Positions 1 to 64,000 of a stretch of DNA of 64,000 nucleotides are shown in pieces (the stretch's first letter is position 1; each line of letters begins with the position of its first letter). Source of the stretch: Salvia splendens (lineage: Eukaryota; Streptophyta; Magnoliopsida; Lamiales; Lamiaceae). The position numbers and the translations under genes are program-made. The stretch lies in contig NC_056035.1 in NCBI RefSeq assembly GCF_004379255.2, positions 28,783,208-28,847,207 on the forward strand. Direction: 5' to 3'. The notes under the pieces are model-generated. The model had not been told where the DNA came from. It worked only from the letters and a program-made list of their open reading frames with translations, and did not search any database.

Positions 1-769
1 TTAAATCCATTATAGAGGATTCCTACCTGATGGTCCACGGTGAACCATGGTTGGGGAACTTGCAGAGTAAGCCCTTGAAATGAGAGACCACCTCGTAGAG
101 GGGCTCGTCGTGGCCTTGCATGAATTGGAAGTTCTCACTCTTGAGCTTCAATATTGTGCCTGGCGGGTAGTACTTGTCGAGGAAAGCAGCCACTATATCC
201 TTCCACGTGGAGACTTGCTCTGTGGGAAGATACCCAAACCACACTTTAGCAGAATCAATCAAAGAAAAAGGGAAGAGTCTTACCCTTACGGCATCGTCGT
301 CGACACCATTTAACTTCAAAGTGTTGGCAATCTCTACGAACTTTGAGAGGTGGTGGTTGGCGTCTTCTGTGGCCTTGCCTGCAAAAGGAAACTGTTCAAC
401 CCTTTGTATAAGGGGCATTCACAGCTCAAAATTGTTAGCATCTATACGAGGGCCTTTGGGAAAAGTGATCATATTCCCGTGATTGAACATGTGCATCACG
501 GGCACTATCTCCTTGTTCCTCCTTTCCTGCTCCTCGCGGGCAGCCTTCTCCGCGGCTCTCTCATCCATTAGCAGCTTAACTTTGGCTTGAAGCCTCTGTA
601 TCTCTGTTCTGTCTCCCATTGATCCTTGCTCACTTCTTATTTTCCTACGGGTTCTTTCAATTTCGAGATCGAACGGCTCTAAGATGTTCTTCCTAGAACG
701 CGTTCGTATACACAACCTAAAAGAAACAAAACAAAAATAAATTAAACTAAAATTAAAAACAGAAAGCAA
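1..769 (-). pseudogene. Athila-type gag, broken (partial)
   Basis: The frame starts at 769 and encodes a charged N-terminal stretch with a helical Arg/Glu/Ala-rich segment (RLQAKVKLLMDERAAEKAAREE), then the retrotransposon gag core with VRVRLFPFSLIDSAKVWF and WKDIVAAFLDKYYPPG. These are standard landmarks of plant Athila/Tat Gag. A TGA at 421-419 interrupts the frame exactly before the core, and the next codon is in the same frame. A second lesion, a one-base frameshift near position 50, follows the PNHG motif. The continuation in the shifted frame still reads like Gag (GILYNGF) up to the window edge. Two lesions show the gene is dead. Confidence 0.8.
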
Positions 770-829
770 TTAAAATCCAAAGTAGTAAAATTGTTCGTTT
801 GAAGATATCAATCATAAAGTGAATTGTAA

Positions 830-847
830 TCCCCGACAACGGCGCCA
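830..847 (-). promoter_or_regulatory. Primer-binding site, tRNA-Asp type
   Basis: The minus strand reads TGGCGCCGTTGTCGGGGA, the complement of a plant tRNA-Asp 3' end with one difference from the usual GTTGCCGGGGA. It lies six bases inside the LTR terminus. This PBS class is typical of Athila-type gypsy elements and sets the element's orientation. Confidence 0.85.
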
Positions 848-853
848 AAAACT

Positions 854-2231
854 TGATGCACTTTTTATTAGAACTATAAATACCTGCAAGTATACAGAGT
901 AGGAATAGTATAGCTAAAAGGTTAGTACCGGATATCGATCACAGGGAAAACAAACATAGACTGTCTCTCTTCTACTAAAACTCAATTACTATCTGGAAGA
1001 ACCGAAAGTTTTGGACATTTTTTAAAACAAAGAATAGTTGAAAGCAAAGAAACAACTAATTGCAAATAAACATGGAGATAAAAGTATAGAGATAAGAGAA
1101 TTCCGGGGATGTGCTTTCACAGTTATGGTTATACAAATTCCAACTACAACACCCTAGCACAGTACTTACTTTGATAGAACGAGTCAGCTAGGTTATGCTC
1201 ATGCGATGCAAACGTTGATTACAAACATTAGGGTTGTCAATCATAAATACATAACTCCTAAAAGCTCCTAAGACCCTTGAAAAATCCTCACTCTCAATTA
1301 ACATCGCCGTTTTAAAGGAAACTAATTGTACTGTCTATTAAGTGAATCTAACTCGTCAACCTCCTCTCACGAATATGTAGCAAGTTATATTAATCCATCA
1401 CAGAATGTGTCACTCAAACGTGAAGCATTATCCATTAACTTAAGGAAGAAACAAGGTAAGAACAAAACGGATGATAAATAAAAAAAGGAATTGCATAACC
1501 AGTCGTTACTAACACATCCCTATAATCCTATGAGTTTAGTTACACGTGATAGAATAAATTAAAAACATAGATTGAAGGGAAGACAATAAAAACATAAGAC
1601 TAAATCAAATAAAACCCAAAGGTAGAATCCTTGTTGCCTTGATGATCTTGAATCCTTCTTCAACCCATTGCACAATGAAGCACTCTAACTTTTTAAGCTC
1701 TGGAAATATTTGGCAAAGGGAAGATCTAATTTTGATGAAACATAAGGGGGTATTTATAGGGGAAATTTCGTCCCTCTTCAAATAAGGAAAATGATTGCAA
1801 AGTATGGTTAGTCTTGGACAGAAAGTAGGGAAAATTCTGCTCGCCGCTATTTCCCAGCGGACTACTGCACCTTGGTCAGCGGTCGTAACTCTCTGGACTC
1901 CCTATAGCGGTCGCCACGCATTTCTCAGCTGTCGCTGGCGTGTCCTTTCTTCATGCACAACTTTACCGGAGCAAGCTGCTACTTACTTAGCGGTCGTTGG
2001 GCGCCAGCGGTCGCCGGCTGTGTTGCAGCGGACCGCTGGACATGCAGAACAGCTCCAAATTTCCAACTTCCGTTTTGACTCCCTTTTTAGGCTCAAATAT
2101 GCATATTTCTCATAAAACATGTCAAATACCAAAATAGATAAAATCTGCAAATAATGGACATGTAATTCAACTTTGACATTAATAACGAACCAAAAGATGG
2201 CCTTAATACCGTGCAAAATCCGAGCGTATCA
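854..2231 (-). repeat. 5' LTR of the minus-strand Athila-like element
   Basis: This is a 1378-bp LTR with TG...CA ends (TGATACGC at the 2231 side, GTGCATCA at the 854 side) directly followed by a tRNA-Asp PBS. A block at about 925-960 contains the gatcgatatcc motif common near the 3' end of Athila LTRs. The 1840-2045 section is G+C-rich and repeats the motif AGCGGTCGC or its variants several times. The partner LTR is outside the window, so age cannot be estimated. Confidence 0.8.
1751..1760 (-). promoter_or_regulatory. Putative TATA box in the Athila LTR
   Basis: The minus strand reads CCTATAAATA about 480 bases into the LTR, upstream of the U5-like end. It is the best TATA match in this LTR and lies in the correct orientation for transcription into gag. 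No transcript evidence is available. Confidence 0.4.
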
Positions 2232-3921
2232 ATCGGACGATAACGGGGAGACCCTTGATTGGAGGGCGGTTAGGAGAAGCTCCCGTTCAAGAAGGGGGCT
2301 GGAAAGAGAAGAACTAGTAAGCTTGCAAGAGGAAGCTGCAGTTCTGCTGGCTTCAAAGAGAGGCAGCAGAAAGGATGAGGAAGGGGAAGAAAGTAGAAAC
2401 CCCTAGCAAGAGTGAGAAATCAGACCGGCGTCACTAGCCTTAGAGATCCGGGAAGTTGCTACCAATCCTAACCAAGCGACCCAGTATCAAAAGGAAGAGC
2501 AGCATATCGGGGCTTTTAAGAGGATGGAGGTCGATCTAGACCAAAAGCTGTTGGAGGTTAGGTCTATTTCGAGGACCCAAAGTGGAAGAGGAACTGTACG
2601 GGAAGAGTGTCGGAGTCAAGGCCAACACAATCCGAGAGGAAGATTCACTATCCGTCCTTGCATATGATGGGAGTCAAGGAGAAATTCCTTGGTTACATCA
2701 GAGGCGTTGGTTTTGGCTTGTTGCTGGAACACGCACCCTGTGAGGTGCCGGTTAACTTTGCGAAGGAATTCTTTACATCCTTCCACCTTGATTATACTAC
2801 TGATTTGGACAAGGAGTCCGTCTATTTCAGAGCATTCAATTAGGAGATGGCTATAACCCTCAAAGAGTGGTCATTGAGACTAGGGCTGCTAAGTCCTGAG
2901 GCGGACGAGAGATGGGATTTGTCTTTGCGGGAGATTGGCCAACCCAAATGTACTGAGAAGTTCAACACTGAGGAGGCATGGAATTTGATAGGGGCTGAAG
3001 GTGCAGACCCTTTTAAAACCAGTGTATCAATTGGGGAAGAGATAGTTGATCGTGTCTTGAGAATGACACATCTGTTTTTAACCCTCAAACACTACTATCA
3101 CCACGATAGAGTTGTATTTCATGTGGTGCATGCTCAAGGAAGTTAAGGTGCATTTAGGGTACTTGTTTGCTCACTCATGTCACAAAATAACCCACCACCC
3201 CATCCGCCACTTATATGCCTGCTATTTACTTGGGGCATATCCGATAAGAAATGTGATGCCGATGCTAACAATTCCAAAGTCCTCTATCGTTATGTGTGAG
3301 AATCCAGAATGGTTTGACACAGAATATTTAATCAACATTGGCATTATTAAAAGGAAAGGGGCGGCCCTGGTATTCTATGAAGTTGGGCAATCGGAGGAAG
3401 AAAGTGAGAAAGAGTCAAGTGAAGAGGACAGTGAAGTTGTGGTGGCTGGAGAGAGGACGACTCCCTCTGAGGAAAGGCCACACCCTGCTGAGATAAGGCC
3501 AGAACCTTCTGAGCAGAAACCGCACCTAACTGAGACGAGGCCAGAAGCCACTGAGGAAAAGTGGCAAAGGATCATAGAGTTCATGATGAGCAAATTTGGC
3601 GAGGCAAATGATAAGCAAAGGGCGTTTCTGGAACTCCAAAATAAAAATATGACCAAGGTTCTCTCTCTTATTGAGAGAATGACTACCCTGGCAGAGACAA
3701 ACACCCAAATCGCCCAGCAGCTGTTGTCCTCAGCCTCGACATCAAAGGGGAGCCAGCCACAGGAAGCCAGCCCGGATACCACCCCTATCAGAGTAATTAG
3801 AGAGAGGAAGGAAACCACCACCACCAGCAAGCCACCCACTGAGACACTTGCTTCATCATCGGCTAAGAGGGCCAAGTTGACTAGGGAATCTGGCTCCCAC
3901 GGGAGCCAGAAGAAACACTAA
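2232..3921 (+). pseudogene. Athila post-pol ORF (env-like / ORF-1 family), decayed
   Basis: The translation matches the better-preserved copy at 31403-33901 along its length. Shared landmarks are a region around FAKEFFTSFHLDYTTDLD, then SLREIGQPKCTEKFN, then YFMWCMLKEVKVHLGYLFAHSCHKI and CENPEWFDTEYLINIG, then a Glu/Pro/Ser/Thr-rich repeat (PxPSExRPxxTExRP) and a basic C-terminus ending at the stop at 3919-3921. Breaks: an in-frame TAG at 2841-2843, and a +1 frameshift near 3110 just before YFMWCM. The first 370 bases are Arg/Glu-rich and only weakly comparable. This position after pol is where Athila elements carry their env-like ORF. I see no clear transmembrane segment, so an envelope role is not supported here. 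Confidence 0.75.
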
Positions 3922-5750
3922 ACTAACTGAACCAAGTAATCTTTATTTTATGATTTAGTTTCATGTTTCTCGCTTGAGCATGCTTCTACTTGCTTGTATA
4001 TATGCTCTTGTTTACTTTTCTCCCACTTAGCCCATTGCTTGGTCTAAGTGTGAGAAGTTTGTTTGTGAATATGTTAACCCTTGTCCCTGTTTTTCATGTG
4101 TTCTGTTTACCTTCTCCCACTTAGCCCGTTGCACAGTCTAAGTGTGAGAAGTTTCATGTACATAGCATTTTTTGTTTGGCTTCAGTTTTCTACATTGCCC
4201 TTCTCCCACTTAGCGAACTTCTTGGTCTAAGTGTGAGAAGTTTTGTCTGTATATACGTTTGGAATGCTTGTTGATGTACATGTGTGTTGTGTTACCTTCT
4301 CCCACTAAGCCCATTGCTTGGTCTAAGTGCAAGAAGTTTGTGTTTTCTTAGCCAAACACTGACCACCCTGTTTTCCACTTCATCAAGTTCACTTTAGGGC
4401 AAGCGGAAATAAAGTCGGAGGGAGGGGGAAAAGTCAGTGTAGTCACTGTTTTTGAAGCATCATGTTTAGTTAAGTCCTATGTGTTTTAATATGAACTGGT
4501 TTCAGAAAATAAAGGCAAGATTCCCTTAGTAAGAGTGATTGAAGAGAGGATACATGTTGATTTGTGAGATTCTCTTTTTCAATAAACCGAAATCTATTTG
4601 AATGAAGTGAGAATGATAAAAATGCTTAATCCAGATCCACTGTGAAGCCCTCTAAAATGTAAGTTAAAGGCCTAGAGTAGAATACTTTCTAATGTTAGAT
4701 AAATAGAGTGGCTACCATTGATGCTATGAGAAATGTGACTGAAGGCAGTAACGACTAAAGGCACTAGGAATAACCAGTTGAGCCAAATTCTTTCGAATCA
4801 TGTCCAGCCTCACTGTAAGGGAACCCCCTAGTCTGCACACTTGAAACCTAAACACTTAACCTTTCCCTTGTAAGCCAATGTTTTACCTACATGTGAACAG
4901 AGGGGCAAAGCTGAGGCAACTCACCAAATTAGGGTAGAAAAGGCAGGCTGACCCAGTGAAGGAATTGGAAAAATGAGAGGGATATATGGGTGTAAAAGTA
5001 AAAAAAAAAAGATGAATGAGTTTGTAAACAAAGAAAAATGGGAAGGTTCATTGCAACTTAACCCCACACAAAAAAAATTCTCAAAAAAGGCATAAGGGCA
5101 GGAATTATGTAACCTGACCCCGAAAAAAAAAGGATAGAAAAAATGTATAGAGCCAGAATGGCCAAGAAAAAAATGATCACTTTGGGGAAATAATCATAAT
5201 AAATAGGGAGGTTGTCCTGGTTCTGTCTCTAAGTTCACATGTTCACAAATTTTGAATTCTCGTCAGTTATGAACTTAGAACCTTTAGGATTCTCACCTGA
5301 TCTCCAATACAACCACCCTTTTGCCCTATTATAATCTGATCAAGGAACTGTCTTAAATCAGGGATTCTCGTAGCATCAATGGTATGGAAAAAAGCATGAG
5401 AGAACGGTCCTAACAATTCTGATGAGTATTGAGTGACTGAGTGAATCAAACAGGTGGACAAGATAGGAGTTATCTTAACGAATGGACAGGTAGAAAGGAA
5501 GAGGGAAAGGAATCTGAGACTGTAGACAATTGGATTGACCTTAAGCTTGTGGGGACGATTGCCGAAAGTGTAAACTAGTTCATTCTTTTCTTTCTATGTG
5601 TTAATGCTCTTCAGTATGTTTGTGTTTCCTTTTCAAGAACTCTTACATGGTTTATATGTCTTGAACAAGAACCATGCATTGAAACTTGCCTTCTTCATTT
5701 TTTCTTGTCTTTCATACTTGAGGACAAGTATGGTTTAAGTGTGAGCAGTT
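3922..5750 (+). other. Non-coding 3' tract of Athila-like element 1
   Basis: There is no convincing coding here. After the hairpin array there is a purine run (cggagggagggggaaaag, about 4412-4434), then A-rich sequence at 4980-5180 with several poly-A stretches. The PPT region follows, with ttgaggacaagtatggtttaag at 5718-5740. The pairing of ttgaggacaag with the later purine motif is typical of Athila elements immediately before the 3' LTR. Confidence 0.6.
4015..4340 (+). repeat. Four-unit array of PPT-like hairpins in the Athila 3' region
   Basis: Four units start near 4019, 4111, 4200 and 4296 (period about 90 bases). Each contains CTTCTCCCACTTAG, a 12-14-base loop, then CTAAGTGTGAGAAG. 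The two arms are inverted complements with one mismatch, giving roughly 14-bp stems. The right arm (ggtctaagtgtgagaagttt) closely resembles the true pre-LTR purine tract at 5731-5750 (ggtttaagtgtgagcagttt). Two equivalent units occur in element 2 at 34046-34170. Confidence 0.85.
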
Positions 5751-7375
5751 TGATAGGACTCGTTTCATGCATGTGTTTTGTGACAAAACTAAACCAAAAT
5801 TTTGTAATCTAACGTGTAAATGTGAGCCAGGTGTGTGTGAATTCTGCCATAACCAGAGAACGAATGGATCAATTGGGCGGAAAGACAGAACAAGAGAAAT
5901 GAAGTAGAAACTGTTGTGTTGAGTTGATCAAGTCAAAATTTAGTGGAGCCAGCAGGAGCCTTCCCCACATGGAAGATTGAGCGTAATCCGTAGACCCCAA
6001 AAGCCAAGGGCAGAAGTGACTTTTCGAGAGCACGGTACCCTAGGGATTTGATCCATACGCCTCTCTATATATAGAAAGCCCAGCGCGAGTAGGAGGAGGA
6101 CGGACAGAGGGGTACACAAGATACATCTTAGAAATCAGTTCTCTTCTAGGGCTGAAATGGGAGTTCATCCTACTTCACACACATAACTTATGTCACATAT
6201 GCACACTTGGTTCTTAGTTTAGTTTAGTCAGCAGCGTATTGGTGTTGGTTTTATCAATTCTATCTTTTGGTTCTGTAATTCCGCTTCGAGAAGAAGCGCT
6301 GAAACAATTTCTACTCTTAGTATTGTTCACATTTAGTTTATGCTTGACGTTTCAGACTTTGGATGTGTTGACTCAGTGATTTTAGTTTAACAACCAATTT
6401 TTTTTGGAAGTTGTTTACCGTGCATAAACTCTCTGATCTATGTTTGATTTCCGATTTATGACTCGCATCTTAGCTCAAATGTTTTGTGGTAGTTTATTCT
6501 ATTGGATCTGCTCTGTTGTCTATGAATCTTGCTCAGTTATGAAGTAATCATGTATGGGATGCGTTAGGACGTTTAGATCTGCTAATTGGCAACATGGTAG
6601 TGTAGATCCGAGTATGTTTGCATTGATCGAAGATGCGATCGCGTTTGATTCGTTTCGGTAGTCGTAGATCTGAAGTTCCATTTTATTATTTGCATGAGTA
6701 TGAGTCGGTTAGTTTGTTTACGTCTTCACAGTAGTTCCTCTCCGCGTTGATTTGGAGTTATGCGTCAGTTCGTGAGTTGTTCTTCCATGCTAAGTTTGTT
6801 ATGATGAAATTCTCACCACTATGAATTACTCTGTTCCTAGATTTGGTTTGTTGAAGAAGATGAGTTTATTAGTAAGGTTTTGCTTTATCGTACACTTTGC
6901 AGATTCCTGACACCGGTTACTTTTATGGTGTTTGGTTATTTCAGAAAACCATCGTACACGTTCATAGATAAGAATGTGTTGATCAATTTAGCTAAGTGAA
7001 TCTCTTAGTTTGTTAAACCCTTAGCAATCTCAACTTAACCCACCGTAGTGAAGCGTGGCAACAGCCAACCCCATTTTGTCCGCAACCAATGTAGAACACA
7101 TTATCTCTGTAGGATCGATCCTTACTTCCCTATACTAGTTAATAGTATTGTGGGTTAAGGTTTTGAAATGCTCTGAGTTCCCCCATCCATCTCACTCAAG
7201 TCGGATTAAGTCAAGTTGACCAGTTTGAACTTCAACTGGATCCACTCTCCGGTATTGGCAGGTAGAAGGCATACCTTTGGCCAACTGGATCAGGTTGACA
7301 CTCTAACTTGAGCAGTTCACAACAACAAAAAAACGCAAAAGAGATAGAAGGCGAGGCACAGGAATCAGGAGACTC
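5751..7375 (+). repeat. 3' LTR of Athila-like element 1
   Basis: It starts TGATAGGACTCG directly after the purine tract. It contains a TATA element (6061-6078), a long T-rich transcribed-type region, and the aggatcgatccttacttccc block at about 7110-7130. That block is shared with the element-2 LTR near 53170 and lies close to the 3' end of Athila LTRs. The right boundary is not sharply defined: the MITE middle begins by about 7380, so the LTR ends at or before that point. Confidence 0.65.
6061..6078 (+). promoter_or_regulatory. TATA box of the Athila-1 LTR promoter
   Basis: The sequence ctctctatatatagaaag lies about 315 bases into the LTR, in sense orientation, followed by purine-rich leader sequence. 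A TATA at a comparable position (about 52130) occurs in the element-2 LTR, which supports it as the shared promoter. Confidence 0.55.
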
Positions 7376-7558
7376 GAGATAGCACTTTCAGCAGGCACAA
7401 AATTTTATGTGGTTTTATTTTGTGTGTTAAATGGAGAGAGTAAAGTAATAGAGAAACAATAAAGTAGCGATAAATGTGTTTCCATTTATAGTATTGGGTC
7501 ATCTTGGATGGGATAAACCAAACAGGAAAGTGAGTCATCTTTAGTGGTACGGAGGGAG
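7376..7558 (+). mobile_element. Stowaway-type MITE, right half
   Basis: It ends in ...GTACGGAGGGAG followed by TA, the conserved Stowaway terminus, and contains the gagagagtaaagtaat core seen in many plant Stowaways. The left terminus is missing and the Athila-1 LTR abuts the middle of the element, so the retrotransposon apparently truncated or inserted into it. A 28-base T homopolymer follows at 7576-7603. Confidence 0.6.
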
Positions 7559-7573
7559 TACTAATAAGTTGGG

Positions 7574-7610
<37 letters not shown>

Positions 7611-7750
7611 CTTCATATATTTATATTGTGTATGTGGATGTGAGAAAAAAAGAATATTTTATTAAAAAATTGATTGAGGTTAAGTTGGATAAGGGTCACG
7701 GATGAAGATAGTCTTAACAAATTCTTCATGATTCATTCGATCAATTCATA

Positions 7751-8215
7751 CTCCTTCTGTCCCACGTTACTTCAGTCATTTCTTTTTTCACTCATTTTGG
7801 AAAATTAATATAAATTTAAGTAGAGAGAAAGTAAAGTAAGGGAGAATATAAACGAGAAACTTTCCTTTGCATTATTTTGTCTCTTACTTTACTCTCTCTT
7901 CATTTTAACTATTTATTTCTTCATCTGTCCCTGAAAATTTGTCACTTATTTCCATTTTCGTCCGGTCGTCCACCCCTAAAAATTTGTCACCTTTCACTTT
8001 TACCATTTTTGGTAGTGAACCTCACATTCTACTAACTTTTTTCCACTCATATAAAAGTAGGATCCACACGCCACTAACTTTTTCAACCCACTTTTTATTA
8101 CATTTCTTAAAACTCGTGTCGGGTCAAATTGTGACAAATTATTAGGGACGGAGGTATTATCATTTTTCTAAAACGAGTGCAAATAAAACACTCAAGTAAC
8201 GTGGGATGGAGGGAG
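7751..8215. mobile_element. Stowaway MITE with a second MITE nested inside
   Basis: The outer element has termini CTCCTTCTGTCCCACGTTAC (7751) and GTAACGTGGGATGGAGGGAG (8215), inverted complements with few mismatches, flanked by TA on both sides. Its interior carries another MITE (7920-8155) with its own termini. The nesting dates the inner insertion as younger. Confidence 0.8.
7920..8155. mobile_element. Nested inner MITE
   Basis: The left end reads CATCTGTCCCTGAAAATTTG and the right end AAATTATTAGGGACGGAGG, with matching GTCAC/GTGAC just inside, giving terminal inverted repeats of about 24 bp. It sits inside the 7751-8215 Stowaway. No protein-coding capacity is seen. Confidence 0.7.
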
Positions 8216-8409
8216 TATTATATCATTAATGCAATAATTCATACTCTTTGTTACTTGATACACTTCTTTTTCGCAATCGTTTTGAAAAAATGATACTAAT
8301 AAATAGTTAAAGTGGAGAAAAAATAAAGTAAGAAATAGAATAATGTAAAGAAGAATCTTCACTGTGTTATTCTTTCTCTTATACTATTACTGTCTCTCTA
8401 TTTTAACTA

Positions 8410-8613
8410 CTTCTTCCGTCCCCCTAAAGTTAGTCCCAATTTAACCCGGCGCGAGTTTTACTAAATTGTTTGACTTTGTATTAAATGAATGTGTGTAATG
8501 AAATAAGGGTCCCACATTGAGGAGATCGAGAGTGTATTAAATGTATATTTTTGGTAAGATTCTAAGTGGGATGAAAATGGTAAAATGGGACAAACTTTGG
8601 GGGACGGAGGGAG
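8410..8613. mobile_element. Stowaway MITE
   Basis: Termini CTTCTTCCGTCCCCCTAAAG and ACTTTGGGGGACGGAGGGAG are inverted complements and are flanked by TA dinucleotides. It appears to be inserted in an older degenerate MITE spanning about 8246-8667, whose faint ends (gttacttga near 8252 and ctcgagtaacc near 8656) still pair. Confidence 0.75.
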
Positions 8614-8667
8614 TATTTATTATCAATGTTTTAAAACGAGTCTAAAAAACATATGCCTCGAGTAACC

Positions 8668-9740
8668 AATTATTTTTTTGTGATCGTGTTTTATCATTAA
8701 TATTTTTAAATGCGTTATGATTTTGAGATATAATATTTCTATGACAAAATATCTTTATACCTTTTTTTTTAGAATTATATTTATATTTTACTTAATACTA
8801 TATCCTAGTATTGATACAAAGGAAGAAATATTTATTCTCAATAAAATGGTAGAAATCTAACTATAATATAGATTAATAAGGATGTATTAACTTATTATTG
8901 TAACACCATACCATCATTTTAGACTTGTCAGATCTAAAGATTGTGTGATTCTCAAGTTGACATGTCACGACCTATTTTAATTAAATTGGAACATAAAAAA
9001 AGCTGAAAGGCAAAATCGGTATTCTCTATTTTCAGTTTGTTACAAGATTGTTGTGTTACTCTATGAATATTGCAGTATTACTCTATTAATATTGAAATGT
9101 TACGCGCCTGCATCATTCGTAATAGTTTTTTACCTTAACAGATTGCAGTCTTACTTAATGAATATTGCAGTATTACGAAGTAGTATTTGCAGTTTACACA
9201 TTATCAAATCCGTTTCTGATTTAATTTTTGTGAATTGACTAAATTACCCACACCTGCAATATCCAACACATAAAATTACAATCCAAACTATACATCAATT
9301 CAATCTTGGGCGTCCATCTTATAAATCTAAAGGCTAGGATTAGTGTTATGGTTTCACCCTAATGCTCCCTAGATTCATAGAAAACTGTTATCAATGCTTC
9401 GCACTTACACATGTATATGCGTATTTTCTTTCAACTAATGTGGACACCCTAAATCTTAATTTTGTCACAAAAATTCATATTACAACCTTCATGATTTATA
9501 TTTTTCATTTGATATATATGTTGACGATAATATCCATCTAGCTGGATTGATGAGATTTTGGTTGTCAACTTAATATCATTGACATTTCTGGATAATACTT
9601 TTCAATGGCATGCAACCGCTTTTACTTTTCAACAATTCCTTAAAAACACAAGACTTTGACATATCTTTACAAATCACACGACAAGCAACATCATAATCTT
9701 TTTCCCTATAAATAACTGAAGCACAACCATCAAACACCAT
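8668..9740. other. AT-rich intergenic sequence upstream of the protease inhibitor gene
   Basis: I see no gene here. The stretch 9050-9200 repeats a gaatattgcagtattac motif a few times. The last few hundred bases are the probable promoter region of the inhibitor gene at 9807, but I cannot assign specific elements beyond the TATA box. Confidence 0.5.
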
Positions 9741-9747
9741 TCCATAT

Positions 9748-9757
9748 ACTATAAAAA
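9748..9757 (+). promoter_or_regulatory. TATA box of the potato-inhibitor-I gene
   Basis: The sequence actataaaaa lies 50 bases upstream of the predicted ATG at 9807. The leader between them contains a GAGATA microsatellite (about 9774-9805). Spacing and context fit a short plant 5' UTR, although the transcription start is inferred. Confidence 0.6.
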
Positions 9758-9806
9758 AACACATAACAAAGGAGATAGAAATAGAGATAGAGATAGAGAT
9801 AGAGAG

Positions 9807-11657
9807 ATGTCTGAATTTTGTCCAGGTACGTAACAAATACTCCCTCCGTCTGGCATTAGGAGTCCCGGTTGAGTTGGGTGCGGGTTTTAAGAAATGTTGA
9901 AGTGTGTAATAATTGGAGTGTGTGATAATGGAATGTGGGACCCATTTGCATTATTATTTGCTTTATTCTTTGGATGTGTTGTTACTTGTGCTTTTAGTGT
10001 TTTATTTTATAATATTTTTATTTCACTTTTTATGGAAATGTCTAACCGGGACTCCTAATGCCGGACGGGTGAAAATGGTCAACCGGGACTCCTAATGCCG
10101 GACGGAGGGAGTACTCTCTATGTCCCTCTATAGCTGAGTCTATTCCTTTTTGTGTTATCTCAATGTAGCTATGTCATTTCTTTTTCTGAAAAAAGCAAAC
10201 TAATTTCTTTATTCTCTTTTAGGGGTGTCAAAACGGGTACCCGCGGGTACCCGCACCCGATTTCACGGGTACCCAAACCCGGAAAACACATTTTATACAA
10301 CCCGATACCCGACCCACAAGGCATTGCGGGTATCCCCATACCCGCATTGGGTATCCCGCACCCGCAGGCATAGTTAATTTAATTAGTGTGCATCTGCCAA
10401 TATTTGTAGGTGATTTGGTTAAGGGACTACTATTAAGGACTTGTGAGATAGCTTTTAAACCTTGTGAATAAGCTCATTAACATCTTATATCTGTCTATAC
10501 ACAACTCATGTTTTTATTTATATTTTCTAAGATTGGCAGCATGCGAAGAGACACTCAACATAAACTAAAGAGAATCAAGTGTAACAATGATTAAAATTTT
10601 AACAAAATTTTAAATATGAAATGGAGTAGAAACTAAATAAGACGACACACCTTCTATATACAGTAATTAATAAAAGTTAGATACTAAGTTGGTAAACTAT
10701 ATAGTTACATGTAGAATATTAATCTAATTTCTCAGTTTACAATTATATTTAATAAAGATTTTGAGAAAATGTTCTTTGACTTTATCTTACAATTTTAATG
10801 TTTGTTTACGCCTTTAGATACATTATTTTTTAGTCTTATGTCCAATTATTTTTGTAAACTCTTTTGATAGTTATTTCATTTCAAATATTCGAAATTAATA
10901 ATAAAAATTTATGTTTGTTTGATCAACTCGTCCCAAATTATACATTCACTTGATTCAAATTTATATGTTACTATTTGAATTTGAATGATATTTGAGATTG
11001 TAGCTAGAGGTGGTGGCTGACCAAGTTGTCCCACATTGAAAGTGAGATAAATGATAGAGGACTTGTGCAATATAAATATAGGATATATTCTACTCTACAA
11101 TTCTAATCGGGTATTTATTCAGGTATTTGGGTATACCCGATACCCGATATTTTGAAAATTTTACTACCCGATCTAGACCCCGATCCCAATTTTTGCGGTT
11201 GACGGGTATCCGATACCCGACAGGTATCGGGTCGGGTTAGGAAATACCCGATACCCGCTACCCGTTTTGACAGGCCTATTCTCTTTACACTTAATTCACT
11301 TTTAACACAATTTTTTAAATCTTGTGCCGAAAATAAACGCCTCTGCTATAAAGGGACGAAAGGATTATTATTAAAACAAACTTAGCATATTGTGTACATG
11401 ATATTCGTTTTTTGAGATAATAATTGCAGACCTAAATGACTTGCCATTTTGATGCAGATGTTGGTAAGAGCTCGTGGCCAGAGCTCGTGGGCGTGGCCGG
11501 AGACAGCGCTGTGGCTACTATCGAAAAAGAAAACCCGTCTGTTGATGCAGTTGTAATCACACCAGATGATTCGTACCTTCCGGCTATCTTTTGTGATCGA
11601 GTTTTGGTGTTTGTGGACTCTAATGGAATAGTTGAGAGGGTTCCTAATGTTGGTTAG
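9807..11657 (+). CDS. Potato inhibitor I family serine protease inhibitor (two exons)
   Basis: Exon 1 is 9807-9825 (MSEFCP plus one base) ending in CAG|GTACGT. Exon 2 is 11458-11657, entered after a gatgcag acceptor. The spliced product is 72 residues, the usual size for this family, with no lesions. Seen directly: KSSWPELVG at residues 10-18, AVATIEKENP at 25-34, CDRVLVFVD at 52-60 and the C-terminal RVPNVG. All are family signatures (PF00280 by recollection). Cys5 and Cys52 are placed to form the family disulfide. There is no signal peptide, as in several cytosolic or vacuolar members. The family blocks subtilisin- or chymotrypsin-like proteases in wound and insect defence. Oddity: aligned on CDRV, the reactive-site loop reads Tyr-Leu-Pro48|Ala49-Ile-Phe instead of Val-Thr-x|Asp-x-Arg, and the second scaffold Arg is Leu56. 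The 1632-bp intron is mostly transposon. Confidence 0.88.
9840..10112. mobile_element. Stowaway MITE in the inhibitor intron
   Basis: It begins CTCCCTCCGTCTGGCATTAG, ends with the inverted complement CTAATGCCGGACGGAGGGAG, and is flanked by TA on each side. The terminal repeats pair over about 33 bp with few mismatches. The right terminus is partly duplicated: a second copy of aaccgggactcctaatgccg lies just inside it (about 10042-10068). It starts only 14 bases after the 5' splice site. Confidence 0.85.
10115..11363. mobile_element. Degenerate MITE split by a hAT element
   Basis: The left end is CTCTATGTCCCTCTATAGCTGAGTC (25 bases from 10115) and the right end near 11340-11363 reads gcctctgctataaagggacg, which pairs with it. 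The two halves are separated by the hAT element at 10220-11278. Termini have drifted, so the call is moderate. Confidence 0.5.
10220..11278. mobile_element. Non-autonomous hAT-type transposon with ACCCG subterminal repeats
   Basis: Terminal inverted repeats are TAGGGGTGTCAAAACGGGTA and its near-complement TACCCGTTTTGACAGGCCTA. They are flanked by a perfect 8-bp target duplication TTCTCTTT at 10212-10219 and 11279-11286, the size used by hAT elements. Both subterminal regions (10235-10370 and 11105-11265) are dense in ACCCG/CGGGT motifs, the kind of arrays that hAT transposases bind. I find no transposase in the 1059 bp, so it would need a helper. It lies inside the inhibitor intron. Confidence 0.88.
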
Positions 11658-12013
11658 ACTCCAACAAATTAGTTACCATAGTATTCCAGTTTCTAAAATT
11701 CCATGAACAACTTGTCATAATAAATACCTAAATAATTGTACGTACATTGCATACTTAAATTCTATGTTTCCTATTTCCTATACAATAGTACTGATAGTAC
11801 TGTTGTTTGTATATGTGTACCATGTATCATGTGAGAAATAAACATATATGAAGAAGATATATTTTCTTATTTTATACTTCATTCGTCTAAAAAAATAAAC
11901 TAGTTTTATCATTTTGGACAGTCCACCAAAATTAGATTAAGTCTTAAAAGTTTTCAACAAATAATAATCTTGCACGTCATTTATAACGTGGACCATACAA
12001 TGCACTAACATTC
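11658..12013. other. 3' flank of the inhibitor gene
   Basis: There is no further coding. An AATAAA-type signal occurs in gagaaataaac at about 11836, 180 bases past the stop, and could serve polyadenylation. From about 11877 a degenerate MITE-like end (cattcgtctaaaaaaataaac) is seen without a clear partner. Confidence 0.45.
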
Positions 12014-12021
12014 ATTTCACT

Positions 12022-13008
12022 CAGCGGCGGATTCAGGTGGGGTCAGCCGACCCCACCACCGGCTGCTGAGTTCAGCCGGAAAGCTTCTTTCATCTGCCTC
12101 TGACCCCACAATGTTCACGTCTCCGCCCCAACGTAGTGTGAGAAATGCAAAAGTCAAAAAAATAAAAAATAGGAGACTGGGTAGAGAGAAAGGAGTCTCA
12201 TCGCAGGAGGGAGGCGGGTGTCGATGGAGAGATTTAAGAAGAGATTTTTCAGTATTTTTTTCCATAAAGAGAAGATAGTAGAGAACTAGAGATGTTGAAT
12301 ACAAAGGGTGTTTTGTCGTCATTATTGTTATCTTTACCCTATATTTAGTTTACCTAGGAAGCTATTCATTAACTATCTTGGACTATGTGTATTAAATGGT
12401 AAATGGGCTTTGAATTTTTATTTCTATTACTTCTCTGAAGTATATTAAAAATATTCCCTCATCTGATAATTTCGACGAAACTAAATCAATTTATTTAAAA
12501 TAAACACACACTTTAAAAAATATAAAGTAAATATTAGTACTTGATTTCTTATAATTTTAGTTTATAATTTAAATTTTCTAACCTTAATATTCAAATTCAA
12601 ATTATTTCTGCATTTTTAAAACTAAAAAAAGATATGCTCCTTCCATCCGCGAATAAGAGTCTCGTTTTTTCATTTGATCAATCCTTTAATAGGAGTCCCG
12701 GTTTATAATTACTATAAATGGTATAGAGACCCTACATTCCACTCACATATCATTTAAAACTAATATATATAAGTGAGACTCACATTACAATAACTTTCTT
12801 CAACTCATTTTTTTAGCATTTCTTAAAATTTTTCCGGAAGTAAATGAGACTCCTATTCGGCGACGGATAGAGTACTATGCATTTTTTTGAATATCGAGAC
12901 TAGGATGGATTATTTAAATTAAAATACATGTTTATTTAAATAATTAATTTAAATATTTATTACTCCATTTTATTCGACCACACGATATAGTTTCTGGATC
13001 CGTCATTG
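12022..13008. mobile_element. hAT-type non-autonomous element with a nested Stowaway
   Basis: The left end is CAGCGGCGGATTCAG, the right end CTGGATCCGTCATTG, and a perfect 8-bp target duplication ATTTCACT lies at 12014-12021 and 13009-13016. A Stowaway MITE (12635-12872) sits inside. The ends resemble those of the element at 13920-14549, so both belong to one family. The left 300 bases are more G+C-rich and carry an open frame on the minus strand that I do not regard as a gene. Confidence 0.82.
12635..12872. mobile_element. Stowaway MITE nested in the hAT element
   Basis: The ends read GCTCCTTCCATCCGCGAATA and TATTCGGCGACGGATAGAG with TA on each side. The inner sequences aagagtctcg and tgagactcc also pair. 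It is inserted in the 12022-13008 hAT element. Confidence 0.72.
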
Positions 13009-13016
13009 ATTTCACT

Positions 13017-13486
13017 ACCTTTTCCTTCTCTCTTTCTTATTTTTTCCTATCTCTCTTACTTTACCAATTGCACATTAAATGTCGTGTTATTCACAACTTT
13101 GTTTTTATTTTTTTGACGGAGGAAGTACTCAGTACATTTGATTATGCATACCGAATGCACAGACTTAGTGTTCTTTTAATTTTTTTTTTCTAACAACAAT
13201 TTCGATCCACCTTACTAATGATATATTATTATCTACTTGATGTTAAAATATCCAGACCATAAGGCGAAATGTGGTGTCTTTGGTTAGAAAAATTAAGAAA
13301 GCACTAAATTTGTTTATTTTGATAAGAATTTAACTAGAATTTCTCTTCGAGTGACAAATTATAAGAACACTAAGTATATCTATCCATATTTAAAAATAAA
13401 TTATAGTTATAAAAAAACTAAAAAAACGGTGAAAGTTTATGTATTTACATTCAAATAACCACACGTTCGTTCACTTAAACAATGTC
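13017..13486. other. AT-rich spacer between MITEs
   Basis: There is no gene. A Stowaway-like right end (tgacggaggaagta) lies at about 13116-13129 without a recognisable left end. The remainder is unremarkable AT-rich DNA. Confidence 0.4.
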
Positions 13487-13494
13487 GTTTAATG

Positions 13495-13637
13495 CAGGGG
13501 CGGAACCCGCATGTATGGAGCAGGGTCTTATATATAAATTCTCAATTATATTAACAAACTACAATAAATGCCCCTCTTAAATGCATAAAAATTTTCGATA
13601 ATATATTTTTGCCCCTGAAATCCTTGCTCCGCCCCTG
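13495..13637. mobile_element. Small hAT-type MITE (143 bp)
   Basis: It begins CAGGGGCGGA and ends TCCGCCCCTG (perfect 10-bp inverted repeat). The flanking octamers are GTTTAATG (13487-13494) and ATTTAATG (13638-13645), one mismatch apart, consistent with an 8-bp hAT target duplication. No coding capacity. Confidence 0.78.
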
Positions 13638-13919
13638 ATTTAATGCATTTAGTTATTTATGTTTTTAATTTTTGTTTTGAGAATTCAGAAAACTTATATA
13701 ATACTCCGAACAAAAAAGAATGGCTTTGGTGAGAAAAATTTACAAAGCATCGTATCTCCACGATTATTACCGAGCAATTCAGTAAACTTGTATCACAACA
13801 AAAAAGAAAGTGTCATGAGTAAATCAGTTTTGCAGCAAGAGAAATAACCAATGGGAAAGTGAATTTTGGAAAATTGCATATAACCAACAAATAAAATATA
13901 CAAGTTTATCCCCTCTCTC

Positions 13920-14549
13920 CAGTGGCGGATCCAGAAATTTTGATTCGAGGGTACGATATTTAACAGTAGAGACATAGGGCTTTAAAGTTTAAAATCGAAA
14001 AGTTTTCTTCTACTACTAATTTTAAATATTTTATACTAATTGTTTGTGAGTTGTAAATGTCTTATATATTTATTAGCTGTGAATGTCGTATATAAATATA
14101 AATGTAAAAATTACATAAAATAAATGAATTTCTTTGAAAGAACATAAAATATTTGAGCAGAGTTTCATATTTCTAAAAAAATTGAAAAGGAAGAAAATAT
14201 AACAACTACACAAACATAATTTTTTTTTACAATTTTATATAGAGAGAAATATAATAACTATCATAAATTATTTGTTATGTATGAATTAGTTTAATATTTT
14301 GCTATACAGTAACAATTATACAATAAATAGGGAAAGATCTAAAAATAATTAGAGCAAAATAAATGTATAAAAAATATTAACATAGAACCGCAGCTTCTGG
14401 GAATCAATCCGGATGCCTCATCTAACATTAGAGGTCGGATACCACTGCACCAATGCGGTGTTAGTATGAAATATGTCTACATATATACTTAAATAGGAAA
14501 TATTTTGGGTATAGTTGTACCCCCTTGTTATACATTGGATCCGTCACTG
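13920..14549. mobile_element. hAT-type MITE (630 bp)
   Basis: It begins CAGTGGCGGATCCA and ends TGGATCCGTCACTG, inverted repeats with one mismatch. It is flanked by a perfect 8-bp duplication CCTCTCTC at 13912-13919 and 14550-14557. The interior is AT-rich and non-coding. The flanking sequence to the right (to about 14655) is the right half of a Stowaway ending in acggatggagtag. Confidence 0.85.
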
Positions 14550-14724
14550 CCTCTCTCTTACTTTACTTATTTTTGTACTTTATTAATTTTCCATTAAAAC
14601 ACGTGTTGTTCGTAAATGAGACTATTTTTTGTGTACGGATGGAGTAGTATAATTTTTATAGACTTTTAGCATGTTGACATCCATAACTAAGTACGAGGAA
14701 GAATCCAAAAAAATTCTTTTTGTG

Positions 14725-15156
14725 TTCCAAGGTAACAATGCGTTTCCATATATGAGGCACATTTTTTTAGCATGTTGACATCCATAACTAAGCGACGCAT
14801 GTCCCTCGTAAATCTTTCAAATTAATGAAATGTATTAACTTCATGCATCTCTAGACGCATGAACGAATGAGGCTCAAGCGTCTTCCAATGGAATAGAATC
14901 AAGAGTTTTGAGCAGTCAAAGAAGAAGCAGATGAAAATCGTTCCAAGGTAACAATGCGTTTCCATATATGAGGCACATTTTTTTAGCATGTTGACATCCA
15001 TAACTAAGCGACGCATGTCCCTCGTGAATCTTTCAAATTAATGAAATGTATTAACTTCATGCATCTCTAGACGCATGAACGAATGAGACTCAAGCGTCTT
15101 CCAATGGAATAGAATCAAGAGTTTTGAGCAGTCAAAGAAGAAGCGGATGAAAATCG
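14725..15156. repeat. Two-copy 216-bp tandem duplication
   Basis: The segment starting ttccaaggtaacaatgcg at 14725 repeats at 14941 with only a handful of substitutions (for example gaggctcaag versus gagactcaag). An extra partial copy of its inner part (agcatgttgacatccataac) precedes it near 14669. The unit itself holds no convincing gene. High identity implies a recent duplication. Confidence 0.85.
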
Positions 15157-15176
15157 CATGAAGCTCATACGTTTTA

Positions 15177-15467
15177 CTCCCTCCGTATTTTAAAAATAGC
15201 AACTCTTTACATTTTAGTCTGTTCATTAAAAATAGCAACTTTCAAACTTTCTATTTTAGGAAATCTGTATACCCCTATATATCAATTTATTTCCACTAAT
15301 AAAGTAGACCTCATAATCCACTAACATTAATTTTTCTCTCCCTCTCTCTTACTTTACTACTTTTTTCTCTCCCTCTTTTAACTTTACCAATTTTTCTCTC
15401 CCTCTCTCTTATTTTACCAAATTGTGCATTAAACCCCATGCCGTTTCAAATGTTTCTAACTTTAGTA
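15177..15467. mobile_element. Partial Stowaway MITE
   Basis: The left terminus CTCCCTCCGTATTTTAAAAA follows TA at 15175-15176. The interior has the usual repeats of tctctctcttactttac, here in two or three copies (15340-15420). The expected right terminus is absent, so the element is truncated or eroded. Confidence 0.6.
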
Positions 15468-16207
15468 TTAATCTGAAAGACACATAAGGAACATGCGTCT
15501 CTATAAAAATTTGAATGGAACGTTTTAGGAAATGTTTTAAAATAATCGTATCATTGAAATATTATTGATATACTCTATGTATTAATACACTTCATATTTA
15601 TTACTAGATGTTTGTAATGTTCATGTAGGAAATGGTGTTTATTAGTAACATGTTTACTAGAGAATTATTGCTCGGAAATATAAATACAATAATCAAATTA
15701 ATAGTGTTGTACTCAGAGCTGGGTAAATATACCGAAAATATGGTATATCGATCGTATTGTACCGAAAAATATCAAATTTTTGGTATACCGAAATTTTTGG
15801 TACGATACATACCGTATCGTAAGTTTTCGATACGATAAGGATATGAATTTTCTTATACTGCGGTATACCGTTTTATATCGAATATACGATATATATCGAT
15901 ATTATCGGTATACCGAAATATATCGAAAATCAATATGTATTGAATTATCGATACATACCGTTTATACTGATTATAATAATAATATAATTAACTTTTTTAA
16001 GGTTAATGTTTAAAATATATAAATAGATATCCATTTAATTTCGATATATCGTTCAGAACGGTATACCGAAGTTCTGTATGATATACCGAAATTTCAACGG
16101 TAACGGTATAGATATTATCTATACCGAAATTTCGGTATACCGAAACTTTCTATACGAGAATGATATGAAATTCTTTCATATCAATATTTTCGATATGATA
16201 ACGATAC
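15468..16207. mobile_element. AT-rich flank and palindromic MITE-like element cut off by element A
   Basis: From 15717 the sequence starts CAGAGCTGGGTAAATATACC, a hAT-like end. It is then packed with ATACCGAAAT, CGGTATACCG and TATCGATA motifs in both orientations, including the perfect 18-bp palindrome ATACCGAAATTTCGGTAT at 16121-16138. The right end is missing because the element-A LTR begins at 16208. The stretch 15468-15716 shows nothing else. Confidence 0.5.
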
Positions 16208-19200
16208 TGTAACGACCCGCTAAGCCGATATTATTATAAACTATATTATTATTAGCTTGATTATATATATAATTGACTTTTATGCGATTTAAATCCGAGC
16301 TACGATAGATTGTCGTCGTTGTTTGTTTGACGATAGGGAAGTGAGTAGAAAACATATATATATATTACATCTATATGAATATAATAAATTTAATAATTAA
16401 GGTCCCACAATCAAAATGTTAAATGTCCGATACATCCAACAAAAGTCCAAGGAAAATTTAATTTATACATCATATATTTTAAGAAAACGGGTACTTCAAC
16501 GCGAATGGCCACGAACTTGAAACTATTATACCTGCACCAAAATTTAATAAACAAGTGAATGAATCAATAAACAATTACTTAAATAATTAAATAAATAAAT
16601 AAATAATAAATAAATAAATATATTAAATAATGGAAGCAGATCCTAGAGGATCAATTTACAGACAGCTCATTTAATGCTGCAGATAAAATTTGTATCATAC
16701 AATATTCTCCGACAGATGAGAATATTTGTGATAAAATTCTGTCAGACCACTTGCTATCTTCACCCCTAAATACTATCCTTTTCACCTGCCCCACCATTCG
16801 ACCAAAGTTTATTCACATCAACAAAAAAAACAAGAGAGAAAGGAAAGGTAGCAGAGATCCTTCCACCAAGCATAAAGGAAGGTCCAAAAAGAGAACCAAC
16901 AAAATAACAACGAGTCACTTTAGGTGAGTATCATCAACACCCCACCTTCTTTCCACATATTACAGCATATTTCACATAGGAAAAACATGTCTATGTCAAA
17001 ATACAAACCTAGTATCCAGAATTTAAAGAACACCAATTTAGCATCAATATGTACTTCATGTGGACAATTTTAGAGCCTCAAGGACATAGTTGCTATAGCA
17101 TCCCAAGAACATACAAAAAATGCAGATTCTCTCAATTAAATATAGGAACTTTTCTTGAACCAATCTGTAAATCTGCCGAAGAACTTCCGGCAGCGAGCTC
17201 GGCACTCCCTCGCCGACGATGGCAGCCCACGCTCCAAAAACACATCTGTCCTTTTTCATTCCTTGAATCCGGAATTTTGAATATAATCAACAAAGTTTAT
17301 CATCAAAGAAAAATATATATAAAAATAATAACTTTTAAAAAAAATGAAAAGAGAGGGGTGGAGGAACTAACTTTCCGACCACCCTACCTATCGAGAGACG
17401 GCGTCGGCGGCTGGGTGGGGAGATCCTCGACGACAACGGCTAGGGCGGACCCGCGATGATGGCGGATCCGCAGCGGCGGCGGCGGTGCGGCGAACCAAGA
17501 GAGAGAGAGAGAGAGACGGAGCGTGCAGACGGCGGACTTCCGGGAGAAGGACGACGAAGCCGCCGCCTGTGCATGCACGGCGGCGGCGAATCTGGAAAGC
17601 CGGAGGGGGGGATGGCTGCGCGACGGCGTGAGGCTGAGAGAGAGAAGGGAAAGAAGAGAGGGAGAGAGACGCGAGGGAGGAGGGATGCCGCCAGAGCAGC
17701 GGCGCTTGCGGGTGGCGACGGTGAGGCTGGTGGCGGCGGAGTTCAAGTGGGAGAAAAAGGTTGTCGTTCTTTTGGAGAATGAGGGAGGAAGGAAGAAGAC
17801 TTAGTTTTACATAGGGTTTCTTTAAATTGGGCTCAAGCTTTGGGCTAAAGAATTAAATGGTTGTGGCCAATAATCTAATTAGAATTGGGCTAATGATAAT
17901 TCATTTGGGTTGAATTAGTGAAAAGAATAAATCTGGGCCCAATTCCCTTTAATAGATGAAACTGCAGTAATGTATTTTAGTCCAGTTTCGAAAATAAGAA
18001 CTAATTTTGGAGGAATTTAATATTAAATTTTAGCCTAAGTTTTAAAATAAGATTTCATTAATGTTTACTTTAATTATTGTATTATGATTTCTTCAAATGA
18101 TGTAATTAAACTAAAATAATTGATCTTGGAATTAGTTTTAGAGTTTTACGTTAAAATTTTAGTGACACATGGAGTGTCACTTAGTCGGAGCCCGAAATAG
18201 CAACAAAGTAGTAATAGATAATGTAAGTTTTAGAAAATTCTTAATGAATGATAATCACACTAATAATAGTAATAATATTAATTATAATAATAATATAATA
18301 ATAATATTAATAATAGGGTTAAACCTCGAGATTTTCTTTCTCATTTAATTAGATTAGTTTCAAACTAAATTAGTATCTTCCTATTGTTTTATTTTCAAAA
18401 GGGTACGTTCGCAAGTAAAGTCGGAACGAACGATTCAAGTTAAGGGAACAAAACGATCAAGGTGAGCTTTCTTATACTAAAAATACAAATCGTATTATAT
18501 GAAAACACGAACACATGTTCGTGATTTTTAAAGATGTTGTATTGCCATAAATGTTTTTGTATGATGCCTATCTGTTTGGCTAAGGCCAAGTGAATTATGA
18601 ATGATGATATAAGTCGAATTTGGGTCCCAGTGAGGGTGGTGTCCCCGCTCGGACTAGTGTACACAAGCTACCTCTGACATGTTGGGCAGAGCAGGTGACC
18701 GTGGAAGGTGGCCACCTTCCCGGCACAAGGATACCTCTGACATGATGGGCAGAGAAGGTGACCGTGTGAGAACACCATCTCGACGGCACAATGTGATCAG
18801 ATATGGCTAAAAGTACAGGAAAAAGGGGCTGCAGCCCAATGTGAATATTTTTAGTAAGCTCGGGCATTTTCAATAACACCCCCGAGTGTTACTGTGATGA
18901 TGGCTTGACAATATTTTCAAATGTATATGTGTATTTTTCGGCAATGTGTTCACCAAGTACTTTTTGTACTCAGCCCTGCATATATTTCTAAATGTGCAGG
19001 TTGAGCAGCGAAGTGGTGTAGGAAGTGCTATTGAGACAAGACATTTAATTCAGTCAGATTTTAACTCTCGGAGGTTTATGTCTTCATACCTGGAACCGCG
19101 TTCATTTGCTTTCGTTGTGCATCTTAAAAGACTCAAGTCTATTTTGTTCAAAACTCTGATATTTTGAAATTTTTACAAACAATTACTCGAGTCTTCATGA

Positions 19201-19356
19201 TCGAGTATCTTTCTTCTATGTATCAGCACTTAATTAGTCATGTCTCGCAACCAATGTTGGCTTTAATTTCCCCTTATTTCTATCCCCGCTTCTTATACCC
19301 CCACCCCTAGTCACGGTTCCCCAACTATGCTATCCTTAACAAGTGCGGTCGTGACA
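16208..19356 (+). repeat. Element A 5' LTR
   Basis: The LTR opens TGTAACGACCCGC and closes GGTCGTGACA (3149 bp). It contains (AAAT)n at about 16587-16625, a TATA-like aatatatataaaaa at 17312-17325, a G+C-rich block at 17380-17760, a 61-bp tandem duplication (tacctctgacatg..., 18669-18790), and the conserved ctgcatat...tgtgcaggttgagc block at about 18974-19005. The ends resemble those of elements B and C. Confidence 0.8.
17380..17782. other. G+C-rich block in the A LTR with open frames on both strands
   Basis: In an otherwise AT-rich LTR, this block is rich in CG dinucleotides, GA-repeats and CCGCCG. It stays open on both strands (about 110-120 codons each) here and in the 3' LTR copy (24236-24661). 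The minus strand looks like a CT-rich plant 5' UTR followed by a G+C-rich start exon. Element B's LTR has the same layout at 58495-58900. I do not claim a protein, since G+C-rich DNA lacks stop codons by chance. Confidence 0.4.
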
Positions 19357-19359
19357 GAG

Positions 19360-19371
19360 TGGTATTAGAGC
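19360..19371 (+). promoter_or_regulatory. Primer-binding site, tRNA-iMet type
   Basis: TGGTATTAGAGC follows the LTR end after three bases. It differs at one base from the canonical TGGTATCAGAGC complementary to initiator tRNA-Met, the usual primer of Tekay/Del and related elements. Confidence 0.8.
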
Positions 19372-22300
19372 ATTCTTTCTCGCTCTGAACCCGAGAGTCT
19401 TCTTTGAAAATCCATGGTCTAGCCTTGTTCCACTAGACTGTCTAATCGATGAAAATGCTCTTAGCACTCCCACTAATCGCGCTCAATGAGGAAAAAGGTA
19501 ACTTGTTCTTTTTCAAAAGAAAGTCGAGATGTTTGAAAGTTTGAAATGGAGAAATAACGCATGCAGTTAATTTGAGTGAACAGATGAAAATACTAAGTTA
19601 AATAAAGAGTTTATGTTTTTTGATTTGGTAGCGTGCTTAAAGAAAGAGTTAGTATGTCTTTTCTTGGCTAAAGACTGTGAACGCATGAATAGAAGAAGTA
19701 ACTTTCCTAAATGAAAAAAATGGGTACTGAAATATGAATGTATAAAGTATACGAGTCTGGTACCAATTGGTGAAATGATATCTCTTTTTGAGTTAGTCAT
19801 TGAATCATGTTGCTAGAATGGGGAAATCAAAATTTCCAAGAACTTAGAATACTTAGTTATGCATTCCTTCTAGAACACAATATGAACTCGAACTTAGAAG
19901 TACAGTAGGAACATTTCTCGCTTTCCCGAGCGACGAAAAGAAAAGGACGCGATAAGAAAGAAACTTCGTCACGAGAAAAGCAATTCAACATAGAACAAAA
20001 CGATGTTTCTAGAAAGATGGTAGGGGATATATGCCATTTTCTACGTCCCAATGACATGAATAATCTGGGTTAGCCACTGTCTTTCTTGACAATCCAATCA
20101 CTCCAAAGGATCATACCTTTGATCCAACTAAGCGATGTACACATACATAGCAAGAGAATATGATTACAATGTAAACACAGAATCTAGCTTTACAATAATA
20201 AGTAAACAGAAACGGCGTGCTACGAGGATGAGCGTTCTGACGAACCGAGAGTACCATGGAGTCATAATCCCCACATATGGTCATCTGACGTGATCGTAAG
20301 GTGAAAGTAGCTTGTGACGAAAGTTTCTCATAACTCAGTTACTATTCTCTATGAAGAATTAAACAAGGGAGTATCACCATTGTAGTTAACCAAGAAGATT
20401 CATCAGCAACGCTAACTTGGATTCCCATGAATTCCATTTCATCGCATCCCCCTTGATCAAAATACTTTTGTTTAATTAAGATATTAAATGACTTCTTTTG
20501 CAAGGTAATGTGCCATTATTTTCCCTCTTCTATGTCAAGGTTGTGAATCACTTTCAGTTTTGAGCTTGCTCCCTCATGTTTTCCGATTACGGTCCTTCTT
20601 TACTCATTCTGTATAAAAGCAATACATTGACTCTCTGAATTCTTGCCACCAAACTCCTATACTAGGAGTAACTTTATTTATAGCCTTCAGAATGAACATG
20701 TTTCCTTAAACTATTGTCTCTTCAATGATCATATATTCTTCAAAGATCATTAGTAGACCTTTAGTGTTTTCAAATGTGCTTGCTGACACTCATTAATTTA
20801 TAAAGAATAGTCACCTCTTCTTAATCCCACTATAATTATTCCATAATGCTTTGAGCACTTTAGCAACTCCAAGTCTAAAGTAAATTGCTCTCTTCCCGAA
20901 CTAGTTTGCTCTGGTTGTCTTCTCTACTAGTTAATTTCCGTGATTTGGTTATAAACTTTGCGAATTCATTAACATGATAGAGTATCACGATGTTGTTGAC
21001 CCAAAAGGGTTGTTCCTTGTTATTCTTCTTTCTCTCAAATCCACTTGAGCCCAATCATTTTCAGTCTTACTATTTTGGAGCAGCCATCTGGTGAGACCTT
21101 AAACCTTTTAATTTGACCCTTTATGTTTTCAGACATACTTATTGATAAGCTCTTTGTTTTACATGAGTACTCTCATCTTCTGAATTCAAATATGAATGTT
21201 GTCTCTTGATTTGAGCTTTTCTGCAAGCTCCATGTTAAAGCTGGCACATTGCTTCTCCCTTGGCTAGTTTTCTCTTGTTGCCCTCTTTATTAGTTAGTTT
21301 CCTTGAACTGCTTATAAACTCTAAAAATTTCGTTGATATGATCTTCTATCACAGTGTTGAGCAAATTGCAATTGTTTGTTTTTCCTATTCTTTTCAAATC
21401 CATTTGTAACCAACCATCTCGGGTCTTCTTGTTATCATCTGGGGATACTTGAAACTTTTCTACTTTACTGTTGATTTTGATTATATTATTGGCAACCTAT
21501 TGTTGACATCTACATTCTATTCATCATACCCTCACTTTCGCAATTTATTCCATCTGGCAAGCTCTTCCCACAATAAAATTTCCAAGCTCTATGGATATAG
21601 CTCAAGCCCTTTGAAGTTGTATCGTTTCTTTTCTGGGAGTGAGCATAATGAGCTCAATTAAGCCTAGTCTTTGCACTTCATGAAAACCTTTGTTGCAAGC
21701 TACTGGTGAGAGTTTGTGATGAACAAAATTGCTCACGTAATCGAACTAATTAAGTCGTTTGTTTTCATGGTGACCTTGGAGCCTCCCAAAGTAAGGACGA
21801 TTCAAATGATTCTCTTTGAATCCCAAATTCGGTTCTTATCAAAGTTAAACTGTTAGACCACCTCTAAATTTCTTCGCGTGAACCCTCAAGGACTGCAAGA
21901 CGTTGACCTGAGCAGAAAACGCAAAAAAATAAGAAAAAGAAGTAATAATCTGAAGTGGACATCCATAAAAATAATGCGCCGACCAAAAGTGTCAAGACTA
22001 GAACGACAAGTCGTTATATTTATGCTATGACTAAACACTGCATGCTACGAGTTGCAAGGGGATCGAACGTTTTATACTTGGTACAATTTTGAGAAAAGAG
22101 TGATAACAATAGTCATTGAAAATTTTATTCGACCCGATTAGTCCCTTCGTAGTGTGCGAGATCTATATGTACACAGTTGGGTGATCAATCGATACGATTA
22201 AGACTAAGTTGAGTCGAAAAGTGAACTAATTAACATCTATACTACAATGATGACTAAGAAATAAAAGTGTGAGTACCCTAATTATTTTCAACCTAACTCC

Positions 22301-22469
22301 AAGATGACATGAAACAAGGTTTGACAACCGAGAACGAACGAGAAATGACGTAGAAGCGAGGAAAAAACAAGCAAAGATTTGCGATAGAACTTTGGAATTA
22401 GAGTAACAATGCCAAAAGTGATATTAATGTCAAATGCGATACAACACAATACGACTTCGTGAGACAAAT
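19372..22469 (+). other. Unassigned internal region of element A
   Basis: There are three kilobases between PBS and integrase remnant with no recognisable gag, protease or RT. Two related segments, about 20860-21150 and 21225-21500, look like a diverged tandem duplication (shared gctagtttgctc-like, cttataaact and caaatccactt-like stretches in the same order). On the minus strand both give similar broken peptide pieces, such as KFQVSPDDNKKTRDGWLQMDL in the second, so they may descend from a captured gene. I cannot name it. Confidence 0.4.
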
Positions 22470-22980
22470 CCGGAGTTGAATCAAGGAAGCGAAAGACCGG
22501 CAAAAATCCTACGCCGATGAGTGTCGAACCGAACTGAAATTTAACGTCTGGGAGAAGGTCTTCTTGAAAGCATCCCCTTCCAAATGGATAACCTGATTTG
22601 GACTCAAGGGTAAGCTAAAACCACGATTTATTGGACCCTATGAAATTCTAGAGGAAGTGGGCCTAGTAGCATATCGCTTGGCATTACCACCCAATTTTGG
22701 GAACGTACACAACGTATTCCACGTCTTCTAACTTTTGAAGATACGTGTTCGACCCAAAACATGATATTCGCCACGAAGAAATCGCTCTAGGGCCTGACCT
22801 GAGTTACGAAGAAAAGCCTGTGAGAATACTAGATCGAAAGGTGCAGCAACTTCGGAATAAGTCGATTACTATAGTGAGGGTTTTGTGGAAACACCACGAA
22901 CAGGAAGAGGCAACATGGGAGCTGGAAGAGAAAATAAAGGAAAAATATCCCGAGCTTTTGTCTAACTACTTCCTAAATTT
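22470..22980 (+). pseudogene. Integrase C-terminus and chromodomain remnant (element A)
   Basis: The translation follows the C-terminal integrase of elements B and C: KEAKDRQKSYADE, then KVFLKASPSKW, then GPYEILEEVGLVAYRLALPP and NVHNVFHV, then the chromodomain part from YEEKPVRILDRKVQQLRNKS to WKHHEQEEATWELE. There are in-frame stops within the SH3-like integrase part (about 22600 and 22728) and a frameshift near 22738. The GKLKPRFIGPYE region identifies a chromovirus-type element. No upstream catalytic integrase or RT is present. Confidence 0.75.
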
Positions 22981-23011
22981 CAGGACGAAATTTCTTTTAA
23001 GAGGGGTAGTA

Positions 23012-23157
23012 TGTAACGACCCGCTAAGCCGATATTATTATAAACTATATTATTATTAGCTTGATTATTTATATAATTGACTTTTATGCGATTTAAATCC
23101 GAGCTACGATAGATTGTCTTCATTGTTTGTTTGACGATAGGGAAGTGAGTAGAAAAC

Positions 23158-23201
<44 letters not shown>

Positions 23202-24743
23202 CGTCTATATGAATATAACAAATTTAATAATTATGGTCCCACAATCAAAATGTTAAATGTCCGATACATCCAACAAAAGTCCAACGAAAATTTAATTTAT
23301 ACACCATATATTTTAAGAAAACGGGTACTTCAACGCGAACGGCCACGAACTTGAAACGATTATACCTGCAACAAAATTTAATAAACAAGTGAATGAATCA
23401 ATAAACAATTACTTAAATAATTAAATTAAAAAATAAATAATAATAAATAAATAAATAAATAAATAAATAAATATATTAAAATAATAGAAGCAGATCCTAG
23501 AGGATCAATCCGACAGCTCATTTAATGCTGCAGATAAAATTTGTATCATACAATCATTATCTGACAGATGAGAATATTTGTTATAAAATTCTGTCAGACC
23601 ACTTGCTATCTTCACCCCTAAATACTTTCCTTTTCACCTGCCCCACCATTCGACCAAAGTTTATTCACATCAACATAAAAAACAAGAGAGAAAGGAAATG
23701 CAGCAGAGATCCTTCCACCAAACATAAAGGAATGTCCAAAAAGAGAACCAACAAAATAACAACAAGTCACTTTAGGTGAGTATCATCAACACCCCACCTT
23801 CTTTCCACATATTACAGCATATTTCACATAGGAAAAACATGTCTACGTCAAAATACAAACTTAGTATCCAGAATTTAAAGAACACCAATTTAGCATCGAT
23901 ATGTACTTCATGTGGACAATTTTAGAGCCTCAAGGACATAGTTGCTATAGCATCCCAAGTACATACAAAAAATGCAGATTCTCTCAATTAAATATAGGAA
24001 CTTTTCTTGAACCAATCTGTAAATCTGCCGAAGAACTTCCGGCAGCGAGCTCGGTACTCCGTCGCCGACGATGGCAGCCCACGCTCCAAAAACACATCTG
24101 TCCTTTTTCATTCCTTGAATCCAGAATTTTGAATATAATCAACAAAGTTTATCATCAAAGAAAAATATATAAAAAAATAATAACTTTTAAAAAAAATGAA
24201 AAGAGAGGGGTGGAGGAACTAACTTTCCGACCACCCTACCTGTCGAGAGACGGCGTCGGCGGCTGGGTGGGGAGATCCTCGGCGACTGCGGCTAGGGCGG
24301 ACCCGCGATGATGGCGGATCAGCAGCGGCAGCGACGGTGCGGCAAACCAAGAGAGAGAGAGACGGAGCGTGCAGACGGCGGACTTCCGGGAGAAGGACGA
24401 CAAAGCCGCCGCCTGTGCATGCACGGCGACGGCGAATCTGGAAAGTCGGAGGGGGGGATGGCGGCGCGACGGCGTGAGGCTGAGAGAGAGAAGGGAAAGA
24501 AGAGAGGGAGAGAGACGCGAGGGAAAAGGGATGCCGCCGGAGCGGTGGCGCTTGCGGGTGGCGGCGGTGAGCCTGGTGGTGGCGGAGTTCAAGTGGGAGA
24601 AAAAGGTTGTCGTTCTTTTTGGAGAATGATGGAGGAAGGAAGAAGACTTAGTTTTACATAGGGTTTCTTTAAATTGGGCTTAAGCTTTGGGCTAAAGAAT
24701 TAAATGGTTGGGGCCACTAATCTAATTAGAATTGGGCTAATGA
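23012..24743 (+). repeat. Element A 3' LTR, truncated
   Basis: It begins TGTAACGACCCGC after the purine tract and parallels the 5' LTR to gggctaatgata, then stops abruptly at the junction with element C. A (TA)n run of about 40 bases (23160-23199) is expanded relative to the short run in the 5' copy. About 1.4 kb of LTR is missing. Confidence 0.8.
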
Positions 24744-27492
24744 TAAAGATACAGTTGCAAGAACTGTTAGACTTGGGTTTTATTCGACCCAGTGTGTCAC
24801 CGTGGGGAGCGCCAGTGTTGTTCGTTAAGAAGAATGATGGAACGATGAGGATGTGCATCGACTATCGTGAGCTCAAGAAGATGACCTTGAAGGACAAGTA
24901 CCCACTACCGAGGATTGATGATTTGTTTGACCAACTTCGAGGAGCGAGCGTATTTTCAAAAATGGACTTGAGGTCGGGATATCATCAACTAAAGGTCCGA
25001 CAAGAGGATGTGCCTAAGACTGCTTTTCGCACTCGTTATGGCCATTATGAATTCGTCGTGATGCCATTTGGGCTGACCAACGCCCCGGCTGTCTTCATGG
25101 AAATGATGAACCGAGTTTTCCATGAGTATCTCGACAAGTTCATGTTAGTCTTCATCGACGATGTTTTAGTGTACTTGAAGAACGAGGAGGAACATGGATG
25201 GCATCTACAAACAGTGTTAGAAACGTTGCGAAAGGAGAAGCTTTATGCCAAGTTTAGTAAGTGCGAGTTTTGGTTGACTCGAGTGAACTTTCTTGGTCAT
25301 ATTGTGACGGCAAATGGAATCCAAGTAGACACAGCAAAGGTCGAGGCTGTGCAGAATTGGAAATCGCCAAAACCACCGAGTGAAATCCGCAGTTTCTTGG
25401 GATTGGCGGGATACTATCGACGTTTCATTGAAGGATTCTCTAAAATCGCGAGACCCATGACACAACTGTTGAAGAAAGGAATCAAAGTGGTTTGGACGCC
25501 GGAGTGCGAGGCAAGTTTTCAACTGTTGAAAGAGAAATTGACTACAGCACCAGTCCTAGCGGTACCCGAAGCCGACAAGGAGTTCGCCGTCTATACAGAT
25601 GCGTCGAAAGTAGGACTAGGATGTGTGTTAATGCAAGATGGAAAAGTGATAGCATACGCTTCCCGACAGTTGAGACCGAATGAATTGAATATTTCGACTC
25701 ATGATTTGGAGTTAGCAGCAGTGGTGCATGCACTGAAAATTTGGAGACACCATCTCTATGGAGTGAGATGCGAGATCTATACGGATCACAAGAGTCTCAA
25801 GTACTTCTTCGAGCAGAAGGAGCTGAACATGCGACAGCGACGTTGGTTGGAGATCGTGAAAGATTATGACTGTGGTATTCACTATCATCCAGGCAAGGCA
25901 AACGTAGTAGCCGATGCTTTGAGTAGGAAGAACCAACCTCAATTGGCTTATTTCCTAACGCAAGAGGAAGCGTTGATTCACGAATTCGACAGAATGAGAT
26001 TGGAAATAGTAAAAGTGCCCGAGCCAGTAGAAGGACGAATAGCGGCGCTAGTGATTGAGCCAGATTTGAGAACCAAGCTCATAGAAGCCCAACGACGTGA
26101 TGAGAAGTTGGAAGAATTACGTGTGAAGGTGAGAACCGAGAAGCTTGATCATTACCGTGAGGAGGCAGATAATGCTTTGACGTACGATGGGCGATTGTGT
26201 GTGCCGAGCGATGAGACGCTAAAAGATGAGATTTTGAGTGAAGCGCACGACACGCCTTACACTGCACACCCCGGAAGCACGAAGATGTATCGAGATTTGA
26301 AGCAACGTTTTTGGTGGAATGGAATGAAAGGAGACGTAGCGTCATATGTGGAACGATGTCTAGCATGCCAACAAGTGAAGGCCTTACACCAACGGCCATA
26401 TGGGAAGTTGCAACCACTCGAAACCCCCGAATGGAAGTGGGAGCATCTAGCTATGGATTTCGTGACGGGTTTGCCAAAGTCACAGAAGGGCAACACTGCG
26501 ATTTGGGTGATCATCGATCGACTAACTAAAAGCGCACACTTTTTACCAATTCGAATTACTTATGGCGCGGACAAATTAGCAAAACTCTACGTGAATGAGA
26601 TTGTGCGTTTGCATGGAGTGCCAGAGGCTATTGTGTCTGACCGCGATACGAAGTTCACATCAAAGTTTTGGATGAGTTTACAACGTGAATTGGGCACACA
26701 ACTGAACTTCAGCACTGCTTATCACCCGCAATCGGACGGACAGTCAGAAAGGACGATTCAAACGCTTGAGGATATGCTGCGAGCCGTTGCCTTAGATCGA
26801 GGGGAAAGTTATGAAACTGTTCTATTGTTGGTTGAATTCGCCTACAACAATAGCTACCAAGCGACGATCGATATGGCTCCGTATGAAGCCATGTATGGCA
26901 GGAAGTGTCAATCCCCACTCTATTGGGATGAAGTTGGCGAGAGAAGATGTTAGGATCCGACGCTATAAAGGAGATGACCGAAATTGTGCATCAAATCCGC
27001 GCAAGGATCAAGGAAGCTCAAGATAGGCAGAAGTCGTATGCTAACGTGCGTCGAAAGGAAATCAAATTCGACGTTGGTGACAAAGTGTTCTTGAAAGTAT
27101 CCCCGACGAGAGGAGTTGTGAGGTTTGGAGTGAAAGGCAAGCTGGAACCGCGTTTTGTAGGACCGTACGAGATTATCGATGAAGTAGGTCTTGTAGCTTA
27201 CCGCTTGGCGTTACCTCCCAGCTTTGGGAACGTGCACAACGTGTTCCATGTGTCACAGTTACGCAAGTACGTGTTCGACCCCAAGCATGTGATTCATCAA
27301 GAGGAAGTGATCCTAACCCCCGACATGAGCTACGAGGAAAGGCCCGAGGCAATCCTAAATCGGAAGGTACAAGAGTTGCGAAACAAGTCAATAGCGTCCG
27401 TGAAGGTGTTGTGGAAACACCATGGTCCCGAGGAAGCCACATAGGAGTTAGAAGATAAATTGAAAGAAAAGTTCCCCGAGTTGTTTATGTGA
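24744..27492 (+). pseudogene. Ty3/gypsy pol: RT, RNase H, integrase, chromodomain (5'-truncated, broken)
   Basis: Read in order: RT ([45 protein letters not shown] and the catalytic FIDDVLVY); the thumb/connection with [10 protein letters not shown]; RNase H ([39 protein letters not shown]); integrase zinc region and core ([61 protein letters not shown]); then GKLEPRFVGPYE and a chromodomain. Catalytic Asp residues of RT and the integrase DDE set are present. Breaks: a frameshift near 26945 and a TAG at 27442-27444 inside the chromodomain. The first codons after 24704 are LTR-A sequence read in frame. Confidence 0.88.
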
Positions 27493-27536
27493 GACGATCA
27501 AATTTCAGGACGAAATTTCTGTTAAGAGGGGAAGGA

Positions 27537-30500
27537 TGTAACATCCCAAAAATTTGTGATGTTTATTTAATAAGTTGATTTGAAATTTCAATTATGAAAC
27601 TTTTGTTTCTATGCGATTAAGTGAATTATGTGAAATAATTGTCGTGGGTGATGTGGAATGAAGTGGTTGATATTTTTATATTTTCCAATGTGGGGAAATA
27701 ATTTAATAGGATCATGCATATATTTTTCCAAGCCAATTCATTGGAATTTTCGGCCCTTCCTAATTTTTGGAAATAGTATTACATTTCTTGGATTTAATTA
27801 ATTGTTTTTGGATATTTATCCAAATTAAATCCAAACCAAATTATCCCTAATTTGTACAACATGAAATCCGAACTCTAACCTATTCTTTAGAGTTTTTAAA
27901 AAATCCCCTATTTAATAGGAGGATGAATTATTTTTCCTTGATTTAATTGGTGCCTAATTGATTCCCTTCTTTTTAATTAAATCCAATTAAATCATGTCAC
28001 ATTTTATTTCTTCACCCAAATTAAATTTAGAGTTGAATTATTCCTTGTGGTTAATTAAGCCAATTTTCGGCCCCCCTCTATTTTGTAGAGGAGATTATAA
28101 TTGTTACCTAATTTATGGGAGTCTTTTCCTATAAAGAAACTACCAAATTTAAATCCTATTCTATTTAATTGAGGATTTAAATAATTTTCTTGTGCACACT
28201 CCTTGAATTTTCGGCCCCCTCATTATTTTTCCTACTTGGAGATTTAATTTATTTTGTTCCCTTGTTTATGGAATATTCATTGTTTTATTTCCTAAATTGT
28301 GGATCTATTTCTCTCCAAGTAAATACCAAATAATTCCTTGTTAATTCCCAGCCATAAATTTCGAAAGTTATGCCTTCTTTTTAATTGTGGGATTTTCATT
28401 ATTGGCCTCTATTTTATTCATCCACAATTAATTAATTTTGTGGGATTAAACCTATGACTATATAATCACCTAAACTAAACCCTAGCCCCCATTCCCTCAA
28501 AATTTTCGCCACTCTCCTCTCTCCCTCTCTCTCTCACACGCCTCTCCTCTCCCACACACATTCTCTCCAAAAATCATCCATTCAATCCTTGTTCTTGCAT
28601 CCGTTGAAGTTAATTTTCAAGAGTCTCTGACGAATCGCATCAATTCTTGTTTCTACCGATTCGTTTTCATCAAGAAAGATATATTTGATTCACTTTCCCT
28701 CAATCTTTTCATATAATCCTTGTTCTTGAACCCTACATGCATATAGTGAGTGTAGGAATGATAGATCGCAAAATTAATCGGTAGGAAAGTGTGTTTGCAT
28801 GAGAACTTTGATAATTATGCGATTCTGATTGAGTTTATGTGAAGTTTGATTTAAATCTTCAGTGAATGATGTGAGTTTATGTGCAAACATGATTATGAGA
28901 ACCTTTTTGAGCATGATTTTGTGTTATAAGCATGGAAAATTGTATTTGGATGATTGAGGAAGAAACCCTAATTTCGAATTTGTGAGCCTAAAATCTGTGA
29001 CATTCGAACAGAAGTTTCTGATGTGTAATTGACCTATCAAACGATCGAATTTTGATGTGAAAATTTAACTGAGTAACTTTCAAGGTGTTTTCTGTGTCTC
29101 GTGTGAATTTCAGCCCTTTTTGTCGAAAAATGGATTTTTAATAAATATTTGAAGTTGACTGCGCAATTTTGCCAGAAACTTGTGTTCTCGCCCAGAATGT
29201 TTCGTATTCTGTTTGACCAACCAAATGACCTCCGTTTGATGTGATTCTTGAACTAAATGAATATTTGAAGTGTCTTCCGAGTCGTGTAAGAAGTTCAGCC
29301 TCATTGGACATCGGATGAATTTTTGGTGATTTTTACAAACCAACTGCGCAGTTCTGCCAGTTTTGTTGTTATGTGAAAATATCACTTATTGCTAAGTTTG
29401 ATGAACTATATGATGCATGTATGATTTGGGAAAGTATCCTATGACGTGATTATGTGTGACACGTTGAGAAATATTATGGCATGTTTTTCCTTATGTCGAT
29501 GAATGATGGGATGCGTAATTTAAGGGAAACGATAAAAAGGAACAATAGGATATGCATGATAACATACGTTTATGGAAAGCTGATTGTGTTGTCGTTGGCA
29601 AGGGTGATTGAGTATACATGAGCTCGAGGAACGAGAGTTGCATAAGTTGGAATTGTGTTGTTAAGCAATCGAGGTGGGCTTTCTTTTCAAACCTTTTTAT
29701 TTTTCGAAAATACGATGTGGTGTTATAAGGGTGGTTTAACTTGTTATGTCATGCCATGTTATTTTGTTTGTGAGTTTGTTGCCTGATGCCTAGTTCGTCT
29801 GAGCTTGCTCTGTTAGGCTATATGGTTGTGTTGTGAAACGAATTCGGGTCTAAGTAGGGACGTAAACCCTATCAGGTTGTGTACACTGGTGGGATCGTGA
29901 GCTGTCCTTGCTAGTCGGCCGATCTCGTGGGCGAATAGTGCGGCCACACTTTCGTCGCACTGTGATATGATGATTGTGATTGATGGATTGATGTGAAAAG
30001 TGGGGAGATAAATTGTATGGCCAGACTTTGAAATATTTTTGTGTTCTCGTGATATTTCTTACTACATATAAAACTCGAGATCACTAGTATGGATGACATA
30101 ACTATATTAAAATGTTTTCGGCATGAGCCCATTGAGTACAACAAGTACTCAACCCTGCATATTCTTTTTTCTTTATGTGCAGGTTGAGCGGGATGTTGCG
30201 GAGACTGTTGAGTTGGCCCAAGAACTTAAGATGCGTTGTGTCTTCATACATAGGTGTTATCCTCAACTCTCTTAAAACCTTAGTTCCGCTGCTATATTTT
30301 TGAACTAGGCCTCAAGACTTTATTCCATTTCGTGCTGTGTTTGAGCGTGTTTAATTGTGTTAGGCTTTAATTTGATGTTTACCTTGGTTCTCTAAAATGG
30401 TTTCTCATGAACTAAACCAAATGTTTTCTTTTGGAAGTTAATTGTTTTTTTTAATTTTCTCCGCTGCTTATTTTGAAAAACCTTTTTGTCTTAAGTCGTT

Positions 30501-30696
30501 ACTAATTAATAATAAATTTTTAACATTAAGTTCTTTAAACTAAAAATTTGTTGTCTAAGCTTTTAATGAACCAAAAATATTATTCCTTGAAGCTAATTAA
30601 GCTTTCATAAACTGTTATCCTTGTATGTCGTCGTTTTTATCGTCCCCTGGTCACGATCGCCGCGTTGTGGTACCCCTAGTATGGGTTGTCGTGATA
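27537..30696 (+). repeat. Element C 3' LTR
   Basis: It begins TGTAACATCCC and ends near TTGTCGTGATA, which aligns with the TCGTGACA ends of elements A and B (terminal CA changed to TA). It contains a TATA (28456-28467) followed by a CT-rich leader (28490-28570) and the conserved block with ccctgcatatt...tgtgcaggttgagcg near 30152-30190. It is similar in length to the A LTR (3149 bp). The exact right end is set by the start of Athila pol sequence. Confidence 0.72.
28456..28467 (+). promoter_or_regulatory. TATA box of the element C LTR
   Basis: The sequence gactatataatc is followed within 30 bases by aaaccctagcc and a long CT-rich stretch, the usual look of a plant core promoter and leader. 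Orientation is sense to the element. Confidence 0.5.
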
Positions 30697-30813
30697 ACCC
30701 CAAACTCTACTCCTTTCCTTGTAAATGGTCATCGGGTGAAGGTTTTTAGGGATAATTTTATGTTATGTCTGGTGGAGGAAGTGCCACTACGCACACTCTC
30801 TATTATTGCCTAA
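30697..30813 (+). pseudogene. Athila pol C-terminus fragment
   Basis: The frame reads TPNSTPFLVNGHRVKVFRD... and stops at 30811-30813. The phrase FxVNGHRVK followed by an acidic EEVPL-type tail is the usual end of the Athila/Tat integrase polyprotein. It begins immediately at the end of element C's LTR. Confidence 0.65.
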
Positions 30814-31402
30814 TCGGTCTGGTGAGTAAGTGATCTCGATGAATTCTTGGTCAGGTAAATGAGAATGGATTTTTAATCTATACACTGACCCAGGGGATCT
30901 CGAGAGCACTCGTTTGAAAATGTAAATAGTTGTTTGCTTTTCGAAAAAATATAAAAAATGCCAAACAAAGAAGAAATTTAATCTTCCAAAAATATTTTCG
31001 GAATGCCAGATTTCTTTAGGGAAATTGTTTTGTCACCCTTAAATCCTTACCTAGGAGTCTGGCATTTCATTTTTGTTGATTTTGCTTAAGTGTGGTATTG
31101 CAGGAAGGTGGCGTTTACATGGGGCAGAGAGATTTTAGTTTGGGTGGGAAACGGTAATGTTTCGAAATTCAAATTTAGATTTTATGGAAGGGGTACGGCT
31201 GCTTACATCATACCTGCAACTGCCTGCAAACGGTTCCCATTCCTATCTAATACCTATTTTCTCTCGTTATTTTTTTTATTTCTCAAACCAAACTCTCTCT
31301 CACTCTAAAAATCGCCAAAACTCTCTCTCACAATACCCACTTTTCTTTAACCCTAATTGGAAATTTTCTTCCAAGTTCTGTAAAATTTTACAGATTCAAC
31401 CC
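30814..31402 (+). other. Spacer between pol and env-like ORF in Athila element 2
   Basis: There is no coding that I trust. The last 200 bases are pyrimidine-rich (ctctctctcactc, taaccctaatt) and end ttttacag|attcaacccatgg. They look like a leader or a 3' splice site placed just before the ORF, as would suit expression from a spliced subgenomic RNA. Confidence 0.4.
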
Positions 31403-33901
31403 ATGGAGAACACACCAAGTGCAGGGAGACCCACCGCATCTTCCGATTCCAACGCGGCGACGTTTATGGCGGAGTTGATGCATAAATTTGGCAGTGCAGA
31501 AGAGGCAATGAAAGCCTTCACTATGTTCACAACGATGATGGAAAGATTCGGCGGCCCAACCTTCCACTGTACATGCAGTAGCCGAACCGTCTACCAGCGC
31601 ACCGGAAAAAGACGCCGCGGTGGGCGAAAAGCAGGGACAAGAGGTGGATCTGGTTGCGGGTTGGTACAGATGACGGATGTGGAGAAGGAAACCCTAATTG
31701 CTGTTGTTGGTGTCATTGAGGGGGAACCCCTGTTTCTGTTGATAGTGTGATCGAGTGGGGCCACCCCTGTTGTGTCTGAAAGTGTTGAAAAGAGGGAAAC
31801 CCCAGTTGAAGTTGTTGAGGGGGAAACCCCAGTTGTGGATGTTTTGGAGGGGGAAACCCCTATTATTTCTGAGAAAGTTGTTCAGGGGGAAACCCCAGAA
31901 AGGTCTGTGGGCGGTGAAGCCCTAAATTCTGATCTTATAGTTGCTGCGGGGGAAACCCCTGTCTACATTGAGGGGGCGACCCCTGGGTTGTCTGAGGGGA
32001 TAGAGACCCATGTGATTGATGAAGTTTCGGAGCCTAAGGAGAGCAGGCTTGAGTTGTTAATCGATCTGGAGGAGAATCCGGCGAACACAGATTCACCAGT
32101 GGAAAAGAGAGCGGCCAGGCGTAGGGCCAGGCGAAACTTGAGTAACGAAATTGAAGAACTAACTCTACTCACGAAGGGGGATTGTCTAGCCCCGGGAGCA
32201 GAGGGCGATCGAGCAGAGATAATCCCTGGGTCTAGCAGGGACGTGGACGAAGAGGAGGAGAGCCGCCTGGCAGCAGAGCAAAAAAGGAAGGGCAAACATG
32301 CTGCTACATCCCGGGTCAAGAAATCCAAGCAGACTAAGGAGGACAAGGCTGTGGAAGCTCAACTCTCAGCCCCAACTAAAGTACCATTCGCCAAGGAACC
32401 AGTCGGGCCTCCTTCGTCTAGTGAATCTGAGGCAGAAGATATAGAAGAGCTAGAGAAAGTACTGAATTTTAAGCCAGCGAAAGTTTGGATAACGAAAGGG
32501 TTACTGCAAGCAATGGGAAAGTTCGAGGATCCCAAGAGAACGGCGATGTATAAGGAACGCTGTAGTTCGGGAAAGCTAGCAAAGTCAGGGAAGCGGTATG
32601 TTCGAGAGGAGTTGGAGGAGATAGACTCCGACACGGAATTTCGGCAGTACATAGGCGCAATAGGATTTAATTGGCTACTGAAGCACAGTGATACGGAGGG
32701 GCCGGCTGCATTGGCCAGGGAATTTTTCTCCACCTTCCGGCTGAAGCCAACCACTGATTTGGATGCAGACTCTATTACTTTTCACCTTTTTACTGAAGAA
32801 CATGAAATGAGTCTTAGGGAATGGTCCCTCAAGATGGGTCTGTTTACGCGAGCGGAGGATGACGACGGCATATGGAATGAACGCATGGTCGGAGCTCCAA
32901 AGTACACTCCCGGATTCAAACCGCAGGCTACCTGGGAGTTTGTTACGCATCCGAAGGTGGGACAGTTCAAGACGAGTTATTCAAAAGCCTTCCATATCGA
33001 CAATCGAATCTTACGCTTCGCTCAGACTTTCATCAGCTATAACTTGATAGGGACCGCCAACTCTGCTTTGACCACCGCCGGTCTATATTTCACATGGTGC
33101 ATGGCCAAGGGCGTTAAAGTGCATCTGGATTATTGTTTAGCCCAGGCCTGCCATCAGATGGCCGGAAATCCTTCCCGACATATGTACACCTATCATCTTC
33201 TAGGTGTCTACCTTCAGCGCAACTCGATAATGAAGATTGCCAAATCTGCGCCGGAAGTAGCGATGTGTGAGCCCCCTGAGCTGTTCAGTGTGGATTACTT
33301 CTTCAACAAGGGCTTGTTATACATGCATGGGAAGGAAGTTTGCTTCTATGAGGTTGGTAGATTGGAGCCCCAAGTGAAGCCAGAGCAGGAAGGTGTCGAA
33401 ACGGCTGCTAGCGTTGAACATGAGGAAGTGAAAACGGAAGTGGGTGTGATGCACAATGAATTGGGTGAAGTTAGAAAGGAAATGGGTGTGATGCAAACGG
33501 CGCTCAATGACATTCGGAAGGAGATGACCAAGATGAGGAGAGAACTCGGCGGTGTCAGGGAGAAGATGCAGGCCCTCAAAGGGCGCATCAACTTAATGAT
33601 GATGATGACAAAGTGGCTGAAGGAGAAATTTCCCGAGCCCCAAATGAAATTGCCTGCTGAACCTAGCAGTGTGCCCAAGCAGCTAGGGCAAGGAAGTTCT
33701 TCCATCCAGCAGCCCCCACCAGTGTCCAAACCCCTGATAGCCCCGTCTGCATCGAGGCCCGTGATAGTCAAGAAGCCAGTGTCTAGACCAAGTGAGAAGG
33801 AGGAGAATAAGCCGGAGTCGCCGGCGAGGAAGAAAGCAAAGGTGACCCGACCCTACGTGCCACCCCAGTTTGGCTCCCGCGGGCGCCAAACCCCGAAATG
33901 A
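31403..33901 (+). pseudogene. Athila post-pol ORF (env-like / ORF-1 family), nearly intact
   Basis: It starts MENTPSAGRPTASS at 31403. A TGA at 31748-31750 interrupts the frame, and a clean 709-codon frame follows to 33901. It lies amid a GETP-type repeat (GETPV plus about 7 residues, at least eight copies, 31722-31990) whose DNA core is GGGGAAACCCC; the first copy has lost one A, which explains the stop. Next come basic KRAARRRARRN, an acidic/Ser stretch, and the family core with FSTFRLKPTTDLDADS, SLREWSLKMGLF, LYFTWCMAKGVKVHLDYC and MCEPPELFSVDYFFNKG. A heptad-rich coiled coil follows (about 33430-33640; EVRKEMGVMQ, DIRKEMTKMRREL), then a Pro/Ser-rich basic tail. I see no signal peptide or membrane span, so envelope function is unproven. 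Confidence 0.75.
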
Positions 33902-34045
33902 AACCCCCATTGACCAAGTAACTTTACTTTCAGTCTCCTTTATTTTCTTTCAGTTTTAAGCTTGTTTGTTTGCTGTTTTCTGTTGTGTGTTTGTTTTTTT
34001 CCAGCATGTCGCGTATTGTATATATTTTTCTGCGTCTATAGTTGT

Positions 34046-34170
34046 CTTCTCCCACTTAGCCAAATTTTTGGTCTAAGTATGAGAAGTTTGTGTTTCTTTT
34101 CAAGCATGCTTTGGTTATGTTCTGTTGCGATTTCTCCCATTTAGCCCGTTGCTCGGTCTAAGTGTGAGAA
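34046..34170 (+). repeat. Two PPT-like hairpin units in Athila element 2
   Basis: Units at about 34046-34088 and 34130-34170 each contain CTTCTCCCACTTAG or a close variant, a short loop, and CTAAGTGTGAGAAG. They correspond to the four-unit array of element 1 at 4015-4340. A further, different hairpin (cttcactagg ... gagtgaag) and a purine tract gggagggggagggag follow at 34240-34292. Confidence 0.82.
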
Positions 34171-34666
34171 GTTTGTTTTGTTTGTAAGTTCTGTTGTTAT
34201 GTGTTTTGTTGTGATCTGTTCCGTACTTCCCATTTTCCCCCTTCACTAGGATAGCTTGGGGACAAGCTTGAGTGAAGTGGGAGGGGGAGGGAGTCGTACT
34301 GTTGTGTTTCAATGTGAATATGTGTTTTTAGGTCTAGGATTTTGTTTTTATTTTGTTTTTAGGTCTAGGATTTGTTTTTATTTTGTGTGTCGCATGAGCT
34401 AGTGAAAATAATAAGGCAAGATCCCCTTAGTAAGAGCAATTGAAGATAGGATGCATGTCAACTTTGAGGCCTTTTTCCTTAATAAGCTGAATTCGGTTTG
34501 AATGAAGTGAGGACGATAGAAGATGCTTTAGATGACTTAGATGTGAAGCCCCACCATAAATGTGAGTTATAAGCCTATACACTTTGAGCTAACTTGTATA
34601 AAAAGGGGCCACCACTTGATGCTTAGGGAGTAGAGTCAGAAGAAGAAAAATAAAAAAATGGGTTCT

Positions 34667-34840
34667 GGAGGAATAAGCTGGACGAAGTCCAGGAAATGGA
34701 GGTATAAGCTGGACAAAGTCCAGGAAATGGAGGTATAAGCTGGACAAAGTCCAGGAAATGGAGGTATAAGCTGGACGAAGTCCAGGAGAGGAATAAAATT
34801 AAAAACAATCGGAGGTATAAGCTGGATGAAGTCCAGGGGA
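34667..34840 (+). repeat. 31-bp minisatellite with inner palindrome
   Basis: Four adjacent copies of ggaggtataagctggacaaagtccaggaaat (31 bases) plus a fifth displaced copy at about 34811-34840. Each unit contains CTGGAC(A/G)AAGTCCAG, a 6-bp stem with a 3-base loop. Element 1 has no equivalent, so this arose within this copy or subfamily. Confidence 0.85.
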
Positions 34841-35871
34841 AAAAATAAAGGGAAAAGAAATGAAAATATTCCAAGGGCAAGAGGCAATAGTTACCTGACC
34901 CAGGAAATAAAAAGGGCCTGTAGGAAGGAGAAACTGTAACACCCCTTACCCGGTAGGTAACCCACCGAATAAGTGATGTCACGTTTCAGTATCGAAAACC
35001 CGTGCTGAAATTTTTCCTTTTTCTTTTTAGCTTAAAAGCATAATTAAAATCTATTACATTTAAAAACTTAACATTTATCCAGCGGAAGGTTAAAGATTAA
35101 ACTATTACATAACATGCCACGACTACTAAACCAAGTTGACCACCAGTGACTCGCCAAAGATGCAAAGCTGCGCAACACCACTGACATAATGTCGACTCTA
35201 ACCTGCAGGGGGGAAAGAGGGGGAGTGAGCTCGAAAGCCCAGTAGCAATATCCAAACTACAGAATCCAACCCTCTCAGCTAAGACAATAGTAACTATAAT
35301 AACTACATTATTTCCTTTTTAATCTTTTGCTTGTTTTCATTTCAATTTCACAGATTTCCAAAATTACTTACAATCACATTATATCAAACTTATTTGTATT
35401 ATCGTCATACAACTTTTCCATATATTATTACTCATGTCTCTTCAGAGATTTCATTCTTAATGCCATTTCCTTATTATCTTGACTTATTATTACAATATAT
35501 ATATTCCAAATTCTCAGAATTTTCACACCAAAGCATACCTGTTCAGATACCCATATATATTCATCATATCATCCTCGTCATATTTCTCTTATGGTCTCTT
35601 GATAACATATTCATATATTTATTTCTATACTACAACATTTTCATTGTATCTTATAGCTTTGGTTTCTCCAGATTTCGCATATCATCATATATCATTTCGT
35701 ATCACATTTTTCTCATTTTACCATTTATTTTCGTATACTATTCTTCCGTGTTAATTACCCCGAGCGGGGACCGTTCAACATAAAATATCATTTCCTCCGT
35801 GAGGACTGATCAACAATCATATCATATATCATATTTCACAAATCACATATCACATATCACATATTACAGAT

Positions 35872-36320
35872 CCTTTATTCACAAGTCATCAGATATTAAT
35901 TTTTTCTTATCTTATCATATATTACAGATCATTTATTCAGAAATCATCAGATATTATTTTATCTTATATTATCATATATCACATATTACAGATTACAGAT
36001 CATTTATTCAGAAATCATCAGATATTATTTTATCTTATATTATCATATATCACGGATTACAGCTTACAGATCATTTATTCAGAAATCATCAGATATTATT
36101 TTATCTTATATTATCATATATCACAGATTACAGATTACAGATCATTTATTCAGAAATCATCAGATATTATTTTATCTTATATTATCATATATCACAGATT
36201 ACAGCTTACAGATCATTTATTCAGAAATCATCAGATATTATTTTATCTTATATTATCATATATCACAGATTACAGATTACAGATCCTTTATTCAGAAATC
36301 ATCAGATATTATTTTCTCTT
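35872..36320. repeat. 71-bp minisatellite inside LTR1 (seven units)
   Basis: Units are anchored on catttattcagaaatcatc at 35930, 36001, 36072, 36143 and 36214, with slightly divergent first and last units. Matching arrays of seven units occur in LTR2 and LTR4, but LTR3 has only three. LTR3 is shorter by 284 bases once a poly-T difference is allowed for, exactly four 71-bp units. Confidence 0.88.
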
Positions 36321-36420
36321 ATAGCCCCAATATCTGCTTGGTTTCAGGCAGGGTACACGGACCAGATCAGAAACAGAATCAGATGCAGACGCGGATTTTG
36401 TCCTCGAGAGGACTCCGCAC

Positions 36421-36543
36421 AGACCACCCATAGGGTGCAGACAGATAATCAGACCACCCATGAGGGTGCAGACAGATAATCAGACCACCCATGAGGGTGC
36501 GGACAGATAATCAAACCACCCATTAGGGTGCAGATCAGACAGA
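36421..36543. repeat. 31-bp hairpin-bearing repeat in the LTR (four units)
   Basis: Consensus agaccacccatgagggtgca plus gacagataatc, repeated at 36421 (30 bases), 36451, 36482 and 36513. CACCC and GGGTG inside each unit can pair. The same block is present in all four LTRs (41063, 45419 and 50061 onward). Confidence 0.85.
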
Positions 36544-37804
36544 TCAGATAGGGGCCCATCAGATAACAGACGATCCTCGTTTCGGTTATCCAGAAGACGA
36601 GTGATCACAGATAATGCAGCGCTGCTGTCCTATGGCATGCCAATTGTACCCAACACATATGACCAAGCAAACAGGACGTTTTATTTCATATTCTTCTTTC
36701 AAATCTCTTTTTCACATTTATTCCATTTCCAAATATCACTTCAGATAATCATTCTTATCGAATTCACAGACACTCTTTTTCATATATATTCAGATATTTT
36801 TTTTCATAATCTATTCAGACATATTTCACATTATTCGGATCTTCATAATTTATTACACTTCATTGCATATCATATCCATTGTCTTTATTCATATTCGTAC
36901 CATTTTTTTTTCCACAGATCATTCATATTAAAATTAATAAGAATCATAATAATCCACATATTAAATTATAAGCATATTTAAGCACATTATTTAAACATCT
37001 CACATATAATCACATTATAGCACACATCATCTCAACCTAAAGAATCGAAAACCATAGAGAGGATACGCTACCTCGCAGGCTTATGAACATAAGCCTATTT
37101 CACCTTGATACTTCTCTACCCTCTAAATCCACTCCTTTGTGATCAAAACGCACTATATGCTCCTTCGCTCGATTTGCTGGCGGATACAAGATTACCCGAT
37201 CGATTTACCGATTAAATGACAAATATTTGGAAATTAAAAAGCTTAAGCTTTTGGTCTTCCATGGAGAGGGGGAGGACGTGCTTCTGGCTGAAATGAGGGG
37301 GGGTTTGGAGTTGATGATAGACAAAAGAATTCTCTAGAGAATTCTAATCATTATTTAATTATTTAGTTAGTTTTTAAATAAATTAATTATCTTGTAACAT
37401 TTTATTGCCCTATCATATGATATCACATTTAGGAACTCTTTATATCATCATTTAGCATTTAAATTCTAGTTTAAGGCAAAATTATTCCTGTCTATATCTT
37501 CAAAAGTTTCGCCGATCGTTTTCGTTAAAAACTGAAATTATCGGCGATAGAAATTTTTTTAATTACCTTCAAATGGCCCAAAACAATTCCTCACATTATC
37601 AACAATTATTCTAGGCCATAATTTGTAATTTATAAAATTATTACCCCTTAGCTTCGATTTATGATTTTACACGGACAAAAGAAATTGCCGAAAATTGACT
37701 AATCGGCATTTCGTATCAAATTTATACCTTACGGTTTAACTTAACTACTATTCCTCACCACATATCCAAACCTTTTATTGGTGCCTATAATTCGGGATGT
37801 TACA

Positions 37805-39581
37805 ACTCATCCCCCCTAAAAGGAATTTCGTCCTCGAAATTCCCTCGGGTTTACATCATTCCTATAAGCGTCGCATATACGTATGCCATTCCACGACATC
37901 CTATATCCTCATCTACATAGCGTATCCTCACTTCCATAACCAAACACAGAATGACATACAAAATCACATAATCACATCTTAACACATAGCCACATTTTGC
38001 GATCACATAATAATATTATCATTATCTCTAATATATTTCAAGCACATTTGTCACATTATCATTTCTTTACATAGTAATTTCCATGTTATTTGCATCTTTT
38101 CTTTGTCCACATGAGGCGCACATATCATATTCATCACGCATATGTATAATTCACATACTCATCATATATTGTATAGTCCCAATTGCATAGTCCCTATTCG
38201 GGCACTTATAGCCGACGAAGGGTGCATTTCACTTTCCACATATCATCATTTCATTACGTTTTCCTTTATTATCATTCACAACACTTCTTATCTTTTCCCT
38301 TTTTCCTTTCTTAAGTCATCATGTAACATCATTCTCTTCATGTATTATCACTTATCAGTTTATTTACCACAATTTCGTATTAATTTATCTGATCAATTTC
38401 TAGCAAAAATTGGGCAGCGTTTTCTCTATAACCAGTGCTTCCCCAAAACCAACAAGATACAATGTTAATCACAGATTATCAAATCAAACCACCAAATCAC
38501 AACATAATTCAAATATCAAGTCAGTATTCATCAACAACCTATTTATTTTCAAAACTCATTCTTATCCATAACTAACACATTTACAGATCACAGACAACAC
38601 TTTCAACCAGAATACCATTTTATATCATATAGCTCAATTTCAAACTCATATTTTTAGACATATCTTATCATATACTATACAGCTCGCTTAGAGCATACAT
38701 TCCCATTTTCCATTTCATTTCTGAATCATCATTCGGTTCTAACATTTATATAGCTCGTATTCGAGCGCACACATAATTCTCACGGAGTTCACATTTCCAA
38801 TCATATAATTTATTGTCTTGCACGATTATTCAGTTCATATTTCCATCACATCACGTCATATCTCATATTGCCCGATTCGAAGTACACATGTAATCCATAT
38901 AGGGGCACACATGTTCAGATCATATCATTTATTTCTTATTCGTCGCATTTTCTCATTCGCACATTTATGGTTTTATTCATATAATGCCTTATAGTTTCAT
39001 ATGTTTTCATATCAATATTTATCATTTTGCCAAACACATTTCCTTTCACATATTTCTATACTTTTGTTTATCATTATAGGATATTACTTTATGACTCTTA
39101 ATCCATCTTATATCAGACAATCCACATACCTTTGTGAATTTTCGTGTTACACTTTTATATCATGATGGTCACTTAGTCTATAACTTACTTTCTTTCCATA
39201 TCATTCCTTTAACTCATTTTCTTCTCTTTTACTTATACTCTTTCATAATCTGCATATATTTATTAGTATCTTTCATTAGGACATACTTTTCATCAACATT
39301 TTCAGACCCATCCTCCCTGAATTTTTTTTTTAAATCTTTTACACATACCGACGCTACCGAGATTAGAGCTATATGGGGTGGCCAGTCCCATATAACATCT
39401 TTCTCGGTCACACGGGAAACTATGTCCCGTACCTTGTTAACTTCTTTCCACTTTAGACATAAGCAGCTGCATCGAGTCACTGGTACTAACAGACAATTAA
39501 ACCTATGTGGCATGTTTCTACACACTTTACTGAATCACTTCTTTCCAGAACCGCCTAAACCTAGGCTCTGATACCAAAACT
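37805..39581 (-). other. Internal region 1 of the tandem array
   Basis: On the minus strand it starts with the PBS at 39576-39565 (TGGTATCAGAGC) and ends at the purine tract TTTTAGGGGGGATGAG next to LTR1. The phrase ggaatttcgaggacgaaattcc before the tract is the standard end of Tekay/Del-type elements. The 1777 bp carry no gag or pol. The one open frame of note is 98 codons at 39229-39525. The remainder is AT-rich. Confidence 0.85.
39229..39525 (-). CDS. Small ORF of the non-autonomous element (98 aa), function unknown
   Basis: It begins about 40 bases downstream of the PBS, where gag would begin. Start MCRNMPHRFNCLLVPV; the middle KWKEVNKVRDIVSRVTEKDV and the C-terminal half (KDLKKKFREDGSENVDEKY) are charged and look like genuine protein. 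I recognise no domain. The same frame is intact in the third internal region (48228-48524), but the second has a stop at 44102-44104. It may be a vestige of gag or an unrelated frame. Coding status is unproven. Confidence 0.35.
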   Translation of the reverse strand: MCRNMPHRFNCLLVPVTRCSCLCLKWKEVNKVRDIVSRVTEKDVIWDWPPHIALISVASVCVKDLKKKFREDGSENVDEKYVLMKDTNKYMQIMKEYK

Positions 39582-42445
39582 TGTAACACCCCTTACCCGG
39601 TAGGTAACCCACCGAATAAGTGATGTCACGTTTCAGTATCGAAAACCCGTGCTGAAATTTTTCCTTTTTCTTTTTAGCTTAAAAGCATAATTAAAATCTA
39701 TTACATTTAAAAACTTAACATTTATCCAGCGGAAGGTTAAAGATTAAACTATTACATAACATGCCACGACTACTAAACCAAGTTGACCACCAGTGACTCG
39801 CCAAAGATGCAAAGCTGCGCAACACCACTGACATAATGTCGACTCTAACCTGCAGGGGGGAAAGAGGGGGAGTGAGCTCGAAAGCCCAGTAGCAATATCC
39901 AAACTACAGAATCCAACCCTCTCAGCTAAGACAATAGTAACTATAATAACTACATTATTTCCTTTTTAATCTTTTGCTTGTTTTCATTTCAATTTCACAG
40001 ATTTCCAAAATTACTTACAATCACATTATATCAAACTTATTTGTATTATCGTCATACAACTTTTCCATATATTCTTACTCATGTCTCTTCAGAGATTTCA
40101 TTCTTAATGCCATTTCCTTATTATCTTGACTTATTATTACAATATATATATTCCAAATTCTCAGAATTTTCACACCAAAGCATACCTGTTCAGATACCCA
40201 TATATATTCATCATATCATCCTCGTCATATTTCTCTTATGGTCTCTTGATAACATATTCATATATTTATTTCTATACTACAACATTTTCATTGTATCTTA
40301 TAGCTTTGGTTTCTCCAGATTTCGCATATCATCATATATCATTTCGTATCACATTTTTCTCATTTTACCATTTATTTTCGTATACTATTCTTCCGTGTTA
40401 ATTACCCCGAGCGGGGACCGTTCAACATAAAATATCATTTCCTCCGTGAGGACTGATCAACAATCATATCATATATCATATTTCACAAATCACATATCAC
40501 ATATCACATATTACAGATCCTTTATTCACAAGTCATCAGATATTAATTTTTTCTTATCTTATCATATATTACAGATCATTTATTCAGAAATCATCAGATA
40601 TTATTTTATCTTATATTATCATATATCACATATTACAGATTACAGATCATTTATTCAGAAATCATCAGATATTATTTTATCTTATATTATCATATATCAC
40701 GGATTACAGCTTACAGATCATTTATTCAGAAATCATCAGATATTATTTTATCTTATATTATCATATATCACAGATTACAGATTACAGATCATTTATTCAG
40801 AAATCATCAGATATTATTTTATCTTATATTATCATATATCACAGATTACAGCTTACAGATCATTTATTCAGAAATCATCAGATATTATTTTATCTTATAT
40901 TATCATATATCACAGATTACAGATCCTTTATTCAGAAATCATCAGATATTATTTTCTCTTATAGCCCCAATATCTGTTTGGTTTCAGGCAGGGTACACGG
41001 ACCAGATCAGAAACAGAATCAGATGCAGACGCGGATTTTGTCCTCGAGAGGACTCCGCACAGACCACCCATAGGGTGCAGACAGATAATCAGACCACCCA
41101 TGAGGGTGCAGACAGATAATCAGACCACCCATGAGGGTGCGGACAGATAATCAAACCACCCATTAGGGTGCAGATCAGACAGATCAGATAGGGGCCCATC
41201 AGATAACAGACGATCCTCGTTTCGGTTATCCAGAAGACGAGTGATCACAGATAATGCAGCGCTGCTGTCCTATGGCATGCCAATTGTACCCAACACATAT
41301 GACCAAGCAAACAGGACGTTTTATTTCATATTCTTCTTTCAAATCTCTTTTTCACATTTATTCCATTTCCAAATATCACTTCAGATAATCATTCTTATCG
41401 AATTCACAGACACTCTTTTTCATATATATTCAGATATTTTTTTTCATAATCTATTCAGACATATTTCACATTATTCGGATCTTCATAATTTATTACACTT
41501 CATTGCATATCATATCCATTGTCTTTATTCATATTCGTACCATTTTTTTTTTCCACAGATCATTCATATTAAAATTAATAAGAATCATAATAATCCACAT
41601 ATTAAATTATAAGCATATTTAAGCACATTATTTAAACATCTCACATATAATCACATTATAGCACACATCATCTCAACCTAAAGAATCGAAAACCATAGAG
41701 AGGATACGCTACCTCGCAGGCTTATGAACATAAGCCTATTTCACCTTGATACTTCTCTACCCTCTAAATCCACTCCTTTGTGATCAAAACGCACTATATG
41801 CTCCTTCGCTCGATTTGCTGGCGGATACAAGATTACCCGATCGATTTACCGATTAAATGACAAATATTTGGAAATTAAAAAGCTTAAGCTTTTGGTCTTC
41901 CATGGAGAGGGGGAGGACGTGCTTCTGGCTGAAATGAGGGGGGGTTTGGAGTTGATGATAGACAAAAGAATTCTCTAGAGAATTCTAATCATTATTTAAT
42001 TATTTAGTTAGTTTTTAAATAAATTAATTATCTTGTAACATTTTATTGCCCTATCATATGATATCACATTTAGGAACTCTTTATATCATCATTTAGCATT
42101 TAAATTCTAGTTTAAGGCAAAATTATTCCTGTCTATATCTTCAAAAGTTTCGCCGATCGTTTTCGTTAAAAACTGAAATTATCGGCGATAGAAATTTTTT
42201 TAATTACCTTCAAATGGCCCAAAACAATTCCTCACATTATCAACAATTATTCTAGGCCATAATTTGTAATTTATAAAATTATTACCCCTTAGCTTCGATT
42301 TATGATTTTACACGGACAAAAGAAATTGCCGAAAATTGACTAATCGGCATTTCGTATCAAATTTATACCTTACGGTTTAACTTAACTACTATTCCTCACC
42401 ACATATCCAAACCTTTTATTGGTGCCTATAATTCGGGATGTTACA
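39582..42445 (-). repeat. LTR2 of the tandem array (2864 bp, mosaic)
   Basis: The left part shares the LTR4 states (attcttactc, short last minisatellite spacer, tatctgtttgg). The right part shares the LTR1 states (cctcgtttcgg, cacatttattcc, ttcggatctt, tacccgatcg, ggtttggag, ttcgttaaaa). It has a private extra T in the poly-T near 41551. Confidence 0.9.
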
Positions 42446-44223
42446 ACTCATCCCCCCTAAAAGGAATTTCGTCCTCGAAATTCCCTCGGGTTTACATCAT
42501 TCCTATAAGCGTCGCATATACGTATGCCATTCCACGACATCCTATATCCTCATCTACATAGCGTATCCTCACTTCCATAACCAAACACAGAATGACATAC
42601 AAAATCACATAATCACATCTTAACACATAGCCACATTTTGCGATCACATAATAATATTATCATTATCTCTAATATATTTCAAGCACATTTGTCACATTAT
42701 CATTTCTTTACATAGTAATTTCCATGTTATTTGCATCTTTTCTTTGTCCACATGAGGCGCACATATCATATTCATCACGCATATGTATAATTCACATACT
42801 CATCATATATTGTATAGTCCCAATTGCATAGTCCCTATTCGGGCACTTATAGCCGACGAAGGGTGCATTTCACTTTCCACATATCATCATTTCATTACGT
42901 TTTCCTTTATTATCATTCACAACACTTCTTATCTTTTCCCTTTTTCCTTTCTTAAGTCATCATGTAACATCATTCTCTTCATGTATTATCACTTATCAGT
43001 TTATTTACCACAATTTCGTATTAATTTATCTGATCAATTTCTAGCAAAAATTGGGCAGCGTTTTCTCTATAACCAGTGCTTCCCCAAAACCAACAAGATA
43101 CAATGTTAATCACAGATTATCAAATTAAACCACCAAATCACAACATAATTCAAATATCAAGTCAGTATTCATCAACAACCATATTTATTTTCAAAACTCA
43201 TTCTTATCCATAACTAACACATTTACAGATCACAGACAACACTTTCAACCAGAATACCATTTTATATCATATAGCTCAATTTCAAACTCATATTTTTAGA
43301 CATATCTTATCATATACTATACAGCTCGCTTAGAGCATACATTCCCATTTTCCATTTCATTTCTGAATCATCATTCGGTTCTAACATTTATATAGCTCGT
43401 ATTCGAGCGCACACATAATTCTCACGGAGTTCACATTTCCAATCATATAATTTATTGTCTTGCACGATTATTCAGTTCATATTTCCATCACATCACGTCA
43501 TATCTCATATTGCCCGATTCGAAGTACACATGTAATCCATATAGGGGCACACATGTTCAGATCATATCATTTATTTCTTATTCGTCGCATTTTCTCATTC
43601 GCACATTTATGGTTTTATTCATATAATGCCTTATAGTTTCATATGTTTTCATATCAATATTTATCATTTTGCCAAACACATTTCCTTTCACATATTTCTA
43701 TACTTTTGTTTATCATTATAGGATATTACTTTATGACTCTTAATCCATCTTATATCAGACAATCCACATACCTTTGTGAATTTTCGTGTTACACTTTTAT
43801 ATCATGATGGTCACTTAGTCTATAACTTACTTTCTTTCCATATCATTCCTTTAACTCATTTTCTTCTCTTTTACTTATACTCTTTCATAATCTGCATATA
43901 TTTATTAGTATCTTTCATTAGGACATACTTTTCATCAACATTTTCAGACCCATCCTCCCTGAATTTTTTTTTTAAATCTTTTACACATACCGACGCTACC
44001 GAGATTAGAGCTATATGGGGTGGCCAGTCCCATATAACATCTTTCTCGGTCACACGGGAAACTATGTCCCGTACCTTGTTAACTTCTTTCCACTTTAGAC
44101 ATTAGCAGCTGCATCGAGTCACTGGTACTAACAGACAATTAAACCTATGTGGCATGTTTCTACACACTTTACTGAATCACTTCTTTCCAGAACCGCCTAA
44201 ACCTAGGCTCTGATACCAAAACT
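42446..44223 (-). other. Internal region 2 of the tandem array
   Basis: It is 1778 bp and nearly identical to internal 1. The PBS lies at 44207-44218. Private changes include caaattaaacc near 43124 and attagcag at 44101, which puts a stop (44102-44104 on the minus strand) in the 98-codon frame. Confidence 0.85.
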
Positions 44224-46802
44224 TGTAACACCCCTTACCCGGTAGGTAACCCACCGAATAAGTGATGTCACGTTTCAGTATCGAAAACCCGTGCTGAAAT
44301 TTTTCCTTTTTCTTTTTAGCTTAAAAGCATAATTAAAATCTATTACATTTAAAAACTTAACATTTATCCAGCGGAAGGTTAAAGATTAAACTATTACATA
44401 ACATGCCACGACTACTAAACCAAGTTGACCACCAGTGACTCGCCAAAGATGCAAAGCTGCGCAACACCACTGACATAATGTCGACTCTAACCTGCAGGGG
44501 GGAAAGAGGGGGAGTGAGCTCGAAAGCCCAGTAGCAATATCCAAACTACAGAATCCAACCCTCTCAGCTAAGACAATAGTAACTATAATAACTACATTAT
44601 TTCCTTTTTAATCTTTTGCTTGTTTTCATTTCAATTTCACAGATTTCCAAAATTACTTACAATCACATTATATCAAACTTATTTGTATTATCGTCATACA
44701 ACTTTTCCATATATTCTTACTCATGTCTCTTCAGAGATTTCATTCTTAATGCCATTTCCTTATTATCTTGACTTATTATTACAATATATATATTCCAAAT
44801 TCTCAGAATTTTCACACCAAAGCATACCTGTTCAGATACCCATATATATTCATCATATCATCCTCGTCATATTTCTCTTATGGTCTCTTGATAACATATT
44901 CATATATTTATTTCTATACTACAACATTTTCATTGTATCTTATAGCTTTGGTTTCTCCAGATTTCGCATATCATCATATATCATTTCGTATCACATTTTT
45001 CTCATTTTACCATTTATTTTCGTATACTATTCTTCCGTGTTAATTACCCCGAGCGGGGACCGTTCAACATAAAATATCATTTCCTCCGTGAGGACTGATC
45101 AACAATCATATCATATATCATATTTCACAAATCACATATCACATATCACATATTACAGATCCTTTATTCACAAGTCATCAGATATTAATTTTTTCTTATC
45201 TTATCATATATTACAGATCATTTATTCAGAAATCATCAGATATTATTTTATCTTATATTATCATATATCACAGATTACAGATCCTTTATTCAGAAATCAT
45301 CAGATATTATTTTCTCTTATAGCCCCAATATCTGTTTGGTTTCAGGCAGGGTACACGGACCAGATCAGAAACAGAATCAGATGCAGACGCGGATTTTGTC
45401 CTCGAGAGGACTCCGCACAGACCACCCATAGGGTGCAGACAGATAATCAGACCACCCATGAGGGTGCAGACAGATAATCAGACCACCCATGAGGGTGCGG
45501 ACAGATAATCAAACCACCCATTAGGGTGCAGATCAGACAGATCAGATAGGGGCCCATCAGATAACAGACGATCCTCGTTTCGGTTATCCAGAAGACGAGT
45601 GATCACAGATAATGCAGCGCTGCTGTCCTATGGCATGCCAATTGTACCCAACACATATGACCAAGCAAACAGGACGTTTTATTTCATATTCTTCTTTCAA
45701 ATCTCTTTTTCACATTTATTCCATTTCCAAATATCACTTCAGATAATCATTCTTATCGAATTCACAGACACTCTTTTTCATATATATTCAGATATTTTTT
45801 TTCATAATCTATTCAGACATATTTCACATTATTCGGATCTTCATAATTTATTACACTTCATTGCATATCATATCCATTGTCTTTATTCATATTCGTACCA
45901 TTTTTTTTTCCACAGATCATTCATATTAAAATTAATAAGAATCATAATAATCCACATATTAAATTATAAGCATATTTAAGCACATTATTTAAACATCTCA
46001 CATATAATCACATTATAGCACACATCATCTCAACCTAAAGAATCGAAAACCATAGAGAGGATACGCTACCTCGCAGGCTTATGAACATAAGCCTATTTCA
46101 CCTTGATACTTCTCTACCCTCTAAATCCACTCCTTTGTGATCAAAACGCACTATATGCTCCTTCGCTCGATTTGCTGGCGGATACAAGATTACCCGATCG
46201 ATTTACCGATTAAATGACAAATATTTGGAAATTAAAAAGCTTAAGCTTTTGGTCTTCCATGGAGAGGGGGAGGACGTGCTTCTGGCTGAAATGAGGGGGG
46301 GTTTGGAGTTGATGATAGACAAAAGAATTCTCTAGAGAATTCTAATCATTATTTAATTATTTAGTTAGTTTTTAAATAAATTAATTATCTTGTAACATTT
46401 TATTGCCCTATCATATGATATCACATTTAGGAACTCTTTATATCATCATTTAGCATTTAAATTCTAGTTTAAGGCAAAATTATTCCTGTCTATATCTTCA
46501 AAAGTTTCGCCGATCGTTTTCGTTAAAAACTGAAATTATCGGCGATAGAAATTTTTTTAATTACCTTCAAATGGCCCAAAACAATTCCTCACATTATCAA
46601 CAATTATTCTAGGCCATAATTTGTAATTTATAAAATTATTACCCCTTAGCTTCGATTTATGATTTTACACGGACAAAAGAAATTGCCGAAAATTGACTAA
46701 TCGGCATTTCGTATCAAATTTATACCTTACGGTTTAACTTAACTACTATTCCTCACCACATATCCAAACCTTTTATTGGTGCCTATAATTCGGGATGTTA
46801 CA
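44224..46802 (-). repeat. LTR3 of the tandem array (2579 bp, mosaic, contracted minisatellite)
   Basis: It has the same mosaic of diagnostic states as LTR2 (LTR4-like left, LTR1-like right) but only three 71-bp units. The contraction is precisely four repeat units, as expected from slippage or unequal exchange within the array. Confidence 0.9.
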
Positions 46803-48580
46803 ACTCATCCCCCCTAAAAGGAATTTCGTCCTCGAAATTCCCTCGGGTTTACATCATTCCTATAAGCGTCGCATATACGTATGCCATTCCACGACATCCT
46901 ATATCCTCATCTACATAGCGTATCCTCACTTCCATAACCAAACACAGAATGACATACAAAATCACATAATCACATCTTAACACATAGCCACATTTTGCGA
47001 TCACATAATAATATTATCATTATCTCTAATATATTTCATGCACATTTGTCACATTATCATTTCTTTACATAGTAATTTCCATGTTATTTGCATCTTTTCT
47101 TTGTCCACATGAGGCGCACATATCATATTCATCACGCATATGTATAATTCACATACTCATCATATATTGTATAGTCCCAATTGCATAGTCCCTATTCGGG
47201 CACTTATAGCCGACGAAGGGTGCATTTCACTTTCCACATATCATCATTTCATTACGTTTTCCTTTATTATCATTCACAACACTTCTTATCTTTTCCCTTT
47301 TTCCTTTCTTAAGTCATCATGTAACATCATTCTCTTCATGTATTATCACTTATCAGTTTATTTACCACAATTTCGTATTAATTTATCTGATCAATTTCTA
47401 GCAAAAATTGGGCAGCGTTTTCTCTATAACCAGTGCTTCCCCAAAACCAACAAGATACAATGTTAATCACAGATTATCAAATCAAACCACCAAATCACAA
47501 CATAATTCAAATATCAAGTCAGTATTCATCAACAACCATATTTATTTTCAAAACTCATTCTTATCCATAACTAACACATTTACAGATCACAGACAACACT
47601 TTCAACCAGAATACCATTTTATATCATATAGCTCAATTTCAAACTCATATTTTTAGACATATCTTATCATATACTATACAGCTCGCTTAGAGCATACATT
47701 CCCATTTTCCATTTCATTTCTGAATCATCATTCGGTTCTAACATTTATATAGCTCGTATTCGAGCGCACACATAATTCTCACGGAGTTCACATTTCCAAT
47801 CATATAATTTATTGTCTTGCACGATTATTCAGTTCATATTTCCATCACATCACGTCATATCTCATATTGCCCGATTCGAAGTACACATGTAATCCATATA
47901 GGGGCACACATGTTCAGATCATATCATTTATTTCTTATTCGTCGCATTTTCTCATTCGCACATTTATGGTTTTATTCATATAATGCCTTATAGTTTCATA
48001 TGTTTTCATATCAATATTTATCATTTTGCCAAACACATTTCCTTTCACATATTTCTATACTTTTGTTTATCATTATAGGATATTACTTTATGACTCTTAA
48101 TCCATCTTATATCAGACAATCCACATACCTTTGTGAATTTTCGTGTTACACTTTTATATCATGATGGTCACTTAGTCTATAACTTACTTTCTTTCCATAT
48201 CATTCCTTTAACTCATTTTCTTCTCTTTTACTTATACTCTTTCATAATCTGCATATATTTATTAGTATCTTTCATTAGGACATACTTTTCATCAACATTT
48301 TCAGACCCATCCTCCCTGAATTTTTTTTTTAAATCTTTTACACATACCGACGCTACCGAGATTAGAGCTATATGGGGTGGCCAGTCCCATATAACATCTT
48401 TCTCGGTCACACGGGAAACTATGTCCCGTACCTTGTTAACTTCTTTCCACTTTAGACATAAGCAGCTGCATCGAGTCACTGGTACTAACAGACAATTAAA
48501 CCTATGTGGCATGTTTCTACACACTTTACTGAATCACTTCTTTCCAGAACCGCCTAAACCTAGGCTCTGATACCAAAACT
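46803..48580 (-). other. Internal region 3 of the tandem array
   Basis: It is 1778 bp, with PBS at 48564-48575 and an intact 98-codon frame at 48228-48524. A private change tttcatgcacat near 47037 (tttcaagcacat elsewhere) distinguishes it. Confidence 0.85.
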
Positions 48581-51442
48581 TGTAACACCCCTTACCCGGT
48601 AGGTAACCCACCGAATAAGTGATGTCACGTTTCAGTATCGAAAACCCGTGCTGAAATTTTTCCTTTTTCTTTTAGCTTAAAAGCATAATTAAAATCTATT
48701 ACATTTAAAAACTTAACATTTATCCAGCGGAAGGTTAAAGATTAAACTATTACATAACATGCCACGACTACTAAACCAAGTTGACCACCAGTGACTCGCC
48801 AAAGATGCAAAGCTGCGCAACACCACTGACATAATGTCGACTCTAACCTGCAGGGGGGAAAGAGGGGGAGTGAGCTCGAAAGCCCAGTAGCAATATCCAA
48901 ACTACAGAATCCAACCCTCTCAGCTAAGACAATAGTAACTATAATAACTACATTATTTCCTTTTTAATCTTTTGCTTGTTTTCATTTCAATTTCACAGAT
49001 TTCCAAAATTACTTACAATCACATTATATCAAACTTATTTGTATTATCGTCATACAACTTTTCCATATATTCTTACTCATGTCTCTTCAGAGATTTCATT
49101 CTTAATGCCATTTCCTTATTATCTTGACTTATTATTACAATATATATATTCCAAATTCTCAGAATTTTCACACCAAAGCATACCTGTTCAGATACCCATA
49201 TATATTCATCATATCATCCTCGTCATATTTCTCTTATGGTCTCTTGATAACATATTCATATATTTATTTCTATACTACAACATTTTCATTGTATCTTATA
49301 GCTTTGGTTTCTCCAGATTTCGCATATCATCATATATCATTTCGTATCACATTTTTCTCATTTTACCATTTATTTTCGTATACTATTCTTCCGTGTTAAT
49401 TACCCCGAGCGGGGACCGTTCAACATAAAATATCATTTCCTCCGTGAGGACTGATCAACAATCATATCATATATCATATTTCACAAATCACATATCACAT
49501 ATCACATATTACAGATCCTTTATTCACAAGTCATCAGATATTAATTTTTTCTTATCTTATCATATATTACAGATCATTTATTCAGAAATCATCAGATATT
49601 ATTTTATCTTATATTATCATATATCACATATTACAGATTACAGATCATTTATTCAGAAATCATCAGATATTATTTTATCTTATATTATCATATATCACGG
49701 ATTACAGCTTACAGATCATTTATTCAGAAATCATCAGATATTATTTTATCTTATATTATCATATATCACAGATTACAGATTACAGATCATTTATTCAGAA
49801 ATCATCAGATATTATTTTATCTTATATTATCATATATCACAGATTACAGCTTACAGATCATTTATTCAGAAATCATCAGATATTATTTTATCTTATATTA
49901 TCATATATCACAGATTACAGATCCTTTATTCAGAAATCATCAGATATTATTTTCTCTTATAGCCCCAATATCTGTTTGGTTTCAGGCAGGGTACACGGAC
50001 CAGATCAGAAACAGAATCAGATGCAGACGCGGATTTTGTCCTCGAGAGGACTCCGCACAGACCACCCATAGGGTGCAGACAGATAATCAGACCACCCATG
50101 AGGGTGCAGACAGATAATCAGACCACCCATGAGGGTGCGGACAGATAATCAAACCACCCATTAGGGTGCAGATCAGACAGATCAGATAGGGGCCCATCAG
50201 ATAACAGACGATCCTCGCTTCGGTTATCCAGAAGACGAGTGATCACAGATAATGCAGCGCTGCTGTCCTATGGCATGCCAATTGTACCCAACACATATGA
50301 CCAAGCAAACAGGACGTTTTATTTCATATTCTTCTTTCAAATCTCTTTTTCACATATATTCCATTTCCAAATATCACTTCAGATAATCATTCTTATCGAA
50401 TTCACAGACACTCTTTTTCATATATATTCAGATATTTTTTTTCATAATCTATTCAGACATATTTCACATTATTCAGATCTTCATAATTTATTACACTTCA
50501 TTGCATATCATATCCATTGTCTTTATTCATATTCGTACCATTTTTTTTTCCACAGATCATTCATATTAAAATTAATAAGAATCATAATAATCCACATATT
50601 AAATTATAAGCATATTTAAGCACATTATTTAAACATCTCACATATAATCACATTATAGCACACATCATCTCAACCTAAAGAATCGAAAACCATAGAGAGG
50701 ATACGCTACCTCGCAGGCTTATGAACATAAGCCTATTTCACCTTGATACTTCTCTACCCTCTAAATCCACTCCTTTGTGATCAAAACGCACTATATGCTC
50801 CTTCGCTCGATTTGCTGGCGGATACAAGATTACCCAATCGATTTACCGATTAAATGACAAATATTTGGAAATTAAAAAGCTTAAGCTTTTGGTCTTCCAT
50901 GGAGAGGGGGAGGACGTGCTTCTGGCTGAAATGAGGGGGGGTTTAGAGTTGATGATAGACAAAAGAATTCTCTAGAGAATTCTAATCATTATTTAATTAT
51001 TTAGTTAGTTTTTAAATAAATTAATTATCTTGTAACATTTTATTGCCCTATCATATGATATCACATTTAGGAACTCTTTATATCATCATTTAGCATTTAA
51101 ATTCTAGTTTAAGGCAAAATTATTCCTGTCTATATCTTCAAAAGTTTCGCCGATCGTTTTCATTAAAAACTGAAATTATCGGCGATAGAAATTTTTTTAA
51201 TTACCTTCAAATGGCCCAAAACAATTCCTCACATTATCAACAATTATTCTAGGCCATAATTTGTAATTTATAAAATTATTACCCCTTAGCTTCGATTTAT
51301 GATTTTACACGGACAAAAGAAATTGCCGAAAATTGACTAATCGGCATTTCGTATCAAATTTATACCTTACGGTTTAACTTAACTACTATTCCTCACCACA
51401 TATCCAAACCTTTTATTGGTGCCTATAATTCGGGATGTTACA
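48581..51442 (-). repeat. LTR4 of the tandem array (2862 bp, 5' LTR)
   Basis: Private right-half states: cctcgcttcgg near 50218, cacatatattcc near 50356, ttcagatctt near 50475, tacccaatcg near 50835, ggtttagag near 50942 and ttcattaaaa near 51160. One T is lost near 48670. It has seven minisatellite units. In minus orientation it is the 5' LTR of the insertion. Confidence 0.9.
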
Positions 51443-51447
51443 GAAAC

Positions 51448-51881
51448 TCTCATAACCTGACGCGTCAGTGGTATAACATTGACTTAAGAGTGATTCGATC
51501 TTAACATCCCTGGTGAGGAATGAGTGATCGAGTGAATCCAACAATTAGGAAGTCAATAAGGTATCTTGGCGAACTGACAGACCGATTAGGTAGAAGAGGG
51601 AAAAGGGAGGATTTGGAGATTGTAGACGAATCGGATAGACCTTAAGCTTGTGGGGACGACTGCTTAAAAAGTTGAAGCTAGTTCATGCCTTTGTGTTTTT
51701 TTTGTGTTTTTCTTTTAGTGTTTATTTTCTTTTTTTTATGAGTCTGTAGTATGTCTAGATCTAGGAGTTTTTGGTTTTGTTGTGTCTGTGAGTCAAGGAT
51801 AACCATGCATTGAAATTCGCCTTATTTCTATTTTTCTTGTCTTCATACTTGAGGAAAATTATGTTTTAAGTGTGAGCAGTT
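51448..51881 (+). other. Non-coding tract and PPT of Athila element 2, continued
   Basis: This resumes the sequence interrupted at 34934. It matches element 1 around 5440-5750, ending in ttgaggaaaattatgttttaag and gtgtgagcagt immediately before the 3' LTR. No coding. Confidence 0.7.
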
Positions 51882-53375
51882 TGATAAAGCTAATTTCGTG
51901 CATTGGTTAAAGGGTTAAATTCATGCATTTGCGGGGTCTAACACATGTTTTAAGCCAGGTGTGTAGAAGGTTTTCGCCAGGTCCAGGAAAAGAAGAGGAC
52001 ATTTGCATGGTGCAAGGAAACTGGCGAATAAATGAGCAATTTGGAGAAAATGACTGGACGGAGGAGACAACGAAGCTGAAGGGTAGAATGGAGATTTCTA
52101 CGAAGGCTTCTAGAAGATCAACTCCGCGCCTATATAAAGAGGAGAGCATGCAATCTGAAAAGGAGGACTCGGTGGAGGACTTGTGACCAGAATATAGCTC
52201 GTAGCTCACTCACTTTTACACACTTGGGGGGAATGTTCGGGAATTTGTAGGGGTTTGGTTCATTTCACTAGTAGTCAGTAGTTGGGTAACACCATCCTTG
52301 TGGAGGACGAAGATACAATTGAATCGCTTTCGTTTTAATTTGATGTCGTGAATTTCACCGAGCTTCGTTGTTCGAAGCTCGGCCTAGTTTCATGTTGAAT
52401 TTCCGTTGGTTTGTGCAATTTCTCTTTTCCGTATTTGAGCTGCTGTTGATTTCGATTATGGATGCGAATTGTTTGGAGTTTGATGTAGTTGCTGAGTTGG
52501 ATGTTTGATTTTTGCGTTGGTTTACTGAGTTTGAGTGGAATTATTGGAGACTTGTGTTGATCGGGGCAGATCTGTTGAAATCGGAAGTTATGGAGTTGAT
52601 GTAGTGGATTGTTGGGTTCAGAATGCTTCGATCCGGAGTGTATTAAGCATCCGACGTCTGGATCTGAAACAGAGGATTCGTGATTGATGCTTAGTTTTCG
52701 TGTGTTCGTTTCATTCCGTCTAGTATATGTAGATCTGTTTAATTTCCAGCTAATTGCAAGTTTCCGACGTCCGAATTTTTATATCTTGTTTGAATCTGGG
52801 TATGTGCTATGTTTTCTTCATGTTCGCGTTTGAATCAGCTGATGAGATGCATGTCAGAGTTAGTTAAATTCATAGTTTGTTATTGCAGTTTTTATTCCGT
52901 ACTTGTTGTTTCTGGAAGATGGTCCCCGCAGTTTACTCACTTTCTGTCTAGCTTTATTAGGAAGTTATTTGCTCGGTCTAAGAAGTTAGTTTAATAATTC
53001 GTAGTTATAAGGATGTTGATGTCAGCATGATGTTTACAGTTTCCTAGGTCTAGTATTTGATTTCCTGCCTAGGTCTAGTAGTAATTAAACCTCAACCTAA
53101 AATTGCGTGGCAGCAGTCATTCACCATTTCCAAGGTCTTCTAAATGCTTTCTTACGCGTCCATCTTCGTGGGATCGATCCCTGCTTCCCTGTACTAATTC
53201 ATAGGATAGCGGGTTGAGGGTTTTGAACGCGGAATCAGTGTGTCCAACGACTGAGATTTCTGATATCCTCTGAGTTCCTAGACCTCGTGATCTAGCGGAT
53301 TCTCTGGATCTGAGAAGCTTGACCTAGCATTAAAAGCACACACGTTTCCAGAATCGAGTGTTCAGTAAGCATAAG
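51882..53375 (+). repeat. 3' LTR of Athila element 2
   Basis: It starts TGATAAAGCTAATTTCG after the purine tract. It contains a TATA (52130-52141) and the gggatcgatccctgcttccc block near 53171-53190, shared with element 1's LTR. The right end is approximate: by about 53385 the sequence matches the intron of the adjacent minus-strand gene. Confidence 0.65.
52130..52141 (+). promoter_or_regulatory. TATA box of the Athila-2 LTR
   Basis: The sequence cctatataaaga lies about 250 bases into the LTR with a purine-rich leader downstream, comparable to the TATA at 6061-6078 in element 1. Confidence 0.55.
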
Positions 53376-53477
53376 AAAGAGGTTAATATTGAGTCGTAAG
53401 TGTCATAACAAAACTATTGTGTAATAGACAAATCATCACAATCATAGCAAGTTATTACTATTTTTTCATGTATATAC

Positions 53478-54390
53478 CTTTTCCAGATTTTGATACATGT
53501 TTATCCGTCTCTTTCCCTTTAGCCCCTTCTTGAATGATTTTTGTATGAGTTCCCATATCTGAAAGCATATTGCAGCTACGTGATACTTTTACAGAAACAT
53601 ATTACAAATATTAAACAAAAATGACATTTATATAAACTCCAGCCTGTCACCAAAGATCACACTTTTTTTCCCACAAACAATGGGTAGTACCTAACCAGCA
53701 CAGAGAGGAATATATGACATGTTCCAACTTAATCCAAGTATCATAACAAAACAAAAGTGAATTACAGATACAATCACAATCATATCAAGTAAGTACTAGT
53801 TGGGAGCAGCACGCACCTTTTCCAGAAATGGGTAAATCACCTGCAGACTCTTTCTCTTTTTCAATTTGTGGAAAGACTTTGCTATGTGTTTCCATAACTG
53901 AAACATAAATAAATTATCGTATAACATTACAACAAACAAAGCATATAAATATTCATTTATTCCATAACTCTTTTCACATATATGGCATACTTATTCATCA
54001 GTAATTAAAGAGCAGAGCTACAATAAGGTTAAAAATGTATAAATTTAACCTTGATTTATGTCATGGATATCAGGAATGGCTTCAGTTGAGGGTTCTGTTG
54101 AATTTTCGACTTTTGGTTATGAAACAAAAAAAACACAATTAAATACCAAATTCCAAAATAGAATCAAAACTACAGGCATCAAAATACCAGAATTTGGTAT
54201 CGTATTTCCTTTCGGAGCTTTTGGAATCCTTGGTAGCTTTTTCTTCGAGGACGTTCTCTGATAAACTACGTGAACAACAAACTGATGTTATTAATCGGCT
54301 TGATTTTGTCAACTTCAAGTCATGGGTTACAACATCTTACTTACCTTTTCCGTCATGAGTAGCGGATCCAGATGCTCTAGTGTTGACCAT
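53478..54390 (-). CDS. Unrecognised multi-exon plant gene, 3'-truncated by the Athila LTR
   Basis: Predicted exons on the minus strand: 54390-54345 (ATG, MVNTRASGSATHDGK), 54257-54174, 54109-54050, 53897-53817 and 53558-53478. Each internal exon has AG before it and GT after it, all introns are phase 1, and the internal exon lengths (84, 60, 81, 81) are multiples of three. That pattern is unlikely by chance. The last two exons are duplicates: VMETHSKVFPQIEKEKESAG and DMGTHTKIIQEGAKGKETDK start alike, and both end in an SGK segment. Their introns are also similar (gatatgattgtgattg versus gctatgattgtgatga). The product is Lys/Glu/Ser-rich, probably disordered. The gene is cut at about 53385. 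The first exon's frame stays open 64 codons upstream without an ATG. The exact end of exon 2 is least certain. Confidence 0.5.
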
Positions 54391-54900
54391 GGTTGAATTA
54401 GATGTTTTCTTCCCCTTCTTCGTCGAGTTTTGGATTCGGACTAGGTTTTTGGTCGAGGAAACGGTTTTTCTGGCAGAGGTGATTTTTGGTGCAGGCGATG
54501 ATGAAATAGTGGAGGGGATGACTAATTTGTAGAGCTTTGTATGGTTTGGGCGATTCGGATGCCAAGAAGATTTGGGTGTTTTTTAGAGCAGATTCAAGGG
54601 TTTGGGCTTTTTGAGTTCAGATTTTGGTGAGAGAGACGAATTGAATGGCGCGGGAACCGAAGAATCAGATTAATAACGTATGGAGTAATGTTCCAATTAA
54701 TCCGCTCTTAAAAAATGGAAGGCAGTTGTTTATATTTTATATACCTAAATTACCCTTACATGACACAGAACACTCCTATTATAATCGTTCACAACAGCAG
54801 ATCGTGGCCATTCATTTCCAGATCTCACGGTCCATATTTGGTCTGTATTTCTTTACATAAGGGCTTCTTTTGGTAGATTAAAACCCTATATATATATATA
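54391..54900 (-). promoter_or_regulatory. Probable leader and promoter of the multi-exon gene
   Basis: On the minus strand, ggtatataaaatata at about 54731-54744 is a good TATA. It is followed by ctctctcaccaaaatctg near 54620-54640, which resembles a 5' UTR, and then a Lys/Ser/Thr-rich open stretch before the ATG at 54390. Assigned from position and composition only. Confidence 0.4.
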
Positions 54901-55165
54901 TAGGTCCATGATCAATTGAGATTTTTTAGGCTAATTGAGAAATGAGATGCAATCTCATCCACTCATTTTTATTAAATGAGTTGTCCAGATTTTGCCACAC
55001 AAAAAATATTTTTAGATTAATTAATTGTGAAAGGGCATAGTGGTAATTTTATATTCTAATTATGATTTAATCAGGGTTCTTTCAATTTGGGCGATTTCTG
55101 TGACCAGTCGCTAAATCCACCGCCCTTCACCACCTCTCCCGCCTAATCCTCTGCCGCCCTCCGCC

Positions 55166-55524
55166 GTCTGGACCCCCACTCCGCTCGTCAAAGTCTCCCC
55201 CGTCGCCGAATCGCTGTTCCTTGTTACCGTCGACGTATCGAGCTCCCATGAGCTCGCCGCGTCCTACACCAGCCCCGGCCAGTACCTGCATCTCCGCCTC
55301 TGCGACCGCCGCACGGTCCTTGCCATCTCCTCTCCTCCGTCGCTCGCCGCCTCCAGCGGCGTGTTTGAATTTCTGGTGAAGCCTATCGCCGGCTCCACGG
55401 CGGAGCTCCTCTGTGAGCTGCAGAGATGCGATGTGGTCGAATTGAGTCAGGCGGTTGGTGACGGTTTCGATGTGGATTGAATCTCGCCGCCGGAGAAATA
55501 TCATACGGTACTCATCTTCGCTGG
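55166..55524 (+). pseudogene. Captured fragment of a pKIWI502-like FAD/NAD(P) oxidoreductase gene
   Basis: The plus strand reads VWTPTPLVKVSPVAESLFLV, then SYTSPGQYLHLRL, SSPPSLAASSGVFEFLVK, IAGSTAELLCELQRCDVVEL, and after a stop at 55478-55480 ISPPEKYHTVLIFA. From memory this follows the N-terminal FAD-binding half of the plant 'fruit protein pKIWI502' family of chloroplast ferredoxin-reductase-like proteins. The GQYLHLRL and SPPSL segments fit an FAD-binding beta barrel. The copy ends just before the glycine-rich nucleotide-binding motif, and no start codon is seen. It is non-functional. The surrounding TIRs explain how it arrived here. Confidence 0.75.
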
Positions 55525-55939
55525 AAATTGAACGGAACCACTGTTGCTCTTCCGCGTGACTATTCTGGTAATCGTGATTGCCTTTTTGATAACCTCAGAT
55601 TTCCGCTGTTTTTATTTGGTTGATTTTGCGAAGAAATGTTTGAAATATTGTGTGAATTGAGTATTGAAAGATAACCTGATTTCTACGCCCAATTTGTTCG
55701 TGTGATGATTTCATAATTTTGGAATTTGTGCTTTGATTCAACATTATCTGCTTTTGAACCGATTTCCAGTGATATGAAATCTGTAGTATAGAAAAAAGCT
55801 CAATTGGATTCTGCTATAATCAAATTTGATGCGAGATTTTGAAACTTTTCTTTTTTAATCACATTTAGCTTCAAATGAATGTGCTATAACTGTATCGCTC
55901 TTTCTAGGTTTCATCATAGGAAAGAAAGGTCGTGATCAA

Positions 55940-56490
55940 GGGAATTATAAGTGTTATTTTTTAGTTGTTGACATTTTAATACAAGTTGTTGACATTTGAT
56001 ATTCTCGAAATTCAAATGTGAATTGTAAGTGTTATTTTTTAGTTGTTGACATTTTAATACGAGTTGTTGACATTTGATATTCTCGGTATTCAAAGGTGAA
56101 TTGTAAGTGTTGTTTTTTAGTTGTTGACATTTTAATACGAGTTGTTGACATTTGATATTCTCGGTATTTATACGTGAATTGTAAGTGTTATTTTTTAGTT
56201 GTTGACATTTTAATACGAGTTGTTGACATTTGATATTCTCGGTATTGATACGTGAATTGTAATTGTTATTTTTTAGTTGTTGACATTTTATTACGAGTTG
56301 TTGACATTTGATATTCTCGAGATTCAAATGTGAATTATAAGTGTTATTTTTTAGTTGTTGACATTTTAATACGAGTTGTTGACATTTGATATTCTCGGTA
56401 TTCAAATGTGAATTGTAAGTGTTATTTTTTAGTTGTTGACATTTTAATACGAGCTGTTGACATTTGATATTCTGGCTATTGAAATGAAAT
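55940..56490. repeat. 78-bp minisatellite (seven units)
   Basis: Seven consecutive copies of a 78-base unit containing attttttagttgttgacattt, taatacgagttgttgacatt and gatattctcggtattc. Each unit holds two inner copies of gttgttgacattt. Because the unit is a multiple of three it creates a 193-codon minus-strand frame of repeated KCQQLVLKCQQLKNNTYN, which I regard as a by-product. Confidence 0.88.
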
Positions 56491-56617
56491 GACACTTATA
56501 CCCCCGTGTTGACATAATGTGATAGCTGTTGACATTTAGTTAATCTTGTGAATTAGTGGCTGATATTGCATCTCATTTCTCAATTTAGCTAAATAATCTC
56601 AACCTAACAGGACCCTA

Positions 56618-56745
56618 TATATATATATATATAAGTGGGTCTCATATATCAGTGACATTTTTCACTCACTTTTCTTAACATTTTTTAAAACTCGAGCCGG
56701 AAAGAAATAGACTTTTTTTTATGGACGGATGGAGTAACTATTATG
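56618..56745. mobile_element. Stowaway-type MITE remnant
   Basis: The right part contains aaaactcgagccggaaagaaatagac and ends gacggatggagtaac, a Stowaway terminus. The matching left end is not found, and the TIR transposon abuts it. Confidence 0.5.
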
Positions 56746-56761
56746 ATTACAATAAAATTTA

Positions 56762-57163
56762 CTTCCTCCGTCCCCCATTTTTTGTCCACTTTTGTCATTT
56801 TCATCAATCCCCAATTTATTGTTCACTTTCACTTTTTACTATAAATGGTAAGTAGGTTTCATATTCCACTAACTCATTTCACTCACAATTTAATACTCCC
56901 TCTGTCCCATTAGAAATGAAACGTTTTCCTTTTTGGTCTGTCCCATTAAAAATGAAACATTTCTAAAAATGGAAGCAATACTCTCTCTACTTTTTCTTCT
57001 CTCTTACTTTACTCTCTCTTCATTAATTCACAAAACAACACTACATAAAATCTCGTGCCGAAAAGCAAATGTTGCATATTTAATGGGATGGAGGGAGTAT
57101 ACAACTAATATATAAAAGTGGGATCCACATCTCACTAATTTTTTCAACTCATTTTTTTTATAC
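56762..57163. mobile_element. Stowaway MITE interrupted by an inner MITE and by element B
   Basis: The left end CTTCCTCCGTCCCCCATTTT follows TA at 56760-56761. A complete MITE lies inside it (56896-57097), after which the outer element resumes (gggatccacatctcac) and is cut at 57163 by the LTR of element B. Confidence 0.6.
56896..57097. mobile_element. Complete Stowaway MITE
   Basis: Ends CTCCCTCTGTCCCATTAG and TTTAATGGGATGGAGGGAG with flanking TA on both sides, and the typical cttactttactctctcttc core. Non-coding. Confidence 0.8.
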
Positions 57164-59982
57164 TGTCACGACCGCACTTCCTAAGGATAGGAAGCACGGG
57201 AAATCGTGACTAGTGAGGGAATTAAGAAGCGGAGAAGAAGGGGGAAAACAATCAAGACAATGCAACTTAACGATCAAAAGATGAAATTCCATTTATTCAA
57301 ACCAAAGGTTCGAACCCGAGATTTACATAACGAAAATGACAGAGTTCAACAGTTCAAAAAAAACAGAAATTCTTAAAACATTGAGTAGCGGAAGCAATTG
57401 AGAGTTTGACTACTACTATGTATGAGGACACAGTAGTAACCGGAACATTTATTGAATAAAAATCTTGGCTCATTTCTCAACATCTTCCGCCTCCCGTCCT
57501 CGCTCAACCTGCACATAGGGAAAACATATGCAGGGGCTGAGTACTTGATGCACCCAGTGAACTCATGCCCGAAATACATATATCGTTAAAATATGTCAAG
57601 CCATCATCGAGTGAATCTCGGGTTTTACTTTAAAAGGCTGAGAAACACTAAAAAAATTATTCCTTAAAATAGTGTCCGCGCGGACAAGCATCATCCTCCA
57701 TCATATACCATATCTGAACCATCATGTGAAACGAGACTGTGGCCACAATCTCGATCACTGGACCGGCCGACCTAGGGGACGACTTACGATCCCCATCAGT
57801 GCACTAGCCTAAGTAGGGCGTAGACCCTAGTTAGACCTGAATTCGTTAACCATCAAAGTCTAGTAGAGTTTTATTCTAGTAGACAATCAGATAGGCAGTT
57901 TCAAAACATAAACACGGCATGACATACTTATAAAAACATCCTTATAACACCGTAAACATATTGATTTAAGATGAAACGTTAAAGAATAAAGCCCACCTCA
58001 AAAGCTTAGGATTCCCGTAAAAAGTTCCTCGTTCCGACTTTTAGCGTGTGTGCGAACCACCTTTTCGGAAAACACATAACATTCATATCAATTCTCGGTA
58101 ACGAAGGTATTTAGAATGCATGCACTCTAATTAGAATCTTTTAATTCTCTTCCTCGGTTTTCGTGCATTTTCAGTTATTCGGCGGGCGCCCAAGGCGTCG
58201 CGTGCGACGCCGGTCGGCCGCTTACGCTCGTTCTTTCCTCCGTTGGCTCCTCGTATTTTCCATGTCGTCGAAAATAATTTCTAAAAATTATTCAAGCGTA
58301 TAGTTAAACTATCGCAATTATTTCTCTTCGCAACTTTATTATTTCGGACTTAGGATAGACATTATTCATACTTCAAAATTAAATCGAGATTTAATTAAAT
58401 AATTCATCACGATTAATTATCGTCCCAACAATTTAAATAGAGTCCATCTAACAACTAATCCAATTTAAATTAGAGGCCCAATTCTTTTAAAGAAACAAAA
58501 GGCCCAAACTTTATCTCCCTCTCTATCTTCTCTCTCTTTCTTCCCCCTCTCTCTCTCTCCCCGTCTCTCTCGGCCGACCGAACACAGCGGCCAGCCGCCG
58601 CCGCTCGCCGTCGGATGTACCACTGCTCGTCGAAAGCTGCTGTCGCCGCCGGAGAGAGGAACGTCACGACGTCGTGCTGCCTCCCCCCTCCGTTCGCCGC
58701 CGTCGCAGACCGCAGGGAAAAGAGCCGCAGCGTCCCTCTGTGCCCGCCGTCGCCGCCAGTTCCAGCGCCACTGCTGTCTCGCCGGGGAGAAGAACGTCGC
58801 GGTCGTCGCCGTGGGAGGTCCAGCCTCTGAACGTCGTCAGCACCGGCGAGCACGGCATGTCCGCCGCTGCCCGTCCCCGAATCAACCCGCAACACGCGTT
58901 TTCATTAAAAAGTTAAGTTCTTTCATAGTTTCGGTTACGTACGGCGATCGTTTGGTTGTTTCTTAGTGGATTGTTATATGTTTTGTTTATAGAACAAGAA
59001 GGTATAAAAACTTATATGCAAAGCTAAATTAAACGCATGCTTTTATAGGAATGGATTATACCTCCAAAAATGGTTGAAAATGGTAGAAGAAACACAAAAG
59101 ATGGTGGCCAAATCTTCCTCCTTTCCTCTCGGCAATTTCCTCTCGGCCCTCTCACTTTCCTTCTCTTTGATTTCTTTGTGGTGTAATGTGAAGTGTTTAG
59201 GGAATGGATTAAAGAGGAGTGGTGAGGTTCTTGGATGGTAGCATTGATGGGGAAGATGGGGAGGTGGAGAAAATGGAGAGTCCCCTCCATGAGGAAGGAA
59301 ACCGTCGGCCATATGTGTGAGGAAGAAGAAGACAAAAACTTTTGGGCTTGTTCCCAATTGTTTGGAAAGTAGAATGGGCTACTAAACTATTTTAATGGTC
59401 TTGGGCTCAATTTAATTGGAAGCCCAAGATTGAAAATAATACTATTATTTGGTGGATTAAAAAGAATAATTAGGATCCAAATTATTTTGTAGTTAATTGG
59501 ACTCTAATTTATTTTGAAAAGCCCAAAATAAATTCATACTTTATTTTTCGTATTTTCCTTTGTTAATTAAAAATTCACGGGTCTTTATTTTATTTTGTTA
59601 TCTTGTTCTTCATAACCAAAAATTAAAGTACGGGAAATCTTACAAAATTTATATTTGGTGTTGTTCCAAATATAATATTCCTTCAACCGTTCCTCGATTT
59701 ACGTGCATCACTATCCATAGAAACATATATTCCTTTCCACGTATTTCATTCGTTTTGCTAAACAAATAGCAATTTCATCGTCATTCTCTCTACGAGACCT
59801 TCCACATGTCTCCCATCGTTCACAATTAAAAAAAAACAAGCACGCTCCTTTTCACATTAAACACATAAACCATAATTTTTCCAAATCTCATTTATCGAGA
59901 AGCATAGCATTCCGAAATAATTTTATCAATTATTTCGCTACATAAAATTCAAATTCGTACTTTAAAAAGTACGGGCGTTACA
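57164..59982 (-). repeat. Element B 3' LTR
   Basis: 2819 bp. In minus orientation it begins TGTAACGCCCG and ends GTGCGGTCGTGACA, the same end as element A. It includes the conserved block (cctgcacatagg ... gcaggggctgagtac at about 57508-57544 on the plus strand). It also has a CT-rich stretch leading into a G+C-rich block at 58495-58900, antisense to the element, as in element A. Confidence 0.82.
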
Positions 59983-60010
59983 TTCTACCCACCTTAACAG
60001 AAATTTCGTC
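59983..60010 (-). promoter_or_regulatory. Polypurine tract of element B
   Basis: On the minus strand, aggacgaaatttctgttaag is followed by gtgggtagaa and the LTR start TGTAACGCCC. The aggacgaaatt phrase before the tract recurs in elements A and C, and in related form in the tandem array. Confidence 0.75.
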
Positions 60011-60017
60011 CTGAAAT

Positions 60018-63000
60018 TTACTCATTTCTAACGAACAAGTCTGGGTATTTCTCTTTCATTTTATCCTCGAGTTCCCAAGTAGCCTCCTCGTGACCATGAT
60101 GTTTTCAAAGCACTTTCACGGAAACGATTGACTTATTCCTCAACTCCTGCACTTTCCTGTCCAGAATAGCTTTGGGCTTTTCCTCGTAACTCAAGTCGAG
60201 ATTCAAAAGCATTTCCTCTTGGTGAACCACGTGTTTGGGATCGAACACGTACTTTCGTAATTGTGACACATGGAAAACGTTATGCACAGTCCCAAAACTC
60301 GGTGGTAGTTCCAACCTATACGCTACGGGTCCCACCTTCTCAAGAATTTCATAAGGCCCTACGTATCGTGGCTTCAACTTCCCCTTTACACCAAACCTCG
60401 TTATTCCCTTCGACGGAGATACTTTCAAGAACACCTTATCTCCAGTATTGAACTGTAAATCTGTACGCCGAACATCAGCATACGACTTCTGTCGGTCTTG
60501 AGCTTCTTTTATCCTTTGTCGAATTTGCCGCACAATCTCAATCATCTCTTCGACCGAATCTGGCCCGAGTATTCTTCTTTCACCAACCTCATCCCAGTAG
60601 AGTGGTGATCTACACTTCTCCCGTACAATGCTTCATATGGGGCCATATTTATTGTCGCCTGGAAACTGTTGTTGTAGGCCAACTCGATCAACGGTAGTAC
60701 AACTTCCCAATTTTCTCCTCTGTCGAGAACCACGGCTCTCAACATGTCCTCGAGAGTTTGAATCGTTCTCTCGGACTGTCCATCGGTTTGTGGATGGAAA
60801 GCAGTACTAAAATTCAGTCGTGTACCAAGCTCTCGTTGCAGACTTATCCAAAACCTTGAAGCGAACCTTGTATCTCGGTCTGACGTAATTGTTACTGGCA
60901 CCCCATGTAGCCGAATGATTTCTTTCACATAAATCTGGGCCAGTTTGTCGGATCCATAAGTTATAGGGATAGGTATAAAATGCGCACTCTTGGTGAGGCG
61001 GTCTATGATTACCCAAATGGTCGTATTCCCTTGCCGGGTCTTTGGTAAACCTGTCACAAAATCCATAGCGATATGTTCCCATTTCTACTCGGGAATCTCC
61101 AATGGTTGCAACTTCCCATAGGGTCGTTGATGCAAAGCTTTTACTTGTTGACACGCCAAACATTTCTCTACAAATGAAGCTATGTCCCTCTTCATTCCAT
61201 CCCACCAGAATGATCCTTTCAAATCCTGGTACATCTTTGTACTTCCAGGATGAGCGGTGTATAGAGTCTCGTGTGCCTCGGTCAGAATTTCATTTTGAAG
61301 TCCTTCATCGCTTGGCACACATAGTCTCCCCTCGTAGGTGAGAGCATTATCAGCCTCCTCTCGAAATTTCTCTTGTTCGCCCTTCCTAACCTTCAGTTGA
61401 ACTTTCTCCAAATTTTCATCATTTCGTTGTCCTTCTATTATCCTTGTTCCCAGATCGGATGCAATTACCAAGGTGGCGATCTTTCCCTTCACGGTCTCCG
61501 GAGCTCTCACTACTTCCAATCGCATCTTGCTAAATTCGCGAATCAACTCCGCTTCCTGAGTGAGAAATGTCGCCAACTGTGGTTGGGCTTTCCAGCTCAA
61601 TGCATCTGCCACTACGTTTGCTTTGCCGGGATGATAGTGAATGCCACAGTCATAATCCTTGACTAATTCGAGCTGTCTGCATTGCCTCATGTTCAAGTCT
61701 TTCTGTTCGAAGAAGTATTTCAGGGCTTGTGGTCGGTAAAAATCTCACACCGAACTTCATAGAGATGGTGCCTCCAAATCTTCAACGCGTGTACAACGGC
61801 CGCTAGTTCTAAGTCATGAGTAGGGTAGTTTAACTCGTGTGGCCTTAACTGCCGTGAAGCATAGGCAATCACCTTACCGTTCTGCATCAAAACACATCCC
61901 AGTCCAACTTTCGACGCATCAGTGTAAACCACATAGTCTACCCCTGGTTCCGGCACGGCTAAAATAGGAGCGGTGGTCAACTTCTCCTTCAACAATTGGA
62001 AGCTAGCCTCACACTCTGGTGTCCAATTGACCTTGGTCCCCTTCTTCAGTTGTTGAGTCATCGGCCTTGCGATTTTAGAAAATCCTTCAATAAATCTCCG
62101 GTAGTATCCTGCCAGTCCAAAAAAACTCCGAATCTAGTTTGGGGTCTTTGGCGCCTTCCACTGTTGTACGGCCTCCACCTTTGCAGGTTCGACTCGAATC
62201 CCTTCGGCCGTCACAATATGCCCCAGAAAATTCACTTCCTTTAGCCAGAAGTCACACTTACTGAACTTGGCGTACAACTTCTCCATTCATAGTGTTTCCA
62301 ACGTGATCTTTAGGTGCTCCTCATGTTCCTTTTCATCCTTCGAGTAAACCAGCACATCATCTATGAATACCAGGATGAACTTGTCCAAGTATGGATGGAA
62401 TACTCGATTCATTAAATCCATAAATACTGCCGGTGCATTTGTTAGTCCAAACGGCATTACTACAAACTCATAATGCCCATACCTTGTTCGGAATGCCGTC
62501 TTGGGTATGTCTTCCCTTCGTACCCTCAGCTGGTGATATCCTGACCTTAAATCCATTTTTGAAAATACTCCTGCTCCCCTGAGTTGGTCGAACAGGTCAT
62601 CTATTCTCGGCAGCGGATATTTGTTCTTGAGAGTCAATTTGTTCAGTTCCCGATAATCTATGCACATTCTCAGTGTCCCATCTTTCTTCTTCACAAACAG
62701 CACATGTGCTCCCCATGGCGATACACTGGGTCGGATAAAACCCAAGTCATGTAGTTCTTGTAGCTGGATTTTGAGTTCTTCCAACTCCTTCGGTGCCATC
62801 CTATATGGTGCTTTCGATACTGGTGCGGCTCCTGGTTCCAGATCGATAGTAAATTCCAACTGTCGGTCAGGCGGAGGGCCTGGCAAAGCATCGGGAAATA
62901 CGTCGGGAAACTCACGTACTACAGCCACATCTTCCACTTTCCTTTCTTTCTTGTCATGTCCTTGTAGATACACGAGATAGGCCGGACGCCCCTTTCTAAT

Positions 63001-63999
63001 CGTCGTAGTTGCTTGAAGTGCCGATATTACACAAGTCTGTTGATTCATCAAAATCCCGTGGAAGGTAGAGGGCTCCTTCCCCGGGGTTTGTAATGAGATA
63101 TGTCTTTCTTGGCATCGGATAGTGGCATAGTTCTCAGCTAGCCAGTCCATCCCCAGAATAATGTCCACGTTATCCATCGGCATAACGTGTAAGTTGTGAG
63201 CCTCTAAGCTAAGTTCTCCCACCACAAGTTCTATGTTCGAGCAAGATTGTGAAATTTCTACAAGGCCTCCTACCGGTGAGTTCACGTTCATCTTATGTTC
63301 AAGTTCATTAACAGGTAGTCTTAAAGCATTCACGCAGGAGTGCGATATAAAGGAGTGCGACGCACCTGTATCAAATAGAACAGCAACAGGCATGTCAAGT
63401 AGTGTTCCCATACCTGCCAGATTATCTTGTTTTGGATCTCCCTGTGGGGCTTTAGCTTGCTTGCATCCCAAGGCATAGGCCCTAGCTTGAGTTGGGTATG
63501 GTTGGCGACGCTGCTGCGGTTGCTGAGGTGGTGTAGGATTCCCTCGAGGCCTATTCGGTGTTCTCCCAACTCCAGTGTTGTTGCTCGTGCACTCCTTGGC
63601 GAAGTGTCCAACTCCACCACACTTGTAGCACACGTTGGTCCCGACTCTGCACTCTCCTATGTGGTTCTTCTGACATTTGGCACAAGGCGGTGCTCTCTGA
63701 CGGAAATCTCCACTTTGGAATGGAGTAGCTTGCTTTCCTTTTCCCCAGGAAGAGTTTGGGGTACCCTGGAACCTCTTGTTGTCAAAGGGTTCGCGGTTTC
63801 CGTCCCATTTCCTCTTATCCTGGAAATTCTGCTGTGGGGTCGGCGGTGTTGGAGTAGTGGGTGTAACGGTCTTTTCCCGTGGCATCGCTTCCTCCACATC
63901 CAATGCACGAGATAACGACTCGGCATACGAGAGTCTTCCACGACATACCAAAGCCATCCTGATTTCGTGCCTCAGACCGGCACAAAACTTTTCCGCCAT
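60018..63999 (-). pseudogene. Ty3/gypsy gag-pol polyprotein with six breaks (5' end outside window)
   Basis: Domains in order: Gag tail, zinc knuckle [14 protein letters not shown] (about 63640), protease [13 protein letters not shown] (about 63370), RT with [17 protein letters not shown] and [10 protein letters not shown] (about 62380), RNase H with [13 protein letters not shown] and ending near VADALSW, integrase with [42 protein letters not shown] and [13 protein letters not shown], then GKLKPRYVGPYE and a chromodomain. Lesions: stops at 62289-62287, 62136-62134, 61087-61085 and 60107-60105; frameshifts near 61722 and 60626. The stop at 61087-61085 replaces a Trp position that element C retains. 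The frame otherwise ends at 60018. Catalytic Asp residues remain visible. Confidence 0.9.
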
Positions 64000-64000
64000 C

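What the first reader, a model, noticed from the sequence alone, without database searches (positions are those of the whole stretch)
34935..51442. A four-LTR, three-internal tandem retrotransposon array at a single insertion site
LTR-internal-LTR-internal-LTR-internal-LTR with one flanking 5-bp duplication (GAAAC at 34930-34934 and 51443-51447). Ordinary insertions have two LTRs. Three unit lengths (4647, 4642 and 4357 bp) plus a terminal LTR amplify one insertion into 16.5 kb. The copies differ at only a few positions, so the expansion is recent.
Basis: seen in the sequence. Interest (0 to 1): 0.82.

Follow-up and report, generated by a model that had tools for sequence, protein, structure and literature searches.

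The report
Retrotransposon insertion multiplied in place
One retrotransposon insertion in this genome assembly carries four end repeats and three cores instead of two and one, as do most core-bearing insertions of its family that were found, and the patchwork of the inner repeats suggests that the extra copies likely arose in place, by unequal exchange after the element had landed.

Summary
The window holds LTR-INT-LTR-INT-LTR-INT-LTR at 34935-51442, with one 5-bp duplication (GAAAC) outside and none at the inner junctions. The element reads on the minus strand; no coding domain was found in the reading frames tested.
Of 13 insertions of this family found with a core, 9 are multimers (3 to 6 LTRs) and 4 are ordinary. 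Six more are solo LTRs. All 18 insertions with both ends carry one matching 5-bp duplication.
Whether such arrays land whole or form after landing was left open for rice in 2025. Here the variant patterns favour recombination after landing. In the informative arrays the inner LTR matches the last LTR on its left part and the first LTR on its right part (37 of 40 site pairs, p=0.0016; one of five arrays is contrary). At 16 of 45 polarised sites the inner LTR shares a derived base with one outer LTR only, which insertion of a finished multimer would not give. Inner LTRs carry fewer private changes than outer ones.
The array is a new member of a known kind. The unusual points are the multimer share of the family and the readable mechanism. 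All of it rests on one assembly without reads.

The parts
34930..34934 (.). Left copy of the 5-bp target site duplication, GAAAC
34935..37804 (-). LTR1 (3' LTR in the sense of the element), 2870 bp
35921..36323 (-). 71-bp minisatellite in LTR1, 5.7 copies; LTR3 has lost 4 units (284 bp)
36337..36580 (.). Interval in LTR1 coordinates where the inner LTRs switch from LTR4-like (left) to LTR1-like (right); equivalent 40977-41220 in LTR2 and 45335-45578 in LTR3
   Evidence: alignment, bases
37805..39581 (-). INT1, 1777 bp, no Pfam domain in the ORFs tested
37808..37821 (-). Polypurine tract of INT1 (also 42449-42462 and 46806-46819)
   Evidence: the role is inferred from position and composition
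39565..39576 (-). Primer binding site TGGTATCAGAGC on the minus strand, tRNA-iMet type (also 44207-44218 and 48564-48575)
   Evidence: the tRNA assignment is recalled
39582..42445 (-). LTR2, inner, mosaic
42446..44223 (-). INT2, 1778 bp
44224..46802 (-). LTR3, inner, mosaic, with the 284-bp loss
46803..48580 (-). INT3, 1778 bp
48581..51442 (-). LTR4 (5' LTR in the sense of the element), 2862 bp
51443..51447 (.). Right copy of the target site duplication, GAAAC

Best explanation
This is one insertion of an LTR retrotransposon without detected coding domains that carries four LTRs and three internal regions, and the extra units were likely made in place by unequal homologous exchange between its own LTRs after insertion. 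Inferred steps: an ordinary two-LTR element landed and made the 5-bp duplication. Its two LTRs then drifted apart by a few mutations. The LTR on one chromatid or homologue then paired with the other LTR on its partner, and an exchange gave a three-LTR product on one side and a solo LTR on the other. A further exchange between whole units gave four LTRs. Shown: the layout, the single duplication, the mosaic inner LTRs with one switch point, the same pattern in other arrays of the family, and solo LTRs with intact duplications elsewhere in the genome. Not shown: which partner (sister chromatid or homologue) was used, and the event itself.
For: (1) One outer target duplication, none inside. (2) Mosaic inner LTRs. 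In the window, LTR1 alone has A35427, a 7-bp insertion and C36337 on the left, while LTR4 alone differs at six substitutions on the right, so both inner LTRs are LTR4-like on the left and LTR1-like on the right. Over the five arrays that hold both site classes (A, E, F, G, H), 37 of 40 site pairs are in the order that exchange predicts, permutation p=0.0016. (3) Shared derived bases: at 17 of 45 polarised sites the inner LTRs share a derived base with one outer LTR only, 11 of them in array G. I count 16, because the base of the F site is also present at locus K. (4) In five comparisons of three complete LTRs (D, E, F, G, H), 4 substitutions are inner-only against 36 that separate the outer LTRs; one third is expected at equal age, p=0.0006. 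(5) Complete internal regions are identical within arrays C, D, E, F and G although the outer LTRs differ at 6 of 3193 sites in E and 18 of 3188 in G. (6) The reciprocal product exists in the family: six solo LTRs, each with a matching 5-bp duplication; recombination within one chromatid would give these too.
Against: Array H is contrary: its single last-private substitution lies among first-private ones (the 3 discordant pairs), and its two internal regions differ at 6 of 1777 sites, more than the 3.35 expected at equal age. In the window array a 1-base deletion private to LTR4 lies on the left side; indels were left out of the ordering test. Arrays C and I could not enter the ordering test because outer LTRs are truncated, D has only one site, and the truncated first LTR of B was used on its left part only. 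Several gene conversions acting on a multimer inserted whole could imitate part of the pattern. All loci come from one assembly without reads.
Confidence: 0.8

Rival explanations
1. The multimer was made before integration (read-through RNA of a tandem copy, or joined cDNA) and inserted whole.
For: It also gives one outer duplication. PMC11899658 (discussion read) and PMC7215508 (passages) hold it possible, and multi-unit transcripts of Cassandra are reported there. The high multimer share of the family (9 of 13) would fit a multimer that copies itself. An inner LTR of A and one of C are of like length (2579 and 2584 bp).
Against: Reverse transcription makes the two outer LTRs alike at birth (established knowledge), so a derived base shared by the inner LTR and one outer LTR only is not expected, yet 16 of 45 polarised sites are of that kind. 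Inner LTRs are less changed than outer ones. The two short inner LTRs of A and C differ in the spacing of their minisatellite units, so they are not clearly one inherited form.
Confidence: 0.08
2. Assembly artefact: the repeat was traversed too often, or two haplotypes were joined end to end through the LTR.
For: No reads were available. A haplotype join through an LTR would give a mosaic inner LTR of the same kind, and complete internal regions are identical in five arrays.
Against: The window has three cores each with its own mark, and in the five-core array on C4 four of the five complete LTRs carry unique marks, more than two haplotypes can give; some marks are single-base indels. Nine loci are affected, while 8 loci of a related family show one core each (a capped list).
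Confidence: 0.06
3. Several independent insertions, nested or next to each other.
For: None beyond the repeat of units.
Against: No inner target duplications in the window, shared inner LTRs, and one matching outer duplication at all 8 multimers that could be tested.
Confidence: 0.01
4. A one-LTR circle of the element recombined into the resident copy (integrase-independent addition).
For: It gives the same layout and would also leave one duplication. If the circle came from the same locus it would give the same mosaic.
Against: In 8 of 9 arrays all complete cores share one or more bases found at no other locus (for example E at 4 sites, I at 6), so a circle from another copy is unlikely. A circle from the same locus is not excluded.
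Confidence: 0.05

Closest known systems
Tandem LTR-retrotransposon structures of plants (Morales-Diaz et al. 2025, PMC11899658; abstract, background, methods, results and discussion sections read)
   Same: LTRs alternating with internal regions, shared inner LTRs, one 5-bp outer duplication, polymorphic two-LTR, tandem and solo forms.
   Different: There the 28 clear rice cases keep coding domains and the origin is left open. Here no coding domain was found, the multimer is the commonest core-bearing form of one family, and variant order points to an origin.
Tandemly arrayed TRIMs, including maize Wukong (PMC4528315) and the plant survey (PMC4717578), passages read
   Same: Small non-autonomous elements in arrays of three to seven LTRs; unequal crossing over proposed for Wukong.
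   Different: TRIMs are miniature; here intact LTRs are 2.6-3.8 kb. Wukong has 15 multimers among 89 intact elements, here 9 of 13.
Cassandra tandem arrays (PMC7215508, passages read)
   Same: Non-coding element with tandem arrays of shared LTRs.
   Different: Cassandra LTRs carry 5S rRNA sequence; the Rfam scan of this window at gathering thresholds found no RNA family. The authors report no differences between units that would tell the mechanisms apart; here such differences exist.
Three-LTR HERV-K (HML-2) forms (PMC10742618, one figure legend read)
   Same: Homologous LTR recombination drawn as giving either a three-LTR duplicate or a solo LTR.
   Different: Coding human provirus; only the principle is shared.

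Membership tests
Tandem LTR-retrotransposon array | LTRs alternate with internal regions, beginning and ending with an LTR | tested here: met
Tandem LTR-retrotransposon array | Single outer 5-bp duplication, none at inner junctions | tested here: met
Tandem LTR-retrotransposon array | Confirmed by spanning long reads | not testable with these tools
   no reads held
LTR retrotransposon | TG...CA ends, primer binding site and polypurine tract next to the LTRs | tested here: met
Ty3/gypsy lineage (Tekay or other) | Coding domains in lineage order | tested here: not met
   no Pfam match in four ORFs of the unit at E up to 1 nor in one LTR ORF of unit 2; shorter frames not scanned; lineage left open
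TRIM | Miniature size, short LTRs (recalled limit: a few hundred bases) | tested here: not met
   LTR 2579-2870 bp, INT 1777-1778 bp
LARD | Long LTRs round a long conserved non-coding core (recalled: about 4 kb LTR, 3.5 kb core) | tested here: inconclusive
   long LTRs and no coding domain found, but a shorter core
Cassandra | 5S rRNA sequence in the LTR | tested here: not met
   no Rfam match at gathering threshold in the window

The most novel reading that the evidence does not exclude
The LTR of this family acts as a recombination hotspot, so that the normal fate of an insertion is to become a multimer or a solo LTR within a short time. The family would be an in-place amplifier that turns transposon insertions into young satellite-like arrays without further transposition.
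Probability: 0.22. Interest if true: 0.7.

Novelty: new member of a known kind. Interest (0 to 1): 0.5.

Why it matters
Tandem LTR arrays are reported as common and polymorphic in plants, but the 2025 study that says so could not tell insertion of a finished multimer from recombination after insertion. This family has many young copies with just enough differences to read the order of events, and it points to recombination. Its multimer share (9 of 13 found) is far above published genome-wide figures (14 of 488 in Arabidopsis thaliana), and its multimer to solo ratio is near one (9 to 6), as reciprocal exchange would give. It is a usable system for measuring how a single insertion seeds a tandem array.

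Tried and rejected
Rejected: nested or adjacent independent insertions (no inner duplications); a multimer lineage that moves whole (shared-derived sites); the 71-bp minisatellite as the common exchange point (switch points lie in different parts of the LTR, outside it in A, E, F and G); coding capture in the LTR or core (no Pfam match in the ORFs scanned); RNA families or tRNAs in the window (none at the thresholds used).
Tried without result: the LTR-end pattern search of the genome did not complete, so LTR copies that lost their start are not counted. Age comparison of single and multimer insertions showed no clear difference (outer LTR differences 0, 0, 4, 7 in the four singles; 1, 3, 6, 7, 8, 18 in six multimers). 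Nine paper searches were made; three gave nothing on the subject, and one for mosaic or crossover evidence in tandem LTR elements listed three papers on other subjects by title. The host was not identified; that it is a plant is inferred from the element type and is recalled knowledge.
Full report
What is there. Four LTRs and three internal regions alternate from 34935 to 51442, between two copies of GAAAC. The bases at the inner junctions are the primer-site side and the polypurine side of the element, not target duplications. The element reads on the minus strand: TGGTATCAGAGC on that strand follows each LTR that has a core downstream, and a purine tract precedes each LTR that has a core upstream. 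The tRNA-iMet assignment is recalled. Four ORFs of the unit gave no Pfam match at E up to 1; shorter frames were not scanned. That the element is non-autonomous is inferred.

Differences between units. The four LTRs differ at 8 substitution columns and four indels, the three internal regions at 3 substitutions and one 1-base indel. The short third unit has lost 284 bp, four units of a 71-bp minisatellite that lies in the LTRs.

The family in the genome. The window lies in an 806-Mb assembly at C4:28783208-28847207. A search with most of the internal region found 26 full-length matches and one partial copy of the family. They fall in 13 insertions: the window (A, 4 LTRs/3 INTs), C4 at 8.98 Mb (B, 6/5, first LTR with a large deletion), C10 at 4.79 Mb (C, 3/2, left LTR cut to 27 bp), C10 at 8.07 Mb (D, 4/3, third LTR and third core partly deleted), C3 at 38.58 Mb (E, 3/2), C8 at 1.15 Mb (F, 3/2), C10 at 27.90 Mb (G, 3/2), C8 at 17.14 Mb (H, 3/2), C14 at 6.98 Mb (I, 3/2, both outer LTRs internally deleted), and four ordinary two-LTR insertions J, K, M, N on C18, C11, C2 and C6. 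So 9 of 13 are multimers. The search scored 40 of 125 first-look candidates, so the count is a lower bound.

Solo LTRs. A search with part of the LTR scored 40 of 673 candidates. A 41-base LTR-start pattern with up to 3 mismatches gave 47 places: 38 in the 13 insertions, 6 elsewhere, and 3 with the same 3 mismatches that I did not examine. The 6 were fetched; all are solo LTRs with a matching 5-bp duplication. Duplications match at 8 of 8 testable multimers, 4 of 4 singles and 6 of 6 solos; array C has lost its left end and is the ninth multimer. LTRs that lack an intact start are missed by this count.

How unusual the share is. Published counts read as passages: Arabidopsis thaliana 474 two-LTR, 10 three-LTR and 4 larger elements, 883 solo LTRs; maize chromosome 10, 4512 normal and 142 complex (PMC5379124); maize Wukong 15 of 89 (PMC4528315). 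Against these, 9 of 13 gives Fisher p of 1e-10, 2e-11 and 0.0002, and the multimer to solo ratio 9:6 against 14:883 gives 3e-12. These tests set a single young family, picked because one array was seen, against whole genomes of mixed age and other detection methods, so they show contrast and are not calibrated. A related family in the same genome shows one core at each of 8 loci where matches cover most of the core (C8, C19, C10, C9, C5, two on C2, and C17 at 7.47 Mb), p=0.005 against 9 of 13. Four further partial or weak places were not counted (C17 at 7.61, C15 at 22.6, C4 at 2.39, C9 at 23.32 Mb). One of the 8 was fetched: its LTRs are at least 3.5 kb, 99.9% identical, with the same kind of 71-bp minisatellite, so long LTRs alone may not explain the difference.

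Order of events. If a two-LTR insertion first gathers mutations and then undergoes unequal exchange between its LTRs, each inner LTR must match the last LTR left of one point and the first LTR right of it. I classed substitutions outside the minisatellite in seven arrays. Both classes of site occur in A, E, F, G and H. In A, E, F and G every site pair is in the predicted order (33 of 33); in H it is 4 of 7; together 37 of 40, permutation p=0.0016. The switch lies between LTR1 positions 36337 and 36580 in the window and in other parts of the LTR in E, F and G, so there is no common exchange point. B fits as far as it was read: two left sites separate the first LTR from all others, and the last LTR alone has two right substitutions and a shorter minisatellite. 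D has one site. C and I could not be tested.

Why not a multimer that landed whole. Reverse transcription makes the two outer LTRs alike (established knowledge of retroelements). A derived base shared by inner LTRs and one outer LTR must then be explained by later copying. There are 17 such sites of 45 polarised (A 2, B 1, E 1, F 1, G 11, H 1); I discount F because locus K has the same base. Most come from one array, G. In D, E, F, G and H, 4 substitutions are inner-only against 36 that separate the outer LTRs, where a third is expected at equal age (p=0.0006). First and last complete internal regions in A, D, E, F, G and H differ at 7 sites where 14.5 are expected at the age of the outer LTRs, scaled by the slower core (p=0.024); H alone goes the other way. 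Complete internal regions are identical in C, D, E, F and G. Gene conversion is frequent between plant LTRs (PMC7251063, passages) and could blur these patterns, but it gives no reason for the same left-right order in four arrays.

Assembly. No reads were available. The three cores of the window array each have a private mark, and in the five-core array four of five complete LTRs have private marks, which two haplotypes alone cannot give; some marks are single-base indels. For the three-LTR arrays a join of two haplotypes through the LTR would look the same as a real exchange and cannot be excluded from sequence.

Comparison with print. PMC11899658 (abstract, background, methods, results and discussion read) describes the same layout in rice and tandem structures in cotton, almond and Arabidopsis, and states that it could not tell a complex insertion from recombination. 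PMC4717578 and PMC4528315 describe tandem TRIMs (passages), PMC7215508 Cassandra arrays (passages). My search for papers that use mosaic or crossover evidence for this question gave none by title; that is one search of one open library.

I lowered the main explanation from 0.82 to 0.80, because the solo LTRs, which I had counted against the circle rival, can also arise within one chromatid or when a circle is excised.

Verdict. A real array by the assembly, a known kind of structure, best explained by unequal exchange in place. The open point is why this family does it so often.

Noticed in passing
16208-17899 and 23012-24746: Direct repeat pair, 93% identical, beginning TGTAACGACCC, LTR-like; a reverse transcriptase, RNase H and integrase reading frame (24704-26953) begins at the end of the second copy.
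   Followed up: partly
60542-61741 minus strand: Integrase zinc-binding and core domain fragments of another retroelement.
   Followed up: no
55942-56486: Seven copies of a 78-bp tandem repeat.
   Followed up: no
14724-15156: Tandem duplication of a 216-bp unit, 98% matches.
   Followed up: no
34666-34787: 31-bp unit repeated 3.9 times, ending about 150 bases before the array.
   Followed up: no
LTR position about 2234 (window 37168): Two LTR subtypes: loci A, C, H and K lack about 955 bp that the other LTRs of the family carry at this point.
   Followed up: partly
L009, L013, L015-L016, L026-L027: LTRs or units of four arrays are truncated (B first LTR, C first LTR, D third LTR and core, I both outer LTRs) while the other units there are complete.
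   Followed up: partly
L032 (C8:12158501-12168000): Related family with one core and no ORF of 140 or more codons; LTRs at least 3.5 kb at 99.9% identity; one core at each of 8 loci seen.
   Followed up: partly
35283-36479 plus strand and copies: Reading frames of 166 and up to 231 codons run antisense in the LTRs; no Pfam match for those of LTR1.
   Followed up: partly
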